Origin: Bacteroidota bacterium
GTDB taxonomy: Bacteria; Bacteroidota; Bacteroidia; Flavobacteriales; Schleiferiaceae
Direction of reading: 5' to 3'
NCBI GenBank assembly: GCA_024742495.1
Contig: JANSYJ010000007.1
Location: 1 to 64,000, forward strand
DNA: 64,000 nt
Numbering within the stretch: position 1 is the first letter of the stretch; each line of letters starts with the position of its first letter. Under the pieces are notes generated by a model that did not search any database, was not told where the DNA came from, and worked only from the letters and a program-made list of their open reading frames with translations. Shown here one piece after another: positions 1 to 64,000 of the stretch. Both the position numbers and the translations under genes were made by a program.

Positions 1-630
1 GCCATAACTATCCAGTACAATATCGGTTCCGATAGGGCCATAGTTTCTTCCGTATACCCCATCGGGTACTGTAGTTTCCCATATTAAATTAAAGGCCGTA
101 TCGAACTTGCTAAGGAATAGATCATACTTAAGGACGGTATCCGGTTCCAATGCAATTCGGGCAATTTCACCACTTATTAAAAAGGTACTATCTGTGTCGA
201 AGACCATGGACCAAGCATGAATAGCGTCATTTACATTTGATGACGGGTAGTATTTTTTTGTCCGTATGGTGTCCAGTGGATTTACTGTCAGTTTTGTTAG
301 AATGACGAAAATCGAATCATTGCTAACAAAATTGGTATAGGCGTTAAAAGCTTCATTTTCTTTAACATGAAGACAGGAGCGACAATTATCAAATAAATAT
401 CCAGCATTTGGGAAATCTAGATTCAGGCTATCTAATATTCTCCCAGAATGTGATATGAGTGTATAATCGTACTTGCTTCCATCCGTATTTTTAATATTAG
501 CGAAGAGGTAGACGGAATCAGCAAGTTCAGCGAAGCTTATTTTCGCATTATGCCCGCGATTGTATATGGTATCTAAATACTGAGCTTGTAGAGGGAAGAA
601 GAATAGCCCGAAAGAAAGTATTAAAAGGCC
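1..630 (-). CDS. 5' part of a secreted protein of unknown function (runs off the window; start unclear)
   Basis: One minus-strand frame stays open from about 630 to the window edge, giving about 210 residues. It begins with a typical signal peptide (hydrophobic GLLILSFGLFFFPLQAQ) and continues as Asp/Thr/Tyr-rich beta-type sequence, such as CRSCLHVKE and FDTDSTFLISGE. This resembles the beta-propeller-like start of T9SS cargo proteins. No ATG, GTG or TTG is in frame in the right place. The upstream sequence in this frame overlaps the terminator hairpin of the preceding gene. Either an unusual start codon is used or the gene has lost its start. The 3' end lies outside the window, so a C-terminal sorting domain cannot be checked. 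The reading frame is clear; the function is unknown. Confidence 0.6.
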
Positions 631-648
631 CCTATGGCAGGGGCCTTT
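624..648 (-). terminator. Rho-independent terminator after the T9SS fragment
   Basis: A perfect 9-bp stem (AAAGGCCCC / GGGGCCTTT) with a 7-nt loop lies about 20 nt beyond the stop of the minus-strand T9SS fragment and is followed by a short T-rich tract. It overlaps the beginning of the next minus-strand frame. Confidence 0.65.
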
Positions 649-667
649 AATTTGTATCCAGATCCAA

Positions 668-1093
668 TTATTTTTGGAGCACCACTTTTTCATTAAACAG
701 TAATTGATCATTGCTCCTTACTTCGATAAGGTAAGTGCCATTTTTTAAAGTACTTAAATTTAGTACATCTCGCTGTAAATCAAGCTTTATTCCCGTTTTT
801 TTCTGTAATAGTTTTCCTTGAACATCAAGAATACGGATAGTCAATAACTCTGCGGGATATAATTCCGTTTTTAACCATTCCAAGGTGACTTTCCCTTTTG
901 TAGGATTGGGGCTTAATCCAAAATGCCTTGCAAGGGTAGTAGGCCTCTCTACCAACTCAACAGCTTTCTTGCTGCTATTCTGGCCTGGAAATTCAACTGG
1001 CTCAGTGTAGTCAATCGCAGCATTGTTAAGCTCTAGCAAGCCACGAGCCAAGCCACTTGCTCTATAGTCATTGGGCTCTTGGGCTAGGTTCAT
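668..1093 (-). CDS. C-terminal fragment of a T9SS cargo protein (type A sorting domain)
   Basis: The 141-residue product ends in a classic T9SS type A C-terminal sorting domain. It shows GLSPNPTKGKVTLEW, then a core strand (LLTIRILDVQGKLLQ), LNLSTLKNGTYLIEV, and a basic end (KVVLQK). This domain directs export across the outer membrane and then removal or anchoring. The frame stays open only 12 codons above the first ATG, to a stop at 1130-1132. There is no signal peptide, so this is almost certainly the 3' remnant of a larger secreted protein. An IS3-type end lies just upstream at 1153 and is the likely cause of truncation. The sorting-domain call is firm. Whether the remnant is expressed is doubtful. 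Confidence 0.75.
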   Translation of the reverse strand: MNLAQEPNDYRASGLARGLLELNNAAIDYTEPVEFPGQNSSKKAVELVERPTTLARHFGLSPNPTKGKVTLEWLKTELYPAELLTIRILDVQGKLLQKKTGIKLDLQRDVLNLSTLKNGTYLIEVRSNDQLLFNEKVVLQK

Positions 1094-1152
1094 AAGGATA
1101 GAAATGTCTGCAGCATCACAATGGAAGGACTAGATAGTAAAGCGGAGTAGCT

Positions 1153-1258
1153 TGTAAGTCCACCATTATTCCAACAGTTCTAAATAATCGATTTTAGGCC
1201 AAAAGCCTTTGTTTAAATTCTCTTGGAGACATATTCCTAAGCGAAGAATGTGGATGAT
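1153..1258 (-). mobile_element. IS3-family remnant (right end plus transposase C-terminus)
   Basis: The minus strand encodes HPHSSLRNMSPREFKQRLLA and a stop. This is the C-terminal signature of IS3-family OrfB integrases (the HSSLG..TPxEF region after the DDE domain). Beyond the stop, the sequence to TGTAAGTCC at 1153 matches the second remnant at 4145, so 1153 is probably the IS terminus. Everything above about 1258 has been replaced by the toxin-like reading frame. Only about 100 bp survive, so the element is dead. Confidence 0.75.
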
Positions 1259-1296
1259 GCGGATATGGAATACCAGAATATTCTGATAATGGAGGA

Positions 1297-1548
1297 GTGA
1301 CTCAAGGATCAGAAGACTTATGGGAAAAATTCCTTACCTATCGTTTAAAAGATAAAGTTACTTTGGCAGAAGATATCGCAAGATTGCCTCAAGGAGATAC
1401 GTTTATCTTCCTTGGTCAAGATCACACAGGTCTCTGCTTGTTTGAAGCAGCTCATGAAACAAGTAAAAGAACTGTTCCTGCGGCTAGAGGTGATGACGGA
1501 CAGTGGATACGCGCGACGGACAATGATGTAAGTAAATATGGGAACTGA
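1297..1548 (+). CDS. Truncated toxin-tip-like protein (unknown fold)
   Basis: The 83-residue frame begins at a GTG. It stays open upstream for only 13 more codons (GYGIPEYSDNGG), back to the edge of the IS3 remnant. This suggests the 3' end of a larger gene cut off by the IS. The product (..WEKFLTYRLKDKVTLAEDI..QGDTFIFLGQDHTGLCLFEAAHE..) belongs to no family I recognise. Its stop overlaps the start of the following lipoprotein gene by 11 nt. That spacing is typical of toxin-immunity couples, and an RHS tip lies just downstream. I infer a polymorphic-toxin tip; nothing in the sequence proves activity. Confidence 0.5.
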   Translation: MTQGSEDLWEKFLTYRLKDKVTLAEDIARLPQGDTFIFLGQDHTGLCLFEAAHETSKRTVPAARGDDGQWIRATDNDVSKYGN

Positions 1549-2389
1549 TTATAAATCTTTTAAAGTATCGATCATAGCAGTCTGCGCTTTTATGTTGAAT
1601 TGTGCTTGCCAAAATCAATCAACAAAAACGATTGAGGTTTTACCTTATGTTGGTTCAGACGATATTGATAGTGTTGTAGAGGTAAATAATCCATTCGGAA
1701 GAAACCATATGACTAAGGTGATTTACTATAAAAAGTCAAATACTTTGTTTCTGACTTACAATGAAGACGGTGAGCTAATTGATTCTTTGGCAGAGGATAA
1801 AAAGTATCGCATTCACGGCCTTCGGTTCGTAAAATTAAATAATGGCTCCAAACGCTACCAAAACTTCAAACATGGAGTTAAGGATGGCTCTGGTTGGCTT
1901 ATTGATGAAAAGGGAATAGTTAGGGAAAGAGTTTACTATGTTGATGGGAAAGCTTTAAAGGAATTGATTACTTATTTTCCCAATGGTAGTTTGAAAACGT
2001 ACCAGTATTTGACTACTTATGGGATTGTATTTGAACAGGAGTATACGGAGGTCGGTGACTTGATAAAGGATCGAGGCAGCCCTGTAGCTTTGTTTCGAGA
2101 GCAGCAGGATTCGGTCCAAGTTGGGAATGATTTTAGGGCAATAGTTGAATTGGCAATTCCTTCAAGAGCTGAATTAAGGTTGTTTTTTTTCAATCCCTCC
2201 GATTCTACTTTGTTAAAAGAAATTCCAATTACCTATTCAGAGAATTCTAGCTACGTTAAAATAGCTTCTGAAGCGACTAGTCAAAATGATAATGGAGTTT
2301 ATCTTCATTGGATACTATCAAGTTCGAGTAATAAAGGGGAGGTTAAACGAGATGGATACGGTGCTCATTACTTTAAGGTATATCGGTAG
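1538..2389 (+). CDS. Putative lipoprotein, possible immunity partner (MORN-like motifs)
   Basis: The 283-residue product has an N-terminal hydrophobic segment ending in Cys (..FMLNCACQNQ), consistent with a lipoprotein signal peptide. The middle contains MORN-like or antitoxin-like strands (KHGVKDGSGWLIDEKG, YFPNGSLKTYQYL), as seen in toxin-antitoxin YwqK-type lipoproteins. The C-terminal third is beta-rich. It overlaps the upstream toxin-like frame by 11 nt and ends 3 nt before the RHS-tip gene. An immunity or antitoxin lipoprotein role is inferred from position and the MORN-like pattern. The gene itself is well supported by its signal peptide and uninterrupted frame. Confidence 0.65.
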   Translation: MGTDYKSFKVSIIAVCAFMLNCACQNQSTKTIEVLPYVGSDDIDSVVEVNNPFGRNHMTKVIYYKKSNTLFLTYNEDGELIDSLAEDKKYRIHGLRFVKLNNGSKRYQNFKHGVKDGSGWLIDEKGIVRERVYYVDGKALKELITYFPNGSLKTYQYLTTYGIVFEQEYTEVGDLIKDRGSPVALFREQQDSVQVGNDFRAIVELAIPSRAELRLFFFNPSDSTLLKEIPITYSENSSYVKIASEATSQNDNGVYLHWILSSSSNKGEVKRDGYGAHYFKVYR

Positions 2390-2392
2390 GTA

Positions 2393-3553
2393 ATGTATCA
2401 AAGTAGTGATGGAAAAACCAAATGTCCCCTTTATCAATCTACTTGTATTAGGGAACAAAGCAGCTTCAAGGGATATGCTTGGGTAGATAAGAGTTATTCC
2501 TATCTTCTTGCCAATACCGATAGCCTTACCTTTATCTTTAGAATGACCAGCGGCAATCACATGACCATTAACTACTTCAGCTTAGAGGAAAGCTGTGATC
2601 AGGTATTGCAGGTAGCTAATGTGCTAAGCACCCAAGACTACTATCCCTTTGGGATGGTGATGTCGGGGGGATCGTTCCAGGGGAGTGATGGTTATCGGTA
2701 TGGGTTTAATGGGAAAGAGCAGGATCCAGAAGTTCAAGGTGATGGGAATCAATACGATTATGGGTTTAGAATTTACAATACGAGGATTGGGAGGTTTTTG
2801 AGTGTTGATCCCCTAAGCCCAGATTATCCAGAATTGACACCTTATCAATTTGCAAGTAATACTCCTATTTGGGCCATTGATATAGACGGACTTGAGGCAG
2901 GCTACATTACCCATTACCTTGTCTATAAAAACAAACATGGGGATTATGTAACAGAAGTAGCTATTAAACCAGTCCTGTCCAAGACAAATGGGGATTGGTC
3001 GGGAATCAAGCACACCTGTTTATTCATTTATGATGACAAATTATTTTATTCTCAAGGTGACATACCAGGGTGGTCAGATTGGAAAAATGTGCAAAAGGAG
3101 GAAGTCAAAAGTTCGCTAAAAGCTTTCGGGGGTGGTGCTTTAGCAATAATTTTAGCATTGCCGAGTGGGGGTACTTCACTTATTGTTGCCGGAGTTACAG
3201 GAGGAACCACAATGGGACTCAGTGCATTCAAGCTTTATAAGACCTCTAATGGTCATGTAGAAAAATATAAAAACTTACCGCTTGGAGTAGGTGAAGCAGC
3301 TGGAGGTTTTATTGGTAGTCAATTTGGGGATGAAGACCTAGGGCAATCTATCGGAGGATTTGCAGAAAGTTTGATTACCGGTGTTAAAGACATTAAGGAT
3401 TTGCCAAAAGCAGTGCAGGGAAAGAAAGCTTTAGATATAGCCACTGGCCTGCAATCTCTTTACGATGTTGGAAGTGACGGTTATGAAGCCTTGCAGAAAA
3501 TTGTAGAAAGAATAGAGAGTAATATAGAAGCAGAACAGGTTGAGAATGAGTAA
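2393..3553 (+). CDS. RHS-repeat-core C-terminal tip with candidate membrane-active toxin domain
   Basis: Residues ~75-175 carry the Bacteroidota RHS-associated core: DYYPFGMVMSG, YRYGFNGKEQDPE, YDYGFRIYNTRIGRFLSVDPL, and then YQFASNTPIWAIDIDG. This is the conserved barrel-closing end after which variable toxin domains begin. The ~210 residues beyond it include a Gly-rich hydrophobic stretch (GGGALAIILALPSGG..IVAGVTGGTTMG), suggesting membrane insertion or pore formation. The usual thousand-plus residues of RHS repeats are missing and the first ~70 residues are atypical. This is therefore an orphan tip rather than a complete RHS protein. Its last 8 nt overlap the downstream membrane-protein gene. 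Core identity is firm; the toxin mode is inferred. Confidence 0.75.
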   Translation: MYQSSDGKTKCPLYQSTCIREQSSFKGYAWVDKSYSYLLANTDSLTFIFRMTSGNHMTINYFSLEESCDQVLQVANVLSTQDYYPFGMVMSGGSFQGSDGYRYGFNGKEQDPEVQGDGNQYDYGFRIYNTRIGRFLSVDPLSPDYPELTPYQFASNTPIWAIDIDGLEAGYITHYLVYKNKHGDYVTEVAIKPVLSKTNGDWSGIKHTCLFIYDDKLFYSQGDIPGWSDWKNVQKEEVKSSLKAFGGGALAIILALPSGGTSLIVAGVTGGTTMGLSAFKLYKTSNGHVEKYKNLPLGVGEAAGGFIGSQFGDEDLGQSIGGFAESLITGVKDIKDLPKAVQGKKALDIATGLQSLYDVGSDGYEALQKIVERIESNIEAEQVENE

Positions 3554-4061
3554 AAATGAGCCTACATATTTGTGCAGGATTGATTATAATTCACCTTTCT
3601 TGTCCGTGTGGATTCGGGTTTTAGCTCAATCGGGATGGATGATTTTGCTTTATACTATTACGATGTTAATTATTTATTTTAAGTCCATTCAGTTTTTTAT
3701 GATGTTTTGGATACCATTTACCATCATTACTCTTTTGTATATCCTTTATATTGAGACTAAAAATAATGTATATTTATTGTGTGAAATAAAAATTAATAAT
3801 AAAAATAATCTAGCAAGAATAAAAGTCAGAAAGCTGAACAAGACTTACATTAATCGTGATTTTGAGATAAAAAACTTACGTATATATTCAAAAAAAATTT
3901 ACTCTGGAATTGGTGGTAGTCCCAATTATAAACTTGTGGTTTACGAAAAAAACAATAAAATAATTACCCAGTATAGTAATTTCTTATGGAAGGATGAAGA
4001 TCTTAAGGCAGCAGGGGATAAATTAAATAAACTATTGAACTGCTATGAAAGGCTAGAATAG
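3546..4061 (+). CDS. Small membrane protein, probable immunity protein to the RHS tip
   Basis: The ATG at 3546 lies inside the 8-nt overlap ATGAGTAA with the RHS-tip stop, pointing to translational coupling. A TTG 6 nt upstream is less likely as the start. The 171-residue product has two adjacent transmembrane helices (WMILLYTITMLIIYF and FFMMFWIPFTIITLLYILYI), followed by a charged soluble domain. Codon use is very AT-rich. I recognise no family. Overlap with a tip gene that looks membrane-active, plus two membrane helices, makes a membrane immunity protein the natural inference. Confidence 0.65.
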   Translation: MSKNEPTYLCRIDYNSPFLSVWIRVLAQSGWMILLYTITMLIIYFKSIQFFMMFWIPFTIITLLYILYIETKNNVYLLCEIKINNKNNLARIKVRKLNKTYINRDFEIKNLRIYSKKIYSGIGGSPNYKLVVYEKNNKIITQYSNFLWKDEDLKAAGDKLNKLLNCYERLE

Positions 4062-4144
4062 TAGTTAAAAGCATTTATAATCTCAGAGCTAGCCATAGAT
4101 GGTGTGATTAACCAGTTTTTGGTTAGTAAAGTTTATTCTCAGAA

Positions 4145-4330
4145 TGTAAGTCCCCCATTATTCCAACAGGTCTAAATTATCGATTTTAGGCAATAAGCCT
4201 TTGTTTAAATTCTCTTGGAGACATGTCTCCAAGAGATGGGTGTGGATGGTTCTGATTGTAGTCTTCCATCCAGTGATCTATCATCTCTTGCATCTGGTTC
4301 TTCGTTTTAAAGGATAAGAACTTGGCCCCA
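4145..4330 (-). mobile_element. Second IS3-family remnant (transposase C-terminus)
   Basis: The minus strand encodes QMQEMIDHWMEDYNQNHPHP then SLGDMSPREFKQRLIA and a stop at 4186-4188. This is the C-terminal part of an IS3-family OrfB integrase. Above about 4320 the frame is lost, and HKHKVG-like codons appear in another frame, so the rest is deleted and frameshifted. The terminus TGTAAGTCC at 4145 matches the copy at 1153 and lies in the same orientation. The two remnants bracket the toxin-tip and immunity genes. Confidence 0.8.
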
Positions 4331-4498
4331 CTTTGTGCTTATGCTTTTTAACAGCTAAAACGTTTTGGACAGGTGTGATCACCGCCATTAATCTCGAGAT
4401 CCTGGTTTTTTGATTTACGAATTATAATCTTTTTAATTGGAAAAATAATGCCTGTTATGTTAAGCGTAAATATCAATAAAACATCTATTTAATCTTTT

Positions 4499-4629
4499 GT
4501 AAACGAAATCGTTTACGAAAACAAAAACATGCTGATGTTTGAACTCGAACATCAGCATGTTTTAGGTGAAACATCAGGACGTTTTAAGTGAAACATCAGC
4601 ATGTTTTGAGTGATTCGTCCTGATGTTTT
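4499..4629. repeat. 22-bp tandem repeat cluster with inverted flanks
   Basis: Three head-to-tail copies start at 4548, 4570 and 4592 (period 22). The core is AACATCAG(C/G)A(T/C)GTTTT and the spacer is (A/G)(A/G)GTGA. Inverted copies flank them. AAAACATGCTGATGTT (4524-4539) forms a perfect 16-bp hairpin with 4548-4563, and CGTCCTGATGTTTT (4616-4629) is complementary to the middle copy. A further palindrome, GTAAACG-AAAT-CGTTTAC, sits at 4499-4516. No gene covers it. Confidence 0.85.
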
Positions 4630-4668
4630 CCATGAAATGTCGGGAAATATTGACCCATTTTTCAGATC

Positions 4669-4713
4669 AAAAAATAGCCCCAATTTCCAAATGGGAAGCA
4701 GGGGCTTTTTTTA
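4669..4713 (-). terminator. Terminator of the HU-like gene (bidirectional)
   Basis: AGCCCC (4676-4681) pairs with GGGGCT (4701-4706) around an inner TTCC/GGAA pairing. T-runs occur on both sides, so it can act in both directions. It lies 14 nt beyond the stop of the minus-strand HU-like gene. Confidence 0.75.
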
Positions 4714-4726
4714 TAAGGTCTTTAAA

Positions 4727-5125
4727 TTAAGCTGCGGGCCTAGGGGGATTTTGCTTTTTAAATTGAGGAAGCTTGAGCATATCACGAAGCTCCTTTTCGG
4801 CTCGGTAAAGGATGCGAGCCTTTGTAATCGAATTTGCATTTACTTCTTCATCTGTCGAATGTCCTGAAGAACTAACTGAAACAGCGAAGGTGCTAAGCTT
4901 TGCTAATCGGATCACCCGACCTTCTTTTAATTCCCTAAGAATTATATTAAGCATTCTAATTAAAACCGTAAACATCACTCTAACGTACCGTAAAGCAGCT
5001 GAATTTAATTCATAAAGCCTGTCGATGTCAAGTGCTTTGCCGCGTACCGCCATAGCGTAAAAAAATGGCGCGGCACTCTGAGCTTGTGGATTCGATCTCT
5101 GAATCACTTTAAATTCAACAGACAT
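4727..5125 (-). CDS. HU-family DNA-binding protein (Bacteroidota type)
   Basis: The product starts MSVEFKVIQRSNPQ, the standard N-terminus of the Bacteroidota HU-like family. That motif selects the ATG at 5125 over an earlier in-frame ATG at 5149. The later segments IILRELKEGRVIRLAKLSTFAVSVSS and NSITKARILYRAEKELRDML match the HU dimerisation and DNA-binding arms. Length is 132 aa, normal for the family. It probably binds double-stranded DNA as a dimer and bends or packages it. The helical segment between residues ~45 and 70 (AALRYVRVMFTVLIRMLNII) diverges from the usual family sequence. The gene stands alone, followed by a terminator, next to repeat-rich DNA. Confidence 0.85.
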   Translation of the reverse strand: MSVEFKVIQRSNPQAQSAAPFFYAMAVRGKALDIDRLYELNSAALRYVRVMFTVLIRMLNIILRELKEGRVIRLAKLSTFAVSVSSSGHSTDEEVNANSITKARILYRAEKELRDMLKLPQFKKQNPPRPAA

Positions 5126-5189
5126 AAGTAGAGGTTTGAAAATTAACATCAGTCCTCCGAAAACAAGTATTGTGCCAGACCGATTCGCT

Positions 5190-5256
5190 TTGATGGTTCG
5201 GCAAGCTCACCATGACATCGTAAACCTTGTCACCCCGAGCCTGTCGAGGGGCCGCT
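5190..5256. repeat. REP-like imperfect palindrome
   Basis: The arms GGTTCGGCAAGCTCACCATGAC and GTCACCCCGAGCCTGTCGAGG are imperfect inverted complements around a short AT-rich loop. Repeats of this kind (TTCGACAAGCTCAG...CTGAGCCTGTCGAA) are widespread between genes in marine Bacteroidota. The identification rests on recall of that pattern. Confidence 0.55.
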
Positions 5257-5269
5257 TCGCTTTAAGCTC

Positions 5270-5470
5270 AGACCGCTTCGCTGTTAGATATTAGACCTGA
5301 GATCAGTCGCTGCGCTCCTTGAGAGAGGAATGGCGTGTTAGAGTAGCGAGCATTACTCCGAAGCTATATTACACGTATAAAGTAAGAGGCACCGCAACTA
5401 AAACACATAAACCTAATAGTATAGCTTAGGTTTCGGCCCTAGGGTGCGCAGCTTGCCAAATGGAAGTAGA
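5270..5470. repeat. Non-coding direct repeat D1
   Basis: This ~200-bp stretch recurs at 5763-5955. Shared blocks include TTAGATATTAGACCTGAGATC, GTAGCGAGCATTACT, GCTATATTACACGTATA and CGGCCCT..GC.CGCTTGCCAAATGG-like sequence. Neither copy has a convincing reading frame. The repeat lies in the gene-poor 5150-6340 interval. Confidence 0.75.
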
Positions 5471-5725
5471 CGACTAGCTGAGATGGGTTGCGACATAAGG
5501 AGCTCGCCCACCGAAGCAGGAGACTACAAACATTTGAAGAGCAGTGCACCCAGGCCATGATTTTTTGTTTATTTTTTATCCAAGAAAAAAGAAAAAAGAA
5601 AAATTAAAATTGAACAGAATTTTAAAGAAACCGTCATTCGTGCTGGCCCTGCCCAAGAGTCGATGGTCTGTGGGCAAACCGCAGGTTGGACCGCAGAATT
5701 ACCTTTCAGGGGCCTAGCGTTTTTG

Positions 5726-5754
5726 CCTCCTTTTTGGGCAATGCAAAAAGGAGG
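5726..5754. repeat. Perfect 11-bp inverted repeat (hairpin)
   Basis: CCTCCTTTTTG (5726-5736) and CAAAAAGGAGG (5744-5754) are perfect complements around a 7-nt loop, GGCAATG. There is no gene immediately on either side. It may be a stand-alone repeat hairpin or the end of a degraded transcription unit. Confidence 0.7.
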
Positions 5755-5762
5755 GAGAAAAA

Positions 5763-5955
5763 AGACCGCTTCGCTTTTAGATATTAGACCTGAGATCAGT
5801 CGCTGTGCTCCTTGAGAGATGGATGGCGTTTTGAGTAGCGAGCATTACTACAGAGCTATATTACACGTATACAGCAAAGGGCAACGCTTCTTAAATAATT
5901 AAAAAGAACAGTATTGGGTTGTTGTCGGCCCTTGGCTGCGCCGCTCGCCAAATGG
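5763..5955. repeat. Non-coding direct repeat D2
   Basis: Second copy of the repeat at 5270-5470, about 85-90% identical by eye over its conserved blocks and in the same orientation. The interval between the copies contains a homopurine A/G run (5580-5605) and the hairpin at 5726, and no gene. Confidence 0.75.
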
Positions 5956-5969
5956 ATTGAAGAAAGACC

Positions 5970-6391
5970 GCTCTGCTGCTCCCAAAAATGTGCTCCTTCT
6001 ACCCAAGCTCAAATCCCCGCTGCGACCTGCTGCTCAGCGGTGTTTCCCTTTTCCCAGGTGTAAGGCCCGCCCCTCTAAAACTCCACCAGTTTAAAAGTGT
6101 GTAAATTTAAACGGTGGACTTTTCAAGGATAAATAATGCCTTAACAAATTGCCTCTAAGATCGTTACTTTCGGTTTGCACAAAGCAGACTAAGCAAGGCT
6201 CTAAAGGAATGTGAGTTAGCTCTGATACGATGCATTATAAGTCTATTTACTTTCTGGGAAGGAGAATCCCCCTTTCAATGAACTTTCAACTATTTTTGAT
6301 TGAAATGGGCTTGTAAATAGGATCTTGCCAAAGGTTAAATCCTAGTAGGCTGCATCCTAATTTTAAATGCTCGAATTTCGGGGAAGCTTAC
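5970..6391. repeat. ~420-bp repeat, copy A, upstream of an orphan secreted-protein gene
   Basis: This block matches 7505-7922 along its whole length. The best-conserved part is ATGCATTATAAGTCTATTTA then CTTTCTGGGAAGGAGAATCC, followed by CAACTATTTTTGATTGAAAT. Both copies end at GAATTTCGGGGA(A)GCTTA. There is no reading frame of note within. Each copy directly precedes a short truncated frame and an orphan gene, so it seems to be the constant part of a repeated cassette. Confidence 0.85.
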
Positions 6392-6623
6392 AACGTTTTA
6401 TCTTGACCAAGGTTGGATTAATAAAGACCAACTTATATCGTTAAAAGAGTTTAGCTCGTTTATTGACAATTTACCATCTAAGTATTGGGTAGAGAGTGAG
6501 TCCGATAATTACGAAGATTGGCAAATTGCAAGAAAAGGGGCAATTCAGCTTAAGAAAGATTTAGATATATTATCAAGTGGATGGAATAGTACGGGTGAAA
6601 TTACAGTTTTCACCGATTCTTGA
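6339..6623 (+). pseudogene. 5'-truncated protein fragment (candidate toxin-tip remnant)
   Basis: A frame without a start codon is open from 6339 to a TGA at 6621. Beyond the repeat boundary it has well-formed protein character: FYLDQGWINKDQLISLKEF, then FIDNLPSKYWVESESDNYED and IQLKKDLDILSSGW. It begins exactly where copy A of the 420-bp repeat ends and stops 19 nt before the next gene. I recognise no family. Position before a secreted orphan gene suggests the 3' end of a displaced toxin tip. Confidence 0.45.
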
Positions 6624-6641
6624 ATTTAGTTGTAGTGTTGC

Positions 6642-7505
6642 ATGGGTAAAGTAGATTTAAGACTAAGATTGCAATTTGTATTTTTTATTGCGATTTTTCT
6701 TTCAATTTGTGAAGCGTCTGGAGGTGAGATGTTTCATTTTAAGATATACGCTGGCTTTCACCGATCAACAATATTTAACTTTGATTTTTCCGATACGGGA
6801 CATCTAACACTGTCTGTAAAACAAGATAGTTACAGTAATGCGACGTATCAGAAACTAGATTCTACAAGACCCGGGGGAAAAACGAATAGCTCTCAGTTGT
6901 TAAGCAACATTGTTGAAATCAATCCGGCGTACAATGCAAGAGTATACTTGAGTAAGGTAATTGTTGAAAAAGAATCGTTAGAAATATATAAAAGCCTAAC
7001 AGAGCTCCGTGACTTTGCTAAAAAGAAGGATACTTTTTCGAGAGTAATGTTTGACGGATATGGCGTTTCATTCACGTACCTACACGAAAGGGATTCGTTA
7101 AAAGTTAAATGGTCAAATTTTGCGTCAGATTCTCCAATAGCTAGGCTCATTCTATCAATTCTAAATGTAATTGAACGAGAGAACTTAAGCTATTTAGTTA
7201 ATGAAAGCATTTATAATTTTTATCGATTTATAAAACAGCCTGGTTGGGAGCTTAGGTGTGTTAATTCTAGTCCATTGATGATTAGTATTTTGGCTATCCC
7301 AGACTCTTGTTCAATGCGTATTGATTCTTTCGCAAAGTCTCTTCCAATTGCGGACACTCTATTTGTAGACTTGCGTTTCTATAACGGTCCTTATACGTAT
7401 TGTTTTTATGATGGGTTGTTTAAAAACTATTCAATGGTTTATTGGATAGAGAGGCCATTGGTTAATAGACCACCTATGTTCTATGAGAAATTTTATAGGT
7501 GGTAG
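6642..7505 (+). CDS. Secreted protein of unknown function, candidate immunity protein
   Basis: The 287-residue product starts with a hydrophobic signal segment (LQFVFFIAIFLSICEASGG) followed by a mixed alpha/beta soluble region. There are no lipobox, repeats or catalytic motifs that I recognise. Four Cys residues in the last third (RCVNS, DSCSM, YCFYD and neighbours) could form disulfides in the periplasm. The gene sits between two copies of the 420-bp repeat, and the second copy begins with the last base of its stop codon. A truncated frame ends 19 nt upstream. Base composition is markedly AT-rich relative to the core genes. An immunity role is inferred from layout only. Confidence 0.6.
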   Translation: MGKVDLRLRLQFVFFIAIFLSICEASGGEMFHFKIYAGFHRSTIFNFDFSDTGHLTLSVKQDSYSNATYQKLDSTRPGGKTNSSQLLSNIVEINPAYNARVYLSKVIVEKESLEIYKSLTELRDFAKKKDTFSRVMFDGYGVSFTYLHERDSLKVKWSNFASDSPIARLILSILNVIERENLSYLVNESIYNFYRFIKQPGWELRCVNSSPLMISILAIPDSCSMRIDSFAKSLPIADTLFVDLRFYNGPYTYCFYDGLFKNYSMVYWIERPLVNRPPMFYEKFYRW

Positions 7506-7922
7506 CTGCGCTGTTCCCAAAAATGTGCTCCTTATATCCAAACTCAAATCCCCACTGCGACCTGCTGCGCAACGGTGTTTCCTTTCTTCCAGGTGTAAGT
7601 CCCGCCCGTCTATAACTCCAATAGTTTAAAAGTCTATAAATTTAAACTGCCAGCTTTTAGAGGTGAATAGTGTTTTAATAGACAGAACCTAAGGTCGTTA
7701 CTTTAGATTTTCAAAAAGCAAACTAAGCCTTGCTCTAAAGGAATGTGAGTTTTCTCTGTTTCGATGCATTATAAGTCTATTTACTTTCTGGGAAGGAGAA
7801 TCCCCCTTTCAAAGGACTTTCAACTATTTTTGATTGAAATGGGCTTGTAAATTGGGTCTTACCGGTGATTAACTCCCAGTAGGTGGGATCCTAATTTTAA
7901 ATGGTCGAATTTCGGGGAGCTT
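7505..7922. repeat. ~420-bp repeat, copy B
   Basis: Same-orientation copy of 5970-6391. It starts at the final G of the preceding stop codon and ends at GGGGAGCTTA. The two copies form a direct repeat around the 6642-7505 gene, so homologous recombination could delete or duplicate that gene. Confidence 0.85.
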
Positions 7923-7978
7923 ATGCGGTATCAGAAATTGTGAAACAAGCATTAATGGAGGCGAATAGCAATGAATAG
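7901..7978 (+). pseudogene. Short frame overlapping the next gene (toxin tail or leader)
   Basis: The frame from an ATG at 7901 reads MVEFRGAYAVSEIVKQALME plus ANSNE and stops at 7976-7978, overlapping the next gene's ATG as ATGAATAG. The residues after the repeat boundary look like the C-terminal helix of a protein. The overlap resembles toxin-immunity coupling. The ATG itself lies in the repeat (copy A also has ATG.TCGAATTTCGGGGA), so a short leader peptide is the alternative. Confidence 0.35.
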
Positions 7979-8498
7979 ATGTTTTAAAAATTGTCTTAGA
8001 AATACGGTTTATATCGTATTGATGTATGGGGTGTGTTCATGTGCATTATTGAGCCTTGTGGAAAAAAAACGATCCGTAAGAATTACTAGCGAATACATTG
8101 AGAATGATTATTGGTATGAATATAATAGAAGTTTTACTGTGTCAAAGCTAGTTCCAAAGCATGAGTACATTACAAACTTGACCATAGATAGCATTATTGG
8201 AAGTTATCAACCATTTTTCCTTCAAAACTTTGAAGAGAATGTGGAGTCACAAAGAGTAGGATACCTCAATAAAACAAAGGTGAAATTTAGCTCTAGGAGA
8301 GTTTTCTTCAATAAGTATAATGGCTTTAATTGGTATAAAATGGATAGGGAGCATAATGATAGGATATTCGGTAACCTACACTTGAGAAGCTGGTATTTGT
8401 TTACGGGTTTGTTTCACACAAGTGCAACTTATGTTTATGCATATATTGACGAAATGGGAAACGGTCATCTCTACACTGTTAGTCTTTCAAATTATTAG
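7971..8498 (+). CDS. Putative lipoprotein of unknown function, candidate immunity protein
   Basis: The 175-residue product has a basic start and a hydrophobic helix ending in Cys (IVLMYGVCSCALL), consistent with lipid modification. The rest is polar and aromatic-rich (NDYWYEYNRS, GFNWYKMDRE, YVYAYIDEMGNGHLYTV), suggesting a small beta-rich periplasmic or outer-membrane lipoprotein. Its ATG overlaps the stop of a short upstream frame. It follows copy B of the 420-bp repeat and is the last gene before the integrated element. The family is unknown; an immunity role is inferred from position. Confidence 0.6.
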   Translation: MNRCFKNCLRNTVYIVLMYGVCSCALLSLVEKKRSVRITSEYIENDYWYEYNRSFTVSKLVPKHEYITNLTIDSIIGSYQPFFLQNFEENVESQRVGYLNKTKVKFSSRRVFFNKYNGFNWYKMDREHNDRIFGNLHLRSWYLFTGLFHTSATYVYAYIDEMGNGHLYTVSLSNY

Positions 8499-8550
8499 CC
8501 CTATTAACAACAGACATAGATTATAGGAATGGAGGGGCTAACACCCTAAA

Positions 8551-8585
8551 AAAAAAGAAAACCCCGCCTGCCGTGCAAACGGGGG
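8551..8585 (-). terminator. Terminator-like hairpin, copy 1
   Basis: ACCCCG pairs with CGGGGGT around a GC-rich loop. On the minus strand it is followed by TTTTCTTTTTTTTT. It is nearly identical to the hairpin at 8721-8755, so this terminator has been duplicated 170 bp apart. On the plus strand it could also weakly end transcription of the 7971 gene. Confidence 0.6.
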
Positions 8586-8601
8586 TGAAGGATATTTACG
8601 T

Positions 8602-8690
8602 GGGAGTAGCTACGCTGCACCCTATTGGTGCTCCTTATACCCAAGTATTTAAGCCCCTTGGCCTTTGGCCTGCGTGTCTTTTCTTTTTTC
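8602..8690. repeat. Partial third copy of the 420-bp repeat start
   Basis: GTAGCTACGCTG followed by GGTGCTCCTTATACCCAAGT matches the first ~60 bp of copy B, after which similarity fades. It marks the array as once having a third unit, now cut short next to the tmRNA-linked terminator. Confidence 0.5.
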
Positions 8691-8720
8691 TACTGTCCTC
8701 AAGCAAGCTTGGTCCAGGTT

Positions 8721-8755
8721 AAAAAAGAAAACCCCGCCTGCTGCGCAAACGGGGC
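8721..8755 (-). terminator. Probable original tmRNA terminator, displaced by the element
   Basis: CCCCG (8732-8736) pairs with CGGGG (8750-8754), with a T-run on the minus strand. It lies only 12 bp outside the left 16-bp repeat that duplicates the tmRNA 3' end, in the orientation of the tmRNA. Before the element entered, this hairpin would have stood directly after the tmRNA gene. Confidence 0.6.
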
Positions 8756-8766
8756 TTAAATGCATA

Positions 8767-8782
8767 GTGGAGCTGGCGGGAG
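8767..8782. repeat. Left attachment-site repeat (att)
   Basis: The 16-bp sequence GTGGAGCTGGCGGGAG is identical to the tmRNA 3' end at 14011-14026. Flanking bases differ on both sides, so this is the full extent of identity. A displaced terminator lies to the left and the integrase gene to the right. Confidence 0.85.
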
Positions 8783-8908
8783 CACAATGGTGCAACTAGG
8801 CACTAAACCGAGAAAGTCCTAAAACCTTAAAAACCCTCTTTAAATACTGTCTAATATGGGGTTTAATGGTTTATCGGTTAATTGATTTAGGTTGAGGTAG
8901 GTTTTATT

Positions 8909-8941
8909 TGGTTGTGCAATGGTTGCGCAACGGTTGTGCAA
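8909..8941. repeat. Three tandem 11-bp repeats before the integrase gene
   Basis: TGGTTGTGCAA, TGGTTGCGCAA and CGGTTGTGCAA follow each other without gaps. Two related units lie at 13933-13954 near the other end. Such paired clusters fit integrase arm-type or excisionase binding sites. They also show that the frame open from 8912 is not the real integrase start. Confidence 0.75.
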
Positions 8942-8974
8942 ATGTTACTTTTGCAACGTTCAAATGTTCTATTT

Positions 8975-10288
8975 ATGGCAACAATTAAATTTTTGCTGAG
9001 AAGCAAAAGCAAGGCAGCCCCAATTTATTGCAGGTTATCAGCGGGCAGGGCCATTACACCAATGGCGAAAACAGGGCTAACCTGCAGCCCTAGTAAATGG
9101 AGTGCAAATAAAGGTTTGCCCATTGGTAGGGATGAGGCAGGTAAAAGCCTTATTAATGATCTAAATCAATTGTCAGCGGCAATATTTGAGACCCTGAATA
9201 AAGCACAAACTAAAGGGGAGATTATCGATAAGAATTGGTTAGAGGGTGCAATTAATGAGCACTTTAACCGAACCCCGGTTAGGGATTTGGAATATCTAAC
9301 AAATTACGCGGCCCATTTCATTGAGCAACTTCCAACTAAAGTATCTGACAGAGGTAGTTTAGGGGTGAAAACATCAACCGTCAAAAAGTATAAAACCATT
9401 TTAGGGAAGCTCGAAGAGTTTGAAACAAGTCAGGGTAAAAAATATTTGCTCAAGGAGGTTGACCTTAACTTTAGGAGTGTCTTTTTAGACTACCTAATTA
9501 AGGTGAACAACCTCAGCGAAAACACCGCTGGCAGATACATTAGGTTCGTGAAATCCTTTGTTCTTGATGCTCAGAAAAACGGTTTTGAATGCAGTCCGCT
9601 AATAGGAGGTTTTAAAGGTTTTTCGGTTAAGTCTGAAAAGGTGACCCTCACTTTTGCGGAACTAGAGAAAATTAAGAATGCCTATTTTGATAATGAGAGG
9701 TTAGCGGCTGCAAGGGATTGGCTAATTATAGGATGTTACACAGGCCAAAGGGTTAGCGATTTACTGCGAATGAATTCCGGTCTTTTAGTCAACTATGGAA
9801 GGGTGCAGCTCATTTCAATAGCCCAGCAAAAGACAGGTAAAACCGTTCAAATTCCTTTACACAATGAAGTTAAACGCATTTTGGAGAGTCGAAAGGGCGA
9901 ATTTCCGCCCGTATTTGCAAAGCAGCAGGATAGCAATAGTGCCTTATTCAATCGCTACTTAAAGCAGGTATGCAAGACGGCAGGTTTAGACGAACCAACA
10001 AAAGGAGCGAGGAGAGACCCTGAAACGAACCGAAACGCAAAAGGAGTTTACCCTAAGTATGAATTAGTCACCTCCCATATTTGCAGAAGATCATTTGCAA
10101 CTAACTTTTATGGAGAGAGCAATTATCCAACCCCAATACTAATGAATATTACCGGACACAGTTCGGAAAGGCAATTCTTAGAGTACATAGGTAAACCGCC
10201 ACTAGATTATAGTTTGCAGCTGGCGGAAATTTGGGCCAAAGAAAATAGTGCATTAAATCAGGGTCAACCCCTAAGAAAGGTAGAATAG
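8975..10288 (+). CDS. Tyrosine site-specific recombinase (integrase)
   Basis: This 437-aa enzyme would cut and rejoin the tmRNA 3' end and the circular element. An arm-binding domain (MATIKFLLRSKSKAAPIYCR) is followed by a SAM-like core-binding domain (~105-205) and the catalytic domain. The catalytic set is complete: R259 (TGQRVSD), K286/K289 (QQKTGKT), H368 and R371 (SHICRR), H395 (TGHSS) and Y404 (FLEYIG). The ATG at 8975 is chosen because the family starts MATIKF-like and because upstream codons from 8912 are the 11-bp repeats. It lies next to the left att repeat and 1 nt before the next gene. Confidence 0.93.
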   Translation: MATIKFLLRSKSKAAPIYCRLSAGRAITPMAKTGLTCSPSKWSANKGLPIGRDEAGKSLINDLNQLSAAIFETLNKAQTKGEIIDKNWLEGAINEHFNRTPVRDLEYLTNYAAHFIEQLPTKVSDRGSLGVKTSTVKKYKTILGKLEEFETSQGKKYLLKEVDLNFRSVFLDYLIKVNNLSENTAGRYIRFVKSFVLDAQKNGFECSPLIGGFKGFSVKSEKVTLTFAELEKIKNAYFDNERLAAARDWLIIGCYTGQRVSDLLRMNSGLLVNYGRVQLISIAQQKTGKTVQIPLHNEVKRILESRKGEFPPVFAKQQDSNSALFNRYLKQVCKTAGLDEPTKGARRDPETNRNAKGVYPKYELVTSHICRRSFATNFYGESNYPTPILMNITGHSSERQFLEYIGKPPLDYSLQLAEIWAKENSALNQGQPLRKVE

Positions 10289-10289
10289 G

Positions 10290-11267
10290 ATGAAGATTAG
10301 TAAGGAAATGCAAAAGGCCCTTATTGAAATGGATGCGCCCCCAGGGTTTGAGGCTAATAAAGATGATCCCCGATTTTATTTGAGTTTTGAAGATAGAGAA
10401 GCACTAGAAGAAAACACAGATTATAAGATTTACAAAACGAACTTACTGACCGGATATACGGCAGCTCTATTTAAATTGTTGAAGGATAAAGTTGAAATTG
10501 TTTGCTTTAGTCCAAGGTTAGCAGTAGTTCTAAGATCCCCTGATCTGAAAATTAAAAATTTAGAGACTAAGCAATTAGAACAATTCCCTTCTGAAAAATA
10601 TTGGAAGACTTACAAATCAGCCTTTATCAATGGTCAAGACTACTTTAACGAGAACTTTCGACCGGTTGATAAATTAATTTATGGAGATAACTCAAAGGAA
10701 TTGGTTCAAAGACTGGATCGGTTTGCGTTTAGTGAGCACGTGAAAAATTACAGTTCGCAAGGATGGTCTTTTGTTACTAAACAGGAACCATTTTTAATTA
10801 CACATAGAACGATTTATACGCACGGATTCTATTCAGGGGCCTTCCAGAGTGTTTTAATGTTTGCGAAAGATCACAGGGAGGTATTTCAAAAGTGGGGCTC
10901 TGCGTTGACAGGCCATGCAAGAAAAGACGATAAAAAGAATAATCCGTTTCCCCGCATTTTCAAGGACGGTTATGCATGGGAGATGTTTACAGAATTGGCT
11001 GATCCTTTGATGGAACTCAAGAAAAACTTAGTTGATTGGTCATTTATCTATAGGGCTATGCAAATGGATGACGCTGACCTAATTTATAAGGATATTGGTA
11101 ACTCGGAGTTTAAAAGATGGCTAGAGGATGAAAAGTTCGTAACACTCGAGAGTGATTTTAAAACGTACAATAATAGCAGGAACGAACAAAGGGTTAGTAA
11201 CTACAGAAAAACCCGCGAATCCTATCAAGAAGAATCTAAATGGATTAATGACAGTAAGGTGTATTGA
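10290..11267 (+). CDS. Element-encoded protein of unknown function
   Basis: The 325-residue soluble product begins one base after the integrase stop, so the two are probably co-transcribed. Visible features are an acidic start (MDAPPGFEANKDDPRFYLSFEDRE), a middle with aromatic pairs (GFYSGAFQSVLMFAKDHREVF) and a charged helical tail (FKRWLEDEKFVTLES). There are no signal peptide, membrane helix, nucleotide-binding motif or catalytic signature that I recognise. Similar-sized genes often follow integrases in Bacteroidota elements. A role in regulation or excision is possible, but nothing here shows it. Confidence 0.75.
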   Translation: MKISKEMQKALIEMDAPPGFEANKDDPRFYLSFEDREALEENTDYKIYKTNLLTGYTAALFKLLKDKVEIVCFSPRLAVVLRSPDLKIKNLETKQLEQFPSEKYWKTYKSAFINGQDYFNENFRPVDKLIYGDNSKELVQRLDRFAFSEHVKNYSSQGWSFVTKQEPFLITHRTIYTHGFYSGAFQSVLMFAKDHREVFQKWGSALTGHARKDDKKNNPFPRIFKDGYAWEMFTELADPLMELKKNLVDWSFIYRAMQMDDADLIYKDIGNSEFKRWLEDEKFVTLESDFKTYNNSRNEQRVSNYRKTRESYQEESKWINDSKVY

Positions 11268-11341
11268 AAATAATTCAATTCGTATTTGCCGTAAGACGCT
11301 GAGGTGTAGATGTTTGACGAATAATAATAATTCGTTAGGAC

Positions 11342-11614
11342 ATGGAAGTACAAATTATCCAAGACACAGAGAGTTTTAAGAACTCATTACTTGGAGCAGT
11401 AAAAAGTGAATTAGAGGTACTCAAAAAGGAGTTCCAACCCAAAGAGCCAACTAAGTATTTAACCCGCGCAGAAGTGGCGAAAATGCTCCAAATTGACCTC
11501 AGTACTCTGCATAGCTGGGTTAAAAAAGGTAAACTTAAATCCTACGGTATTGGCCACCGTGTTTATTTTAAAAGGTCGGAAATTGAAACCGCGCTGCAAC
11601 CTTTAAACAAATAG
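11342..11614 (+). CDS. Excisionase-like HTH protein
   Basis: The 90-residue product carries a MerR-type winged helix (HTH_17 family) over residues ~38-88: YLTRAEVAKMLQIDLSTLHS, WVKKGKLKSYGIGHRVYFKR, SEIETAL. In Bacteroidota mobile elements this domain serves as excisionase or recombination directionality factor, binding near att to favour excision. The N-terminal ~35 residues are a charged, coiled-coil-like segment. It lies 74 nt after the unknown 325-aa gene and 5 nt before the next gene. The fold is clear. The excisionase role is inferred from its place beside an integrase. Confidence 0.88.
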   Translation: MEVQIIQDTESFKNSLLGAVKSELEVLKKEFQPKEPTKYLTRAEVAKMLQIDLSTLHSWVKKGKLKSYGIGHRVYFKRSEIETALQPLNK

Positions 11615-11619
11615 GGGTA

Positions 11620-12021
11620 ATGGGCAACGCAAAATTTGTGAGGCATATCTACAAGGTAGAGAGGGCCTTAAAAAGTTATCGGGTTTATAGACTTGAGAGC
11701 ACTCAGTTTGGATCTGCAAAATTGACTTCAGAACTCAGGATTGAAAAGTTTAGAGGTTATAGCGCAGCCAAGGGAATAACGCACTATTTGAGACTTCGCA
11801 ATACTTCAAATTGGGCCACCTGCGAAAAGGTAACCGGACTAAGGTTTACCGGAAAAAAAGGAGTTTATGAAGGAAACCGAAATAATGGCTCCAAAAGTCT
11901 CATTCTATTTCAGTTCCAACCTGACTCAAATCAGCTGATTATAGACGTTTTCCCAGCGTTTTACCCTAGCCATAAGGGTATACTTCAGAAAATTGTAGAA
12001 ACTCATTCTTACCACTTGTGA
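11620..12021 (+). CDS. Element-encoded small protein of unknown function
   Basis: The 133-residue basic protein starts 5 nt after the excisionase-like gene. Strand-like blocks (SYRVYRLESTQFGSAKLTSE, THYLRLRNTSNWATCEKVTG, SLILFQFQPDSNQLIIDVFP) suggest an all-beta or alpha/beta fold. No family is recognised. The C-terminal FYPSHKGILQKIVETHSYHL resembles a helix. A strong terminator follows 5 nt after the stop, so it ends the integrase-side operon. Its position between excisionase and replication genes would suit an accessory replication or regulatory factor, which is only a guess. Confidence 0.7.
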   Translation: MGNAKFVRHIYKVERALKSYRVYRLESTQFGSAKLTSELRIEKFRGYSAAKGITHYLRLRNTSNWATCEKVTGLRFTGKKGVYEGNRNNGSKSLILFQFQPDSNQLIIDVFPAFYPSHKGILQKIVETHSYHL

Positions 12022-12026
12022 AAAAC

Positions 12027-12059
12027 GAAAGGAGGCTGTTCTAGGGCCTCCTTTCTTTG
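12027..12059 (+). terminator. Rho-independent terminator ending the integrase-side operon
   Basis: GAAAGGAGGC (12027-12036) pairs perfectly with GCCTCCTTTC (12046-12055) and is followed by TTTG and T-rich sequence. It separates the upstream operon from the replication gene. Confidence 0.85.
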
Positions 12060-12126
12060 TTCAAATGTGTATTGCATTGGGCAACGCATTACGGCACAAA
12101 GGTAAGGCCTAAATCAATAGTTAGTT

Positions 12127-13329
12127 TTGATTGATTATATCAAACTGGGGGTTAACGGCATTTCAATTCCTGAGTTAGAAAGGAACCCGCTCCTTTGCTT
12201 TACCACTCGAATTAACCCAGAGACGGGAGAGTATAAAGGGAGTCATTCTAGGGCCTACTATAAAAATCTAATTTTCAGAGTTTATGATCCTACCCCTGCC
12301 AACCCCTATGGAAGGGTCACATTAGAAGGTAGTTTGCATGTATATTGGAATGAAGGAGTCCATAATTATAATGACTTTAGGATTGAAGATGTAAGAAGTG
12401 TAATTGATGAACTTAGCGCACTCTTTAACCTGAACCCCGCAAAATGTATAATTAGATCCTTAGAAATAGGTGTGAATATCCAACCGCCTGAACCTTCAGA
12501 AAGGATTATACAGTACAGTTTATTTCATAAGACAAAACGCCTTAAAGACACTGAAACCCGCAAAGAGGGTAGCTATATTCTAGGGCAATACGATTGGCAC
12601 CTTATCAAGATCTATGATAAGAGGAAACATGCAGAAGGAAGGGGGATTGTCTTAGATCATGAGATATTGAGGATTGAAAAGAAATGGAAATGCACTGAAG
12701 AGTTAAGGAACTTGAAAATTTTCACTTTGTCCGACCTCCTGGAGTTTGGGCTCCATAACTTTGAGTCGATTCTGGTGCAGGTTTGGGATGAGGTTCTTTT
12801 TTATTGCTGGCAGACTTTAGATGGTACTAGATACGCGGCCAATTATTCGAACCCCAATTACTGGCGAGATCTTAAGAAAGATAATTTTAAATATCATCGA
12901 AAGAGGCTGAGAGAAATGTTAGCAGCAAATCCCGGTAATGTTCAAGCAAAAGTAAGGGAGGCGATTAAGGGCAAAATAAAAGAGTTAAAAACAAATCCTA
13001 CCCAAATTAACCCTTTAGGTATAGTGTTAAATCAGATAGGAGGTTCAAGGAGCGGCACTAAAACAGTTTGCAAGGTTACCGGACTAAATATCGAAATGCA
13101 AAAGGCAGGAAGTTTTCTATTATCACATTCAGGGATTAGGTACTATTTGAAAAACGAACCATTAATTTTCTTACACCTAAAAAAAGAGTACCTCACAAAG
13201 AATTGGGCAAATCAGGATCAAGGAGTACAGGTAAGGGAGTTGGCTCACAATATTAGAAACCGCTGGAATAATTCAAGAATTAGAGCACAAAGGTTAGTGG
13301 ACTCAGGTCAACTATTTCTATCCTTTTAA
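12127..13329 (+). CDS. Probable phage/plasmid replication initiator (II/X family-like)
   Basis: The 400-residue protein starts at a TTG (no ATG is near), giving MIDYIKLGVNG. It shows the pattern of gene II/X-type initiators of filamentous phages and related plasmids: an early DYIKL strand, RVTLEGSLHVYWNEG, an IIRSLEIGVNI strand, HLIKIYDK with a candidate nicking Tyr, and HEILRIEKKWKC followed by a helical tail. Such enzymes nick one strand and start rolling-circle replication. I did not see the HUH motif, which fits the II/X group. It follows a terminator, so it has its own promoter. It suggests the excised element replicates autonomously. Family assignment is by pattern, not search. Confidence 0.7.
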   Translation: MIDYIKLGVNGISIPELERNPLLCFTTRINPETGEYKGSHSRAYYKNLIFRVYDPTPANPYGRVTLEGSLHVYWNEGVHNYNDFRIEDVRSVIDELSALFNLNPAKCIIRSLEIGVNIQPPEPSERIIQYSLFHKTKRLKDTETRKEGSYILGQYDWHLIKIYDKRKHAEGRGIVLDHEILRIEKKWKCTEELRNLKIFTLSDLLEFGLHNFESILVQVWDEVLFYCWQTLDGTRYAANYSNPNYWRDLKKDNFKYHRKRLREMLAANPGNVQAKVREAIKGKIKELKTNPTQINPLGIVLNQIGGSRSGTKTVCKVTGLNIEMQKAGSFLLSHSGIRYYLKNEPLIFLHLKKEYLTKNWANQDQGVQVRELAHNIRNRWNNSRIRAQRLVDSGQLFLSF

Positions 13330-13344
13330 GAAAGTACAACGGTA

Positions 13345-13358
13345 CGCGCGCGCGCGCG
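13345..13358. repeat. Alternating (CG)7 tract after the replication gene
   Basis: Seven CG dinucleotides in a row, preceded by GGTA, lie 16 nt after the initiator stop. Shorter ACGCGCG runs recur at 13868-13876 and 13908-13915. Alternating CG of this length is striking in this AT-rich element and can adopt Z-form DNA or act as an origin-side signal. Confidence 0.8.
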
Positions 13359-13453
13359 AGACCACACGGACATTTAGAGAGTCAAGACTCTATTCTGTCT
13401 ATCTAAACATAATTTCAAACTGAACGAAGTAACCTTAAAAACCTCAGAGAAAA

Positions 13454-13702
13454 TTAAATGAATATCGATATCAGAGCAAATAGGAATGAAATAATAACGG
13501 CCCATGCAAAAAGGTCTGTATTGCTCTTGATGCTCTTTAAAGTCTTTAACGCGGATTTGTCATTTTGGTTTTTCTTTATTGCTTCCTGATGAATTAATTG
13601 GAGAATTTCCTTTTCTGATAATTCGGAATAATCGACATTCAGTTGTGCTTTGTTGTCTCTGGCCATAGTTGAGATTGGATTGTTTCCCTCGAATCTAGTC
13701 AT
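13454..13702 (-). CDS. Small single-pass membrane protein
   Basis: The 82-residue frame (or 70 residues from an internal ATG at 13666, MARDNKAQL) has a charged helical body (SELSEKEILQLIHQEAIKKN). It ends in one strong transmembrane helix (LFAWAVIISFLFALISIFI), leaving almost no tail: a C-tail-anchored layout. It is the only clear minus-strand gene inside the element. Function is unknown. A phage- or plasmid-encoded membrane effector is possible. The regular helix-plus-anchor structure argues against a chance frame. Confidence 0.5.
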   Translation of the reverse strand: MTRFEGNNPISTMARDNKAQLNVDYSELSEKEILQLIHQEAIKKNQNDKSALKTLKSIKSNTDLFAWAVIISFLFALISIFI

Positions 13703-13747
13703 TCTGATTAAGGATTCAAATAATTAATTCGACCACAACCCCGTATT

Positions 13748-13884
13748 TGGAACCATTAATTTTCTTGCACTATAAAAAAAGGACAGGCTCACAGGGAATT
13801 GGTGTAATTCGGTTGAGGGTTTTACAAATAGAAAAATGTGCTCCCATTTCGATATTTCCCTATCAGTACGCGCGCGAAGATTGA
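13748..13884 (+). pseudogene. Degenerate fragment duplicating the replication gene 3' region
   Basis: GAACCATTAATTTTCTTGCAC followed by AAAAAAAGGACAGGCTCACAG and GAATTGG matches 13157-13207 inside the replication gene. In frame it reads EPLIFLHYKKRTGSQ against EPLIFLHLKKEYLTK in the intact protein. It then diverges and stops at 13882-13884. As with the intact gene, an ACGCGCG tract follows. It looks like the leftover tail of a second, related element. Confidence 0.6.
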
Positions 13885-13932
13885 TTTGAAATAGTTCATG
13901 GGGATCTATACGCGCGAAGGGTTTTTCGCTAA

Positions 13933-13954
13933 AGTTTGCGCAATGGTTGTGCAG
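13933..13954. repeat. Two 11-bp repeats near the right end of the element
   Basis: AGTTTGCGCAA and TGGTTGTGCAG match the three tandem units at 8909-8941 (consensus TGGTTG(T/C)GCAA) in the same orientation, about 60 bp from the right att repeat. Confidence 0.7.
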
Positions 13955-13964
13955 GTTTGAAAAC

Positions 13965-14007
13965 AAAAAACCCCAATTGTCTAAAAACATGACAGTTGGG
14001 GTTTTTT
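13965..14007 (-). terminator. Element-borne terminator for the tmRNA
   Basis: CCCCAATTGTC (13971-13981) pairs with GACAGTTGGGG (13991-14001), with T-runs on both sides. It lies just beyond the tmRNA 3' end on the element side of the att repeat, so the element supplies a new terminator to the gene it entered. Confidence 0.85.
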
Positions 14008-14010
14008 ATT

Positions 14011-14026
14011 GTGGAGCTGGCGGGAG
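14011..14026. repeat. Right attachment-site repeat (att) in the tmRNA 3' end
   Basis: GTGGAGCTGGCGGGAG forms the 3' acceptor and T-stem part of the tmRNA gene and is repeated at 8767-8782. Its identity with the left copy defines the integrated element. Confidence 0.85.
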
Positions 14027-14411
14027 TCGAACCCGCGTGCAAACAAGGAAGTTGAAGGCTTTCTACATGCTTATTTTGTTATTCAGTTTTTGACTTTTAC
14101 GTGGGAACAAACACCCCGATAAAAGCTTAGTTGCGGATTACAGTGTCGCAGGCACTACACAACGCATTACCTGCTAGTCCAGATTTATCGACACCCCTGA
14201 CTCCAAACCAACCAGACTTAGGTTCGGAGGGATGACTTGCTCCAGCGTCTTACGCGTGGATTAGCTCAAAGCCTCATACAGAGTGCTTAGGCGGCAAGTG
14301 CGAAGTTATTTTCGCCAACTATAGTTTGAAGCATCTTTTTTACGGGAGACATCTCCATGTCCCGGCATGCTTACATTCCACTTCATCTTGCTGTCGAAAC
14401 CGATCAGCCCC
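14012..14411 (-). ncRNA. ssrA: tmRNA (transfer-messenger RNA)
   Basis: tmRNA rescues stalled ribosomes and tags the unfinished protein for degradation. The 5' end reads GGGGCTGATCGGTTTCGACA and the 3' end GTTCGACTCCCGCCAGCTCC. GGGGCUG pairs with CAGCUCC (one G-U) to form the acceptor stem, and the T-arm GTTCGA is present. CCA is not encoded. The tag frame at 14287-14316 reads GENNFALAA then stop, typical of Bacteroidota tags ending in ALAA. Length is ~400 nt. The gene's last bases are the integration site of the 8767-14026 element, and its sequence is restored intact. Confidence 0.95.
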
Positions 14412-14477
14412 ATAATGTTAAAGAACGTTTATAAAAGGTGTGCAATTTAGGTATCTTTACCCGAAATCAACGAGTCT

Positions 14478-15683
14478 ATGAAGATCGGAATCATCCGCGA
14501 AGGAAAGAATCCACCCGATAAACGCGTTCCGCTGAGCCCCCAACAATGCCAGCAACTTTTAAGTCAGTATTCTAATTTGACGATTAAGGTCCAACCAAGC
14601 CCTATCCGTTGTTTTAACGATAGCGAATATGAAAGGTTGGGTATTAACTTGCAGGAAGATCTTTCCGATTGCGAAGTACTACTGGGCGTGAAGGAAGTTC
14701 CCATCGAAATGCTGATCCCGAATAAGACCTACCTTTTCTTTTCGCATACCTATAAAAAACAGGAGTATAACCGCGATTTGCTAAAAGCAATCTTAGCCAA
14801 AAAGATCCGTCTAATCGATTATGAGATGCTCAAGGATAAAGGCGGAAAACGCCTCTTGGGTTTTGGTCGCTATGCGGGTATAGTTGGTGCTTATAATGGC
14901 TTCCGAGCTTATGGCAAAGCCAGTGGGCGCTTCGAATTGAAACCAGCCCATGCTTGCCGTGATCGACGTGAATTGGAGCAAGAACTAGTAAAGGTACTCT
15001 TACCGGAAAACTTCCGGATAGCCCTTACCGGCGCGGGTAAAGTAGCGGGGGGAGCAATGGAAATCCTCTCCGCCCTAAAAATCACTCAGGTTTATCCGGA
15101 TGAGTTTATTCGTGAGGATTTTAATAAAGAAGCGGTTTATAGTCAGCTGAACGTACAAGACTATTTTGAAAGAGTAGACGGTAAAGAATTTAAGCGATTG
15201 GATTTTTACCGTGACAATAGGGGCTATCGCTCGCGGTTTTTAGCCTATGCCGAGCATGCCGATATGTACATTGCCTGTCATTATTGGGCGGATGGATCAC
15301 CCTTTATATTTACCCGTGAAGATGCCCGTGCAGCGAATTTCAATATTAAAACCATTGCCGATATATCCTGTGATATCGATGGGCCAGTGGCCAGTACCTT
15401 GAGGCCTTCTACCATTGTAGATCCTTTTTACGGCTATGATCCCGCCACGGAAAAGGAAGTAGCATTCGGTAGCGAGGGAAGTATTGCCATTAGTGCGGTT
15501 GATAATTTACCGGGGGAATTACCACGTGATGCCTCGGAAGATTTTGGTAATGAGTTGATTAAGAATATTATTCCCCATTTTTTCAATCAAGATGAGCATG
15601 ATATTTTAGCTTCGGCTAGCGAAACGACATTAAATGGTGAACTAAGTGCAGCTTTTTCCTATCTGGAAGATTATGTGAGTTAG
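14478..15683 (+). CDS. Saccharopine dehydrogenase (lysine-forming)-like NAD-dependent oxidoreductase
   Basis: The 401-residue protein begins with the alanine dehydrogenase/PNT-type N-terminal domain (MKIGIIREGKNPPDKRVPLS). It has the conserved FFSHTYKKQ and LIDYEML segments and a Rossmann region (IALTGAGKVAGGAMEIL). The C-terminal part carries TIADISCDIDGPVASTLRPS, typical of LYS1-type saccharopine dehydrogenases. Such enzymes interconvert saccharopine with lysine plus 2-oxoglutarate using NAD. Length fits a complete family member. It is transcribed away from the tmRNA with a TATCTTTA element ~25 nt upstream. The exact substrate is not certain from sequence. Confidence 0.8.
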   Translation: MKIGIIREGKNPPDKRVPLSPQQCQQLLSQYSNLTIKVQPSPIRCFNDSEYERLGINLQEDLSDCEVLLGVKEVPIEMLIPNKTYLFFSHTYKKQEYNRDLLKAILAKKIRLIDYEMLKDKGGKRLLGFGRYAGIVGAYNGFRAYGKASGRFELKPAHACRDRRELEQELVKVLLPENFRIALTGAGKVAGGAMEILSALKITQVYPDEFIREDFNKEAVYSQLNVQDYFERVDGKEFKRLDFYRDNRGYRSRFLAYAEHADMYIACHYWADGSPFIFTREDARAANFNIKTIADISCDIDGPVASTLRPSTIVDPFYGYDPATEKEVAFGSEGSIAISAVDNLPGELPRDASEDFGNELIKNIIPHFFNQDEHDILASASETTLNGELSAAFSYLEDYVS

Positions 15684-15717
15684 TCAATTAATCTAAATTT
15701 GCCCACAATTTGATAGC

Positions 15718-16566
15718 ATGAGCCAGGAGCTGAACAAGGTACCGGAGAAGTTTATAGAAGTTGATAAGGTTATTGCAGAGAAAAACCCTGCTTTGGCCAA
15801 ATGGCTTCCTAATTTCGTGCTGAATTATATCAAACGCATCATTCATCAATCGGAGTTGAATGCGATAATGCGGGAGCATGGCCAAAAGGAAGGATTGCCT
15901 TTTGTGAGAGCCGGATTAGAATCCTTGCAAACCAAAGTAGAAACCCGAGGACTGGAAAATGTGCCTAAAGCGGGTGGCATTATTCTGGCCTCCAATCACC
16001 CACTAGGTGGACTAGATGGTATCGCTTTTATGAAAGCGGTTGGCGAAGTGCGGGAAGACATCCAATTTTTGGTGAATGATATTCTGATGAATATTAAAAA
16101 TATGCAGCCCCTGTTTATACCAGTGAACAAGGTGGGGACTAATGCGCGAGCGGCACTAAAAGTTATTGAAGAAACTTATGCACGAGAAATTGCGGTTTTA
16201 GTTTTTCCGGCTGGATTGGTAAGTCGCAGATTACCAGGTGGTATAGGGGACTTAGTTTGGCAAAAAAGCTTTATCGCTAGAGCCAAAAAGTACCAGAAGG
16301 ACATTATACCAGTACATATTGATGGTAAAAATTCGTCTTGGTTCTATAATCTTTCACATTGGCGTAGTAAATTAGGCATCAAAGCCAATTTGGAAATGTT
16401 TTATCTCGCTGATGAAATGTTTAAGCAAAGAGGCAAGACTATAACCATTACTTTTGGTGAACCTGTTTCCTGGCAAACTTTTGATAAATCGAAAAGTTTG
16501 GTAGAGTGGGCAGAGCATATGCGAACTTTAACTTATGCCCTCCCTGAAAAGTATAAGGATCGATGA
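15718..16566 (+). CDS. glsA: Aminolipid O-acyltransferase (GlsA/OlsA-like lysophospholipid acyltransferase)
   Basis: This 282-residue PlsC-family protein shows the catalytic block SNHPLGGLDG (His94, Asp100; H-x5-D rather than the common H-x4-D, as usual in this hemolysin-like subgroup). It also has FIPVNKVG and VFPAGLVSRR, which bind the glycerol- or amino-lipid substrate. It would add the second acyl chain to an N-acylated amino acid at the inner membrane. Its stop overlaps the next gene's start (ATGA), and that gene encodes the partner N-acyltransferase. The pair matches the glsA/glsB set that makes glycine lipids in Bacteroides. Whether the head group here is glycine or ornithine cannot be read from sequence. 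Confidence 0.8.
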   Translation: MSQELNKVPEKFIEVDKVIAEKNPALAKWLPNFVLNYIKRIIHQSELNAIMREHGQKEGLPFVRAGLESLQTKVETRGLENVPKAGGIILASNHPLGGLDGIAFMKAVGEVREDIQFLVNDILMNIKNMQPLFIPVNKVGTNARAALKVIEETYAREIAVLVFPAGLVSRRLPGGIGDLVWQKSFIARAKKYQKDIIPVHIDGKNSSWFYNLSHWRSKLGIKANLEMFYLADEMFKQRGKTITITFGEPVSWQTFDKSKSLVEWAEHMRTLTYALPEKYKDR

Positions 16567-17534
16567 AGGAAATTATTAGCCCGATAAGCCGGGATGCGAT
16601 TATAAGTGAACTGAGGGAAGAACATTTCCTTACCAATACCTCCAAAGGGAGCAATCAGCTCTACCTGTTGGATCATCGTGATGCACCAAATGTTGTGCAG
16701 GAAATTGGGCGCTTACGCGAAGAGGCATTCCGAACCGCAGGTGGTGGTACTGGAAAGGAGTTAGATTTAGATCAGTATGATTTAAGTCCAGATCATCCTT
16801 ATCAGCAACTCGTTGTTTGGGATCCTGAAGACAAGGAGATACTGGCCGGTTACCGCCTTTTGAAATGCGTGGATGGTGCCAGAGATCAGGAGGGTAAATT
16901 AATTTCAGCTACTAGCAAGCTCTTTAATTTATCCGATCAAATGATCGAAGAGTTTTTACCGATAACCATTGAATTGGGCCGTTCCTTCGTTCAACCAAAA
17001 TACCAAAGAACAGCACCGCGCAAGGGTTTATTTGCACTCGATAATCTGTGGGATGGCTTGGCTTGGATAATGCTAGCCAATCCAGAGTTGGAGTATATGT
17101 TTGGTAAGGTGACCATGTATCCGCACTACAACCGTGAGGCGCGCGATATTATTTTAGCCTTCATGCGCTGCTTCTTCCCAGATCCGGATGAATTGGTGCG
17201 TCCACGTAATCCACTAGTTGCAGAAAGTGTTTTGGAGCCGCACTTTGAGCTCTTCAAAGGATTGGAATACAAAGAAGCACGTAAGCGTTTAGCCGCGGAA
17301 ATTAAAGAAAGAGGGGAGAGCATTCCACCCTTAATCAATAGCTATATGTCACTAAGCACCACCATGCGTAGTTTCGGAACGGCTCTCAATCCAAATTTTG
17401 GTGAGGTGGAAGAAACGGGCATTTTAATCCGCTTTGAGGATATTGACCCTTCTCGCAAGGAGCGCTATATTAAAAGCTTCCAAAAGAAGGTAGCCTATAA
17501 AGGGCCACTCCATATTCCTCAGTCAGAAGAGTAA
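16563..17534 (+). CDS. glsB: Aminolipid N-acyltransferase (GlsB/OlsB-like GNAT family)
   Basis: The 323-residue protein belongs to the OlsB/hemolysin-type GNAT group: VQEIGRLREEAFRTAGGGTG near the start, then EILAGYRLL, LELGRSFV-like ITIELGRSFVQPKYQ, and FGKVTMYPHYNREARDIILA. The enzyme transfers a 3-hydroxy fatty acyl chain from acyl-ACP to the amino group of an amino acid, the first step of glycine/ornithine lipid synthesis. It overlaps the O-acyltransferase gene by 4 nt, implying coupled translation. It runs convergent to rpe with only 7 nt between stops. Confidence 0.82.
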   Translation: MKEIISPISRDAIISELREEHFLTNTSKGSNQLYLLDHRDAPNVVQEIGRLREEAFRTAGGGTGKELDLDQYDLSPDHPYQQLVVWDPEDKEILAGYRLLKCVDGARDQEGKLISATSKLFNLSDQMIEEFLPITIELGRSFVQPKYQRTAPRKGLFALDNLWDGLAWIMLANPELEYMFGKVTMYPHYNREARDIILAFMRCFFPDPDELVRPRNPLVAESVLEPHFELFKGLEYKEARKRLAAEIKERGESIPPLINSYMSLSTTMRSFGTALNPNFGEVEETGILIRFEDIDPSRKERYIKSFQKKVAYKGPLHIPQSEE

Positions 17535-17541
17535 AAATCGC

Positions 17542-18189
17542 TTAGAATTTCTTTAAGTCGCGGATGGTATTCGCCGGATTCTCGGAGCGAAAAACAAAAC
17601 TACCAGCCACTAAAACATCAGCGCCAGCTTCAATGAGTTTAGGCGCATTTGTGCTATTTACACCACCATCTATCTCAATTAGGGTAGCGCTTCCCGTTTC
17701 ACTTATTAGTGCTTTGAGGGAACGTATTTTGTCGTAAGTACGCTCGATAAAGCTCTGTCCGCCAAAACCGGGATTTACACTCATTAAGCAAACCAAGTCA
17801 ATATCTTGAATGGTATCCTTTAATAGCTCAATAGAGCTGTGGGGGTTTAAGGCCACTCCAGCTTGCATACCCTCTGCTTTAATGGCCTGTAGGCTTCGAT
17901 GTAAATGGGTTGAGGCTTCATAGTGTACGGTAAGGACATCCGCCCCAGCGGCCTTAAAGTCTTTTATATAGCGCTCGGGCTTTTCAATCATTAAATGCAC
18001 ATCTAGCGTTTTTGTAGCGCAGCGTTTAATGGCTTCTATTACGGGTAAACCAAAGGAGATATTAGGTACAAAGAGACCGTCCATTACATCTAAATGAAAC
18101 CAATCGGCTTCACTCTCGTTTACCATTTGGCAATCGCGTTCGAGATTTAAGAAATCAGCAGCTAAAAGACTGGGTGCAATAAGGGCCAT
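17542..18189 (-). CDS. rpe: Ribulose-phosphate 3-epimerase
   Basis: This enzyme interconverts ribulose 5-phosphate and xylulose 5-phosphate in the pentose phosphate pathway. The TIM-barrel product begins MALIAPSLLAADFLNLE and contains WFHLDVMDGLFVPNISFG (metal-binding His/Asp), DVHLMIEKPERYI, VCLMSVNPGFGGQSF and LIEIDGGVN. The start at 18189 gives 215 aa, the normal length. The longer frame to 18267 would run through a TACTTTTG promoter element at 18205-18212 and so is rejected. Confidence 0.95.
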   Translation of the reverse strand: MALIAPSLLAADFLNLERDCQMVNESEADWFHLDVMDGLFVPNISFGLPVIEAIKRCATKTLDVHLMIEKPERYIKDFKAAGADVLTVHYEASTHLHRSLQAIKAEGMQAGVALNPHSSIELLKDTIQDIDLVCLMSVNPGFGGQSFIERTYDKIRSLKALISETGSATLIEIDGGVNSTNAPKLIEAGADVLVAGSFVFRSENPANTIRDLKKF

Positions 18190-18204
18190 ATTGTTGAATT
18201 TGCG

Positions 18205-18212
18205 CAAAAGTA
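18205..18212 (-). promoter_or_regulatory. Bacteroidota -7 promoter element for rpe
   Basis: On the minus strand it reads TACTTTTG, a perfect TAnnTTTG match for the Bacteroidota primary sigma factor, 16 nt above the chosen rpe ATG. Confidence 0.6.
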
Positions 18213-18269
18213 GGAAACGAAGCGCTGATGCTTGATATCGATTGCGGGGAATGTAAGCTTGCTGCAAAC

Positions 18270-18299
18270 AAAAAATCCCGACTTAAAAGCCGGGATTTC
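18270..18299 (-). terminator. Terminator of the primary sigma factor gene
   Basis: AATCCCG pairs with CGGGATT around a 10-nt loop. The minus-strand side is followed by TTTTTTG. It lies about 20 nt beyond the sigma factor stop. Confidence 0.8.
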
Positions 18300-18318
18300 T
18301 ATAATTTCTAAAACTTGA

Positions 18319-19182
18319 TTATCCTAAATAGGTTTTCAAGATTTTACTTCTTGAAGTGTGTTTTAATCTGCGGATAGCCTTTTCTTTAATTTGACGCACC
18401 CTTTCACGTGTGAGGTCGAATTTTTCACCGATCTCTTCAAGTGTCATAGGGTGTTGACCGCCTAATCCAAAGTAAAGACGAACCACATCACCTTCTCTTG
18501 GGGTCAATGTGGCTAAAGAACGCTCAATTTCAGTGCGCAATGAGTCTTGCATAAGGGTGTCGTCCGGGTTGGGACTTTCACCTGTATTCAATACATCATA
18601 TAAATTGCTGTCTTCACCTTCTACTAATGGAGCATCCATAGAGATGTGACGACCACTGTTACGCATACTCTCCTTCACATCGTTTTCACCCATTTCTAGG
18701 TTATCTGCGATTTCTTCGGGAGAAGGAGCACGTTCATGCTCTTGTTCTAATTGCGCATAAGATTTATTAATCTTATTAATCGAACCGATCTTATTCAAAG
18801 GCAAACGCACAATACGCGATTGCTCTGCCAGGGCTTGCAAGATGCTTTGACGAATCCACCAAACGGCATAGGATATGAATTTAAATCCGCGAGTTTCATC
18901 GAAACGTTGAGCGGCCTTGATCAATCCGAGGTTTCCTTCGTTAATTAAATCTGGCAGGGTTAATCCCTGGTTTTGATATTGCTTTGCCACAGAAACCACA
19001 AATCGAAGGTTCGCTTTGGTTAACTTTTCCAAAGCCACCTGATCACCTGCCTTGATTCGCTGCGCCAACTCTACTTCCTCCTCGGCGGTAATTAGGTCTA
19101 CTTTCCCAATTTCCTGAAGGTATTTATCGAGTGATGCTGTTTCGCGGTTGGTAACCTGTTTTGTGATCTTTAACTGTCTCAT
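18319..19182 (-). CDS. rpoD: Primary RNA polymerase sigma factor (sigma-70, RpoD/SigA)
   Basis: The 287-residue protein has the short Bacteroidota form of the housekeeping sigma factor, without a long region 1.1. Region 1.2 is [20 protein letters not shown]. Region 2 includes [31 protein letters not shown] and [15 protein letters not shown] (-10 recognition and melting). Region 3 ([12 protein letters not shown]) precedes region 4, whose helix-turn-helix is [25 protein letters not shown] (-35 recognition). It recognises TAnnTTTG-type promoters such as those found in this window. The gene is monocistronic, with its own terminator. Confidence 0.96.
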
Positions 19183-19254
19183 TGGCTACAATAAAAATTA
19201 ATATTCGTATTAAAATAACTACAAAGCAGAGCTTTTAGTTTTCAGTGTTGATGA

Positions 19255-21381
19255 TTAGGCGTCGCGCTCTGGCTTTGGTAATAATACCTTACGAGAGAGT
19301 TTTAATTTACCGCGGTCGTCTTTTCCAATTAATTTAACTTCTACACGCTCACCTTCTTTAAGCACTTCATCTACGGTTTGTAAACGACGGTGCTCAATTT
19401 CAGAGATGTGTAATAAGCCATCAGTACCTGGAGCTAATTCAATAAAAGCACCATAAGGCTGGATGGAACGAACTAGGCCGTTAAATACATCACCAACTTC
19501 GGGTACAAAGGCAATTTCACGGATGCGAGCTTCGGCTTGCGCCATTTTCTCAGCATTAGTTCCGCTAATTTCAATGATTCCCTCATTACCTTCTTCTTCA
19601 ATGGTAATGGTGGTTTCCGTATCAAGCTGCAGCTTTTGAATATTTTTTCCGCCTGGTCCGATAATCATACCGATGAAGTCCTTTGGAATCTTCATCATAG
19701 TAAGTTTTGGAGCATGAGGCTTCATCTCGGCGCGTGGCGCATCAAGAGTCTTCATCATTTCACCAAGGATATGCATACGACCGACATTGGCTTGCATTAG
19801 CGCTTTCTCTAAAATTTCGTGGCTAAGACCACTAATTTTAATGTCCATCTGACAAGCAGTAATACCTTTCTTAGTACCGGTAACTTTAAAGTCCATGTCG
19901 CCTAAGTGGTCCTCGTCACCAAGGATATCACTTAATACAGCATAGTCTCCATTTTCATCGGTAATAAGACCCATGGCAATACCTGAAACCGGTGCTTTCA
20001 TTTTAATACCAGCGTCCATAAGCGCTAGGGTACCAGCACAAACGGTAGCCATGGATGAAGATCCATTGGATTCCAAAATATCGGATACTACGCGGATGGT
20101 GTAGAAGTTGTCATCGGGCACCATGCCTTTTAAGGCTCTCTGTGCTAAATTTCCATGTCCAATTTCACGACGGCTAGTTCCGCGAATAGGGCGGGCCTCA
20201 CCAGTAGAGAATGGAGGGAAGTTATAATGCAAATAGAAACGCTCTGAACCACTAAAGGTTACATTGTCGATACGGTTCTCATCTAACTTGCTACCTAAAG
20301 TAACGGTGGTTAAAGATTGGGTTTCACCACGAGTGAAAATTGCCGAACCATGGGTAGATGGAAGGTAATCTACTTCTGTCCAAATTGGACGAATTTCGTC
20401 GAGTTGACGACCATCTAAACGTTGACGATCCTTAATAATCATATTACGCATGGCATGGTACTCCACCTCATGGTAATAGGTTTTAATTAAACCGCCTTTT
20501 TCTTCCAGTTCTTCTTCACTGAAGTTGGCTTCCATATAGGCATCACGAACAGACTTAAATTGTTCTGAACGATCTTCCTTACTTAAACCACCTTTAGCTA
20601 CCTCATACACTTTGTCGTAGAGGTCGGCCATAATTTTATCACGCAATTCTTCGTCATGGGTTTCATGACTGTATTCACGTTTAGTAGCAGCCTTGGCAAC
20701 ATTTGCGGCCAAATCTAGCTGAGCTTGCACTTGAACCTTAATCGCTTCATGAGCTGCTTGAATGGCTTGAAGCATTTCTTGCTCCGAAATCTCATCCATT
20801 TCACCCTCAACCATTACCACACTATCGGCAGTAGCTCCAACCATCATATCGAGGTCAGACTCTTCCATTTGTGCTGGGCTGGGGTTAATTACGAACTCAC
20901 CGTTTACACGACCTACGCGTACTTCCGACATGGGTCCATTAAAGGGTAGGTCAGAAACAGCAATCGCCGCCGAAGCAGCTAAACCGGCTAAAGCATCAGG
21001 CTTAACCGTTGGGTCCCATGAGTTCAAAGAAATCATCACCTGTACTTCGGCATGATAATCTTTCGGGAATAAAGGACGTAATACGCGGTCTACTAAGCGC
21101 ATTACTAATATCTCTTCGTCAGAAGGACGAGCTTCTCTTTTTATAAAACCTCCAGGCATGCGGCCTGCAGCTGAAAATTTTTCGCGGTAGTCAACAGTAA
21201 GCGGCAAAAAGTCAACGCCTTCGCGGGCTTCCTTGCTTGAAACTACAGTGGCTAATAACATGGTTTCGCCCATGCGAACCACTACGGAGCCATCGGCCTG
21301 CTTGGCCAATTTGCCGGTTTCTAGACTGATGGTTCTGCCATCAGCCAGTGTTATTTCCTGCGTAAATACGTTTGGAATCAT
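19255..21381 (-). CDS. pnp: Polyribonucleotide nucleotidyltransferase (PNPase)
   Basis: The 708-residue enzyme degrades RNA 3'-to-5' by phosphorolysis. Two RNase PH domains are visible: first [20 protein letters not shown], with [20 protein letters not shown] and [20 protein letters not shown]; second [16 protein letters not shown], with [14 protein letters not shown]. Downstream are a KH domain ([15 protein letters not shown]) and an S1 domain ([20 protein letters not shown]). Length and domain order are normal. It follows rpsO, separated by a terminator: the conserved rpsO-pnp order. Confidence 0.97.
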
Positions 21382-21415
21382 GTATGTGTTGTAATAAAAA
21401 TAATAGGTTCAGAAG

Positions 21416-21450
21416 AAAAGAAGGCAACTCAATAGAATTGCCTTCTTTTT
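21416..21450 (-). terminator. Hairpin between rpsO and pnp
   Basis: GAAGGCAA pairs with TTGCCTTC around a short loop, with flanking A/T runs on both sides. It follows the rpsO stop and precedes pnp, and may attenuate read-through or serve as an RNA-processing site. Confidence 0.75.
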
Positions 21451-21458
21451 CAAGAGAA

Positions 21459-21728
21459 TTACTTTCTAATTCCGAGTTCGGCGATAATCGCACGATATCT
21501 GGTGATATCACGATCCTTCAAATAAGCAAGGATGCGACGACGCTTACCTACCATATCCACCAAAGCTTTCTCAGTAGCAAAATCCTTGCGGTTCTGCTTT
21601 AAGTGCTCGGTAAGATGGTTGATGCGGTAAGTGAACAGGGCAACTTGACCTTCTGGAGATCCGGTGTCGTTTTCAGATTTTCCGTGTTTGGAAAAAATCT
21701 CTCTTTTCTTCTCTGGACTTAAATACAT
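21459..21728 (-). CDS. rpsO: 30S ribosomal protein S15
   Basis: The 89-residue protein has the S15 signature throughout: MYLSPEKKREIFSKHG, NDTGSPEGQVALFTYRINHL, DFATEKALVDMVGKRRRILA, YLKDRDITRYRAIIAELGIR. It binds the central domain of 16S rRNA early in 30S assembly. It lies upstream of pnp as in many bacteria. A TACTTTTG promoter element stands about 47 nt above its start. Confidence 0.98.
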   Translation of the reverse strand: MYLSPEKKREIFSKHGKSENDTGSPEGQVALFTYRINHLTEHLKQNRKDFATEKALVDMVGKRRRILAYLKDRDITRYRAIIAELGIRK

Positions 21729-21774
21729 TTCAGTATCGTTTAGATGAATGTTATGTACGAATAAATTTGGCTGG

Positions 21775-21782
21775 CAAAAGTA
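21775..21782 (-). promoter_or_regulatory. Bacteroidota -7 promoter element for rpsO
   Basis: Minus-strand TACTTTTG, a perfect TAnnTTTG, with a predicted leader of about 40 nt before the rpsO ATG. Confidence 0.55.
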
Positions 21783-21797
21783 GCGATTCTTTTCTAA

Positions 21798-22667
21798 TTA
21801 ATTGCTAACCTTAGTTTTAACTTCTCCATGTGTCATTCTTAGGAAGGTGGAGATTTTTTGTTTCAAATCTTTCCTTTCGGTGATGAAGTCTAGGAAGCCA
21901 TGCTCTAAAAGGAATTCCGAAGTTTGAAAGCCTTCAGGCAGATCCTTACCAATGGTTTCTTTTACTACTCGAGGTCCGGCAAATCCAATTAAGGCACCAG
22001 GTTCGGCAATGTTGATATCGCCAAGCATGGCGAAGGAAGCGGTTACTCCTCCGGTAGTGGGATCAGTAAGAACCGAAACGTAAGGAATTTGAGCTTCACT
22101 TAATTGAGCCAATTTAGCACTGGTTTTAGCCATCTGCATTAGCGAAAAAGCGGCTTCCATCATGCGGGCACCTCCACTTTTGGAGATCATGATAAAGGGT
22201 TTGTTGTGCTTTAGGGAGTGATCAATGCCCTTGGCAATTTTTTCACCCACAACCGAGCCCATCGAACCACCAATAAAGTTGAAATTCATGGCAGCTATTA
22301 CAATATCACGGCCGTCCATTTTTCCATATCCGGTGCTCACGGCATCATTAAGTCCGGTTTTTTTAACCGAAGCTTTATAGCGGTCGGTGTATTTTTTGGT
22401 GTCCTCAAATTTTAGGGGATCACCGGAAGCCATCTTAGCGTTTAGCTCCGTGAATTTGCCATCATCAAACAAAATGCTAAAATATTCCCGTGCATTAATG
22501 CGCTCATGAAAACCGCAATTAGGGCAAACCCAATTATTTCCGGCGTGATCTTCCACACTGGAAATCACTTTACATTTCTTACACTTATACCAGAGTCCTT
22601 CGGGAGTTTCCTTCTTATCTTCAGTCTTAGTGGTAATCCCTTCTTTGTTCCTTACGAACCAACCCAT
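21798..22667 (-). CDS. accD: Acetyl-CoA carboxylase carboxyltransferase subunit beta
   Basis: The 289-residue subunit, with AccA, transfers the carboxyl group from biotin to acetyl-CoA to make malonyl-CoA for fatty acid synthesis. A four-Cys zinc ribbon (C29, C32, C48, C51) precedes the crotonase-like carboxyltransferase domain with [76 protein letters not shown] and [17 protein letters not shown]. Length is normal. It lies between fbaB and rpsO on the same strand. Confidence 0.97.
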
Positions 22668-22685
22668 AATAATTTATTTAAAGTG

Positions 22686-22717
22686 AAAAAAGTCTGCACT
22701 CCAAGAATGCAGACTTT
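22686..22717 (-). terminator. Terminator of the aldolase gene
   Basis: AAAGTCTGCA (22689-22698) pairs perfectly with TGCAGACTTT (22708-22717), followed on the minus strand by a T-run. It separates the aldolase gene from accD. Confidence 0.85.
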
Positions 22718-22757
22718 GAATCAAAACTCTTTAAAAAAAGTGATAATCACAAATGCC

Positions 22758-23834
22758 TTAGGCAATTGTAATCTCATCGTTCAAGTAAACGTCTTGAATA
22801 CTATTTAATAAAGCAACGCCATCTTTCATTGGCTTCTGGAAAGCTTTACGTCCAGAAATTAATCCCTGTCCACCAGCACGCTTGTTAATTACGGCCGTTT
22901 TTACCGCTGCTTCTAAATCGCCTTGTGCAGATCCGGTTGAAGAACCACCACTATTGATAAGCCCTGCGCGACCCATATAGCAATTGGCTACTTGGTAACG
23001 GGTTAAATCAATAGGATTGTCGCTGGTTAATTCAGTATATATACGCTCATCAAGCTTACCATAACTGCTATCTCCAGAATTCATGGCTTTGTAACCACCA
23101 TTATTTTCAGGAAGCTTTTGCTTGATGATATCCGCTTGAATGGTAACACCTAAGTGGTTAGCCTGAGCAGTAAGATCGGCTGCCACGTGATAATCTTTGT
23201 CTTTCTTAAACTCCGGATTACGCATATAGCACCATAATATGGTAGCCATTCCTAATTCGTGAGCATATTCGAAGGCTTCCGCTACTTCAACGAGCTGACG
23301 ATTACTTTCTTCGGAACCAAAGTAAATGGTAGCACCAACGGCAACAGCACCCATATTCCAAGCATCACGGATGCTACCAAACATAATTTGGTCGAAGGTA
23401 TTGGGGTGCGTCATTAATTCGTTGTGGTTAATTTTAACCACGAATGGAATTTTGTGGGCATACTTTCTAGAAACACTAGCCAAGGCTCCGAAAGTAGAAG
23501 CAACCGCATTACAGCCGCCTTCCATAGCAAGTTTTACAATATTACCGCCATCAAAGTAAATGGGGTTTTTAGCGAATGATGCTCCGGCAGAATGCTCAAT
23601 GCCTTGATCTACTGGAAGAATTGATAAATAACCAGTATTGGCCAAACGTCCCGTTCCGTATAAGGATTGGAGGCTTTTTAATACTTGGGGGCTGCGATTA
23701 GAATCGGCAAAAACACGGTCTACAAAGTCAGATCCGGGTAAATGCAGTAAACTTTTATCTACAGTTTTACACTCGTGATTGAGAAGTGATTCAGCGTCAG
23801 AGCCTAAAAGCTCAGCGATTTGGTTAGCGTTCAT
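22758..23834 (-). CDS. fbaB: Class I fructose-bisphosphate aldolase (DhnA/FbaB type)
   Basis: The 358-residue enzyme splits fructose 1,6-bisphosphate in glycolysis through a Schiff-base lysine. Family blocks are [65 protein letters not shown] and [20 protein letters not shown]; the last carries the phosphate-binding site. The length suits the archaeal/Bacteroidota DhnA group. It has its own -7 element (TATTTTTG at 23864-23871) and its own terminator. Confidence 0.93.
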
Positions 23835-23863
23835 ATTGTTGATCTGTAAATTAAGAATCGGTA

Positions 23864-23871
23864 CAAAAATA
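23864..23871 (-). promoter_or_regulatory. Bacteroidota -7 promoter element for the aldolase gene
   Basis: Minus-strand TATTTTTG matches TAnnTTTG, 30 nt upstream of the ATG. Confidence 0.5.
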
Positions 23872-23890
23872 GATTTTTTTAGCGCCCATT

Positions 23891-26191
23891 TTAGAAAGGA
23901 TATCCCAAGGCGATATTATAAGTTAAATTTGGTAGTACGGGCTTGGTGCTAATCACCCATTCTTCGCCGGCTTGCCAGTAGCCAGGATCCCTAAGTCTTA
24001 ATCCGGTATCTAATCGAATTACGAAGAAATCGAGGTCCATTCTTAAACCAAAACCACTACCAATATAAAGGTCTCTCGCTAAGTTTTTCAGGGCAAAAGC
24101 AGATTCGGCACTTTCCAATCCGCCGGTTAGCCAAATATTGCCGGCATCCACAAATACAGCTCCCTTTAAACTGCTGTAAATCGGGAAGCGATATTCTAAG
24201 TTGAAAAGGAGCTTTAAGGTGCCAATAGAAAAATTGGAGCTGCTATCGGCATAACTGGATACCCTCTCAATGCCGCCTCCAGCGCGATAAGCGGGCCAAG
24301 CTCTTAAATCATTGGTACCGCCTAAAAATGAAAATCGACTGAAAGGCGGTAAGCGCAAAAGTTCGCCTTCTCTTTCAAAACGACTTTTCCCATAGGGCAA
24401 GATATAGGAGCTATTTAGCCTAAAAGCATAAAGTTGATCTTTACTAGGGTGGATGTAATAACGATAATCGAGTTCCAAACGGGCAAATTGATAAGCGGGG
24501 GCGCCCCATAAGGTGGAGACATCATCTTCATTAATCTCGCCTATAGAGTTGGTTAATAGCGATTGCAGGGTGCCGCCAATTTCCAAATTGGTGCTAAAGA
24601 AATCGTAAAAGGTTTGACTAACACTTTCTTGTCCTGTATAGGTGTAGCGCCAAGAGCTGCTGCTGATGAATTCGGAGCTGAAAGCCAAAATCTGGATGGG
24701 ATCCAATTGCCGAATGAAAGTGGTGTCGATGGCAAATAGATTTGAATAACTAATGTTTAATAAATCAACCTGATGGCTTTTATAGGGAGATTCCTTCCAA
24801 TTATAGCTCAGGCTACCACCAAAGGTCTCACGATCAAATTCAACCCGGGCCGTGCGATTGGCATATATACTTACACTTGAACGGGTTTGCATTCGCTTCC
24901 GAAAAAGACCAACGGTGTTAAAGGGCAGTAAGAATCGCGGCCAGTCAATCCTTATTTCGGCACCGAGCTCAAAGGTTCTAGATAGGTTTTCACTTTGCGC
25001 GATTGTTGGCTGATATTCGAGGCCACTATTAATTTTAAAGCTAAGGGCCTCACCACCTTTAAAAAGGTTGCGATTAATAATACCTACCGAGCCACTAATG
25101 CCGTAATTCCCCGAAGTGTTGGTTACTTCTAATTCCGCATTAAAGGACCTTTTATCTTCGGGCACGAGGCGAATTTCTACGTCTAGATAGGATTTACCAG
25201 AATCGCCTTCCACCGGCGTGTAAACCATTTCAGTAACCTTGAAGGCTTTGTATCCGCTGTAATGGGAGTAGGTTTCACTGATTTTTGTCTGGCGATACAA
25301 GTCTCCTTTTTCAAAGTGAATGGCATCGGTTAAATAACGCGGTTTGTAGTTGAGATCTTGAAACTTGAGTTGATAAGTCAAAAATGTAAGACTATCCTGA
25401 TTAGTGGGACTGGTTTGAAAACTGAAATCGGGCACCACCTTTATGTCCCGAATGTAATAGGGTTTAAAGGGATTGTAAACGATGCTATCACCCTGTCTTT
25501 TAGGAATACCGCGAATGATCATTTTTAAGTGTACGCGATGCGCGCCACTGGCATAGTTGGTGTCGGCATCGAATACAATATAGCTCTCGCTAAAATTGTA
25601 GAATCCTTGATTTAAGAAGAACTTTTGCAATCGACTTCTTTCGGCATCTAAATCATTTAAGTCGTAGTAATCACCTTCTTTAATTTTCGAATCTTTACTC
25701 TTTGCAATGCCTAAGGCTTCGAGGTTCTCGAGGATGTCATAGGAAATCGTGTCGATGCGATAGCGCGGACCACGTTTAACAGTATAGCGTACTTCAGCTC
25801 TTTTCCGCGATTTATTATAAAGCATGCTGGTATCCACCTGCACCTGAAAATAGCCTTTATTGAAATAATGTCTTTGTAATAATTCGGCGCTACGCTTGCT
25901 TTGGCTGGCATCAAAAATAATGGGTTCCTTGCCTAATTTCGACCAGAAATTTTCTGTTTCACCATTGCCCCATGAATGAATGGCTAAGCCCGGCCGCAAA
26001 GATTGGAATAGCAGTTTGCGATTGCTTTTTTGGCGAATGACGCCTTCTGCCAAAGCATCTGCTCGGCCACCATCTTTAATTTCAATTTCACTCTTCCAAA
26101 GCAAATAGCGCTCTTCCGGCACGTAACGGCTATATTTGCAGGCCGCTAGGGTGCTCAATAAAAGGCTCCAGAAGATTAGGCGCTTTAACAT
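23891..26191 (-). CDS. BamA/TamA-family outer membrane protein (lipoprotein signal)
   Basis: The 766-residue protein begins with a lipoprotein signal ([18 protein letters not shown], Cys18). POTRA-like segments follow ([52 protein letters not shown]). The C-terminal ~400 residues form an Omp85 beta-barrel ending [20 protein letters not shown]-like strands, then [18 protein letters not shown] and a terminal strand [10 protein letters not shown]. Such proteins insert or translocate outer-membrane proteins. A lipid-anchored TamA-like member is common in Bacteroidota, in addition to true BamA. The specific client is unknown. Confidence 0.88.
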
Positions 26192-26209
26192 GCAATCCTA
26201 GAATTTTGG

Positions 26210-26217
26210 CAAATGTA
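26210..26217 (-). promoter_or_regulatory. Bacteroidota promoter for the TamA-like gene
   Basis: Minus-strand TACATTTG is a perfect TAnnTTTG -7, with a TTG 22 nt further upstream at the -33 position. It lies 18 nt above the ATG. The divergent methyltransferase gene starts 5 nt from this element. Confidence 0.6.
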
Positions 26218-26221
26218 AGTC

Positions 26222-26923
26222 ATGCCCAGTCTATCCGCTCAAAAGTTAATCCGAAAGCTTCGTCAACGCAAATATCGTTGGCAAGAGAAGCTCTTTGTTG
26301 CCGAAGGTCCAAAGTTAGTACAAGACTTAATGGATTCCGGCCTAAAGCCCCTACATCTTTGGTCGACCAACAATTTTCCGAAGAGTGAAATTATCGATTT
26401 AGATCTATTATCCAAATTGAGTCACTTGAGCAGCCCCAATGAGGTGATTGCCGTTTTTCCCTTCCCGACATTTACCGCTGCAAAATCGCAGAAGCTTCTA
26501 ATTTTAGATGAGGTAAATGACCCGGGAAACTTGGGAACCTTATTGCGCACCGCAGATTGGTTCGGCTATCAAAAGGTAATTTGCACCAAAGGCACCGCCG
26601 ATGTTTATAATAGCAAAACGGTGCAAAGCACTATGGGCTCTTTAGCAAGGCTGGATATTGATTATTTAAGTTTTGAAGAAATAAAGGAACAATATGAAAG
26701 TCATCGCTTTTTAATTGCCGACATGCAGGGTGAGGACTATCAAAATTTGAAGGCTGACGATTTCACGAATTTTGCCTTAGTAATGGGAAGTGAAAGTCAT
26801 GGCCCGCGGGAATACTGGAAAGAATTGGGACTTTATATCACCATTCCAAAGCCATCGGAATCTACTATTGATAGTTTAAATGTTGCCGTTGCTGGCGCCC
26901 TTATAATGCAGCACTTTTCTTAG
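26222..26923 (+). CDS. TrmH/SpoU-family RNA methyltransferase
   Basis: The 233-residue SPOUT enzyme has the substrate-binding start (LIRKLRQRKYRWQEKLFVAE) and the three knot motifs: LDEVNDPGNLGTLLRTADWF, ALVMGSESHGP and ITIPKPSESTIDSLNVAVAGALIM. These enzymes methylate ribose 2'-OH in tRNA or rRNA using S-adenosylmethionine bound in the knot. Which nucleotide it targets cannot be told. It is divergent from the TamA-like gene and convergent with the transporter gene, overlapping its 3' end by 23 nt. Confidence 0.92.
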   Translation: MPSLSAQKLIRKLRQRKYRWQEKLFVAEGPKLVQDLMDSGLKPLHLWSTNNFPKSEIIDLDLLSKLSHLSSPNEVIAVFPFPTFTAAKSQKLLILDEVNDPGNLGTLLRTADWFGYQKVICTKGTADVYNSKTVQSTMGSLARLDIDYLSFEEIKEQYESHRFLIADMQGEDYQNLKADDFTNFALVMGSESHGPREYWKELGLYITIPKPSESTIDSLNVAVAGALIMQHFS

Positions 26924-27764
26924 CCAGATGCCTCATCCGAGCTTTGAGAAGAATGTTGAAGATCACCCCAGAGATCACTAATATCATTCCCACCAAGACA
27001 GGCCAATTATAAGTGTATCCGAATAGGAAATAGTCGAAGCCCAGCGCAAAAACCACCCCCAAATACTTGAAAGCGGTAATTTCATTGGCCTCCACCAATT
27101 GCAAGGCCTTGGTCATGTTTACCTGGGCGATTTGAGTGAGCAATCCCATCAGCAAAAGCAAAGCCCATTCCCAACCAATAGGGCTTACCCAATGAAATGC
27201 TGAAATAATGGCCATCACCGGCGTGGCAATAAGTGGAAAGTAAAACACCACCACCAAGGGATGATCGGTATTTTTAACCTTACGGATGAAGTTATAGGCC
27301 AGTCCAGCAAAAATGGAGGAGCTAATACCCAAGACAAAAAGTAGGGGACTAATTTGAGAATCGAATCCTTTAATGATGGCAATTCCAGCGAAACTGATTG
27401 CGAAAAACAACCACTGCCACCATTTTACTTTTTCCTTCAAAATAAAAATCCCGAACAAGGCCGTAAACACGGGGGAGAGGTATTGCAAGGTGATTGCCGA
27501 ACCTAAAGGAAGTTTCTGCAGGGTATAAAAGAATAGGGAAAGCGCAGTTACTCCAGCAATCCCTCTGCCAATGAGATAATTCTTTTGATTTCCCCAAGGA
27601 GAAAGCTTCCTTCTACGGATAAAATAGAGACTAAGGACTAATGAAACTATGGACCGAAAGAGCACTAACTCTGTGGCTGGAAGGCGATCGAGATATTTTA
27701 CGGTGAGGTTCATTAAGGCGAAACCCACTACCGAGATAAGCATGTAAATTACGGCTTTCCGCAT
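26901..27764 (-). CDS. EamA/DMT-family transporter
   Basis: The 287-residue inner-membrane protein has about ten transmembrane helices arranged as two EamA repeats. Signature blocks are LMNLTVKYLDRLPATELVLF and LPLGSAITLQYLSPVFTALFGIFILKEKV in the first half, and LQLVEANEITAFKYLGVVFALGFDYFLFG in the second. Drug/metabolite transporters of this group export amino acids, purines or other small metabolites; the substrate is unknown. It overlaps the convergent methyltransferase gene at the 3' ends. Confidence 0.9.
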   Translation of the reverse strand: MRKAVIYMLISVVGFALMNLTVKYLDRLPATELVLFRSIVSLVLSLYFIRRRKLSPWGNQKNYLIGRGIAGVTALSLFFYTLQKLPLGSAITLQYLSPVFTALFGIFILKEKVKWWQWLFFAISFAGIAIIKGFDSQISPLLFVLGISSSIFAGLAYNFIRKVKNTDHPLVVVFYFPLIATPVMAIISAFHWVSPIGWEWALLLLMGLLTQIAQVNMTKALQLVEANEITAFKYLGVVFALGFDYFLFGYTYNWPVLVGMILVISGVIFNILLKARMRHLAKKSAAL

Positions 27765-27928
27765 GCATTTTTCTAAGCGGCAAAGGTCGATTAATTTCCG
27801 CGTGAAGCGCCAGAGATAGGCGATACTTATAGTAAGATTGATTCTGATGTTAATCTTTCACAAGCGATGCTTTGCTCTTAAGACTTAGATCGCTTAACTT
27901 GAAGGGCTTATACTTTAAATCATCTTTT

Positions 27929-28279
27929 ATGCTTAAAAAAGTACTGGTGCTTAGCTTCCTATTTATTGGCCTTGCGGGATGCGCGATTTTCAAATCAAAT
28001 TCAAATGAAAGCCCCAATAAGGTAAGTCTTAGCTACGCCCAACACATTAAACCAATTATGGAGGCAAAATGCAGTCCTTGTCATTTTCCTACTAGTGGCA
28101 AAGTTGAGATGCTAGATTCTTATGAAGCGGTGCGGAAGCATTTTACCGATATTATTTTTCGGGTAAAACTGAACCCGGAGCATAAAAAGTATATGCCTTT
28201 TAAGCAAAAGAAGCCCGGGCTAACTCCAGCTGAAATTGCCAAATTTCAAATGTGGCGAGCAGAGGGATTTGCAGAGTAA
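27929..28279 (+). CDS. Cytochrome c-like lipoprotein (single CxxCH heme site)
   Basis: The ATG at 27929 gives a lipoprotein signal peptide (MLKKVLVLSFLFIGLAGCAI), which decides the start over an upstream frame from 27872. The ~116-residue product has one heme-binding motif, CSPCH, followed by Met-containing sequence (YMPFKQ) that can supply the axial ligand, and ends LTPAEIAKFQMWRAEGFAE. It resembles the small cytochrome c domains fused to or accompanying Bacteroidota surface proteins. A role in periplasmic electron transfer is likely. Its partner is not evident. Confidence 0.78.
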   Translation: MLKKVLVLSFLFIGLAGCAIFKSNSNESPNKVSLSYAQHIKPIMEAKCSPCHFPTSGKVEMLDSYEAVRKHFTDIIFRVKLNPEHKKYMPFKQKKPGLTPAEIAKFQMWRAEGFAE

Positions 28280-28292
28280 AGCTTCTAAATGT

Positions 28293-29354
28293 TTAAAACC
28301 ATTTTTTTCGACGGAAGTACCAGAGCATGGTGCCGGCCACTATTAGGATGAGACCCCAAAAGATAAAATAGCTGTACTTGTATTGAAGCTCAGGGAAGTA
28401 CTGAAAATTGGTGCCATAAACACCAGCAAAAAATGAAAGGGGAATAAAGATGGCGGAAAAAATGGTGAGCACCCGCATGATGTCATTCATCTTGCTGCTT
28501 ATGGTGGTGTGATAAAGATTTAAGTAATCACTCAATAAGTTTCTATAGGTATCTACCGATTCTAAGGTGTGTAAAATAAGGCCCTCCAAATCTTTAAAAT
28601 AAGGCAGCGTTTCTTTGCCGTGAATGAAAGGACTATTGGAGCGTAAAATACCTGCAATGAGATCTTTAACAGGCTTTATTAACTTCATTACAAAATGCAG
28701 TTCTCGCTTGTAGGTATTTATTTCACTCACGATGGATTCATCAGGATTGTCCAATACCCGAAGTTCTAAATCGTCGATTTTCTCACCCAAGTGCTCAATG
28801 AGATAGATATAGCTATCAACAATAGTATCGAGTAGGGCATAGGCCAAATAGTCGGCGCCTCTTTTTCGGATCATACCACGCCCTTCTGATAGTCGATGTC
28901 GCACCGGATCGAAAACATCCCCTTCCTGTTCTTGAAAGCTAATGAGGAAATCTTCGGCGAAGAGCAGACTTAATTGTTCCGATTGTACCTGACCAGTTTC
29001 TTCATTAAACTGCAGCATCTTTAAGGTGATAAAAAGATGATCGTCAAACTCTTCAAATTTGGCTCTTTGCCCGGTGTTCATAACATCCTCCATGGCCAAA
29101 GGATGCAAGCCAAACTGTTTTTGAATTCTGTCCATCAAATCAGAATCATGCAGCCCCACCACATTTAACCAGCGGTTTTCATTAGGGAAGTCACCAATGG
29201 GAGAATCTTCGTTTAAAGCTTCTTGCTTATAGCCTTGGCCATTGTAATGATGCAGGTTGAGAATGGGTTTATCCAATCGCTTTTGTCCAATAAAGACCAA
29301 TGCGCCAGGAGCTAAACCTTTGTTTTCTGTACGTTTCTTAAAAAAGCGAGCCAT
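28293..29354 (-). CDS. corA: CorA-family Mg2+/Co2+ transporter with GTN in place of GMN
   Basis: The 353-residue protein has the CorA cytoplasmic funnel (WLNVVGLHDSDLMDRIQKQF, ..MEDVMN) and a long stalk helix (YLNLYHTTISSKMNDIMRVL). Two C-terminal transmembrane helices follow (TIFSAIFIPLSFFAGVYG, FIFWGLILIVAGTMLWYF) and a basic tail. CorA pentamers conduct divalent cations. The selectivity loop between the helices normally reads YGMNF. Here it is YGTNF (residues 313-317; codons 28407-28415 read GGC ACC AAT). The family assignment is secure. The substitution could change ion selectivity. Confidence 0.92.
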   Translation of the reverse strand: MARFFKKRTENKGLAPGALVFIGQKRLDKPILNLHHYNGQGYKQEALNEDSPIGDFPNENRWLNVVGLHDSDLMDRIQKQFGLHPLAMEDVMNTGQRAKFEEFDDHLFITLKMLQFNEETGQVQSEQLSLLFAEDFLISFQEQEGDVFDPVRHRLSEGRGMIRKRGADYLAYALLDTIVDSYIYLIEHLGEKIDDLELRVLDNPDESIVSEINTYKRELHFVMKLIKPVKDLIAGILRSNSPFIHGKETLPYFKDLEGLILHTLESVDTYRNLLSDYLNLYHTTISSKMNDIMRVLTIFSAIFIPLSFFAGVYGTNFQYFPELQYKYSYFIFWGLILIVAGTMLWYFRRKKWF

Positions 29355-29425
29355 GAGGGGAAATTAGCAAATGCTCAGGCATTCTGTTTAATTCCCGCTT
29401 TCTTTGTTGAAATTTAGCGAAGCTT

Positions 29426-29809
29426 ATGAAGAATAGACTTAATCATTTTGCCCTTTACACCCAGGATATCCATCGCGCGAAAAACTTCTATAGCGAGGTA
29501 TTTGATTGGGGTTTTGAGACTTATGGGGAAGAGGAGTTTTTACAGATTAAGGATAGTAAAAGTGAAGATGGCGAGCTAATTGGCGCCTTGCAATCGCAAA
29601 AATACAGTCCAATTGAAGTGGCTGTAAGAGGAATGGAAGGCACTATTGAGGTGGAAAATATTGATCGTATAATCGAAAGGGTGGAGGCCAATGCCGGCCA
29701 AATTGTACTGCCCAAGGCTTGTATTCCTAATGTGGGCTACCTCTGCAAATTTTTAGATAGTGAAGGCAATCTGCTTTGTGCCATGCAATACGATCCTAAG
29801 GCCGAATGA
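29426..29809 (+). CDS. VOC-family (glyoxalase/bleomycin resistance-like) protein
   Basis: The 127-residue product starts MKNRLNHFALYTQDIHRAKN followed by FYSEVFDWGF, the usual first half of a vicinal oxygen chelate fold. A second beta-alpha-beta unit ends in FLDSEGNLLCAMQYDP. The metal-ligand pattern (His7, Glu in ELIGAL) is only partly kept, so catalysis is uncertain. Its stop overlaps the next gene's start by 4 nt, so the two are co-translated. Confidence 0.82.
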   Translation: MKNRLNHFALYTQDIHRAKNFYSEVFDWGFETYGEEEFLQIKDSKSEDGELIGALQSQKYSPIEVAVRGMEGTIEVENIDRIIERVEANAGQIVLPKACIPNVGYLCKFLDSEGNLLCAMQYDPKAE

Positions 29810-30249
29810 TGGCGGCAAGAGTTTTAGCAGCTGAGTTTGAAAGGCCGCTTTTAGCGAAGGAAAAGGAATTGGTGGATTTGTTTTATGCCTTGCGGTCTTT
29901 CATCCTCGAACTATGCCCCGAAAGCAATGAGCTCCTTTATCATACCCATGCCTTAACAGACTTATTTAGTACCAGCGCGAAAATGGGAGATGGCTTTTGC
30001 ATGATACCTATTTATACTAAGCATCTAAATTTGGGATTTAATAAAGGCGCACTTTTAAGTGATCCAAAGGGACTTTTAAAAGGAACAGGCAAGTTAATTA
30101 GACATATCCCCATTAGCACGGAAAAGGATTTTCGAAATTCTGCCATTCGCTTGCTTATTGAAGAAGCATATCAATTGGCCCTCGAAGATGGCGGAAAGGA
30201 AGTGGCGGAGAAGGCTTTGGTTATTTCTAAGATTAAAAAGGTGAAGTGA
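29806..30249 (+). CDS. DUF1801-family protein
   Basis: The 147-residue protein has the DUF1801 (YdhG-like) pattern: ELCPESNELLYHTHALTDLF, then FCMIPIYTKHLNLGFNKGAL, LSDPKGLLKGTGKLIRHIPI and a helical tail. Members are small cytosolic proteins of unknown activity with an iron-chaperone-like fold. It overlaps the VOC gene by 4 nt (ATGA), implying an operon. The first two codons (ATG ATG) leave the exact start open by one residue. Confidence 0.8.
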   Translation: MMAARVLAAEFERPLLAKEKELVDLFYALRSFILELCPESNELLYHTHALTDLFSTSAKMGDGFCMIPIYTKHLNLGFNKGALLSDPKGLLKGTGKLIRHIPISTEKDFRNSAIRLLIEEAYQLALEDGGKEVAEKALVISKIKKVK

Positions 30250-30365
30250 TCTTTTGCCCTTCTCATTAAGATGGTTTAATCCCTTGATGTGAAATTTGAC
30301 CAAAGTCAAAATATTGATGTCCAATGCCAAATCGTTAGTCCAATTTATAATTTGATAAGGTAAAA

Positions 30366-31124
30366 ATGAAACGATTCCTCTTCCTAGTTCTAATCATTAC
30401 CAGCCTTCCCATTAAGGCGCAAAAAACCATTCACGTATTTGTGGCCCTTTGCGATAATGCGAATCAAGGCATAGTGCCGGTGCCAGAAAGTTTAGGCAAT
30501 GGCCAAGACCCGAAAAGCAATTTATATTGGGGGGCTATCTATGGTTTGAAATCTTACTTTAAGTATAAAACTCAAGATTGGATCTTAGTGGAAAGCCCGG
30601 CTTCAGAAAAAGTTGAGATTTTAGATCGAGTGCTTTTTAAACATCGAACTAAAGAGCTTTACCTCCTGGCAGAGGCTTATGATGGTCGGGAAATTAAAAG
30701 ATGCATTAATGATTTTCTTTTGGCCGCAAATGGACAAGGGCAGCAGGAACTAATCCATGAAAACAAAAGCTTGCACTTCGGTGGAGCAGCGAATCTTGTT
30801 GCTTATTGCGGCCATAATGGCTTAATGGAATTTGATCTAGACCCAAGCTTTAAGCCGATTACTAAGGATACTAAAGAAGCGATAATTTTAGCTTGTTACA
30901 GCAAGGACTATTTTGCCAAACACATTAAAAAGGCGCAGGCTCAACCCTTGCTTTGGACCAGTCATTTAATGGCTCCAGAAGCTTATACTTTAAAAGCGGC
31001 TATAGACGGTTGGTTAATGGGAGAGTCGGATGAAGCTATTGCAGAGCGGGCCGCGCAGGCTTATCATAAATATCAGAAATGTGGCCTTAGAGGTGCTCGC
31101 GGCTTATTAAAAACAGGATATTAA
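30366..31124 (+). CDS. Secreted protein with possible caspase-like His/Cys dyad
   Basis: The 252-residue product has a signal peptide (FLFLVLIITSLPIKAQ) and then an alpha/beta protein. Hydrophobic strand-then-His (ANLVAYCGHNGL, His150) and hydrophobic strand-then-Cys (EAIILACYSKDYF, Cys177) follow each other with the spacing and context of clan CD (caspase/CHAT-like) peptidases. Upstream GIVPVPESLGNGQDP and downstream LLWTSHLMAPEAYTLKAAID are conserved-looking loops. I do not recognise a named family. The caspase-like reading is an inference from two motifs. The gene is preceded by AT-rich DNA with a TATAATTTG-like element. Confidence 0.6.
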   Translation: MKRFLFLVLIITSLPIKAQKTIHVFVALCDNANQGIVPVPESLGNGQDPKSNLYWGAIYGLKSYFKYKTQDWILVESPASEKVEILDRVLFKHRTKELYLLAEAYDGREIKRCINDFLLAANGQGQQELIHENKSLHFGGAANLVAYCGHNGLMEFDLDPSFKPITKDTKEAIILACYSKDYFAKHIKKAQAQPLLWTSHLMAPEAYTLKAAIDGWLMGESDEAIAERAAQAYHKYQKCGLRGARGLLKTGY

Positions 31125-31130
31125 AATAAT

Positions 31131-31490
31131 ATGGCAGTCGTAAATCTAGCGGATAAATTTGCCCAAATCCAGGCCCATTGGAGTCCAAAAATTGTGGGCT
31201 CCTTAAACGGGCAGCAGGTGAAATTGGCAAAGCTTAAAGGGGATTTTGTTCGCCATCAGCATGAGCATGAGGATGAAATGTTCTTGGTGATAGAAGGAGA
31301 TCTTTTAATGGAGTATGACCACGGAACCGAAAGCATTAGCAAAGGTGAATTTGTAATTGTACCTCGCGGTATTTACCACAAACCTATCGCCAAGCAGGAG
31401 GTTTTAGTCATGCTTTTTGAGCCAGCAGGAACCGTAAATACCGGAGATGTGGAAAATGAATTGACTAAGAGAGATTTGGAAGAAATTTGA
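31131..31490 (+). CDS. Cupin-domain protein
   Basis: The 119-residue single-domain cupin has both motifs: FVRHQHEHEDEMFLVIEGDL (His, His, Glu metal ligands) and FVIVPRGIYHKPIA (final His), followed by VLVMLFEPAG. Such small cupins bind a metal and act as isomerases, dioxygenases or sensors. The substrate is unknown here. It starts 6 nt after the secreted caspase-like gene, so the two may be co-transcribed. It is convergent with the FAD oxidoreductase gene, with 8 nt between. Confidence 0.88.
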   Translation: MAVVNLADKFAQIQAHWSPKIVGSLNGQQVKLAKLKGDFVRHQHEHEDEMFLVIEGDLLMEYDHGTESISKGEFVIVPRGIYHKPIAKQEVLVMLFEPAGTVNTGDVENELTKRDLEEI

Positions 31491-31498
31491 TAAGCGAC

Positions 31499-33049
31499 TT
31501 AAAGTATCGCTTTGGCCGCTTCCGCACAACGCTCCCCATCCATACCAGCGCTTACTATACCTCCCGCAAAACCGGCTCCTTCACCAGAAGGGAAGAGGTT
31601 CTCTATTTCAGGATGCTGATAGCTTTCTTTATCTCGTGGTATCCGAACCGGACTAGAGGTGCGGCTCTCAATACCTACAATATTGGCCTCATTGCTGTAG
31701 TAGCCGGGCATTTTCTTCCCGAACTCCACAAAAGCTGCCCTTAGTCTATTAGCCATAAAAGCGGGCAAAATTTCATGCATGGGCTTGGAAATTAAGCCCG
31801 GTATATAGCTAGTGGGTTTTAAGCTTTCGCTGATGCGACCCTTCACAAAATCGACCAATGCTTGGGCCGCTGCTTTTTGACTTTTACCACCAGCTTCCCA
31901 GACCTTGCGTTCCACTTCTTTTTGAAACTCCAAACCTGCCAATGGCCCATGTTCGGCATAGTCCTTTAAGTCCTCGAGCTCAATGGCAACTACAATACCG
32001 CTATTGGCAAATTCATTGTCGCGCTTACTAGGGCTCATCCCGTTTACTACAATTTCATTTTGCGCTGTGGCGGCCGGAACAATAAATCCACCGGGGCACA
32101 TGCAAAAGCTGTACACACCACGGCCCTCTACTTGTTGTACTAATTTATAGGAGGCAGCGGGCAGAAGATCATCATAATCGTTACCGTGATATTGAATCTT
32201 ATTGATCAATTTTTGAGGATGTTCCACTCTAACACCCATGGCAAAAGGCTTGGCTTCAAGGCGAATGCCACTTTCATGAAGAAGGTAATAGATGTCCCGA
32301 GCGGAATGACCAGTGGCTAATATTAGCGCTTTGGTGGGCCATACTTTACCATCTTGAGTGCTAAAAGAAACTATTTTGTTTCCGCGCTTTTCCAAGCGGC
32401 ATAATTTGGTTTCAAAGTGTATTTCGCCGCCATGCTTTAAAACGGTTTCCCGCATGGCTTGCACAATTTTGGGCAGTTTGTTGGTACCAATATGCGGATG
32501 CGCTTCAAAGAGAATATCTTCTATGGCGCCATGCTGTACCAGCGAATCGAGGATGCGTTGCATATTGCCTCGCTTCTTACTGCGGGTATATAGTTTTCCA
32601 TCGGAATAAGTGCCGGCGCCACCTTCACCAAAACAGTAGTTGGAATCGGGATCAACCACATTGTCGCGATTTACCGCTTTAAGATCTCTACGCCTGCTGC
32701 GAACATCTTTGCCGCGTTCAATAACGATGGGCTTTAAGCCGAGTTCCAAGCAGCGTAATGCGGCCCACATGCCCGCTGGTCCAAATCCAATAATATGTAC
32801 TTCTGGCGCTTCGCTTACTTCTTGATAATGAAAAACAGTTTGTTCCCTTGGAGGCAGGCTATCATTTACGCTATAGGCGATTCTTAGATTTACCTTAATA
32901 TTTCTACCTCGGGCGTCAATGTTTCTACGATCTAAGCGATAGTTAAGCTTATCATCGGTGCTAAGCCCTAGTTCTGCGCGCAAGTAAGACTCAAGCAGAT
33001 TCGGATCGAAGGCCGTTTCTGGATCTACGCTTAGTTCCAAAAAAAGCAT
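31499..33049 (-). CDS. FAD-dependent oxidoreductase (COG2509-like)
   Basis: The 516-residue flavoprotein has an N-terminal ~90-residue extension, then the Rossmann FAD site VHIIGFGPAGMWAALRCLEL with GLKPIVIERG. It continues with SNYCFGEGGAGTYSDGKLYT, a second nucleotide-related motif KALILATGHSARDIYYLL, and the C-terminal FAD-contact region NLFPSGEGAGFAGGIVSAG. These match the COG2509 group of uncharacterised FAD-dependent dehydrogenases found across Bacteroidota. The substrate is unknown. It directly follows porT (1-nt spacing) on the same strand. Confidence 0.88.
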   Translation of the reverse strand: MLFLELSVDPETAFDPNLLESYLRAELGLSTDDKLNYRLDRRNIDARGRNIKVNLRIAYSVNDSLPPREQTVFHYQEVSEAPEVHIIGFGPAGMWAALRCLELGLKPIVIERGKDVRSRRRDLKAVNRDNVVDPDSNYCFGEGGAGTYSDGKLYTRSKKRGNMQRILDSLVQHGAIEDILFEAHPHIGTNKLPKIVQAMRETVLKHGGEIHFETKLCRLEKRGNKIVSFSTQDGKVWPTKALILATGHSARDIYYLLHESGIRLEAKPFAMGVRVEHPQKLINKIQYHGNDYDDLLPAASYKLVQQVEGRGVYSFCMCPGGFIVPAATAQNEIVVNGMSPSKRDNEFANSGIVVAIELEDLKDYAEHGPLAGLEFQKEVERKVWEAGGKSQKAAAQALVDFVKGRISESLKPTSYIPGLISKPMHEILPAFMANRLRAAFVEFGKKMPGYYSNEANIVGIESRTSSPVRIPRDKESYQHPEIENLFPSGEGAGFAGGIVSAGMDGERCAEAAKAIL

Positions 33050-33757
33050 TTATTCAAATGTGAAATTGATCAGGAGAGCGCGGGTATAAATACCATCTAA
33101 GCCTTCAGCCAAAAAGGTATCATCATCCACCTTCTGATTGGTGATGCCAAAGGAGTAAATAATTTGGGGCGAAAATTTGAAAAACTCAAAATACAGATCC
33201 ACGCCTATGCCGAGGTCATAATTGATTTCGTTTCGCTTCAATTTAAAAACCCGATCATCCTGCACATCTTGATCACTAGAAAGATCGAGGTTATACTTGG
33301 GCCCAGCCAAAAGGTAAAGCCGGTAATTTCCAATGCGATCGGCTCGAAATTTAGCGTAAACGGGAAACTCCAAAAAGGAAGACTCAATTTGTCTTTCAAC
33401 CAATTCTCTATTTAAGGTGAACTGGTTGAGTACATCAAAACGCAGGGTCCTCAAGGTGAAGGCGTATCCGGGGCTAAAGTTTAAATCCCAATGGTCGCCC
33501 AGTCTAAACTTACTGATAATCCGAATGGTGTATCCCGGGGAAGTTTCAGAGTAAACTCGATAATAACCTGGCAGATCGGCCCCAAGATCGGGAAGGGTAC
33601 GCGTGCGAAAATCGATATAATTCAATCCAATCGAAAAGCCAAAATCTATCGGTTTACGATCGTAACGCGGATTGTTTTTAATACGTTTTCCTTGCGCTTG
33701 CGCTCCCAAGGAGCAAGCCATTAGTACTAATAGTATGAGGCACTTTTTAATCACCAA
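33050..33757 (-). CDS. porT: PorT-family outer membrane protein (type IX secretion)
   Basis: The 235-residue protein has a signal peptide (CLILLVLMACSLGAQAQ), a short basic periplasmic segment, and an eight-strand-like outer-membrane barrel (DFGFSIGLNYIDFRTRTLPD, SPGYTIRIISKFRLGDHWDL, DLGIGVDLYFEFFKFSPQII). The gene lies directly beside ubiE, the conserved position of porT in Flavobacteriia. PorT is needed for T9SS function and gliding, and the window also contains a T9SS cargo domain. Assignment rests on length, barrel pattern and neighbourhood. Confidence 0.82.
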   Translation of the reverse strand: MVIKKCLILLVLMACSLGAQAQGKRIKNNPRYDRKPIDFGFSIGLNYIDFRTRTLPDLGADLPGYYRVYSETSPGYTIRIISKFRLGDHWDLNFSPGYAFTLRTLRFDVLNQFTLNRELVERQIESSFLEFPVYAKFRADRIGNYRLYLLAGPKYNLDLSSDQDVQDDRVFKLKRNEINYDLGIGVDLYFEFFKFSPQIIYSFGITNQKVDDDTFLAEGLDGIYTRALLINFTFE

Positions 33758-33781
33758 AAGTCAACGTTTTATATGCGGCTC

Positions 33782-34507
33782 TTATTTTAAACCTTCATAA
33801 ATGGAGGCAATGCCAAAGGTAAGTGGAATTCGCTCACCGGCAGTATAGCCGCATTCTTTCATAATATTCATAAAAGCCTCGCCATGCGGAAAAGCTTGCA
33901 CCGACTCGGGTAAGTATGTATATGCACGCGGGTCCTTGCTAATTAGCTTACCCACCGAGGGTAAAATATTTTTGAAGTAAAAATTATAGAGCTGCTTAAA
34001 TGGAAACTTTTGTGGTTGAGAAAACTCCAAAACCAAGAGATGTCCGCCCGGTTTAAGCACCCGATTCATTTCGGATAGGCCTTTCTTGAGGTTTTCAAAA
34101 TTCCGTACTCCAAAGGCCACGGTAATCGCATCGAAGGTGGCATCTGGAAAGGGAAGGTTTTCGGAATCGGCCTGCTCGAGACTAATAATTTGGCTCAGCC
34201 CTTTTTTAGCCACTTTTTGCCTACCCACATCCAGCATTCCATTGGAAATGTCGATGCCCGTAATTTTTTCGGGATGGGCTTTTTCGAGGGCAATGGCTAA
34301 ATCGGCGGTTCCGGTGGCGACATCTAAAATCATTTTAGGTTTTTTAGCCTCCACCATGCGCACTACCTTTTTACGCCATCCTTTATCAATGCTTAAGGAA
34401 AGTACATGGTTTAAAAGATCATAACGCTCGGAAATATTGTCAAACATTTCCGCCACTTGCTCTTTCTTACTTCCTTCTGCCTCATAGGGCTTTACTTCCT
34501 TGCTCAT
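33782..34507 (-). CDS. ubiE: Demethylmenaquinone methyltransferase
   Basis: The 241-residue SAM-dependent enzyme makes menaquinone from demethylmenaquinone, the last step of the respiratory quinone pathway. Family blocks are [36 protein letters not shown] (SAM site), [38 protein letters not shown] and [12 protein letters not shown]. Length is normal. A TACCTTTG promoter element stands 18 nt upstream, and porT follows 24 nt downstream. Confidence 0.96.
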
Positions 34508-34524
34508 AGTCTTTTTCTGGGCGG

Positions 34525-34532
34525 CAAAGGTA
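34525..34532 (-). promoter_or_regulatory. Bacteroidota -7 promoter element for ubiE-porT
   Basis: Minus-strand TACCTTTG matches TAnnTTTG and lies 18 nt above the ubiE ATG, so ubiE, porT and possibly the FAD gene share this promoter. Confidence 0.6.
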
Positions 34533-34603
34533 AGGAGAGTATCGCATTATTAGACTAATAACTTGGGACTTAGAAGGAGATATAGATAAAATCTTTTAAA
34601 GAA

Positions 34604-35500
34604 CTAAAGCTTAAAGGGTACGGTAATTCCAAGCCAGGGTATTCCAAAGTATTCATCGTAAAAGAGATCGTCAGTGGGAATAACAAAGCCCAGCCCGTAA
34701 TCCAAGCTCACATCATTCCAAACCGTCCTTCCACCAAAGGAGGCAATCGCAACATCGGCGATAAAAAAGTTTTCAGAAATCAAGAAGAATTTGCGATTTA
34801 CGCGAGCCAAACCGCTTAGGCTGATGGTAGGTAGCTCCGACCATTCTCCATCAAACATGCCATAGCCAACGGATAGGTTAATATTTCGATCGCGATCCCC
34901 CAAGGTAAATGCGCCATAGGCAATACCAAAAGTGTTATTATAGTCGCTCCCAACGATGGTTCCGAAAAGTCCTCCTAGGGCAATATTAAAGCGATCATCA
35001 GCTAAAGGGAAACTAAATTTTGGAGTAAACCACACCGGACTAGGGGCACCTAAGCCGAATATAAATAAGGGCACGGTGCCAACTCCAATGCTAAAGCGAT
35101 CGCTTAGTCCGACCGAAACCTGATTGAGGAAAACCCAATTGTTTTGATAGTAGCCTTCTCCTTTTTTTAATCCGAATGCATTTGGACCAAAAAAATAGCG
35201 ACTTGCCTGAAGATTATAGTGATAGTCGTTATTGGAATCCCAGCGGTCGTAGCTTATTTCCTTTATCGAATCCAAAGGAATTTGATAGCTCTCATTTCGG
35301 TCAATATCGCTTAGGCGGATAAAGGAGCTGTTTTGCTCGATTAAAAAACCATCGTAGCGGATGCCATCAATGGTCCTTAGTTTAACATAGGTTTTAAGCG
35401 CCTCAACTTTGGAGCTGTCGGGAATTTCTGCTACATATTGCGCCTTTAAGGCAATGCTGCTGATAAAACAGAAAATGATTACTTGAAGGCTGGTTTTCAT
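34604..35500 (-). CDS. Predicted outer-membrane beta-barrel protein
   Basis: The 298-residue product has a signal peptide (QVIIFCFISSIALKAQ). A small Sm-like beta domain follows (VKLRTIDGIRYDGFLIEQNS, SIKEISYDRW), then a ~200-residue barrel of alternating strands (NQVSVGLSDRFSIGVGTVPL, KFSFPLADDRFNIALGGLFG, INLSVGYGMF) ending in a terminal amphipathic strand (WLGITVPFKL). Proteins with this LRTIDG-plus-barrel layout recur in Bacteroidota without known function. It stands alone between ubiE and the GT9 gene. Confidence 0.72.
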   Translation of the reverse strand: MKTSLQVIIFCFISSIALKAQYVAEIPDSSKVEALKTYVKLRTIDGIRYDGFLIEQNSSFIRLSDIDRNESYQIPLDSIKEISYDRWDSNNDYHYNLQASRYFFGPNAFGLKKGEGYYQNNWVFLNQVSVGLSDRFSIGVGTVPLFIFGLGAPSPVWFTPKFSFPLADDRFNIALGGLFGTIVGSDYNNTFGIAYGAFTLGDRDRNINLSVGYGMFDGEWSELPTISLSGLARVNRKFFLISENFFIADVAIASFGGRTVWNDVSLDYGLGFVIPTDDLFYDEYFGIPWLGITVPFKL

Positions 35501-35549
35501 TCCGATACTTTTGCTAATAGATGCAAAAAGTATTGGAATGGTTGGAGGC

Positions 35550-36578
35550 TTAAGCTAAAAGCGCTGCGACTTTCTGATTTAGAGCTTGTACGGATAAATC
35601 TTCCAGGCATGCCCAATCGCCTCTACTACATGTGGAACTGCCATAAATACTACAAGGACGGCAATTGAGTGCATCATCCGGCAGGGATAGCATATTATTC
35701 AGATTGTTATAAGGGGCAAAGCCCGCAGCCGGATGGGTTCCTCCCCAGAGGGAAATCACCTTTGTTCCCGACCAAGCGGCAAGGTGCATATTGGAGGAGT
35801 CGTTGCTAATAAAAATTTGATTTTGGGCCATGAGGGCTATTTCTTGATCGAGCGGAAATAAACCTGCGGCAAGATGAAAATTGGCATCGGCGCTTTCGCC
35901 AATCTCATTTAAAAATGGAATTTCATCAGGCCCACCGAAAAGAAAAAAATGATAGTCTGAGCTTTGATGTGCCTTTAAAAACTGAACAAACTTTTCCTTA
36001 GGCCATTGTTTGCTGCGATGCCTTGCTCCCGGCGCGATACCAATATTTATGGCTCCGGCCTTGGATTGCCACCACTTTTCGGCATCAGCTTTAAGCTTAA
36101 AGGGTGCCTTATTGACAGAAGTCCTATTAAAATTGCTTTTTAGGCCTGCAGCTTTAAAAGTATTTAAATGGATTTTGCTTATCGCTTTTAAAGCAAACTG
36201 CTCGGCATTCTTGGTCTCTAAAAATTGTTTTCGTCCCTTTCGATTTTTGTCAATGCCATAAACCTTAGAGCCTTTAAAGGCATAAAATTTATTTAATAGC
36301 TGCGTGCGCAATACGGCATGACTATCAATTACCACATCAGGTTGAAAATCTTTAAAAATCTCATTGGCCAATTTCTTTAAACCAAGAAATCCCTTATGCT
36401 TTGACTGAAGATCAGCGGCAAAAAAACGCAGGCCTATTCCTTCGGCCAAGGGCCTTAGATAAGGACGAGAGCAAAAGGCAAAGTCATGTTGTGGATACTC
36501 CTCCTTAAGCGCTTGTAAAATGGGCAGTAGAATTGCGATATCGCCCAGGGCGGAAAAACGCTGGACTAATATTCGCAT
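35550..36578 (-). CDS. Glycosyltransferase family 9 (heptosyltransferase-like)
   Basis: The 342-residue enzyme shows the GT9 pattern: MRILVQRFSALGDIAILLPI at the N-terminus (phosphate-binding loop), PDVVIDSHAVLRTQLLN, NIGIAPGARHRSKQWPKEKF (donor-binding domain), FISNDSSNMHLAAWSGTKVI and SLWGGTHPAAGFAPY. It likely transfers a sugar to the lipopolysaccharide core at the inner membrane. It shares one base with the upstream DUF4254 gene, forming an operon with it. The DUF4254-GT9 pairing is common in Bacteroidota. Confidence 0.9.
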   Translation of the reverse strand: MRILVQRFSALGDIAILLPILQALKEEYPQHDFAFCSRPYLRPLAEGIGLRFFAADLQSKHKGFLGLKKLANEIFKDFQPDVVIDSHAVLRTQLLNKFYAFKGSKVYGIDKNRKGRKQFLETKNAEQFALKAISKIHLNTFKAAGLKSNFNRTSVNKAPFKLKADAEKWWQSKAGAINIGIAPGARHRSKQWPKEKFVQFLKAHQSSDYHFFLFGGPDEIPFLNEIGESADANFHLAAGLFPLDQEIALMAQNQIFISNDSSNMHLAAWSGTKVISLWGGTHPAAGFAPYNNLNNMLSLPDDALNCRPCSIYGSSTCSRGDWACLEDLSVQALNQKVAALLA

Positions 36579-37183
36579 TATTTGTTTTGATATAGAACCG
36601 GATTGAGTTCCGGGTCATTGTACATTTTCATTTGACGGTAAACCTTGGCAATGCGCTTACCAGTTGAAAGGTCGGATAGTAATTGATCCACAGCGGTGCA
36701 TAGATCTTGCTCTTGAATCTGAAGTACTGAGAGCTTATGCTGATTTTTAGCCTGTAAACTTTCGTCGATATCCTTGCGCTGCGCCTCGATATTCATGTGG
36801 TAAAGCTTAAGGGCTAAAATCGATAAACGATCGATGGCCCATCCGGGGCTCTCGGTATTAAGACGGGCAAAAGACTGGGGCTCAACATCCTTATACAAAA
36901 CCAGAATAGAATCGTCAATTTGCTCCACCATATCGGTGCGATTCTGATTGCTGGCGTCTATACGACGTTTAATTTCCAGGGCTTTTTCAGCTTCAATTTC
37001 GGGATCGCGAATGATGTCTTCTAAATGCCATTGAACGGTGTCGATCCAGCATTTGTGATAAAGCATTTCTTGTATGCTATCCTTAGGGAAAGGCATTTTC
37101 ATTGCTTGATCAACATCATCCTTTTCATGATAATCTTCGATGGTCAACTGAAACAGGGCCATCATTTCATCGGCTTTAAGCAT
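36578..37183 (-). CDS. DUF4254-family protein
   Basis: The 201-residue helical protein matches the DUF4254 pattern: MLYHKCWIDTVQWHLEDIIR, DPEIEAEKALEIKRRIDASN, RTDMVEQIDDSILVLY, and SPGWAIDRLSILALKLYHM. The biochemical role is not established. Its repeated pairing with glycosyltransferase 9 suggests a cell-envelope function. It overlaps the aminotransferase gene upstream by 8 nt and the GT9 gene downstream by one base, so the three genes form a tight operon. Confidence 0.85.
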   Translation of the reverse strand: MLKADEMMALFQLTIEDYHEKDDVDQAMKMPFPKDSIQEMLYHKCWIDTVQWHLEDIIRDPEIEAEKALEIKRRIDASNQNRTDMVEQIDDSILVLYKDVEPQSFARLNTESPGWAIDRLSILALKLYHMNIEAQRKDIDESLQAKNQHKLSVLQIQEQDLCTAVDQLLSDLSTGKRIAKVYRQMKMYNDPELNPVLYQNK

Positions 37184-38375
37184 GCTCTAATTTTTCGATG
37201 GCAACTTTCATTCTCTTTAAAGCTTTTTCCAGATCCTCCATAGAGGAGGCATAGGAAAGTCGGATGCAATTTGGATTTCCAAAAGCTTCACCAGGAACTA
37301 AGGCCACTAAGGCTTCTTCTAATAAATAGAGGCATAAATCTGCGGCATTATTTATTTCACGCTCGCCCACTTTAGTGCCAAATAATTGATTCACTTCTGG
37401 GAAAAAGTAAAAGGCTCCTTCGGGCATATTACTTTTAATACCAGGAATTTCATTGAGCCACTCGCTCACTTTATGTCGACGATTATTAAAGGCCTCTCGC
37501 ATTTTGGCGGTGGCTTCTTCGGGGTCGGCCTTTATAGCGGCTAAAGCTGCGCGCTGACTAATACCGCAAGTTGCAGAAGTAAACTGCCCTTGCATTTTGG
37601 TACAAGCTGCTGCCAATTCTGTTGGGGCGGCAATATAGCCTAAGCGCCAACCAGTCATGGCATAGGATTTACTAAAGCCATTAACGGTTATTACTTGCTC
37701 CTTAATGCTGGCAAAAGAGGCAAGGCTTTCGTGTTTTCCTCTAAAATTAATGAGCTCATAAATTTCATCACTTATAGCCCAAACCTGCGGATTGTCTTCG
37801 AGGTAGCCGGCTATTTGTGCAAGGTCTTCTCGGTTAAATACACTGCCGGAAGGGTTACAAGGTGAGCTGAAGATAAGCAGTTTCGTTTTTGAACTATGGT
37901 GTTTATCTAAATCGGCCCGAGTAACTTTAAAGTCATTTTCAATGGCAGTAGGGATTTTAATAGGGATACCTCCTGCCAATCGGATTTGCTCGTAATAGCT
38001 CACCCAATAGGGGGTAGGAACTAAAACTTCATCTCCGGGATTTATGGTACAAAGAATTACGTTCATCAAAGATTGCTTGGCTCCGGTGGAAACCACAATC
38101 TGATTAGCCGTATAATCTAAATCGTTATCGCGTTTTAATTTATCGGCGATGGCCTGTCTCAGATCTTGGTAACCTGGGACCGGTGGATAATGCGAATAAC
38201 CCTCATCAATAGCCTGCTTGGCGGCAGTTCTAATGAAATCGGGAGTATCAAAATCTGGCTCCCCTAAAGAGAGGCTGATAACGTCCAAACCCGCCTCGCG
38301 CATTTCGCGGCTGCGCCGACTCATGGCAATAGTTGCCGACTCGGATAGGTTTTGAATTCGATGCGATAATTTATC
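37176..38375 (-). CDS. PLP-dependent class I aminotransferase (aspartate aminotransferase-like)
   Basis: The enzyme transfers amino groups between aspartate-type amino acids and 2-oxo acids using pyridoxal phosphate. Key segments are VISLSLGEPDFDTPDFIRTA, VVSTGAKQSLMNVI, LVPTPYWVSYYEQIRLAGG, FSSPCNPSGSVFNRED, VISDEIYE-like VWAISDEIYELINF, the PLP lysine in TVNGFSKSYAMTGWRLGYIA, and FGNPNCIRLSYASS. The start at 38375 (MDKLSHRIQNL) is preferred. The longer TTG start at 38399 lies inside a TAGCTTTG promoter element. Length is 399 aa. Confidence 0.92.
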   Translation of the reverse strand, partial: DKLSHRIQNLSESATIAMSRRSREMREAGLDVISLSLGEPDFDTPDFIRTAAKQAIDEGYSHYPPVPGYQDLRQAIADKLKRDNDLDYTANQIVVSTGAKQSLMNVILCTINPGDEVLVPTPYWVSYYEQIRLAGGIPIKIPTAIENDFKVTRADLDKHHSSKTKLLIFSSPCNPSGSVFNREDLAQIAGYLEDNPQVWAISDEIYELINFRGKHESLASFASIKEQVITVNGFSKSYAMTGWRLGYIAAPTELAAACTKMQGQFTSATCGISQRAALAAIKADPEEATAKMREAFNNRRHKVSEWLNEIPGIKSNMPEGAFYFFPEVNQLFGTKVGEREINNAADLCLYLLEEALVALVPGEAFGNPNCIRLSYASSMEDLEKALKRMKVAIEKLEHA

Positions 38376-38396
38376 CATATTCTGTGTAGAAGCTAG

Positions 38397-38404
38397 CAAA
38401 GCTA
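38397..38404 (-). promoter_or_regulatory. Bacteroidota -7 promoter element for the aminotransferase operon
   Basis: Minus-strand TAGCTTTG fits TAnnTTTG. An overlapping second match, TAAATTTG, lies directly upstream at 38405-38412. It rules out the start codon at 38399. Confidence 0.6.
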
Positions 38405-38470
38405 CAAATTTAGCTTCGCTGCCTTAGGATTTTTACGATATTTGAAGCCCGCTAAAATTTCCCGCTCTGC

Positions 38471-38992
38471 ATGGACTTATTTATTGAAATTTTAAAGTAC
38501 GCTTTACCTTCAATTTTTCTTTTGGTGCTCGTCTACATGATGCTCTCCAATTTCATGGACAATGAAGAAAAGCGACGTATGTATTTTCTGAAAAAGGAGA
38601 CCCAAAAAAGTGCTCTACCAGTGCGTATGGCGGCTTATGAGCGAACGGCACTTTTTTTAGAGCGTATTCATCCCGACCGTTTATTGATTAGGGTTCCCGC
38701 TAAGGAAATAAAAGCCAGACATTACCGCAGTTTATTGGTAGAGAGTATCCGAATGGAATTTGAGCATAACCTTTCCCAACAGATCTACCTCAGTGATGAA
38801 GCCTGGAATTTGGTGGTAAACGCTAAAAGTGCCACGGTTGGACTAATAAACAATTGGGCCCAGGAAATCAGTCCAGATGCCCCTGCTTTTGATCTCTCCA
38901 AGCATATTTTAAATAAGGTTATGGAGATGGAGAACTTCCCAACTAAAGGCGCAATTCGCTATTTAAAGGGAGAGATTCGGGCAAATTTTTAA
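38471..38992 (+). CDS. Conserved membrane-anchored protein of unknown function
   Basis: The 173-residue protein has one N-terminal transmembrane helix (YALPSIFLLVLVYMMLSNFM), followed by a charged stretch and a helical soluble domain (RMAAYERTALFLERIHPDRL, IRMEFEHNLSQQIYLSDEAW). It matches a protein I know as widely conserved in Bacteroidota without a function. It is divergent from the aminotransferase operon. The ~290 nt after it contain no gene that I can support. Confidence 0.78.
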   Translation: MDLFIEILKYALPSIFLLVLVYMMLSNFMDNEEKRRMYFLKKETQKSALPVRMAAYERTALFLERIHPDRLLIRVPAKEIKARHYRSLLVESIRMEFEHNLSQQIYLSDEAWNLVVNAKSATVGLINNWAQEISPDAPAFDLSKHILNKVMEMENFPTKGAIRYLKGEIRANF

Positions 38993-39286
38993 TTCCATAC
39001 TGGAATTGGCCATCCGTTTTTCCAACTCTGTCTCATTCGCCAATAATCTGAATGGGCTAATACGGTCTTACAAGGCAGTAAGCAGCTGTGACTAAGAAAT
39101 AATCTTTTATCTTTTCTTCCTCCATAAGACAATGACTCTGCCTAAAAGGCTTAGGCTAGAATAGATTGACCTAAGTTATTAGCGGGCGCCTCTGCTATTA
39201 GCATGACTAAGATTGTTGAAAGCTGGGTAAAGAAAATGGTCCTTAGAAAGCTATCCCAAGGACCATTACAAAAGGACTTATTTTAT

Positions 39287-39970
39287 TTAGAAACGATAAC
39301 CAATGGAAAGACCACTGCGAGGGTCTATGGCTAGAAATGCACTAATATCGATTATTGGCGTTTCTGTGTATTCCATATCATTCACAAAAAAGTAGCCTAA
39401 TCCTCCCCATATCCCAAGGGTTAATCCAGACTTCCATACATGGGTATAGCCAGCAGTAATACCTGCGGAAATACCGAAATAGCTCGCACCATAGCGCTGA
39501 GTTATATAGTTTGGATTGAAAAGGTTACCAGTGGTATTTACAAATTGTACAAAAGCGGAGTCGCCAGTGGCCATACTCCGAACTTTGGTATACACTCCGG
39601 CGTAAAAGCCATCTAGCCCGGGTCGGCGGCTAGGATTAAAATAATAGCGCACTTCTGGTGCCAGCATATAGCCTCTAAAATAATCTATAGAACTTTCAAT
39701 TCCTCCAGGGCCACTAACGGTTGAGGTAACCGCCATATTTAAAAAGCCTGCCGAAACAACAGCACTGAAATTTTTAGAGAGACCAAACTCAGCGTTTAAG
39801 GAATAAACCCCATTATATACGGGAGCTAAGTTTAGAGCAAGGCCAACATTGCCTCCTTTTCTACGACGGCGACGTCTTCTTTCATCATCCTCTCCATCTT
39901 CGCCGGCAAAGGAGTTAGTAGGAATTAAAGTCGCTAAGATCAGGCATAGCGATACCAATAGATTTTTCAT
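39287..39970 (-). CDS. Predicted outer-membrane beta-barrel protein
   Basis: The 227-residue product has a signal peptide (LLVSLCLILATLIPTNSFAG), an unusual acidic-then-basic linker (EDGEDDERRRRRRRKGG), and a barrel of alternating strands (LALNLAPVYNGVYSLNAEFG, YMLAPEVRYYFNPS, HVWKSGLTLGIWGGLGYFFV) ending GLSIGYRF with the terminal Phe expected for outer-membrane insertion. It resembles the DUF3575-like/OmpW-sized barrels. It is divergent from the first secreted paralog. Confidence 0.72.
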   Translation of the reverse strand: MKNLLVSLCLILATLIPTNSFAGEDGEDDERRRRRRRKGGNVGLALNLAPVYNGVYSLNAEFGLSKNFSAVVSAGFLNMAVTSTVSGPGGIESSIDYFRGYMLAPEVRYYFNPSRRPGLDGFYAGVYTKVRSMATGDSAFVQFVNTTGNLFNPNYITQRYGASYFGISAGITAGYTHVWKSGLTLGIWGGLGYFFVNDMEYTETPIIDISAFLAIDPRSGLSIGYRF

Positions 39971-40290
39971 TAGTGAGCAGATTAGATTAGGCGGCGAATT
40001 TAATATAGCGAGCGAATAAATGAAAGCCTAAGTGTTTTAAAAACCAATTTTCCTGAGAGCCTGCCTTGATTTTTGGCTTTAATATCAGATAATTGAAGAA
40101 TGTAATTCTCCGCCTAATACAATTCTGAGGGCCTATTTTTCCTTTGGGACTCAGCAAATTGAAAATGCCGCTGCATCTAATTGATTCATACTAATAGGCT
40201 TTAAAGCTCAAATTTTAGCGAAAAGCCAAGCAAGCAAAAAGGCTAGTTCGTATAATTGTAGAGAATTGCTTTGCTAAAAATTTATTTTAG
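39971..40290. other. Divergent intergenic region without a gene
   Basis: The 320 nt between the barrel gene and the first secreted paralog hold no convincing reading frame on either strand. The region is AT-rich. A TATAATTG element at 40251-40258 could serve as the -7 of the paralog gene. I see no repeats or hairpins of note. Confidence 0.6.
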
Positions 40291-41895
40291 ATGAAATACC
40301 TATACCTTTTTGTTAGTCTGTTCTTAGCGCTTACTATCCACGCCCAAACCACCGTGCAAAAGAGCGCCATATTCGAAGCGGAAGACGCCGGATTTAGCCC
40401 GAAAATTTTACATGAAGACGCCGATTTTATTTATGGTGCTAATGTGGCCCATAATTTAATTAGGGTGGTGGTCTATAATAAGTCCGACTTAAGCCTTAGT
40501 CAGAAATTTGATGTAAAAGTTAGACTGGTGAGTAAAGTAAAGTATGCTTTAATGGAACTCGCTTGGTTTAATGGGAAGATTACCGCTTTTATAAAGGAAG
40601 ACCGGACTTCAGGTGCTACCAGGATTGGGGTTAAGGCATATCCTATCGACCTCAAATTGCGAAAGCTAGAGAAGCCGATTGCACTATACAGTAAGCCTTA
40701 TGAAACCTTTAGCGATCGCGGCCGACTAAAGGTAGATTGCTTGGGTGATAAGGTAGTAATACAGAATGCTACCTATAATCAGGATCGTGATCACACTGAT
40801 AAAGTTCTGGCGGTCTATGATCAAAACCTAAAGGAATTATTGCTGTATAAGTATCAAATGAAATTGGAGTTGGAGGATTTATACAGCATTCCCGCCTTTG
40901 ATAATGAAGGTAATGTGTATTTACAAAACAACCGCAAACTCATTATCCTTCCCAAGGGAAATACTAAGCAAGCTAAGGAGCTTCCTCTTCCCCTAGTTGA
41001 AGAAGAGCGGCTAATTCCATTTAGCTATCAATTGGCCAATACGCCCGATGGCAGAATAGCCCTCACCGCTTTTTACCAGTCGGAGGATGAAGATGAAGAC
41101 ATCTATGCCAACCTGGATGATATCTCAGAATATTATGAAGACGTTGCCACTGAGGGATTGCTTTACTATGTATTTGATCCGGCCAGCCAGGCCTTTATGG
41201 TTCAACGTCGCCATAAATTCGAGCAAAGTTTTGTGGATCGTTTTTTAGAAAGTGGGGATATAGGAGAATTGCCGCGTATTCCGCAAGTCTTTACCAATAT
41301 TAAGTTGCATTTTGATGAGGTGGGAGCTTGTTATCTCCTTGGGGAGCGATTGATTTATCGCCCGTTTTATTCCAATGATTTAATGACTCTTGGTGAGCAA
41401 ATGGGGGAGACCTTTGAAATGGAAGACCTTATTATTCTTAAGGTAAAAGCCAATGGCGACATGGACTGGCAAGAATACGTACCCAAGATGCAGCGCTATA
41501 CTTGGTCTGATGGCAACGCCTTAGTTACCGCTACAGCCACAGAGCGGGAGCTTTCCCAAAAACCCTTAGGTGAATACGATTACTTTTCCTTTTATGCTCG
41601 CTTTGGAGCGGATGGATTAGAATTAATTTACAATGACTACCCAGAGAATGAGCAGGGTCGAGTGTCTTACGAAGATGTAGAAATTTACTATGACTCCGAT
41701 GAAGGTGGTCCCGTATATATTTGTTTCGACAATGAAACTGGAACGGCAAAGGAACGTTCCTATTGGGAGGATTTGGTTATTGAAGATGACCTTTACTTTA
41801 AAACCCAAAACATGTTTTACAGCGAATTGGAAAATGCCTATTATGGCTTTCTGTCTCTAGACGCGGAATATCAGCTAATTCGCTTTGAGCCTTAG
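40291..41895 (+). CDS. Secreted protein, paralog family member 1 (unknown function)
   Basis: The 534-residue protein has a signal peptide (YLYLFVSLFLALTIHAQ), then FEAEDAGFSPKILHE, the family's N-terminal motif. Strand-turn blocks continue to the end (VVVYNKSDLSLSQKFDV, NIKLHFDEVGACYLLGERL, FYSELENAYYGFLSLDAEYQ). The regular strand pattern suggests a beta-propeller, but I recognise no family. There is no T9SS sorting domain, so it is probably periplasmic. It is most similar to the next gene along its whole length, a tandem duplication. Two more distant paralogs lie at 47324 and 49047. Confidence 0.75.
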   Translation: MKYLYLFVSLFLALTIHAQTTVQKSAIFEAEDAGFSPKILHEDADFIYGANVAHNLIRVVVYNKSDLSLSQKFDVKVRLVSKVKYALMELAWFNGKITAFIKEDRTSGATRIGVKAYPIDLKLRKLEKPIALYSKPYETFSDRGRLKVDCLGDKVVIQNATYNQDRDHTDKVLAVYDQNLKELLLYKYQMKLELEDLYSIPAFDNEGNVYLQNNRKLIILPKGNTKQAKELPLPLVEEERLIPFSYQLANTPDGRIALTAFYQSEDEDEDIYANLDDISEYYEDVATEGLLYYVFDPASQAFMVQRRHKFEQSFVDRFLESGDIGELPRIPQVFTNIKLHFDEVGACYLLGERLIYRPFYSNDLMTLGEQMGETFEMEDLIILKVKANGDMDWQEYVPKMQRYTWSDGNALVTATATERELSQKPLGEYDYFSFYARFGADGLELIYNDYPENEQGRVSYEDVEIYYDSDEGGPVYICFDNETGTAKERSYWEDLVIEDDLYFKTQNMFYSELENAYYGFLSLDAEYQLIRFEP

Positions 41896-42003
41896 TTTTT
41901 CCATTGCCGAGCTAAATTTATTGAGTTTTTTAAGTCTGCTTAGGTTTAGCGGAAAAGTGCTTGTTAGAAGGCAATAGGCATTTTGTCGTAGGCTTATTTT
42001 CCG

Positions 42004-42011
42004 TAATCTTA
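42004..42011 (+). promoter_or_regulatory. Putative promoter of secreted paralog 2
   Basis: TAATCTTA (close to TAnnTTTG) lies 18 nt after a TTG at 41983-41985, spaced as -33/-7, and 16 nt before the ATG. A matching TTTTCCGTAACCTTG stretch precedes the M48 peptidase gene, suggesting shared regulation. Confidence 0.4.
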
Positions 42012-42027
42012 CTACTGATATTATTCT

Positions 42028-43668
42028 ATGTCGCGCAATCTTCTTCGCTTTGGCTTAGCCTTGTTTCTTTCAATTTCCGGAAAGGAAATAAATCTTCAGG
42101 CACAATCCACAGTGCAAAAGAGCTCCGTGTTTGAAACGGAGTATGCGGGTTTTAGTCCTAAGCTATTGCACGAAAAGGCGGGCAAAATTTATGGCGCCAA
42201 TGTAGCCCATAATCTTATTCGAGTAGTGGTTTACAATAAGGCAAATCTATCTGAAGAGAGCCAATTTGATGTTGAAATTGGCTTAGCTGATTTGACCCAG
42301 TATGCGCTTTTGGATCTGATTTGGTTTAATGGTAGAATTACGGCCATTATTAAAGAAGATAATGCTTCTGCTACCTGGCTTGGCGTGAAGGCCCTTCCAA
42401 TAAATATTGAGACAAGAAAGCTTGAGAAACCAATTATGCTTTATCGGAAGAAATACGATAAAAGGAGTGAAAGGGGGCAGTTTAAAGTAGACTTTTCCAA
42501 GGAAAGGCTAGTCTTACAAAACGCAAGCTACAGCATAGATCGAGGCATTACTGAAAAACTGTGGACTATATATGATGCGGACTTGAAGAAGCTAATGTCC
42601 TATGAATACCAGGTCCAGGGCAAAGAAGAAGACCTATATTCTAGTGTTGTGTTTGATCAAGAAGGTAACCTTTACTTTCAAAATGATGATCAACTTTTTA
42701 TCCATCCAATGGATGAAACTAAGCCGGTAAAGAAGATAGCCTTACCTATGATTAAGGAGGAGGAGCTAATTGCATTCAGCTTTCAAGTGGCTGCAATGCC
42801 CAATGGACAAATTGCTATATGCGCCTTTTATCAATCTGAGGATAGTATTCAAGAAGCAAATTCCAACTTTGGCGGCATTGAGGTGCCTTTCGATGATTTT
42901 ACTACCGAAGGCATACTCTACTATGTTTTTGATCCATCTAGCCAGGGCTTTGTGGTACAACGCAAGCATAAATTTGAGCAAGATTATGTAGATCGTTTTT
43001 TAGAGGATGATGCTATTGGTAAGCAGTCTAGAATCCCGCAAGTTTTTACGAATATCAAGTTATATTTTGATGAAATAGGAGCCTGTTACCTTCTGGGAGA
43101 GCGATTGGTGCAGCGTCCAATGTTCGACTTTGGGGTTATTTATTCCACCAATACAACCGATGTAAGCAAACAAACTGGGGAAACCTTTGAATTGGAAGAC
43201 CTTATTCTTCTGAAGCTAGATGTACGTGGGGATATTGCTTGGCAAGAGTATGTTCCCAAAATGCAGCGCTATATATGGAGGGACCTAAAGGGAATAGAAA
43301 CTATTTTAGACAGTGATAGGGCTCTTACTCAAAGGCCATTAGGTGAATACGATTACTTCTCTTTTTACGCTCGGCTTGGCGAGGAAGGAATAGAATTATT
43401 TTACAATGACGATGAGAAAAATAAGCAAGGGCGAGTTTCTTATGAGGATGTTAAATTGTACCGGTATCCCGATCAAGGCGGTCCTGTTTATCTGCTATTC
43501 GACAAGGAGTCGGGGGCGGCAAAAACACGCGCCTTTTGGGAGGATTTAGTTGCTGAAGACGATCTTTTCTTTAAAACTCAAAACTTGTTTTATAGCGAGT
43601 TGGAGAAAAGCTATTACGGCATTTTATCGCGCAAAGAAGATTTTCAGCTAATTCGCTTTAGACCTTAG
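42028..43668 (+). CDS. Secreted protein, paralog family member 2 (unknown function)
   Basis: The 546-residue protein has a signal peptide (FGLALFLSISGKEINLQAQ) and is co-linear with the gene at 40291: FETEYAGFSPKLLHE, then VFDPSSQGFVVQRKHKFEQ, RIPQVFTNIKLYFDEIGACY, LLGERLVQRP, GEYDYFSFYARLGEEGIELF and QGRVSYEDV. It is probably periplasmic, with an unknown ligand. The G of its TAG stop is also the first base of GTTGGCGTG, the left boundary of the cassette-like insert at 43668-45116, so the insertion occurred exactly at its stop codon. Confidence 0.75.
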   Translation: MSRNLLRFGLALFLSISGKEINLQAQSTVQKSSVFETEYAGFSPKLLHEKAGKIYGANVAHNLIRVVVYNKANLSEESQFDVEIGLADLTQYALLDLIWFNGRITAIIKEDNASATWLGVKALPINIETRKLEKPIMLYRKKYDKRSERGQFKVDFSKERLVLQNASYSIDRGITEKLWTIYDADLKKLMSYEYQVQGKEEDLYSSVVFDQEGNLYFQNDDQLFIHPMDETKPVKKIALPMIKEEELIAFSFQVAAMPNGQIAICAFYQSEDSIQEANSNFGGIEVPFDDFTTEGILYYVFDPSSQGFVVQRKHKFEQDYVDRFLEDDAIGKQSRIPQVFTNIKLYFDEIGACYLLGERLVQRPMFDFGVIYSTNTTDVSKQTGETFELEDLILLKLDVRGDIAWQEYVPKMQRYIWRDLKGIETILDSDRALTQRPLGEYDYFSFYARLGEEGIELFYNDDEKNKQGRVSYEDVKLYRYPDQGGPVYLLFDKESGAAKTRAFWEDLVAEDDLFFKTQNLFYSELEKSYYGILSRKEDFQLIRFRP

Positions 43669-43699
43669 TTGGCGTGCATTTGACCAAACCAAGAACTTC

Positions 43700-44200
43700 A
43701 TGACAAAACGAGATTTTTTTATCCTGCTACTCAAAATTTTCGGACTCTATTCACTTATTGCTTCGTTGTTTTCAGCTCTTCCAGGACAACTATCATTTTT
43801 AATTCAATCTTTGGATCCCATCTCATTGATCATAATGACAGTTTCTATCGTGATTGTCCTTGGACTTTTTGCCCTGCTCATCTTCAAGGCCGACAAAGTT
43901 GTAAACCTTCTAAAACTCGACAGAGGATTTGACGAGGAAAGGATTGAATTAGGAAAAATTGACTCCGACCAGATTATAAAAATTGGAACCTTCGTTATTG
44001 GAGGTTTTTTGCTGCTGGACCATTTACCGACCTTTCTCAGTCAGACGATTTTCGCTTTCAAAGCCAGTCAAATAGGACTAGACCATAACGATCAAGACAA
44101 AACGATTTGGCTTGCTAACGGAGTGAACATCATAATAGGCTATTTGCTCCTGACCAATTATGATTTCGTTGCGAAAGGACTTAAGACAAAAAAGAAATAA
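43700..44200 (+). CDS. Cassette-borne four-helix membrane protein of unknown function
   Basis: The 166-residue protein has about four transmembrane helices (FFILLLKIFGLYSLIASLFS, LIIMTVSIVIVLGLFALLIF, IIKIGTFVIGGFLLLDHLPT, LANGVNIIIGYLLLTNYDFV) and a Lys-rich C-terminus. No family function is known to me. Similar small membrane proteins recur in cassette-like settings in Flavobacteriia. It starts 24 nt inside the left cassette boundary and ends 7 nt before the attC-like box. Its AT-rich codon use (AAA, ATT) differs from the flanking secreted-protein genes. Confidence 0.75.
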   Translation: MTKRDFFILLLKIFGLYSLIASLFSALPGQLSFLIQSLDPISLIIMTVSIVIVLGLFALLIFKADKVVNLLKLDRGFDEERIELGKIDSDQIIKIGTFVIGGFLLLDHLPTFLSQTIFAFKASQIGLDHNDQDKTIWLANGVNIIIGYLLLTNYDFVAKGLKTKKK

Positions 44201-44207
44201 AAAACGA

Positions 44208-44340
44208 CACGCCAACAACAAATAAACTCAAGGCGGCTTTAACTCCGCTCCGGTAGGGCGTTTACGGTTGACAGAGAAACCTTTCATTTCTTTACAAAAC
44301 CACGAACGAAGCCGCCCTGCGTTTATTCAGGGCCGTTGGC
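44208..44340. repeat. attC-like imperfect hairpin site 1
   Basis: CACGCCAAC (44208-44216), AATAAAC (44221-44227) and GGCGGCTT (44232-44239) pair in order with GTTGGC (44335-44340), GTTTATT (44321-44327) and AAGCCGCC (44309-44316). Unpaired bases lie between, and a ~70-nt centre lies within. The whole is a ~130-nt foldback like an integron recombination site. It does not follow strict RYYYAAC/GTTRRRY at its outer boxes. Confidence 0.7.
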
Positions 44341-44352
44341 ACACATTAAAAA

Positions 44353-44979
44353 ATGACTGATAATCATTTCATAGAAAAATTCAAATCTAAATCTGACACC
44401 GAGTTGGAAATGATTGCAGTGAATTCAAAGTCGTTTGTTTTTGACGCACGATACGCAGCCATTACTTTGCTTAAGGACCGAAATTACGATTCTGATATAA
44501 TTAACCAGGTAGAGAAGGAGTATAAGAACCTTGTAAAAGCCCAGGAATCGAAAACAAAAGACCTAAAAAGCCAAGACCAGCGATTAATAAGAGGAATCCG
44601 ACAAATACCAATTAAAAAAACAGGAAAATATGGTCTTAAAAGTGGAAATGAATTACAAGTAAAAAGACTTAATGAAGATTACTTTCAAGTCAGAATTGAA
44701 GACCATTTTATAAGTGAATTTGCACCAGTTATAATTTGCAAAATTAATGATGACTCAACTTACTTTTGCTACCCGTTTTTATACTTAAAATCGACTCTGA
44801 AATTTGGCTTTGGCGGAACTGCTTTGATAATCATTTTGTCCTTTCTGGGTTATGTGGAAAATGAAATATTTATTTTTTCTCTTCCTCTTGTCATGTCAAT
44901 TGGACTTCAATTGCTATTGATGCCTTTTATCTATTTTGTAATACGTTATTTTTTTAAAAAGCGACTGAGAAAAGAATGA
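44353..44979 (+). CDS. Cassette-borne membrane protein of unknown function
   Basis: The 208-residue product has a charged helical N-terminal half (MIAVNSKSFVFDARYAAITL, LLKDRNYDSDIINQVEKEY) and two C-terminal transmembrane helices (FGGTALIIILSFLGYVE, FSLPLVMSIGLQLLLMPFIY) with a basic tail (FKKRLRKE). The pattern 'TELEMIA..F...AR.AAI.LL..R' resembles a short domain found at the start of many Bacteroidota membrane proteins of unknown role. It starts 17 nt inside cassette 2 and stops 4 nt before the GTGTGCCAA box. Confidence 0.75.
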   Translation: MTDNHFIEKFKSKSDTELEMIAVNSKSFVFDARYAAITLLKDRNYDSDIINQVEKEYKNLVKAQESKTKDLKSQDQRLIRGIRQIPIKKTGKYGLKSGNELQVKRLNEDYFQVRIEDHFISEFAPVIICKINDDSTYFCYPFLYLKSTLKFGFGGTALIIILSFLGYVENEIFIFSLPLVMSIGLQLLLMPFIYFVIRYFFKKRLRKE

Positions 44980-44983
44980 AAAC

Positions 44984-45116
44984 GTGTGCCAATAACACAT
45001 ATTTCTTATGGCGATTAAACCTCTGCGAGCAAGGTTTTCGCTCCGTAGCAAGCTTTGGTTTCCGTGGACAGAAAAGTGCTTCGAAACCGACTCAAGCCAT
45101 ACACAAACCGTTAAGT
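44984..45116. repeat. attC-like imperfect hairpin site 2
   Basis: GTGTGCCAA (44984-44992) complements the GTTGGCACAC at this cassette's own left end. TATGGC (45007-45012) pairs with GCCATA (45096-45101). The right box GTTAAGT (45110-45116) matches the integron consensus GTTRRRY, and its TTAAGT part would be host sequence after insertion. Length and layout match site 1. Confidence 0.6.
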
Positions 45117-45204
45117 GAATTCTTGCGGCCAATTACTACTTCCCTGCAATAAGCGTTTTAGGCGGCCTAGATTTTTCCGTAACCTTGCATTTTGATTTTA
45201 ACCT

Positions 45205-47310
45205 ATGACTCCAAAAAATCTGCGTATTAGCCTAAGCTTGCTTTTGGGCTGTATAACTCTTGCTACTACTTTAAAGGCTCAAATTACCGAGGGTGAATTC
45301 TTAGAAAGTGCTGGTCCTATTCCAGCAGACTTTTTAGAGTCTTGGTCTTCGAAGTTTCAAAATAGTCTTGATCAGGGTCTGGCAACGGATAAAGATGAGG
45401 ATGATCTCGAGGATTTTTGGTTAGAGCAGCATCACGGGATCGATGCCCTACTTCAAAGTGGTCGTTACTCTTTTGGCGACCCATTAACGATTTATATCAA
45501 TGAAATAGCGGATCACTTATTAAGGCATGATCAGGAATTACGTGATCAAATTAGAATTTACACCTTTAGATCTCCTTCTGTAAATGCCTTCACCTTGGCC
45601 GATGGCATCATCGCCATGAATACAGGTTTATTTGCCCACGTTAAGTCTGAGGCAGAATTAGCCTTTGTAATAGCTCATGAAATTGCACATTACACCCAGG
45701 ATCACTTTTACGAATCCTTTAAGGCAAACCGCGAGGCTTCGGAAAACTCCTATGATGGACCATCCTTAAGTTCTCTAGCGAAAATTGAGAATCGCATCGG
45801 TCGTAGTAAGGAGCATGAAATAGAAGCAGATCAATATGGCTTAGAGCTTTATCTGAAGAGCGACTATGCCCTTGAAGCGGTGAATGATTTGTTAAGCACT
45901 TTGCATCGGAGCTATATCCCTTATGGCAGGGCTCAGGTAAGTTCTAATCCCTTTTGTGTAGTGGACGATTGCTTTGAGATCCCCAATTTTTATTACCGGG
46001 AAAAGATCAGTCCAATCAGCCTTTCGGAAGATTATGAAGATCAGAGATTAACCCATCCCAATATTGGAACCCGCAGGAATGCCATCCAGGCTGCTTTAGT
46101 GCAAAGAGAAATAAAGCCAGGGGCACTGTTTGTCATCAGCGAAAGCAGATTTAAAAAACTAAGAGAGTTGGCCCGTTTTGAAGTGGTTCGGGAGCATTTG
46201 AACAATGGCGGATTTGCCTTGGCTCTGTATGATATTTATGTTTTAGAAGGAGAGTATCCAAATAATAAGTTTCTTACCATTTCTAAGGTACAGGCCCTAT
46301 ACGGCTTGGCCAGTTTTAAGGTAGTTGATGAAATTAGCTTGGTAATCCCTTCAAGCACCAAGGTTGAAGGACCTTCGCAACAATTGGTTCATTTAATTAA
46401 GCAGATGAGTCGCTCGCAAATTGTGACTATTGCCCTACAAGCAGCATTAGCCGCAGAGAAAGAGTATCCTACGGAAGCCTATCTTAAGCGTTACTCCAGC
46501 GAATTAGCCAAATACCTATTGGTCTTTTGCGATGAAAGTCCGACTAACTTTATGCAAAGCGCGGAGCAAATCCCGGCTTTCTCTAAATCAGAAACCGAGT
46601 TCCGATCGCCGCGAGCCTATTATCGCGCCCAGCAAAAGCATTACCAAGATTTTCATCGCTATCTAATAAAGGATAAAATCAATCAATCTTGGCTGGAGCA
46701 AGAAATGATAAAGCATGAGCGGTTTAGGGATAGCATTTTGGAAGATCGTCAATTGACCGTTCAGGAGCGCGAAGAGCGATTAGAGGCGAAGTGGGATCGT
46801 TTAGAAGAGCAGGGAAGCGGACTTAAGATTCGGAATTTGGTAGTGCTCGATCCCGTAATTAAAGTGATTAATGTTGGCGATGATCTGGATGAACGGCTGG
46901 AAGGTTTGGAGCAAGAACAGTTATTTAAACAGAATCTTGAAGGCTGGATTGAGGAACAAGGAATAAGGGCGGAATTGCTTTATTCGGAAAGCATGGAAGC
47001 TAATGATACGGAAAGCTACAATCAGTTTTGCAAGCTAGAAGAGTGGGTGCATGAGGCCAGGGTATTTAGAAGTTTTAGCCTGATGCCCATATCTATTGAT
47101 ATTCGCGATGACCTACCCAATTCAAATCGCTATGTGTGTCGCATAATCGGCATTATTGACAAAGATGGCTGGGATTCCTATTATTTTGGATTGTTTGATT
47201 TACAGAAAGGAAGAGTCATTTATCAAAGAGAAGGATCGGTAGGAGTGAAATTAAGTATGAGTGACTTAAAGGAACAAACTCAGAAGGATTTAAACATCAT
47301 ATACAATTAA
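45205..47310 (+). CDS. Secreted M48-family zinc metalloprotease
   Basis: The 701-residue protein has a signal peptide (LSLLLGCITLATTLKAQ), then an Oma1/BepA-like peptidase domain (~75-300). The domain shows INEIADHLL, VNAFTLADGIIAMNTGLFAH, the zinc site HEIAH (158-162) and the third-ligand region EIEADQYGLEL (205-215). The C-terminal ~350 residues are charged and unrecognised. Periplasmic M48 enzymes degrade misfolded outer-membrane proteins. This one sits among four secreted paralogs, so they may be clients or partners (inference). The TTTTCCGTAACCTTG stretch upstream resembles the region before paralog 2. Confidence 0.85.
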   Translation: MTPKNLRISLSLLLGCITLATTLKAQITEGEFLESAGPIPADFLESWSSKFQNSLDQGLATDKDEDDLEDFWLEQHHGIDALLQSGRYSFGDPLTIYINEIADHLLRHDQELRDQIRIYTFRSPSVNAFTLADGIIAMNTGLFAHVKSEAELAFVIAHEIAHYTQDHFYESFKANREASENSYDGPSLSSLAKIENRIGRSKEHEIEADQYGLELYLKSDYALEAVNDLLSTLHRSYIPYGRAQVSSNPFCVVDDCFEIPNFYYREKISPISLSEDYEDQRLTHPNIGTRRNAIQAALVQREIKPGALFVISESRFKKLRELARFEVVREHLNNGGFALALYDIYVLEGEYPNNKFLTISKVQALYGLASFKVVDEISLVIPSSTKVEGPSQQLVHLIKQMSRSQIVTIALQAALAAEKEYPTEAYLKRYSSELAKYLLVFCDESPTNFMQSAEQIPAFSKSETEFRSPRAYYRAQQKHYQDFHRYLIKDKINQSWLEQEMIKHERFRDSILEDRQLTVQEREERLEAKWDRLEEQGSGLKIRNLVVLDPVIKVINVGDDLDERLEGLEQEQLFKQNLEGWIEEQGIRAELLYSESMEANDTESYNQFCKLEEWVHEARVFRSFSLMPISIDIRDDLPNSNRYVCRIIGIIDKDGWDSYYFGLFDLQKGRVIYQREGSVGVKLSMSDLKEQTQKDLNIIYN

Positions 47311-47323
47311 TCAATTTTTTAAG

Positions 47324-48922
47324 ATGCGTTTACAAACAACCTGTTTAGGGATATTTATGCTTTGCTGCTTTTTAGGATCTGCCCAAAAGGTAGATTATGG
47401 AAGCCCTTTTGAAACGGAATACCGAGGATACGAACCCACCATTCTTTTTGAAGATGAGCGGTATTTATACGGCGTGGACTATAATTCACCGGATATTTTG
47501 CTTCAAATTTTTGATAAGAAGAAAAAGTCCTCAAAGAAACGTCACATTATTCCAATCCCAGAATTAAAGAAGGTACGCGAGAAAATCATTCGCTTTGGTT
47601 TCGTTGGCAATAAGTTAGTCCTATTCATGGAAATGGATTTTTATCGGGATGATAGAACCAAACTTTTCGCTTATGTCATTGATGCCGAACGCGGAAAGAT
47701 AGATGACGTAATCACCATAGTTGATAAGCCATACGATCGTTATTCGGAAAAGGGATACTACCAAGTAAAGATTAGTAGAGATACTAAAAGTGTGGTTGTA
47801 AACACGGCCACCTATTACGATGATAGGGATATGACCGACCAACTAATAATGTTGTTGGATGAGAATTTAGAAGCGGTTGAGCAACGTGAGTTTAATATCC
47901 GCGGAAAGAAAATCGAAGTAGGTACCCGCACCTTAATCGATAATGAAGGCACAATCTACTTTCTTGCCGATGATGAATTGGTAATGCTCGATCCCTTCAA
48001 TAATTTTGATGAATGGCGAGAGAAGGTCCCTAGCCAAGATTTGGCGGTAAATGGCGTCTTAAGAAGGCTTGCCTTAAACTTCCGACCCGATGGTAACCTG
48101 GTTCTTACCGGCTTTTATGAAACTACTGATAAGGAAGATCAGCCTGATGCCAACCTCCCACGACGGGACCGCAAGGAAGGTGATACCCAAATAGAGGGCA
48201 TAAAATGCTTGATATTCGATCCATTGAATCAGGAGTTTATTTCTGAAAAACTAACTTTATTTGATCAAGATTTTATTGATGATTTCCGATTGGATGATGA
48301 CAAGCACGATAATCATGATGGAGAAATTAATCAGGATTTCAATGATATTCGTTTTCATTTCGATAATGAGGGGAACTCCTATTTAATTGCTCAGCCCTTT
48401 TACATTCAACGCAGTTATGATCAGAATGGTAGTCTTACCGCGGAATATTATAACTATTTGGAATTAATGCTAATAGGCTTTGACCCAAATGGTGAAATGC
48501 TTTGGGGGGAGCGCGTACCCTTGCGCCAGCAATATTATTGGTCTGGCTTTTTGGGCTTTATCTATGGCTCACATGGCACCACTTTCCTCACTCTGCCCGA
48601 TGAAATTAATGGATTCTTCGATTATACTTCCTTTATTAAGGATGGTCAGATCGTAATTGTCTACAATGATATGCTACTAAACCGCGCTGGTAAAAACCAA
48701 GATCAAGAATTGGAAACGTACCGAAAGATTAAAAAGGGCAATCCCGTGGTGCAGGAGATTAATTTAGCCAATGGAGAAAGAAAGGGCAGCGTGGTTCCCA
48801 ATTTGGCTCGTCCCAAAATGTATTTAAAACCAGGCTTAATGCACTACAGCGCCAAGGATGACACTTTCTACTACTTCTTAGTCTATAAAAAGATGATGCA
48901 GTTGAACAGTTTTAAATTGTAA
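47324..48922 (+). CDS. Secreted protein, paralog family member 3 (unknown function)
   Basis: The 532-residue protein has a signal peptide (CLGIFMLCCFLGSAQ), then the family start motif FETEYRGYEPTILFEDE. It has blocks matching members 1 and 2 in order (GIKCLIFDPLNQEFISEKL, NDIRFHFDNEGNSYLI, YTSFIKDGQIVIVYNDML, MHYSAKDDTFYYFLVYKK). It is more distant from 1 and 2 than they are from each other. It starts 14 nt after the M48 peptidase stop, so the two are probably co-transcribed. A strong terminator follows. Function is unknown. Confidence 0.75.
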   Translation: MRLQTTCLGIFMLCCFLGSAQKVDYGSPFETEYRGYEPTILFEDERYLYGVDYNSPDILLQIFDKKKKSSKKRHIIPIPELKKVREKIIRFGFVGNKLVLFMEMDFYRDDRTKLFAYVIDAERGKIDDVITIVDKPYDRYSEKGYYQVKISRDTKSVVVNTATYYDDRDMTDQLIMLLDENLEAVEQREFNIRGKKIEVGTRTLIDNEGTIYFLADDELVMLDPFNNFDEWREKVPSQDLAVNGVLRRLALNFRPDGNLVLTGFYETTDKEDQPDANLPRRDRKEGDTQIEGIKCLIFDPLNQEFISEKLTLFDQDFIDDFRLDDDKHDNHDGEINQDFNDIRFHFDNEGNSYLIAQPFYIQRSYDQNGSLTAEYYNYLELMLIGFDPNGEMLWGERVPLRQQYYWSGFLGFIYGSHGTTFLTLPDEINGFFDYTSFIKDGQIVIVYNDMLLNRAGKNQDQELETYRKIKKGNPVVQEINLANGERKGSVVPNLARPKMYLKPGLMHYSAKDDTFYYFLVYKKMMQLNSFKL

Positions 48923-48966
48923 TCTAATGCTGCTTAGTTTAAAAGCTTGAAGCAAATAATTCTGAG

Positions 48967-49008
48967 GCCACATTGTAAAGCAAGCGTTTTAAAGTGTGGC
49001 TTTTTTTT
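48967..49008 (+). terminator. Terminator after secreted paralog 3
   Basis: GCCACA (from 48967) pairs with TGTGGC (ending 49000), extended by AAAG/TTGT-type pairs, and is followed by eight T residues. Confidence 0.8.
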
Positions 49009-49046
49009 GAATGAAAATCCCAGTCCAATAAGCTAGCCCTTTAATT

Positions 49047-50633
49047 ATGAAAATGAAAATTAGTCTGTTTTTAATGTCGCTTCTGATAAGTAGCAGTATT
49101 AAGGCACAAGTATCGCAGGAGCCTAAATTTAGTGCTTTATACGAAGCAGAAGAAGGTCCCTTTTCCCCGAGGATTATTTTGGAGACAGAAAGTAGCTTGT
49201 ATTTTACTTACTTCAATGGACCAAAAGATCTATATGTTGGCGCTTTTAATAAAGCCGATATGACTTTGCATTATCAGCAAAGTTTGCCACTACTAGACAT
49301 TAGAGCTAAGGAGTTAATAATTGATTGGAGAGTAAATGGAACAAGTTTAAACTACTTTGTCCTCTATGATATTTTAAGGGACAATCAGTATGTGGTTCAG
49401 GCACATAGTTTTGACCTGCTGAACCAGAAAGATTTGGGAAGTAAAGAAATGTACCGTCGAGACTATAAAAACTCCATGAGTAAAGGAATGATTGATGCCT
49501 ATTTAGGCAATGATCTTAGTAAAATTCTCTTAAAGGATCAGAAAAGAGATCTTGTAGAAAAGACGCTATCGGAAACCTTGTTGGTCTTTAATGATGCATT
49601 TGAACTAGAAAAAAGCATCGAGCTTTATAAGGGGAATGGTGTACCCAAATTGGCATTTTTAAAGCCCCATATTGATGAAGAGAATAACCTCTATTTCATA
49701 ACTGCAAATAGCCTTGTGTTCTTGGATGCTTTTAAGAATTTCGAACGCTATGAGGAAAAGCTTCCTCTAAGCTCCATACCGGTTGGTTCCACGGTATTTC
49801 CTATTTCCTCTCAAATTAAACCAGGCGAAAACCCAATTTTCATTCTTGGCTACAAGGCTAATTTAAACAGACTTAACTATTTTGACTTTGGTTCTGTAAT
49901 ACGGGAGCAGAAATCTTACAAGGAAAGAGAAGGCTTAATTTATGCGGAATTCGATCCACTGAACCAATCTTGGGCGAAATTTATTTTGAACGGTAAGCCA
50001 GAAGGCAGTATAAATATGGGCTATTACCCTTTTGTACGTGGCTCAATATCCCAGACCCAGTTTTATAATTACTTACCAGATGATTTCGGAGCTGGAAATG
50101 ATTACGACAATTTAAGCGATGAAACAGGCACCTTTTACGCGGCATTCTCTTTGGTTCTAAGAAATCAAGGAACTACCAGCAAAGAAATCAGTCATTTCCA
50201 CTTCGATAATATTGTGACATCATTCAGCAAAGAGGGTCAGCTAAATTGGGTGCAAAATGTAACTTATCTGGCTGAGCTTGATAAACCTGTAGATGAAATT
50301 TTCAAGATCGACGATTATTTTGATTTTAAGCTGTTAGAGGACAAAGAATCCATCTACTTATTGATGAATGATATGCCTGAGAATAAAGGAATCGATATTG
50401 ATGATTATGATGAGCTAGAACCAGTACAAGACTATGACGATATAGTTCCCGTTCTTATTCGGTTTAATAAAGTTAGTGGGGCGGCGGAGCGCATTTCTGC
50501 CATTAACTTAAGTGAGGAGGATTTATTTCTTAATGTAAGCTCTCTGCATAAAAGTAGCACCGAGGCAGGCACATACTACTATTTTATAAGTAATGATGAT
50601 GAGTTTAAGCTAGCACATTGGTCAATGCGCTAG
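49047..50633 (+). CDS. Secreted protein, paralog family member 4 (unknown function)
   Basis: The 528-residue protein has a signal peptide (ISLFLMSLLISSSIKAQ) and the family motif YEAEEGPFSPRIILETE. Strand blocks continue to the end (GAFNKADMTLHYQQSLPLL, GLIYAEFDPLNQSWAKFIL, YYYFISNDDEFKLAHWSM). An acidic insert (IDIDDYDELEPVQDYDDIVP) sets it apart. It has its own transcription unit, between two terminators. It is the most divergent of the four. The fold is probably beta-propeller-like by strand periodicity, but I recognise no family. Confidence 0.72.
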   Translation: MKMKISLFLMSLLISSSIKAQVSQEPKFSALYEAEEGPFSPRIILETESSLYFTYFNGPKDLYVGAFNKADMTLHYQQSLPLLDIRAKELIIDWRVNGTSLNYFVLYDILRDNQYVVQAHSFDLLNQKDLGSKEMYRRDYKNSMSKGMIDAYLGNDLSKILLKDQKRDLVEKTLSETLLVFNDAFELEKSIELYKGNGVPKLAFLKPHIDEENNLYFITANSLVFLDAFKNFERYEEKLPLSSIPVGSTVFPISSQIKPGENPIFILGYKANLNRLNYFDFGSVIREQKSYKEREGLIYAEFDPLNQSWAKFILNGKPEGSINMGYYPFVRGSISQTQFYNYLPDDFGAGNDYDNLSDETGTFYAAFSLVLRNQGTTSKEISHFHFDNIVTSFSKEGQLNWVQNVTYLAELDKPVDEIFKIDDYFDFKLLEDKESIYLLMNDMPENKGIDIDDYDELEPVQDYDDIVPVLIRFNKVSGAAERISAINLSEEDLFLNVSSLHKSSTEAGTYYYFISNDDEFKLAHWSMR

Positions 50634-50655
50634 AGGTTTTATACCAAGCAATATT

Positions 50656-50684
50656 AAAGGGAGTACGAAAGGCTCCCTTTTTTA
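50656..50684 (+). terminator. Bidirectional terminator between paralog 4 and meaB
   Basis: AAAGGGAG pairs with CTCCCTTT around a 9-nt loop, with T-runs downstream on the plus strand and A/T-rich sequence on the other side. It serves two convergent genes. Confidence 0.8.
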
Positions 50685-51704
50685 TTTGAAAATTTTCTCA
50701 ATCAATCGATGGGCAGCAACTCCTGCCTCAATGTCGCCATTTTCCACCCCTATTCTGATTTCTTTGTAAGCATCTTGATAGATGCTTTGAGAATGCACTT
50801 GATCCAAAACCATTTCCCCAATACTCTCTTCAAACCAGTCCAAAGCCTGCCTTTGCCTTTCCTTTTGGAGATGGCCATTATTTATTTGTTGATTCTGAAA
50901 GGATTCTATCACCTCCCAGGCTTCAGAAATACCTGTTTTATGAAGGGCCGAGCAGGAAAGCACTTTGGGAATCCAGTCATTGGCATTAGGTGGAAAAAGA
51001 TGTAAGGCTCGTTTGTATTCGCCCATAGCGAGTTTTATCTGCGCATCCTTAGGATCATCGGCCTTATTAATGAGCAGTAAATCGGCCATTTCCATAATCC
51101 CTCTTTTTATACCTTGTAATTCATCACCGGCACCGGCCAGCATGAGCAGCATGAAAAAGTCTACCATATTGCGAACGGTGGTTTCACTTTGGCCTACCCC
51201 AACCGTCTCTACTATAACAATATCAAAACCGGCGGCTTCGCAGATTAAAATACTTTCCCTAGTCCGTCTTGCCACGCCCCCCAAAGAGCCACTAGATGGA
51301 GAAGGACGGATAAATGCACGCTTATCTTGGGATAAATCATGCATGCGGGTTTTATCCCCGAGAATACTGCCTCTATTTCTACCACTGCTGGGATCTATAG
51401 CTAAAACCGCGAGCTTCTTACCATTGTCAATTAGGTGTTTCCCAAAGGCCTCAATAAAGGTAGATTTCCCAACTCCCGGAACGCCGGTAATGCCAATGCG
51501 AATGGACCCACCGGTATAGGGCATTAGTCTTTGCAGTAATTCTTCGGCCATTCGCCGATGTGCCGCTAGCTTACTTTCACAAAGGGTGAGAGCCCGACTA
51601 ATAAGGCCGCGGTCTTGCGCTAATATTCCTTTTTCCAGCTCTTTAATGGAAGGCAGTTTAAAGGATTTGGCTCGGCCGCGGAAATTGGGATTTAAGGCAT
51701 CCAT
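50682..51704 (-). CDS. meaB: Methylmalonyl-CoA mutase-associated GTPase MeaB
   Basis: The 340-residue G3E GTPase protects and reloads methylmalonyl-CoA mutase with adenosylcobalamin. Visible motifs are Walker A GITGVPGVGKSTFIEAFG, AVLAIDPSSGRNRGSILGDK, RAFIRPSPSSGSLGGVARRT, the Mg-binding IVIVETVGVGQSE, and LLINKADD (guanine specificity). Length is normal. It is the last gene of the mutA-mutB-ybaB-meaB run, starting directly after the ybaB stop with no gap. Confidence 0.95.
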   Translation of the reverse strand: MDALNPNFRGRAKSFKLPSIKELEKGILAQDRGLISRALTLCESKLAAHRRMAEELLQRLMPYTGGSIRIGITGVPGVGKSTFIEAFGKHLIDNGKKLAVLAIDPSSGRNRGSILGDKTRMHDLSQDKRAFIRPSPSSGSLGGVARRTRESILICEAAGFDIVIVETVGVGQSETTVRNMVDFFMLLMLAGAGDELQGIKRGIMEMADLLLINKADDPKDAQIKLAMGEYKRALHLFPPNANDWIPKVLSCSALHKTGISEAWEVIESFQNQQINNGHLQKERQRQALDWFEESIGEMVLDQVHSQSIYQDAYKEIRIGVENGDIEAGVAAHRLIEKIFK

Positions 51705-52013
51705 TTATTTAAATAAATCCATACCAGGCATCATGCCTTTGGCCATTTTCTTCATTTCGGTATCGTGAAGATTTTCGGCTTTATCCAAGGCTTTATTGAG
51801 CGTGCTTAAAAGCAAATCCTCCAGTTCCTCGACCTCGCTTAATAAAGAAGGCTCAATTTTTAGGTCAACAATTTTCCGATTGCCATTTACAATCAGGCTA
51901 ATACCCTGCTGGCTTTCCTTTATTTGCACTTCTTCAAGTCGCGACTTCATTTCTTGAGCTTGGCCCTGTGCTTCTTGAAGCTTGGCCATCATATCTTTAA
52001 TATTCCCAAACAT
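51705..52013 (-). CDS. YbaB/EbfC nucleoid-associated protein
   Basis: The 102-residue protein has the YbaB pattern: [60 protein letters not shown], and a Met/Gly-rich tail (MKKMAKGMMPGMDLF). It binds DNA as a dimer. It is wedged between mutB and meaB, sharing one base with the mutB stop and abutting meaB, so it is translated as part of the mutase operon. This is unlike its usual place beside dnaX-recR. Confidence 0.92.
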   Translation of the reverse strand: MFGNIKDMMAKLQEAQGQAQEMKSRLEEVQIKESQQGISLIVNGNRKIVDLKIEPSLLSEVEELEDLLLSTLNKALDKAENLHDTEMKKMAKGMMPGMDLFK

Positions 52014-54157
52014 TAATTTGAACTTTCAATTTCATTTTGCTCTAAGATGATTTCCAGTATCCGAGCCGCAGCCTCGGCAATTACGGTTCCCGGTCCAAAT
52101 ACACCAACAACACCGGCATCAAAAAGGTATTGGTAATCGTTAGGAGGAATAACCCCGCCAGCAATAACAAGAATATCTTCACGCCCTAATTTTTTCAATT
52201 CGGAAATAACTTGTGGTACCAAGGTCTTATGGCCCGCCGCTAAAGAAGACACTCCTAAGAGGTGCACATCATTTTCTACCGCTTGTCGAGCGGCCTCAGC
52301 CGGAGTTTGAAATAAGGGCCCAATATCTACATCAAAGCCTAAATCGGCAAAGGAAGTAGCAACCACCTTCGCGCCACGGTCATGACCATCTTGGCCCATT
52401 TTAGCAATCATAATACGTGGGCGTCGACCTTCAACTTGTTCAAATTGATCGGCTAAAGCCTGAGCTTTATGAAACTTATCGTCCTTTTTCATTTCCGTAC
52501 TATAAACGCCGCTAATACTGCGGATGGTTGCCTGATATCTACCATAGGCCTTTTCTAAAGCACTACTAATTTCGCCCAAGCTTGCTCTGTTTCGGGCCGC
52601 TTCAACTGCCAGGGCTAAAAGATTGCCATTGGCATCGCGAGCGGCATTTTCCAAGGCACTTAAGTTCGCTTGCACCTTAGCCTCATCCCGATTGCTTTTT
52701 AAGGCCTGAAGGCGTTCGATCTGTTTGCGTCGAACCTCCGCATTGTCAACTTCCAATAATTCTATCGGCTCATCCTTCTCATTTCTAAAAGCATTAACAC
52801 CGATTATAGACTCCTTACCAGAGTCAATGCGCGCTTGTTTCTTGGCCGCTGCCTCTTCAATGCGCATCTTTGGAATTCCGGTTTCAATGGCTTTGGCCAT
52901 GCCACCTAGTTCCTCCACTTCGCCAATCAGCTTCCAAGCTTTATTGGCAATTTCTTGGGTTAAATACTCTACATACCAAGAACCACCCCAAGGGTCGGCG
53001 CTGCGATTAATGCCTAATTCTTCTTGAAGAATAAGTTGGGTATTTCGAGCAATACGAGCGGAAAAGTCCGTTGGTAATGCAATCGCTTCATCCAATGAAT
53101 TAGTATGCAAACTCTGGGTGCCTCCAAATACGGCAGCCATCGCTTCTAAAGTGGTGCGGGCCACATTATTAAATGGATCTTGCTCGGTAAGGCTATATCC
53201 ACTGGTTTGACTGTGGGTGCGCAGAGCCATCGACTTAGGGTTCTCGGGATTAAACTGCTTTACAAGTTTAGCCCACAACATACGTCCGGCACGCATCTTG
53301 GCGATTTCCATAAAATGATTCATCCCTATTCCCCAGAAAAAGGAAAGACGAGGGGCGAAGTCATCTATTTTTAAACCGGCTTTTAAACCAGTTCTTATGT
53401 ATTCCAATCCATCCGCAAGGGTATAAGCCAGCTCGATATCGGCCGTAGCGCCAGCCTCATGCATATGATAACCGCTAATGGAAATGCTGTTAAAGCGCGG
53501 CATCTTTTGGCTGGTGTATTCAAAAATATCGGCAATTATGCGCATGGAAGGCAAGGGCGGATATATGTAGGTATTCCGCACCATAAATTCCTTGAGGATA
53601 TCGTTTTGGATGGTTCCTGATAAAAGCTCTGGAGATACACCTTGCTCTTCTGCGGCCACAATGTAAAAGGCCATAATGGGAATTACCGCTCCATTCATGG
53701 TCATGGATACCGACATTTTATCCAGAGGAATCTGATCGAAGAGGATTTTCATATCCTCCACGCTATCGATGGCAACCCCTGCTTTTCCAACGTCTCCAAC
53801 TACGCGCTCATGATCCGAATCATATCCTCGGTGGGTCGCTAAATCGAAGGCCACCGAGAGGCCCTTTTGCCCGGCCGCCAAGTTTCGACGGTAAAAGGCA
53901 TTGGATTCTTCGGCGGTGCTAAAACCAGCATATTGGCGAATGGTCCATGGCCTGATGGTGTACATGCTGCTGTAGGGACCGCGTAAATAGGGGGGGAGGC
54001 CCGCTACAAAATGGCGATGCTTTATTTTGGCAAAATCGGATTGCTTAAACAGACTTGGAATTTCAAGTCCTTCAGGGGAGGTCCAATGGTGACGTTCTTC
54101 CGAAGGTGCTACGTAATCTTTACCCTTATACTGTACGCTAAATGTTTGTCGGCTCAT
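52013..54157 (-). CDS. mutB: Methylmalonyl-CoA mutase large (catalytic) subunit
   Basis: The 714-residue enzyme interconverts succinyl-CoA and (R)-methylmalonyl-CoA using adenosylcobalamin, linking propionate and odd-chain/branched metabolism to the TCA cycle. The TIM barrel shows [55 protein letters not shown] and [20 protein letters not shown]. The C-terminal B12 domain has the base-off His motif [13 protein letters not shown] and [14 protein letters not shown]. It overlaps mutA by 4 nt. Confidence 0.97.
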
Positions 54158-55548
54158 GATGCTGAGTTTTCAAGGATAATGTCTCGTTCTAAATTTTCGG
54201 CTAAGCGCTGTGGCCTTACTTTTTCGATGGCAGTTGCCTTATCGCTAGGGGCAGACGATCTCAATTTGGCCTTGAGCTCATCGCTGAAAGTATCCTGATC
54301 TTTACGATAATAGTTAACCCCAATTAGCTTTAGATCTCCGGCATCGAAACGCCCTTGCTCCGCAGCGGCAATTCTGGCAATTTCCGCTTGTAGCCAGCCT
54401 TCTTTAAGACTGGCAATAAGGCCTCCTTCGGCTTCAATCTGTTTGAAAAAGTTCCAGCCAGCAGAAGCGTAATCTTCTGTTAATTTTTCAACCCAATAAT
54501 TGCCAGCCGCCATATCGCGCACCTGATCTAAGCGCCCTTCATGCTGCAGCATGCTGAGTTGATTTAAAGCGAGCCTTCGCGGGAAAAACCCTTGATCTTC
54601 GAGAGGCTCGCCAAAGCCCTTCACGCAAATTTCAGTAGCACCTCCAATCACTGCCGACATGGCTTCTGCGGTGGTGCGGATGAGGTTATTGTGTTTATCG
54701 AGTATGCTTTTATTTCTCAGCGCGCTTTCAGCGTAAATGCGCACTTCATCCTGAGGGAAGCCCATTTCAATTTGCCATTGGGCCCAAATCCTTCTAAAAG
54801 CGCGCAACTTGGCAATCTCCCCGAAATAATCGGAATTAATAGCGAAATTCACCCAAAAGCCGCGGCTGCCATTTAATTGTAATTGATGACTGTATTCGTA
54901 AGCCATAGCAAGCGCAATTCCCAATTGTTGGGCAATGCTCGCGCCAGCATTAGCAAAGAGGTTGGTATTAAGACAAAGCGTTCGAAAGCCTTTAAAATGC
55001 GCCTCATTTAATTGGGCCAGGGCAGCCAAGTCGCTTTGCTCATCTTTAAACCAATCACCAGTGCGGGCCAGGTTTTCTATTGGGTCAAAATTAATACTGC
55101 CCTCCAATTCTTCTTCTTGGTAGCCACGGGTGTTTATTAGCTGCTTTAATGCTTCTACGTAATAGTTGATATCACCTTCAATCACCAAATTGGTGCAGAT
55201 ATAAGGCAATTCAATAGCCTTTAACAGAACTTCAAGGTCCACTTTACCGGGCAGGTAAAACAAAAGTGAAGTGGCCCCTTTATTCAAATACATGAGCGCC
55301 TCAGTATTGGCTGCTTTGGCATCTAAAACCAAAATCTCCATTACATTATCCCATTTGGGATGCTCCTTTAAAGGCTGATTTTTTAAGGGACTGCTTTCCG
55401 CGGTATAGATAGGCTGAATTTCAAAGCCATCAGCATTGGTGCTAAGAAGTTCCTCAAAGGCCTTTCCGCGAAGATCTTTAAGGATTTTCGCTTTCCATTC
55501 TGCTTCGGTTTGATTTTCAAACTCCGAAAAAAGAGAGGCTTCAGACAT
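54154..55548 (-). CDS. mutA: Methylmalonyl-CoA mutase small subunit (without B12 domain)
   Basis: The 464-residue partner of MutB keeps the TIM-barrel half ([73 protein letters not shown]). It ends after the linker helices, with no DxHxxG cobalamin-binding domain. The small subunit is non-catalytic, and short forms like this are common in Flavobacteriia, whereas longer family members keep a degenerate B12 domain. It is the first gene of the operon, overlapping mutB by 4 nt (ATGA). Confidence 0.93.
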
Positions 55549-55610
55549 GGATAATAATTTTAAACAAAGGTCTTAAATATTGATTATTCGCAGCGTTTAT
55601 AAGCGCTCTT

Positions 55611-58600
55611 TTACCACTTTAAGATATCATATTCAGCCGACTTCAAATCTCCATTTAGCTGCTCTACTTCTAGTTTCAACTTTTCCCAAGCATCAAGCTG
55701 GGTATCAAGCTGTAGCTGAAGCTCCTCCTTAACGGCTAACATACTAGCCGTTGGTGCATTAAAGCCAATACCGCTAAGGGCTCCAACATGACCGTATTTA
55801 TTGTTGAGGCGAATCGGGTAATTTAAAGGATCTTGTGGACTGCGGTTTTGGGTTTGATAGAGGTTTTCTTCTATTTCCTGACTGCGATCCAAAACATGAT
55901 TAATCCTGTCGATAAGGGCAGTATCTACCAAGCGTTCCTGAACTAGCTTCAAGTCCGATCTAAGATTTCGTATTTCCACAATACAAGTGTTCATTGCTTC
56001 CATCCCAGTAACTATTTCCGCCATAAAAGCTTGCTGTTCCTTTAAATCTTCGATGGAACTCTCTACTCTTGGGTCCATTAAAATGGAGACGGTTTTCTCT
56101 AATGTATCGCCAGCAGCGATTAATTGAACCTGGTAATTGCCGGGAAGAACATAGGGTCCTTGACGAAGTACATACCATAGAATCATTCCTTCTACCGCTT
56201 CATATCCCTTTTGTCTTAAATTCCATACAAAGCGATTGGCTCCGGCTTTGGGTTCCCAGCGATCGGCATTTTTTGTAGCGCTGGAACTGAATTTCCGCAC
56301 CTCGTCGCCATCAGCATTTAAAAAGCGCAATTGATAATCTACTGCACTATCGATGCTTTCCAAATAGTAATTTACAATTAAGCCATTGGGATGGTTTTCA
56401 CCTTGACTTTTAGATTTACCGCCATAATACGATTGCATTAAATAGCTTGGTTTGGGGGCAAATAGGTGCTGTTTAGCTTTAAACTCTGCATCTAATTCGT
56501 AGAGCGGACTTAGGTCATCCAAAATCCAAAATCCCCTTCCTTGAGTAGCGGCAATCAGATGGCGATCTTTTACGGCCAGGTCGGTAATCGGTACCTCGGG
56601 GAGATTGTTTTGAAAGGCCTGCCAGTTATTGCCACCATCGGTAGATAGGTAAAGGCCGTATTCGGTTCCGGCAAATAACAGTCCTTCATGCTGCGGATCA
56701 CAACGGATAACCCGAGTGAAATGCATTCGATCTATGCCATTATCAATACGCTTCCAACTTTTACCGTAATCGCTAGTGTAATAGAGGTAAGGACTAAAAT
56801 CGCCCCATTTGTAGCGGGTGCCGGCTAAATACAAACCACCGGCATTAAAAGGGTCGGCCTCCATGCTGTTTATTTGGGTAAAGGCTTCGAGCCCCTTGGG
56901 CGTCACTTCTTGCCAGCTTTCGCCATTGTTTTTACTGATGTGTACTTTACCATCATCACTACCTGTCCATAAAATGCCTTGCTCTAATACCGACTCTGCC
57001 GCAGCAAAAATGGTACAGTAATACTCCACCGCGGTATTGTCCTTTGTAATAGGTCCGCCAGATGGTCCTTGCTTCGTTTTATCATCGGTGGTTAAATCCC
57101 CAGAAATGGTTTCCCAGGTGCGCCCTAAATCGCTGCTGCGATGCACGTGATTACTAAAGGCATAGAGTGTTTCGGGATTGTGTTTTGAAAAGAAAAGAGG
57201 GTAATTCCATTGGAATCGGTACTTCATGTTTTCTACACCATGACCAAGTGGATTATTGGGCCATACATGGGTAGCCTGCCTTTGATTGCTTTGATGGTTA
57301 TAACGTGACATAAAACCGCCGTATTCCCCTCCAAAAACAATGTCTTCATTTTTTGGGTAAATGGCATGATGTCCTGCTTCACCTCCTGCGGTGCGTTCCC
57401 AATCGCTTTCGCTGATGAATCCTCCGTCGCTACGATGTTTAATGCGTATTGAGCTATTGTCTTGTTGAGCTCCGTATATCCTAAAAGGAAAATGATTATC
57501 AACATTAACGCGGTAAAATTGAGCGGTAGGTTGGTTGTAATAGGTGGTCCAATTTTTCCCAGCATCAAAACTCACCTGAGCTCCGCCATCATCACCAATA
57601 ATCATGCGGTTTGGTTCCGTAGGATCAATCCATAAATCGTGATGGTCGCCATGAGGCGCATTGTATTTTGAAAAACTGCGCCCGCCATCTTTAGAATGGT
57701 GGTAGCGAACATTCATCACATAAAGTTGATCGAGGTCGGTAGGATGCGCATAAATACGGGTGTAATACCAAGCTCGCTGTCTAATAGATCTTTGACTATT
57801 AACTTTTTTCCAAGAGCTCCCACCATTGTCGCTGCGATACAAGCCGCCATCTGGTTCATTCTCCACTAAGGCCCAAAGGCGTTGATTATTTACAGGGGAA
57901 ACGGCGATGCCAATTATCCCTTTCAATCCAGCGGGAAAGCCTTCTTTGTCGGATAGCTCCATCCAGGTTTGGCCTTCATCGGTACTTTTCCAAAGCTTAG
58001 ATCCAGGTCCGCCGCTGGAAAGCGAATATGGGGTGCGACGGATGGTCCATGTTGAGGCGTATATCGTGCGGTAATTCTGAGGGTCAATCAGCAGATCAAC
58101 TGCCCCGCTGGAGGCGTCCGAGAAGAGTATTCGGCTCCAATTGCTGCCGCCATCGCTGCTTTTATAGACTCCTCTTTCGGGACTATCCTTGTAGAGATTT
58201 CCCATTGCCGCAACATAAACGATGTCGGCGTTTTTAGGATGCACCCTTATTCGTGCAATATGGCGGCTAGCCTTAAGGCCAATATGCTGCCATGTTTTTC
58301 CGGCATCTACACTTTTCCAAAGACCAAATCCAGAGCTTACATTACCCCGAACGGTTTGCTCGCCTTGCCCTACATAAATAACATTTGGATCGCTGGGTGC
58401 AATGGCGATTGCGCCTATGCTGCCACCAAAAAAGCCGTCAGAAATATTTTCCCAACTGTTTCCAGCATCGGTACTTCGCCATACGCCACCTCCGGTGCTA
58501 CCAAAGTAATATAGATTGGGTTTTCCTGGCACCCCAGTAACTGCACAGGATCTACCGCCACGAAATGGTCCGATGCCTCGCCACTCAAGGCTGCCTAAGT

Positions 58601-58691
58601 AATTGGTATCGATAGATTGAGCACTTGCTTCGAATATGAACAAGCAGAGGGTGAACAACAATAGGAGGTTGTTCCTTTTAAAAAGCTTCAT
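55611..58691 (-). CDS. Large secreted Asp-box (BNR/sortilin-like) beta-propeller protein
   Basis: The 1026-residue protein has a signal peptide (LLLLFTLCLFIFEASAQ). It carries at least ten Asp-box motifs of the S-x-D-x-G-x-T/S-W type (STDAGNSW, SVDAGKTW, SSDGGSNW, STDEGQTW, SDNGGSSW, SFDAGKNW, SSDLGRTW, SKNNGESW, TSDYGKSW, STDGGNNW). These mark two stacked propellers, as in VPS10/sortilin-type glycosyl-hydrolase-like proteins. A C-terminal Ig-like segment (NRFVWNLRQKGYE) and a coiled-coil end (~905-1020) follow. There is no T9SS domain, so it may be periplasmic. No catalytic residues are evident. Binding or protein quality-control roles are possible. Confidence 0.85.
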   Translation of the reverse strand: MKLFKRNNLLLLFTLCLFIFEASAQSIDTNYLGSLEWRGIGPFRGGRSCAVTGVPGKPNLYYFGSTGGGVWRSTDAGNSWENISDGFFGGSIGAIAIAPSDPNVIYVGQGEQTVRGNVSSGFGLWKSVDAGKTWQHIGLKASRHIARIRVHPKNADIVYVAAMGNLYKDSPERGVYKSSDGGSNWSRILFSDASSGAVDLLIDPQNYRTIYASTWTIRRTPYSLSSGGPGSKLWKSTDEGQTWMELSDKEGFPAGLKGIIGIAVSPVNNQRLWALVENEPDGGLYRSDNGGSSWKKVNSQRSIRQRAWYYTRIYAHPTDLDQLYVMNVRYHHSKDGGRSFSKYNAPHGDHHDLWIDPTEPNRMIIGDDGGAQVSFDAGKNWTTYYNQPTAQFYRVNVDNHFPFRIYGAQQDNSSIRIKHRSDGGFISESDWERTAGGEAGHHAIYPKNEDIVFGGEYGGFMSRYNHQSNQRQATHVWPNNPLGHGVENMKYRFQWNYPLFFSKHNPETLYAFSNHVHRSSDLGRTWETISGDLTTDDKTKQGPSGGPITKDNTAVEYYCTIFAAAESVLEQGILWTGSDDGKVHISKNNGESWQEVTPKGLEAFTQINSMEADPFNAGGLYLAGTRYKWGDFSPYLYYTSDYGKSWKRIDNGIDRMHFTRVIRCDPQHEGLLFAGTEYGLYLSTDGGNNWQAFQNNLPEVPITDLAVKDRHLIAATQGRGFWILDDLSPLYELDAEFKAKQHLFAPKPSYLMQSYYGGKSKSQGENHPNGLIVNYYLESIDSAVDYQLRFLNADGDEVRKFSSSATKNADRWEPKAGANRFVWNLRQKGYEAVEGMILWYVLRQGPYVLPGNYQVQLIAAGDTLEKTVSILMDPRVESSIEDLKEQQAFMAEIVTGMEAMNTCIVEIRNLRSDLKLVQERLVDTALIDRINHVLDRSQEIEENLYQTQNRSPQDPLNYPIRLNNKYGHVGALSGIGFNAPTASMLAVKEELQLQLDTQLDAWEKLKLEVEQLNGDLKSAEYDILKW

Positions 58692-58742
58692 GTTTGGTGT
58701 TCTTTGTGCCTAAAATACGAAGCTTCCTTTGATCCGCTCTTA

Positions 58743-59066
58743 TTATTTCTGATCAGGAATTTCTATTAGATAAACTTCTTCCCCAGGGGCACTGAGATAG
58801 TATTGCTCCCGGGCGAATTTTTCCAATTTATCTGGACCTGAATTTAATTGCTCTAATTGACTTTTATCTTTAGCAATTTCCCTTTCGTAGTAATCAATGC
58901 TGGTTTCCAGCCCATCAATTTCTTCATTCAACTCGTGGTGAATAAGCCAGGAATTAACATCGAGGAAACTCATCCAAATAGCAAATAGGATGAGGCTTAA
59001 TACAAAGCGATTGCTCAGTATTTTAAACCAAGTTTGCTGACGAATATTTTCCCAAATGGCTCGCAT
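58743..59066 (-). CDS. Septum formation initiator (DivIC/FtsB-like)
   Basis: The 107-residue bitopic protein has a cytoplasmic N-terminus, one transmembrane helix (FVLSLILFAIWMSFLDV), a periplasmic coiled coil (ELNEEIDGLETSIDYYEREI), and the family's C-terminal block KLEKFAREQYYLSAPGEEVY. DivIC/FtsB links the divisome proteins FtsL and FtsQ/DivIB during septum formation. Length and order of parts fit. It lies alone between the propeller gene and the ABC exporter gene. Confidence 0.9.
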   Translation of the reverse strand: MRAIWENIRQQTWFKILSNRFVLSLILFAIWMSFLDVNSWLIHHELNEEIDGLETSIDYYEREIAKDKSQLEQLNSGPDKLEKFAREQYYLSAPGEEVYLIEIPDQK

Positions 59067-59167
59067 GATTCAAATGTAAGGGATTAGAAAGCGCATTGAA
59101 TAAGCGTCAAGCTCAAGTTTAAACAAGAGGCTGTTTATTATTCAATAAGCCAAGTTAAAAATTCCCC

Positions 59168-60946
59168 TTATGGATTAAACTGCAGTTTACTCAAACTTTG
59201 ATAGAGACCATCTTCTTTGCTTATGAGCTCTTCATGATTACCAAGTTCAACTAGTTCGCCCTTATCTAAAACCAAAATTCGGTCAGCATCACGCACGGTG
59301 GCTAGTCGGTGAGCAATAACAATGGAGGTTCTACCCTTCATTAAATTATCTAAGGCTTCCTGTACTAATCTTTCTGATTCTGAGTCTAAGGCTGAGGTGG
59401 CCTCATCTAAGATTAGGATTCGCGGATCTTTAAGAATCGCTCTAGCAATTGCTACTCTTTGTCTTTGACCACCGGAAAGTTGAACCCCTCTTTCTCCAAC
59501 CAAGGTATTAAGTTCTTCCGGGAAATCTTTAATAAAGCTCCAAGCATTGGCCTGTTTGGCGGCTTCGATAATTTCTTCTTCGGAGGCACCTGGTCGCCCA
59601 TAAGCGATATTTTCCTTTATAGTACCACCAAAAAGAAATACATCTTGTGGCACCACCGCCATTTGATCGCGTAAAGCAGAAAGCTGATATTCCTCTGCTG
59701 GCTTATCGTCAAAGTATAGGGTTCCGGAGTCGGGCTTATAGAAATTTAGAAGGAGGGAAACGAGGGTAGATTTTCCTGCGCCAGATGGTCCAACTACGGC
59801 CAATTGTTCACCTGCGGAGATGCCAAAGCTAAGGTTGGATAGTACTTTCGAATCGGGTCTACTTGGATAAGTGAAACTCAACTGATCGAAGCGGATATCG
59901 CCTCTAAAATCGGAAAGCTCTAGTCGAGCTTCTTTACTCTGAATGTCTTCCGTGCCCTCATTAAAAATGTCCATTAGGTCTTCGGTGGCGCCAATTGCCT
60001 TTTGAAGATTAGCGTAAACATTCGCTAAACCGCCGATTGAGCCACCAATAAAAGCCGAATAGAAGAGAAAGCTAATGAGCTGTCCAACTTGAAGTTCGCC
60101 GGCTGCTACTAAATTGGTTCCTTGCCAGATTACCGCTACTAAGGCTCCAAACATGCCCAATACAATGAAAGAGCTGAAGGCACCGCGGTATAAGCCGCCT
60201 TTCATTCCTTGGCGTGCTACCTCATTAGTGCGCTTGCGGTAACGCGCTATTTCAAAGAATTCGTTGGCATAGGCTTTCACATTGAAAATCCCTTGCAAGG
60301 TTTCTTCCACAATGGTATTGGAGCTCGCCACTTCATCTTGCATGTTTTTAGCATAGCTTCTAATAAATCGACCAAAAAACACCGCGATTAGCATTACCAC
60401 CGGAACCACCATCAACATAAATAAGGTGAGCTGGGTAGAGGTGATTAAAAGGATGGTGAGTCCACCAAAAATCACAATGATTTGCCGAATGAACTCGGCC
60501 AAGGTGGTGGTGAAGGTTTCTTGGAGTAGGGATATATCTGAAGAAATTCGACTGTTGAGCTCGCCCACGCGCTTGCGGCTGAAAAAGCCAATAGGTAATT
60601 TAATCAGATGCTCATAGGTCGCTTGCCTTAAATTGGCCAGCGTTTTCTGGGTTACATTCACAAAAAGTACCACTCTAAAAAACGATACTACCGCCTGTGC
60701 CACTAAGATGCCAATTAATATCAAGGAGATATTATCAATGCGCTCAAAAATGGAATCACTATTCACTGCATCAACTAAGTCGCCCAAATATTTTGGGAAA
60801 GCTAGGTTGGCTAATGAACTTAAGACAAGGAATATTAGTCCTATCGCAAATTCGCCTCGGTAAGGCTTAACGTATTGATAGAGTCGTAGGGACTTTTTTA
60901 GCGAATCCTTAGACAGTTTTCGCTTCTTCTTTTGCGTTTCCGCCAT
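59168..60946 (-). CDS. ABC exporter, fused permease and ATPase (MsbA-like)
   Basis: The ~592-residue half-transporter has six transmembrane helices (first ~410 nt of coding sequence onward: FAIGLIFLVLSSLANLAFPK and later segments). The ATPase domain has Walker A VVGPSGAGKSTLVSLLL, Q-loop VVPQDVFLFGG, signature VQLSGGQRQRVAIAR, Walker B ILILDEATSALD and the switch His (VIAHRLATV). It likely exports lipids or hydrophobic compounds as a homodimer. The start at MAETQKKKRK (60946) is chosen. The TTG start at 60970 falls within the -7 element TAACTTTG. Confidence 0.94.
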   Translation of the reverse strand: MAETQKKKRKLSKDSLKKSLRLYQYVKPYRGEFAIGLIFLVLSSLANLAFPKYLGDLVDAVNSDSIFERIDNISLILIGILVAQAVVSFFRVVLFVNVTQKTLANLRQATYEHLIKLPIGFFSRKRVGELNSRISSDISLLQETFTTTLAEFIRQIIVIFGGLTILLITSTQLTLFMLMVVPVVMLIAVFFGRFIRSYAKNMQDEVASSNTIVEETLQGIFNVKAYANEFFEIARYRKRTNEVARQGMKGGLYRGAFSSFIVLGMFGALVAVIWQGTNLVAAGELQVGQLISFLFYSAFIGGSIGGLANVYANLQKAIGATEDLMDIFNEGTEDIQSKEARLELSDFRGDIRFDQLSFTYPSRPDSKVLSNLSFGISAGEQLAVVGPSGAGKSTLVSLLLNFYKPDSGTLYFDDKPAEEYQLSALRDQMAVVPQDVFLFGGTIKENIAYGRPGASEEEIIEAAKQANAWSFIKDFPEELNTLVGERGVQLSGGQRQRVAIARAILKDPRILILDEATSALDSESERLVQEALDNLMKGRTSIVIAHRLATVRDADRILVLDKGELVELGNHEELISKEDGLYQSLSKLQFNP

Positions 60947-60967
60947 GACATTTTTTGATGTGGGCGG

Positions 60968-60975
60968 CAAAGTTA
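60968..60975 (-). promoter_or_regulatory. Bacteroidota -7 promoter element for the ABC exporter
   Basis: Minus-strand TAACTTTG matches TAnnTTTG and overlaps the apparent TTG start codon at 60970, showing that translation begins downstream at 60946. Confidence 0.65.
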
Positions 60976-60993
60976 AATAGAATAAGCTCGCGC

Positions 60994-62787
60994 CTACTTG
61001 GTATTTAAGATTTCACCAGTTTTTATCTTTTGCCAGTAATCTTTCATCTCCGCTCTAACTTCGCCACTAAGCAATAAGAGGCCAATTATATTGGGGAAGG
61101 CCATGGCGAGAATCATCATATCTGAAAAATCCAGAACGGCTCCTAATCCCACGGTTGATCCAACCCAAACAAAGAAGCAGAAAAGTACTTTATAGATAAT
61201 TTCTGTTTTTTGGTTCCGTCCAAATAGGAAGGTCCAAGCTCTTAGGCCATAGTAACTCCAGCTAATCATAGTAGAGAAAGCAAAGAGGAAAATGGCAATT
61301 ACAAGAACATAAGGGAACCAAGAGATAACACTTCCAAAGGCTTGAGAAGTCAGTTGTGCTCCACCGAGGCCACCATCATCGTAGTAACCCGTAAAGATGA
61401 GCACCAAGGCAGTTAGGGTACAAACCACTACCGTGTCGATGAACGGTTCTAAAAGGGCCACAAAGCCTTCGCTTACTGCGTGTTTGGTTTTAGCGGCGGA
61501 GTGAGCAATTGCGGCACTACCAACACCAGCCTCATTAGAGAAGGCGGCTCTGCGTACTCCTTGAATCATAACGCCAATAAAACCACCTAATGCGGCTTTT
61601 GGACTAAAGGCGCCATCAATAATAAGTTCGAAAGCATAGCCGATATTGCCAAAGTTTTTGAAGATGATAACAAGAGCGGCCAAAACGTAGAGGCCCGCCA
61701 TAAAGGGAACAATCTTTTCGGTCACCTTGGCGATACTTCTAATGCCACCTAAAATTACCGCTCCGACTAAGAGGGCCATAACAACGCCGAATACGCTGCC
61801 ATAACCTTCCATAAAGGTAAATTCACCGGCCATAATTTGATAAGCTTGATTGGCTTGGAACATATTTCCTCCACCAAAGCTTGCGCCGATAGCAAGAACG
61901 GCAAAAATTACCGCTAAGGTTTTACCAAGACCACCCATGCCTCTTTTGGCCAAACCCTTGCGCAGATAACGCATCGGTCCACCTTCCACAACGCCATCCT
62001 CGCCTATATCGCGATACTTCACCCCTAGGGTGCATTCGGTGAATTTGGAGGCCATACTCAAGAGGCCAACCACCACCAACCAAAAGGTAGCACCGGGTCC
62101 ACCAACAGAAATAGCAACCGCTACCCCGGCAATATTCCCAAGACCTACTGTGGCGCTAACTGCTGTTGCTAAAGCTTGAAAGTGGGTTACCTCTCCTGGG
62201 GCATCATCCTCATCATATTTTCCACGAATTAGTTTTATAGAATGTCTCCAACCCCAGAAGTTTACAAATCCCATGCGAATGGTAAAGAAGATGGCGCCGA
62301 AGATTAACCAGATAACTATAAAAGGAATACTGTTGGTGCGAATATCACCATTGGCATGACGAGCCAACTCGCCGTTTTCCAATACCACACGATTGTCGTA
62401 TAAGCCTAAAGCATAAAAGGGATCCCAAAAGATAACCGTTGCAATGCCATCTACCACCGGCTTCATGGTGCCGTTTAGTTTTTCCGCGATGGAGTTTCCT
62501 TGAATTTTAAATTCCTGAATAATGCTATCGCCCTTAGCATCGTAAACCATCACATCATAGCTAATACCCTCAACTAATTCGTTGGCGGTTCGGGATAAGG
62601 TATCTGTTCCTTGATCGCTCCATTTGTAAAAATAAGGCGGGGTTCCTCCTTTGACTTTTATTGAGGCTCGTCCATCATTAATCTCATTAGAGGGATTGGT
62701 GATTTGAAAATCTTCAATCTGTAAGGCCGATTGGGCAATGCCTGATAAGGTAAAAAGGCTAAGTAGTAGAACTAATCCTAAACGCAT
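60994..62787 (-). CDS. Sodium:alanine (AGCS) symporter with N-terminal SprB-like extracytoplasmic domain
   Basis: The 597-residue protein has a signal peptide (LVLLLSLFTLSGIAQ), then a ~75-residue SprB-repeat-like domain (ASIKVKGGTPPYFYKWSDQG, DTLSRTANELVEGISYDVMV, YDAKGDS). A full AGCS carrier follows from ~115: MGFVNFWGWRHSIKLIRGKY, ATAVSATVGLGNIAGVAVAI, SNEAGVGSAAIAHSAAKTKH and VVCTLTALVLIFTGYY. The carrier takes up alanine or glycine with Na+ across the inner membrane. The added domain would sit in the periplasm. The domain join is continuous in one frame. Confidence 0.9.
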   Translation of the reverse strand: MRLGLVLLLSLFTLSGIAQSALQIEDFQITNPSNEINDGRASIKVKGGTPPYFYKWSDQGTDTLSRTANELVEGISYDVMVYDAKGDSIIQEFKIQGNSIAEKLNGTMKPVVDGIATVIFWDPFYALGLYDNRVVLENGELARHANGDIRTNSIPFIVIWLIFGAIFFTIRMGFVNFWGWRHSIKLIRGKYDEDDAPGEVTHFQALATAVSATVGLGNIAGVAVAISVGGPGATFWLVVVGLLSMASKFTECTLGVKYRDIGEDGVVEGGPMRYLRKGLAKRGMGGLGKTLAVIFAVLAIGASFGGGNMFQANQAYQIMAGEFTFMEGYGSVFGVVMALLVGAVILGGIRSIAKVTEKIVPFMAGLYVLAALVIIFKNFGNIGYAFELIIDGAFSPKAALGGFIGVMIQGVRRAAFSNEAGVGSAAIAHSAAKTKHAVSEGFVALLEPFIDTVVVCTLTALVLIFTGYYDDGGLGGAQLTSQAFGSVISWFPYVLVIAIFLFAFSTMISWSYYGLRAWTFLFGRNQKTEIIYKVLFCFFVWVGSTVGLGAVLDFSDMMILAMAFPNIIGLLLLSGEVRAEMKDYWQKIKTGEILNTK

Positions 62788-62921
62788 GTATTTGCTGTTT
62801 TTTTCGATTCACAAGTATCGCAAAAAAAAGGCAGTCTTTAAAATTAGATAATGGCTTCTGAATCGTTTGTCAATCGTTTGTTTTTTTAATCCCAGTCAAG
62901 AGCGCTCGCTTCTTTGCAATT

Positions 62922-63989
62922 ATGCTTTTACCAAGTACTAGTCGTAGTCTCTTTATTTTATTTATTCTCGCCATATTACTTCAAGTAGTTGACATCTATT
63001 ATTGGGATATCTTCCCAAGAAATAAAGGCTACACTGAGGCGGAAATAGAAAGTGCCAAGCAAAAATGGCAGGAGGATAGCATTAAAGCGGAGCTAGACTT
63101 TCTGGCGGCAATCCGAGGTTTTGATCCCAATGAGGTGGACTCCATTTTTTTAAGCAGCTTAGGCTTGAGTCCGGCTTTGCGGAATAGCTGGTTGCGCTTT
63201 TTAAAGGCTGGTGGTCGATTTAAAAGAAAGATAGACTTACTGAAACTGTACCAGCTAGACGCCGCCTTGTATCTAAAGCTCGAACCACATTTGATAATTC
63301 CAAGCAAACCCGATTATCGAAATAACTATGCTGATAATGCCTCCGAGGAGCGAAGGTTACAATTGAGGAAATTTGATCCGAATAAAGAAAAGCAGGAGGA
63401 ATTAGTTGCAATGGGTTTGCCGAGATCTGCAGTAAGGGGAATTATCTCTTTTAGGGAGAAGTACCGACCTTTTAAACAAGCAGAAGATTTATTTCAGGTA
63501 TTTGGCATCGACAGTAGCTTGGCCCTAAAAATGCTCCCTTATGTGCTTTTAGAGATGCCGGAAGAAGCAGAGCTCGGTGTCTTGGATATTAATAGTGCAG
63601 ACTCTATTAATCTTTGCCAGCTTCCAAATATTGGTCCTTTTACAGCATCTAAAATACTTAAATGGCGAAATCGTTTGGGAGGTTTTCATCGGATGAGTCA
63701 GCTAGTAGAGCATCATATTTTTGACTCAATTGAATTAAAGGAGCTTCAAAATTATATTGAGATTGGAAAACATAATGTTTGGTTAAACCTTAATGAAAGT
63801 AGTTTAGATGAATTACAATCGCATCCTTACATAAATTACTACTTAGCCCGCAATATTGTTGCCTTTCGTGAGCAGGTAGGGCAGTATAAAAGAGTGACCG
63901 AACTCATGAACATTGAATTGGTGGATGATGTATTATTCAGTAAACTTGCACCTTATTTGAAAGTATCAAAAGTAGATACCCTACAATAA
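62922..63989 (+). CDS. Helix-hairpin-helix protein (ComEA-like), membrane-anchored
   Basis: The 355-residue protein has an N-terminal membrane helix (SLFILFILAILLQVVDIYYW). Four HhH-type units follow: FDPNEVDSIFLSSLGLSPAL near the start, FDPNKEKQEELVAMGLPRSA with FKQAEDLFQVFGID, LDINSADSINLCQLPNIGPF with TASKILKWRNRLGGF, and LNESSLDELQSHPYINYYLA. HhH domains bind DNA without sequence preference. ComEA-like proteins act in DNA uptake, but in Bacteroidota this multi-HhH form has no proven role. It ends 11 nt before the window edge and appears complete. Confidence 0.88.
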   Translation: MLLPSTSRSLFILFILAILLQVVDIYYWDIFPRNKGYTEAEIESAKQKWQEDSIKAELDFLAAIRGFDPNEVDSIFLSSLGLSPALRNSWLRFLKAGGRFKRKIDLLKLYQLDAALYLKLEPHLIIPSKPDYRNNYADNASEERRLQLRKFDPNKEKQEELVAMGLPRSAVRGIISFREKYRPFKQAEDLFQVFGIDSSLALKMLPYVLLEMPEEAELGVLDINSADSINLCQLPNIGPFTASKILKWRNRLGGFHRMSQLVEHHIFDSIELKELQNYIEIGKHNVWLNLNESSLDELQSHPYINYYLARNIVAFREQVGQYKRVTELMNIELVDDVLFSKLAPYLKVSKVDTLQ

Positions 63990-64000
63990 ACCTCTCTAAT

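Follow-up and report, generated by a model that had tools for sequence, protein, structure and literature searches.

Linked and jointly diverging genes for an M48 metallopeptidase and a predicted beta-propeller partner in Bacteroidota

The M48 proteases of outer-membrane assembly are called poorly understood in a passage of a recent review (PMC13067283). A 64,000-nt stretch of a Schleiferiaceae genome (Bacteroidota; GenBank GCA_024742495.1, contig JANSYJ010000007.1), referred to here as the window, raises the question of why an M48 peptidase gene lies among four related genes of an unnamed family, and whether the peptidase and the family act together. The original prediction, made from the letters alone, had read this cluster as an unstudied periplasmic or envelope system that expands by duplication. 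The features of the locus are collected in Table 1.

Table 1. Features of the locus, in window positions.
Feature	Position	Strand	Remarks
DUF7935 protein	38471..38992	+	Left conserved flank; PF25589, E 1.2e-60
DUF3575 protein, barrel-like	39287..39970	-	PF12099, E 6.2e-09; divergent from paralog 1
Propeller paralog 1, 534 aa	40291..41895	+	ORF; 81% identical to L031:2270-3874, which occupies the equivalent locus in a genome of the same genus
Propeller paralog 2, 546 aa	42028..43668	+	ORF; in the window nearest paralog 1 (about 58-59%)
Membrane-type ORF, 166 aa	43700..44200	+	Without relative in other cassettes; unclustered at BLASTP 1e-6
ORF, 208 aa, GC 32%	44353..44979	+	Hydrophobic stretches C-terminally; without relative in other cassettes
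Type-A M48 metallopeptidase (P0003), 701 aa	45205..47310	+	PF01435 match; group A in trees
Propeller paralog 3, 532 aa	47324..48922	+	13 nt downstream of M48; presumed cognate partner; eight-bladed propeller in model
Propeller paralog 4, 528 aa	49047..50633	+	Groups with the C30 paralog, each on a long branch
Terminator-like stem	50656..50680	+	End of unit, after paralog 4; 9-bp stem and T-run; consensus match only
meaB	50682..51704	-	Right conserved flank; PF03308, E 6e-104

The proteins of the locus and the propeller family

The description of four paralogs of about 530 aa around the peptidase was borne out, since the proteins have 528-546 aa and align by BLASTP over nearly their full length, a similarity that, judged from sequence, is beyond chance. 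Their divergence is graded as described: paralogs 1 and 2 are close (639 bits) and have the nucleotide repeats D1-D5 in common, and paralogs 3 and 4 are distant, with identities of 27% (1/3), 26% (2/3, E 1e-45), about 23-24% (1/4, E 4e-14) and 20% (3/4, E 9e-18). The proposed N-terminal motif (F/Y)E(T/A)E...(F/Y).P..L held for paralogs 1-3, but in paralog 4 its last position is I (YEAEEGPFSPRII), and it does not characterise the wider family. Judged by eye from their N-termini, the four paralogs are probably secreted; the peptidase is probably exported as well. An envelope location is plausible, given these N-termini, the BepA-like peptidase and the DUF3575-like neighbours. The host genome carries two more paralogs outside the window, on contigs C30 and C17.

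Two small membrane-type ORFs (43700-44979), absent from the original prediction, separate paralog 2 from the peptidase gene, and the first of them has no above-cut-off match in Pfam or NCBIfam. Consensus matching found no terminator-like site on the + strand in the gaps between the cassette genes, promoter scans yielded no more than chance would, and no repeats were found at the cassette edges in the window. We assigned the names queA, rlmN and aspartate aminotransferase from our own reading of the sequences, and they are presumptive.

The AlphaFold model of paralog 3 is an eight-bladed beta-propeller of moderate confidence (pLDDT 71.5, pTM 0.70), and on this model the family is predicted to have the eight-bladed fold that BamB also has. 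The system had been called unstudied, and the family indeed has no above-cut-off match in Pfam or NCBIfam and none in PHROGs, the sorting domain of one member aside. Identity with a known propeller family was rejected: among the 39 members of alignment A4, propeller-type Pfam matches occur in single members only, with E 0.018 or weaker. One of the 39 matches the T9SS sorting domain Por_Secre_tail (6.2e-06), and none of the four window members has such a C-terminal domain. Searched by profile against the PDB, the four paralogs gave a single match (E 0.54). Weak matches were seen to IcmS, Tachylectin, PorZ (P0002) and a PADLOC 2TM effector (P0007, 1e-4); among the propellers PADLOC gave one weak match, to paralog 4 (0.0072). 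The family is spread over Bacteroidota, being found in 73 of 88 genomes of the host's taxonomic family and, in a sample of 296 genomes from the phylum that includes the host, in at least 32, a lower bound because at most five first-look candidates were scored per genome. One conserved locus holds anywhere from 1 to 4 copies, depending on the genome, in agreement with the predicted expansion.

Membership of P0003 in the M48 family is clear from PF01435 (E 2.3e-19; 70.4 bits against a curated cut-off of 20.3) and from its motifs, namely HEIAH from residue 158 (HExxH), EIEAD from 205 with the third-ligand glutamate, and the plug motif HPNIGTR from 284 (HPx4R). Of 31 aligned M48 rows, 30 have HExxH, the glutamate and HP; the remaining one is a C-terminal piece without that region. 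Pfam gave M48-type matches and one weak M78 match, and NCBIfam M48 models only. No TPR was matched in P0003 by Pfam; a structure model with pLDDT 36.5, below usable quality, puts helices C-terminally.

Linkage of the peptidase gene to a propeller gene

In the M48 tree, the peptidase belongs to a group (type A) that forms one side of a 100/99 branch and was kept (SH-aLRT 100) after three later-found genes were added. The 12 type-A genes sit in nine of the 88 genomes, and in 12/12 cases a family gene follows immediately downstream on the same strand, with a gap of -7 to +28 nt; in L139 and L140 the partner gene is truncated where the contig ends. Group A was initially marked by this adjacency, of which three of the 12 cases are independent, and the loci share ancestry; all three genes found later likewise precede a propeller gene. 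In line with the single unit proposed for the peptidase and paralog 3, the two genes are on the same strand and consensus matching found no terminator-like site in the short gap (Table 1). The 40 M48 match rows comprise 13 that represent the 12 type-A genes, 17 that were examined with their surroundings, and ten of which none adjoins a family gene by coordinates, as far as the contigs reach. Of the partners, 11 had sufficient length for the tree, and all of these belong to a single 22-row group (SH-aLRT 94, below the tool's star), which also contains three family genes without an adjoining M48 gene (L032, L047 and L077).

Eight of the pairs lie between the DUF7935 gene, itself present in 81 of 88 genomes, and meaB, two in the context of L052/L058 and one in that of L050, the contig of L140 being too short to tell. 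At least three different chromosomal contexts thus show the linkage. This recurrence, together with cassettes that differ between near-identical flanks, speaks against chance neighbours held together by shared ancestry alone, an already disfavoured explanation that we consider very improbable even though the conserved flanks at the main locus would allow the linkage to have been inherited once.

The tie runs in one direction. The family is present in all nine genomes with a type-A gene, yet also in 64 of the 79 others, therefore co-presence alone is weak evidence and the signal lies in the adjacency. Since 64 of the 73 family-positive genomes lack a type-A gene, possession of the peptidase is no defining trait of the family. 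The original prediction had named as evidence against itself a family found mostly without the peptidase and matching a known propeller family with assigned function; the former is what we observed, whereas none of the 39 members scanned matched a propeller family convincingly.

Such a distribution raises the possibility that the propellers serve small DUF3575-like outer-membrane barrels as independent partners or maturation factors, and that the M48 gene joined the unit in one lineage, co-regulated without binding. The family in 73 of the 88 genomes against type-A M48 in nine, as well as its presence across the phylum sample, is in line with this. A barrel-like or DUF3575-like gene directly adjoins propellers at 14 of 64 loci, and these 14 include several unrelated contexts; three of eight such neighbours scanned match DUF3575 (PF12099) itself. 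DUF3575-like genes also occur at the DUF7935-meaB locus of G003, G004 and G006 without family genes, and in the other M48 group (type B) a small barrel-like gene of cluster c2 follows 16 of 18 M48 genes, the 18th of which (L054) comes from another family of the order. DUF3575 proteins are neighbours of propeller genes and not relatives of propellers. However, 50 of the 64 loci have no barrel-like neighbour, and the joint difference of peptidase and propeller within constant flanks and their correlated divergence, described below, are not predicted; this explanation is possible but somewhat unlikely.

Joint divergence and apparent exchange of the pair

The identity matrices of the peptidase and its partner are correlated (Pearson 0.92 for 12 pairs; 0.84 and 0.80 without two or three close relatives; Spearman 0.66-0.74). 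At seven syntenic loci, r was 0.88 between M48 and partner and 0.88 between the two flank proteins, against -0.28 between M48 and MeaB and -0.10 between partner and MeaB. In G001 and G005 the flanking DNA is 90.7-92.5% identical and MeaB 98%, whereas the peptidases are 21% and the partners 17% identical. DNA similarity between them stops inside the spacers next to both flank genes, with BLASTN similarity ending 6 nt beyond meaB and 61 nt beyond the DUF7935 stop codon in L045. L046 has one propeller gene more than L045, in which the M48 gene is split. At the level of sequence, then, peptidase and propeller stay together, diverge together and differ together between near-identical flanks. From one related genome to another they seem to have been replaced jointly, as a matched pair, an apparent replacement which suggests that they work together in the cell envelope; a pattern like that of exchange could also arise if old alternative cassettes had been lost.

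Adjacency and correlated divergence would also be expected if the propeller were a substrate cleaved or matured by the adjoining peptidase, but most propeller relatives exist without a type-A gene, and we regard this as quite unlikely. Another reading makes the propeller a cognate inhibitor or protector of the peptidase, similar to protease-inhibitor or effector-immunity pairs, with the extra propellers as orphan protectors. The matched pair with the enzyme gene first, the extra partner copies in four of the eight DUF7935-meaB loci and the strong divergence between near relatives would fit it. Nevertheless, Pfam and NCBIfam scans found no delivery or sorting domain on P0003, core propellers are widespread without M48, and in the one close-relative pair measured (L058/L052) dN/dS was 0.11 for the propeller and 0.13 for the peptidase, values that on average give no hint of diversifying selection. 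We consider this role unlikely. In the same pair dN/dS was 0.13 for a nearby barrel-like gene and 0.01 and 0.02 for the neighbours c105 and c107. The propeller dS of 0.96 is above the 0.28-0.44 of M48, the barrel-like gene, c105 and c107; the excess lies mainly in codons 1-300 and has the look of an imported tract.

A bolder and doubtful proposal is that of a hypervariable envelope cassette, in which the peptidase and its cognate propeller would be replaced jointly by recombination at a fixed locus, leaving orphan propellers behind, as a specificity system under conflict-like exchange directed, for example, at phages, competitors or variable surface barrels. Our literature search found no system with an exchangeable M48-propeller cassette.

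A possible proteolysis module and its known counterparts

The reading that we favour, tentatively and at somewhat below even confidence, is that of a cell-envelope proteolysis module, in which a BepA-like M48 peptidase has a cognate, exchangeable propeller partner encoded directly behind it. Peptidase and propeller would bind each other through matched surfaces, and the propeller, as a subunit that presents substrate or releases the plug, may direct the peptidase to outer-membrane clients; additional propellers in a cassette could be alternative or former recognition subunits. How the propeller acts, whether as adaptor, inhibitor or substrate, is an inference. The wide occurrence of the family without this peptidase and the three partner-group genes with no adjoining M48 gene count against this reading. 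Because DUF3575-like genes adjoin both propellers and type-B M48 genes, a DUF3575-like barrel of the outer membrane is perhaps the client; the 50 family loci lacking such a neighbour, the three genomes with DUF3575-like genes but no family genes at the locus, and the match of just three of eight scanned neighbours to DUF3575 itself speak against it. This lineage is notable in that every type-A peptidase gene comes with a dedicated partner gene and that the pairs differ between near-identical flanks. The matched pairs offer natural cognate and non-cognate combinations for the study of protease aiming and release from autoinhibition, and give an unnamed propeller family of Bacteroidota its first functional context.

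Among known systems, the BAM of Bacteroidota (BamA, D, G, H, M, P) shares phylum and envelope with the cassette proteins; the main text of its description contains no word that starts with propeller, peptidase, M48 or BamB (PMC12611786). BamB, the eight-bladed propeller lipoprotein of BAM, accounts for 27 of the best 50 structural matches to the paralog 3 model (Z 15.4-17.3), but these tie with unrelated propellers such as WDR41 (Z 18.1) and designed eight-bladed ones, and plain Foldseek gave a TM-score by query of at most 0.42 among its best 50 matches. The BamB profile TIGR03300 had no match at E<=1 for the four window members or nine relatives, and the host genome gave none at E 0.01, a loose threshold at which it matched in 11 of 14 control genomes, in one above cut-off. 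Comparison of A4 with E. coli BamB gave a probability of 0.7%, against 100% for a member left out of A4 as positive control. Of 84 family ORFs, one, whose start is doubtful, showed a simple lipobox pattern; by this pattern a BamB-type lipoprotein signal is not a feature of the family, and BamB has 392 residues against about 530. The propellers were thus rejected as BamB on sequence, and their structural likeness is to eight-bladed propellers generally.

The peptidase is to be compared with BepA, above all in its catalytic core. BepA is described in passages of three papers as an M48 metalloprotease of E. coli outer-membrane assembly, whose zinc site is filled by the histidine of the HPx4R plug (PMC7950410, PMC8423444, PMC13067283). 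It is the top NCBIfam and PDB sequence match of P0003, although the score against the BepA equivalog NF052400 is 67.9 bits for a cut-off of 570 and the match spans only about residues 90-180. Both proteins are M48 peptidases with HExxH, a downstream glutamate and the HPx4R plug; unlike BepA, P0003 is encoded together with a propeller.

The M48 and predicted propeller gene pair

The original prediction of four paralogs of about 530 aa clustered with an M48 gene was borne out: all lie on one strand (Table), and identity to member 1 falls from 59% (member 2) to 27% (member 3) and 24% (member 4). The host genome (3.6 Mb, 99.92% complete; phylum Bacteroidota) carries two extra members elsewhere, of 531 aa on contig C30 (L032) and of 520 aa on contig C17 (L149). 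The cassette has a GC content of 39.7%, as compared to 42.7 and 44.1% in its surroundings. Elsewhere in the window, the recombinase region may be an element integrated at ssrA; a 400-aa ORF lying in between had no Pfam match.

Table. Features of the window and of related loci
Feature	Position	Strand	Remarks
HU-HIG domain protein	window 4727-5149		PF18291
Tyrosine recombinase	window 8912-10288 and 12127-13329		PF00589, PF13102; near tmRNA
tmRNA	window 14011-14411
DUF3575 protein	window 39287-39970	divergent from paralogs	match 6.2e-09
Four paralogs and M48 gene	window 40291-50633	one strand	paralogs 528-546 aa
208-aa ORF	window 44353-44979		GC 32%, lowest among cassette genes; weak match to a PADLOC 2TM effector, E 1e-4
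M48 peptidase P0003, type A	window 45205-47310	+	701 aa
Type-A M48 of genome G001	L045:8681-10785		two frames, 285 and 404 aa
Propeller gene	L058:10078-11631		compared with L052
Propeller gene	L052:9832-11385		compared with L058
Array without M48, genome G027	L071:497-12013		six family genes

No describing family for the paralogs was found in Pfam, NCBIfam or PHROGs; a Pfam scan of 39 members matched 22 families, each by a single member, the best match being a type IX sorting domain (6.2e-06, one member). Iterated profiles over the examined stretches recruited 42 ORFs first and 86 later, the later set including one region twice (L078 and L155). The family is present in 73 of the 88 genomes of the host's taxonomic family and in at least 32 of the 296 genomes of a phylum-wide sample, host included, three of these being weak matches (E 2e-10 to 2.6e-6). 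In L065, L067 and L069, a 'core' type is flanked by a presumed queA-like gene and a small barrel-like gene on one side and a presumed rlmN-like gene on the other, both names being assigned by eye, and arrays without M48 also exist (Table).

The M48 genes at the examined loci fall into two groups, A and B. Group A, first defined by nine rows marked for adjacency to family genes, is set apart in the tree of M48 rows by a branch with support 100/99, and three more genes recruited by profile (L138, L139, L140) lie inside it (SH-aLRT 100), each with a family gene behind it (3/3). All 12 type-A genes, of which 11 are whole and that of L045 is broken into two frames, have a family gene, the partner, directly downstream on the same strand, at gaps of -7 to +28 nt; contig ends truncate the partners in L139 and L140. 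None of the 18 type-B genes with examined surroundings has such a gene, and a family gene adjoins type B only in L056, on the opposite strand. A small barrel-like gene of cluster c2 comes after type B (in L053, L055, L057, L059, L061, L062, L063, L073 and others) on the same strand in 16 of 18 cases, which makes a second M48-partner pair.

Type A occurs in nine of the 88 genomes, all nine family-positive, and 64 of the 73 family-positive genomes lack it; the family is not defined by this M48. No convincing type-A M48 was found outside the host's taxonomic family in the 296-genome sample, with few candidates scored per genome; the best outside match to the type-A profile among these had E 2.4e-36 and covered half the profile. 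In the family tree, which took in the 11 partners that were long enough, a 22-row group (SH-aLRT 94) comprises these, eight other genes of the same loci and three genes without an adjoining M48 (L032, L047, L077).

Cassette differences between conserved flanks

Eight loci (the window, L031, L045, L046, L048, L049, L138 and L139) have common flanks, namely DUF7935 with what we take, by eye, to be an aminotransferase gene on one side and meaB on the other, and contain one to four family genes each; the contig of L139 stops short of meaB. Twenty other genomes were examined at this place via the DUF7935 gene: nothing lies between DUF7935 and meaB in five (L161, L164, L165, L171, L172), one or two genes for barrel-like relatives of the window DUF3575 protein in three (L158, L159, L160) and another gene in two (L162, L163), and meaB is not next in line in ten.

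The flank DNA of L045 (G001) and L046 (G005) is 92.5% and 90.7% identical on the two sides, but the cassette itself gave no BLASTN similarity, the flank matches ending 6 nt beyond meaB and 61 nt beyond the stop codon of DUF7935 (L045 position). The MeaB proteins are 98% identical, the M48 proteins 21% (404-aa piece) and the partners 17%; L046 has one propeller gene more, related to window member 1. The draft genome G001 is 95% complete; the split of its M48 gene stems from either assembly or decay. Over 12 pairs, the correlation between M48 and partner identities is 0.92 (p about 1e-4 by permutation); it is 0.84 and 0.80 after removal of two and three close relatives, respectively, and Spearman values are 0.66-0.74. 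At the seven loci with both flanks the M48-partner correlation is 0.88, the flank-flank correlation 0.88, M48-MeaB -0.28 and partner-MeaB -0.10. At the level of sequence, the M48 and predicted propeller genes form a conserved pair whose members diverge in parallel and are jointly different where the flanks are nearly identical. Flank recombination and the sorting of old duplicates can both yield the L045/L046 and correlation patterns; in our judgement exchange is to be favoured, because the cassette edges are sharp between flanks of about 91% identity.

In the propeller genes of L058 and L052, synonymous divergence is two to three times that of the neighbours, mainly in codons 1-300, which are likely an imported tract.

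Predicted fold and barrel-like neighbours

An AlphaFold2 model of member 3, from an alignment of six sequences (pLDDT 71.5, pTM 0.70), is beta throughout, save for the helix at its N-terminus and a small number of short turns, and is read as a putative eight-bladed propeller. Its top VIA-align match was WDR41 (Z 18.1, 316 aligned, rmsd 4.0); BamB made up 27 of the 50 matches listed (Z 15.4-17.3), a range in which designed eight-bladed propellers also score, and plain Foldseek gave low TM-scores. BamB homology is not supported by sequence: profile comparison with E. coli BamB had a probability of 0.7%, as against 100% for a family member withheld from the alignment. The BamB profile TIGR03300 had no match in the host genome.

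DUF3575 was also matched by genes adjoining family members in L031 and L067. Among eight barrel-like neighbours scanned against Pfam, four gave no hit, and the one in L053 (cluster c2) hit only BCSC_C, below threshold. Two sets of these neighbours are related (profile comparison probability 95.9%), and by a joint profile such genes directly adjoin a family gene at 14 of the 64 loci, among which L078 and L155 are one region, both without such a neighbour; the profile weakly matches 9 of 16 cluster c2 genes (E 2e-6 to 7e-4). Sequence pattern and knowledge of the family suggest that the products are outer-membrane barrels. Caution is due, as the DUF7935-meaB locus of three genomes has a barrel-like gene but no family gene.

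Comparison with BepA

We hypothesize that the M48 and the propeller pair physically and sit in the envelope, where the propeller would act as adaptor or activator of the M48 and barrels would be the clients. P0003 matches M48 (2.3e-19), and its nearest PDB sequence match is BepA (7.2e-10, residues 90-180). Of 31 aligned M48 rows, 30 have HExxH, the glutamate column and HP; the sole exception is the C-terminal fragment of the gene split in L045, which does not cover these motifs. In BepA, the HPx4R histidine is described as a fourth ligand of the zinc, and the plug is proposed to shift position for activity (PMC7950410), and stalled barrels at BAM are reported to be degraded by BepA (PMC8423444, PMC13067283). 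For P0003, plug movement, barrel degradation and any contact with BAM would be hypothetical. Neither a propeller nor a peptidase turned up in a word search of the main text of a study of the Bacteroidota BAM (PMC12611786); therefore, as far as that main text goes, a BepA-like layer with a propeller would be new in Bacteroidota.
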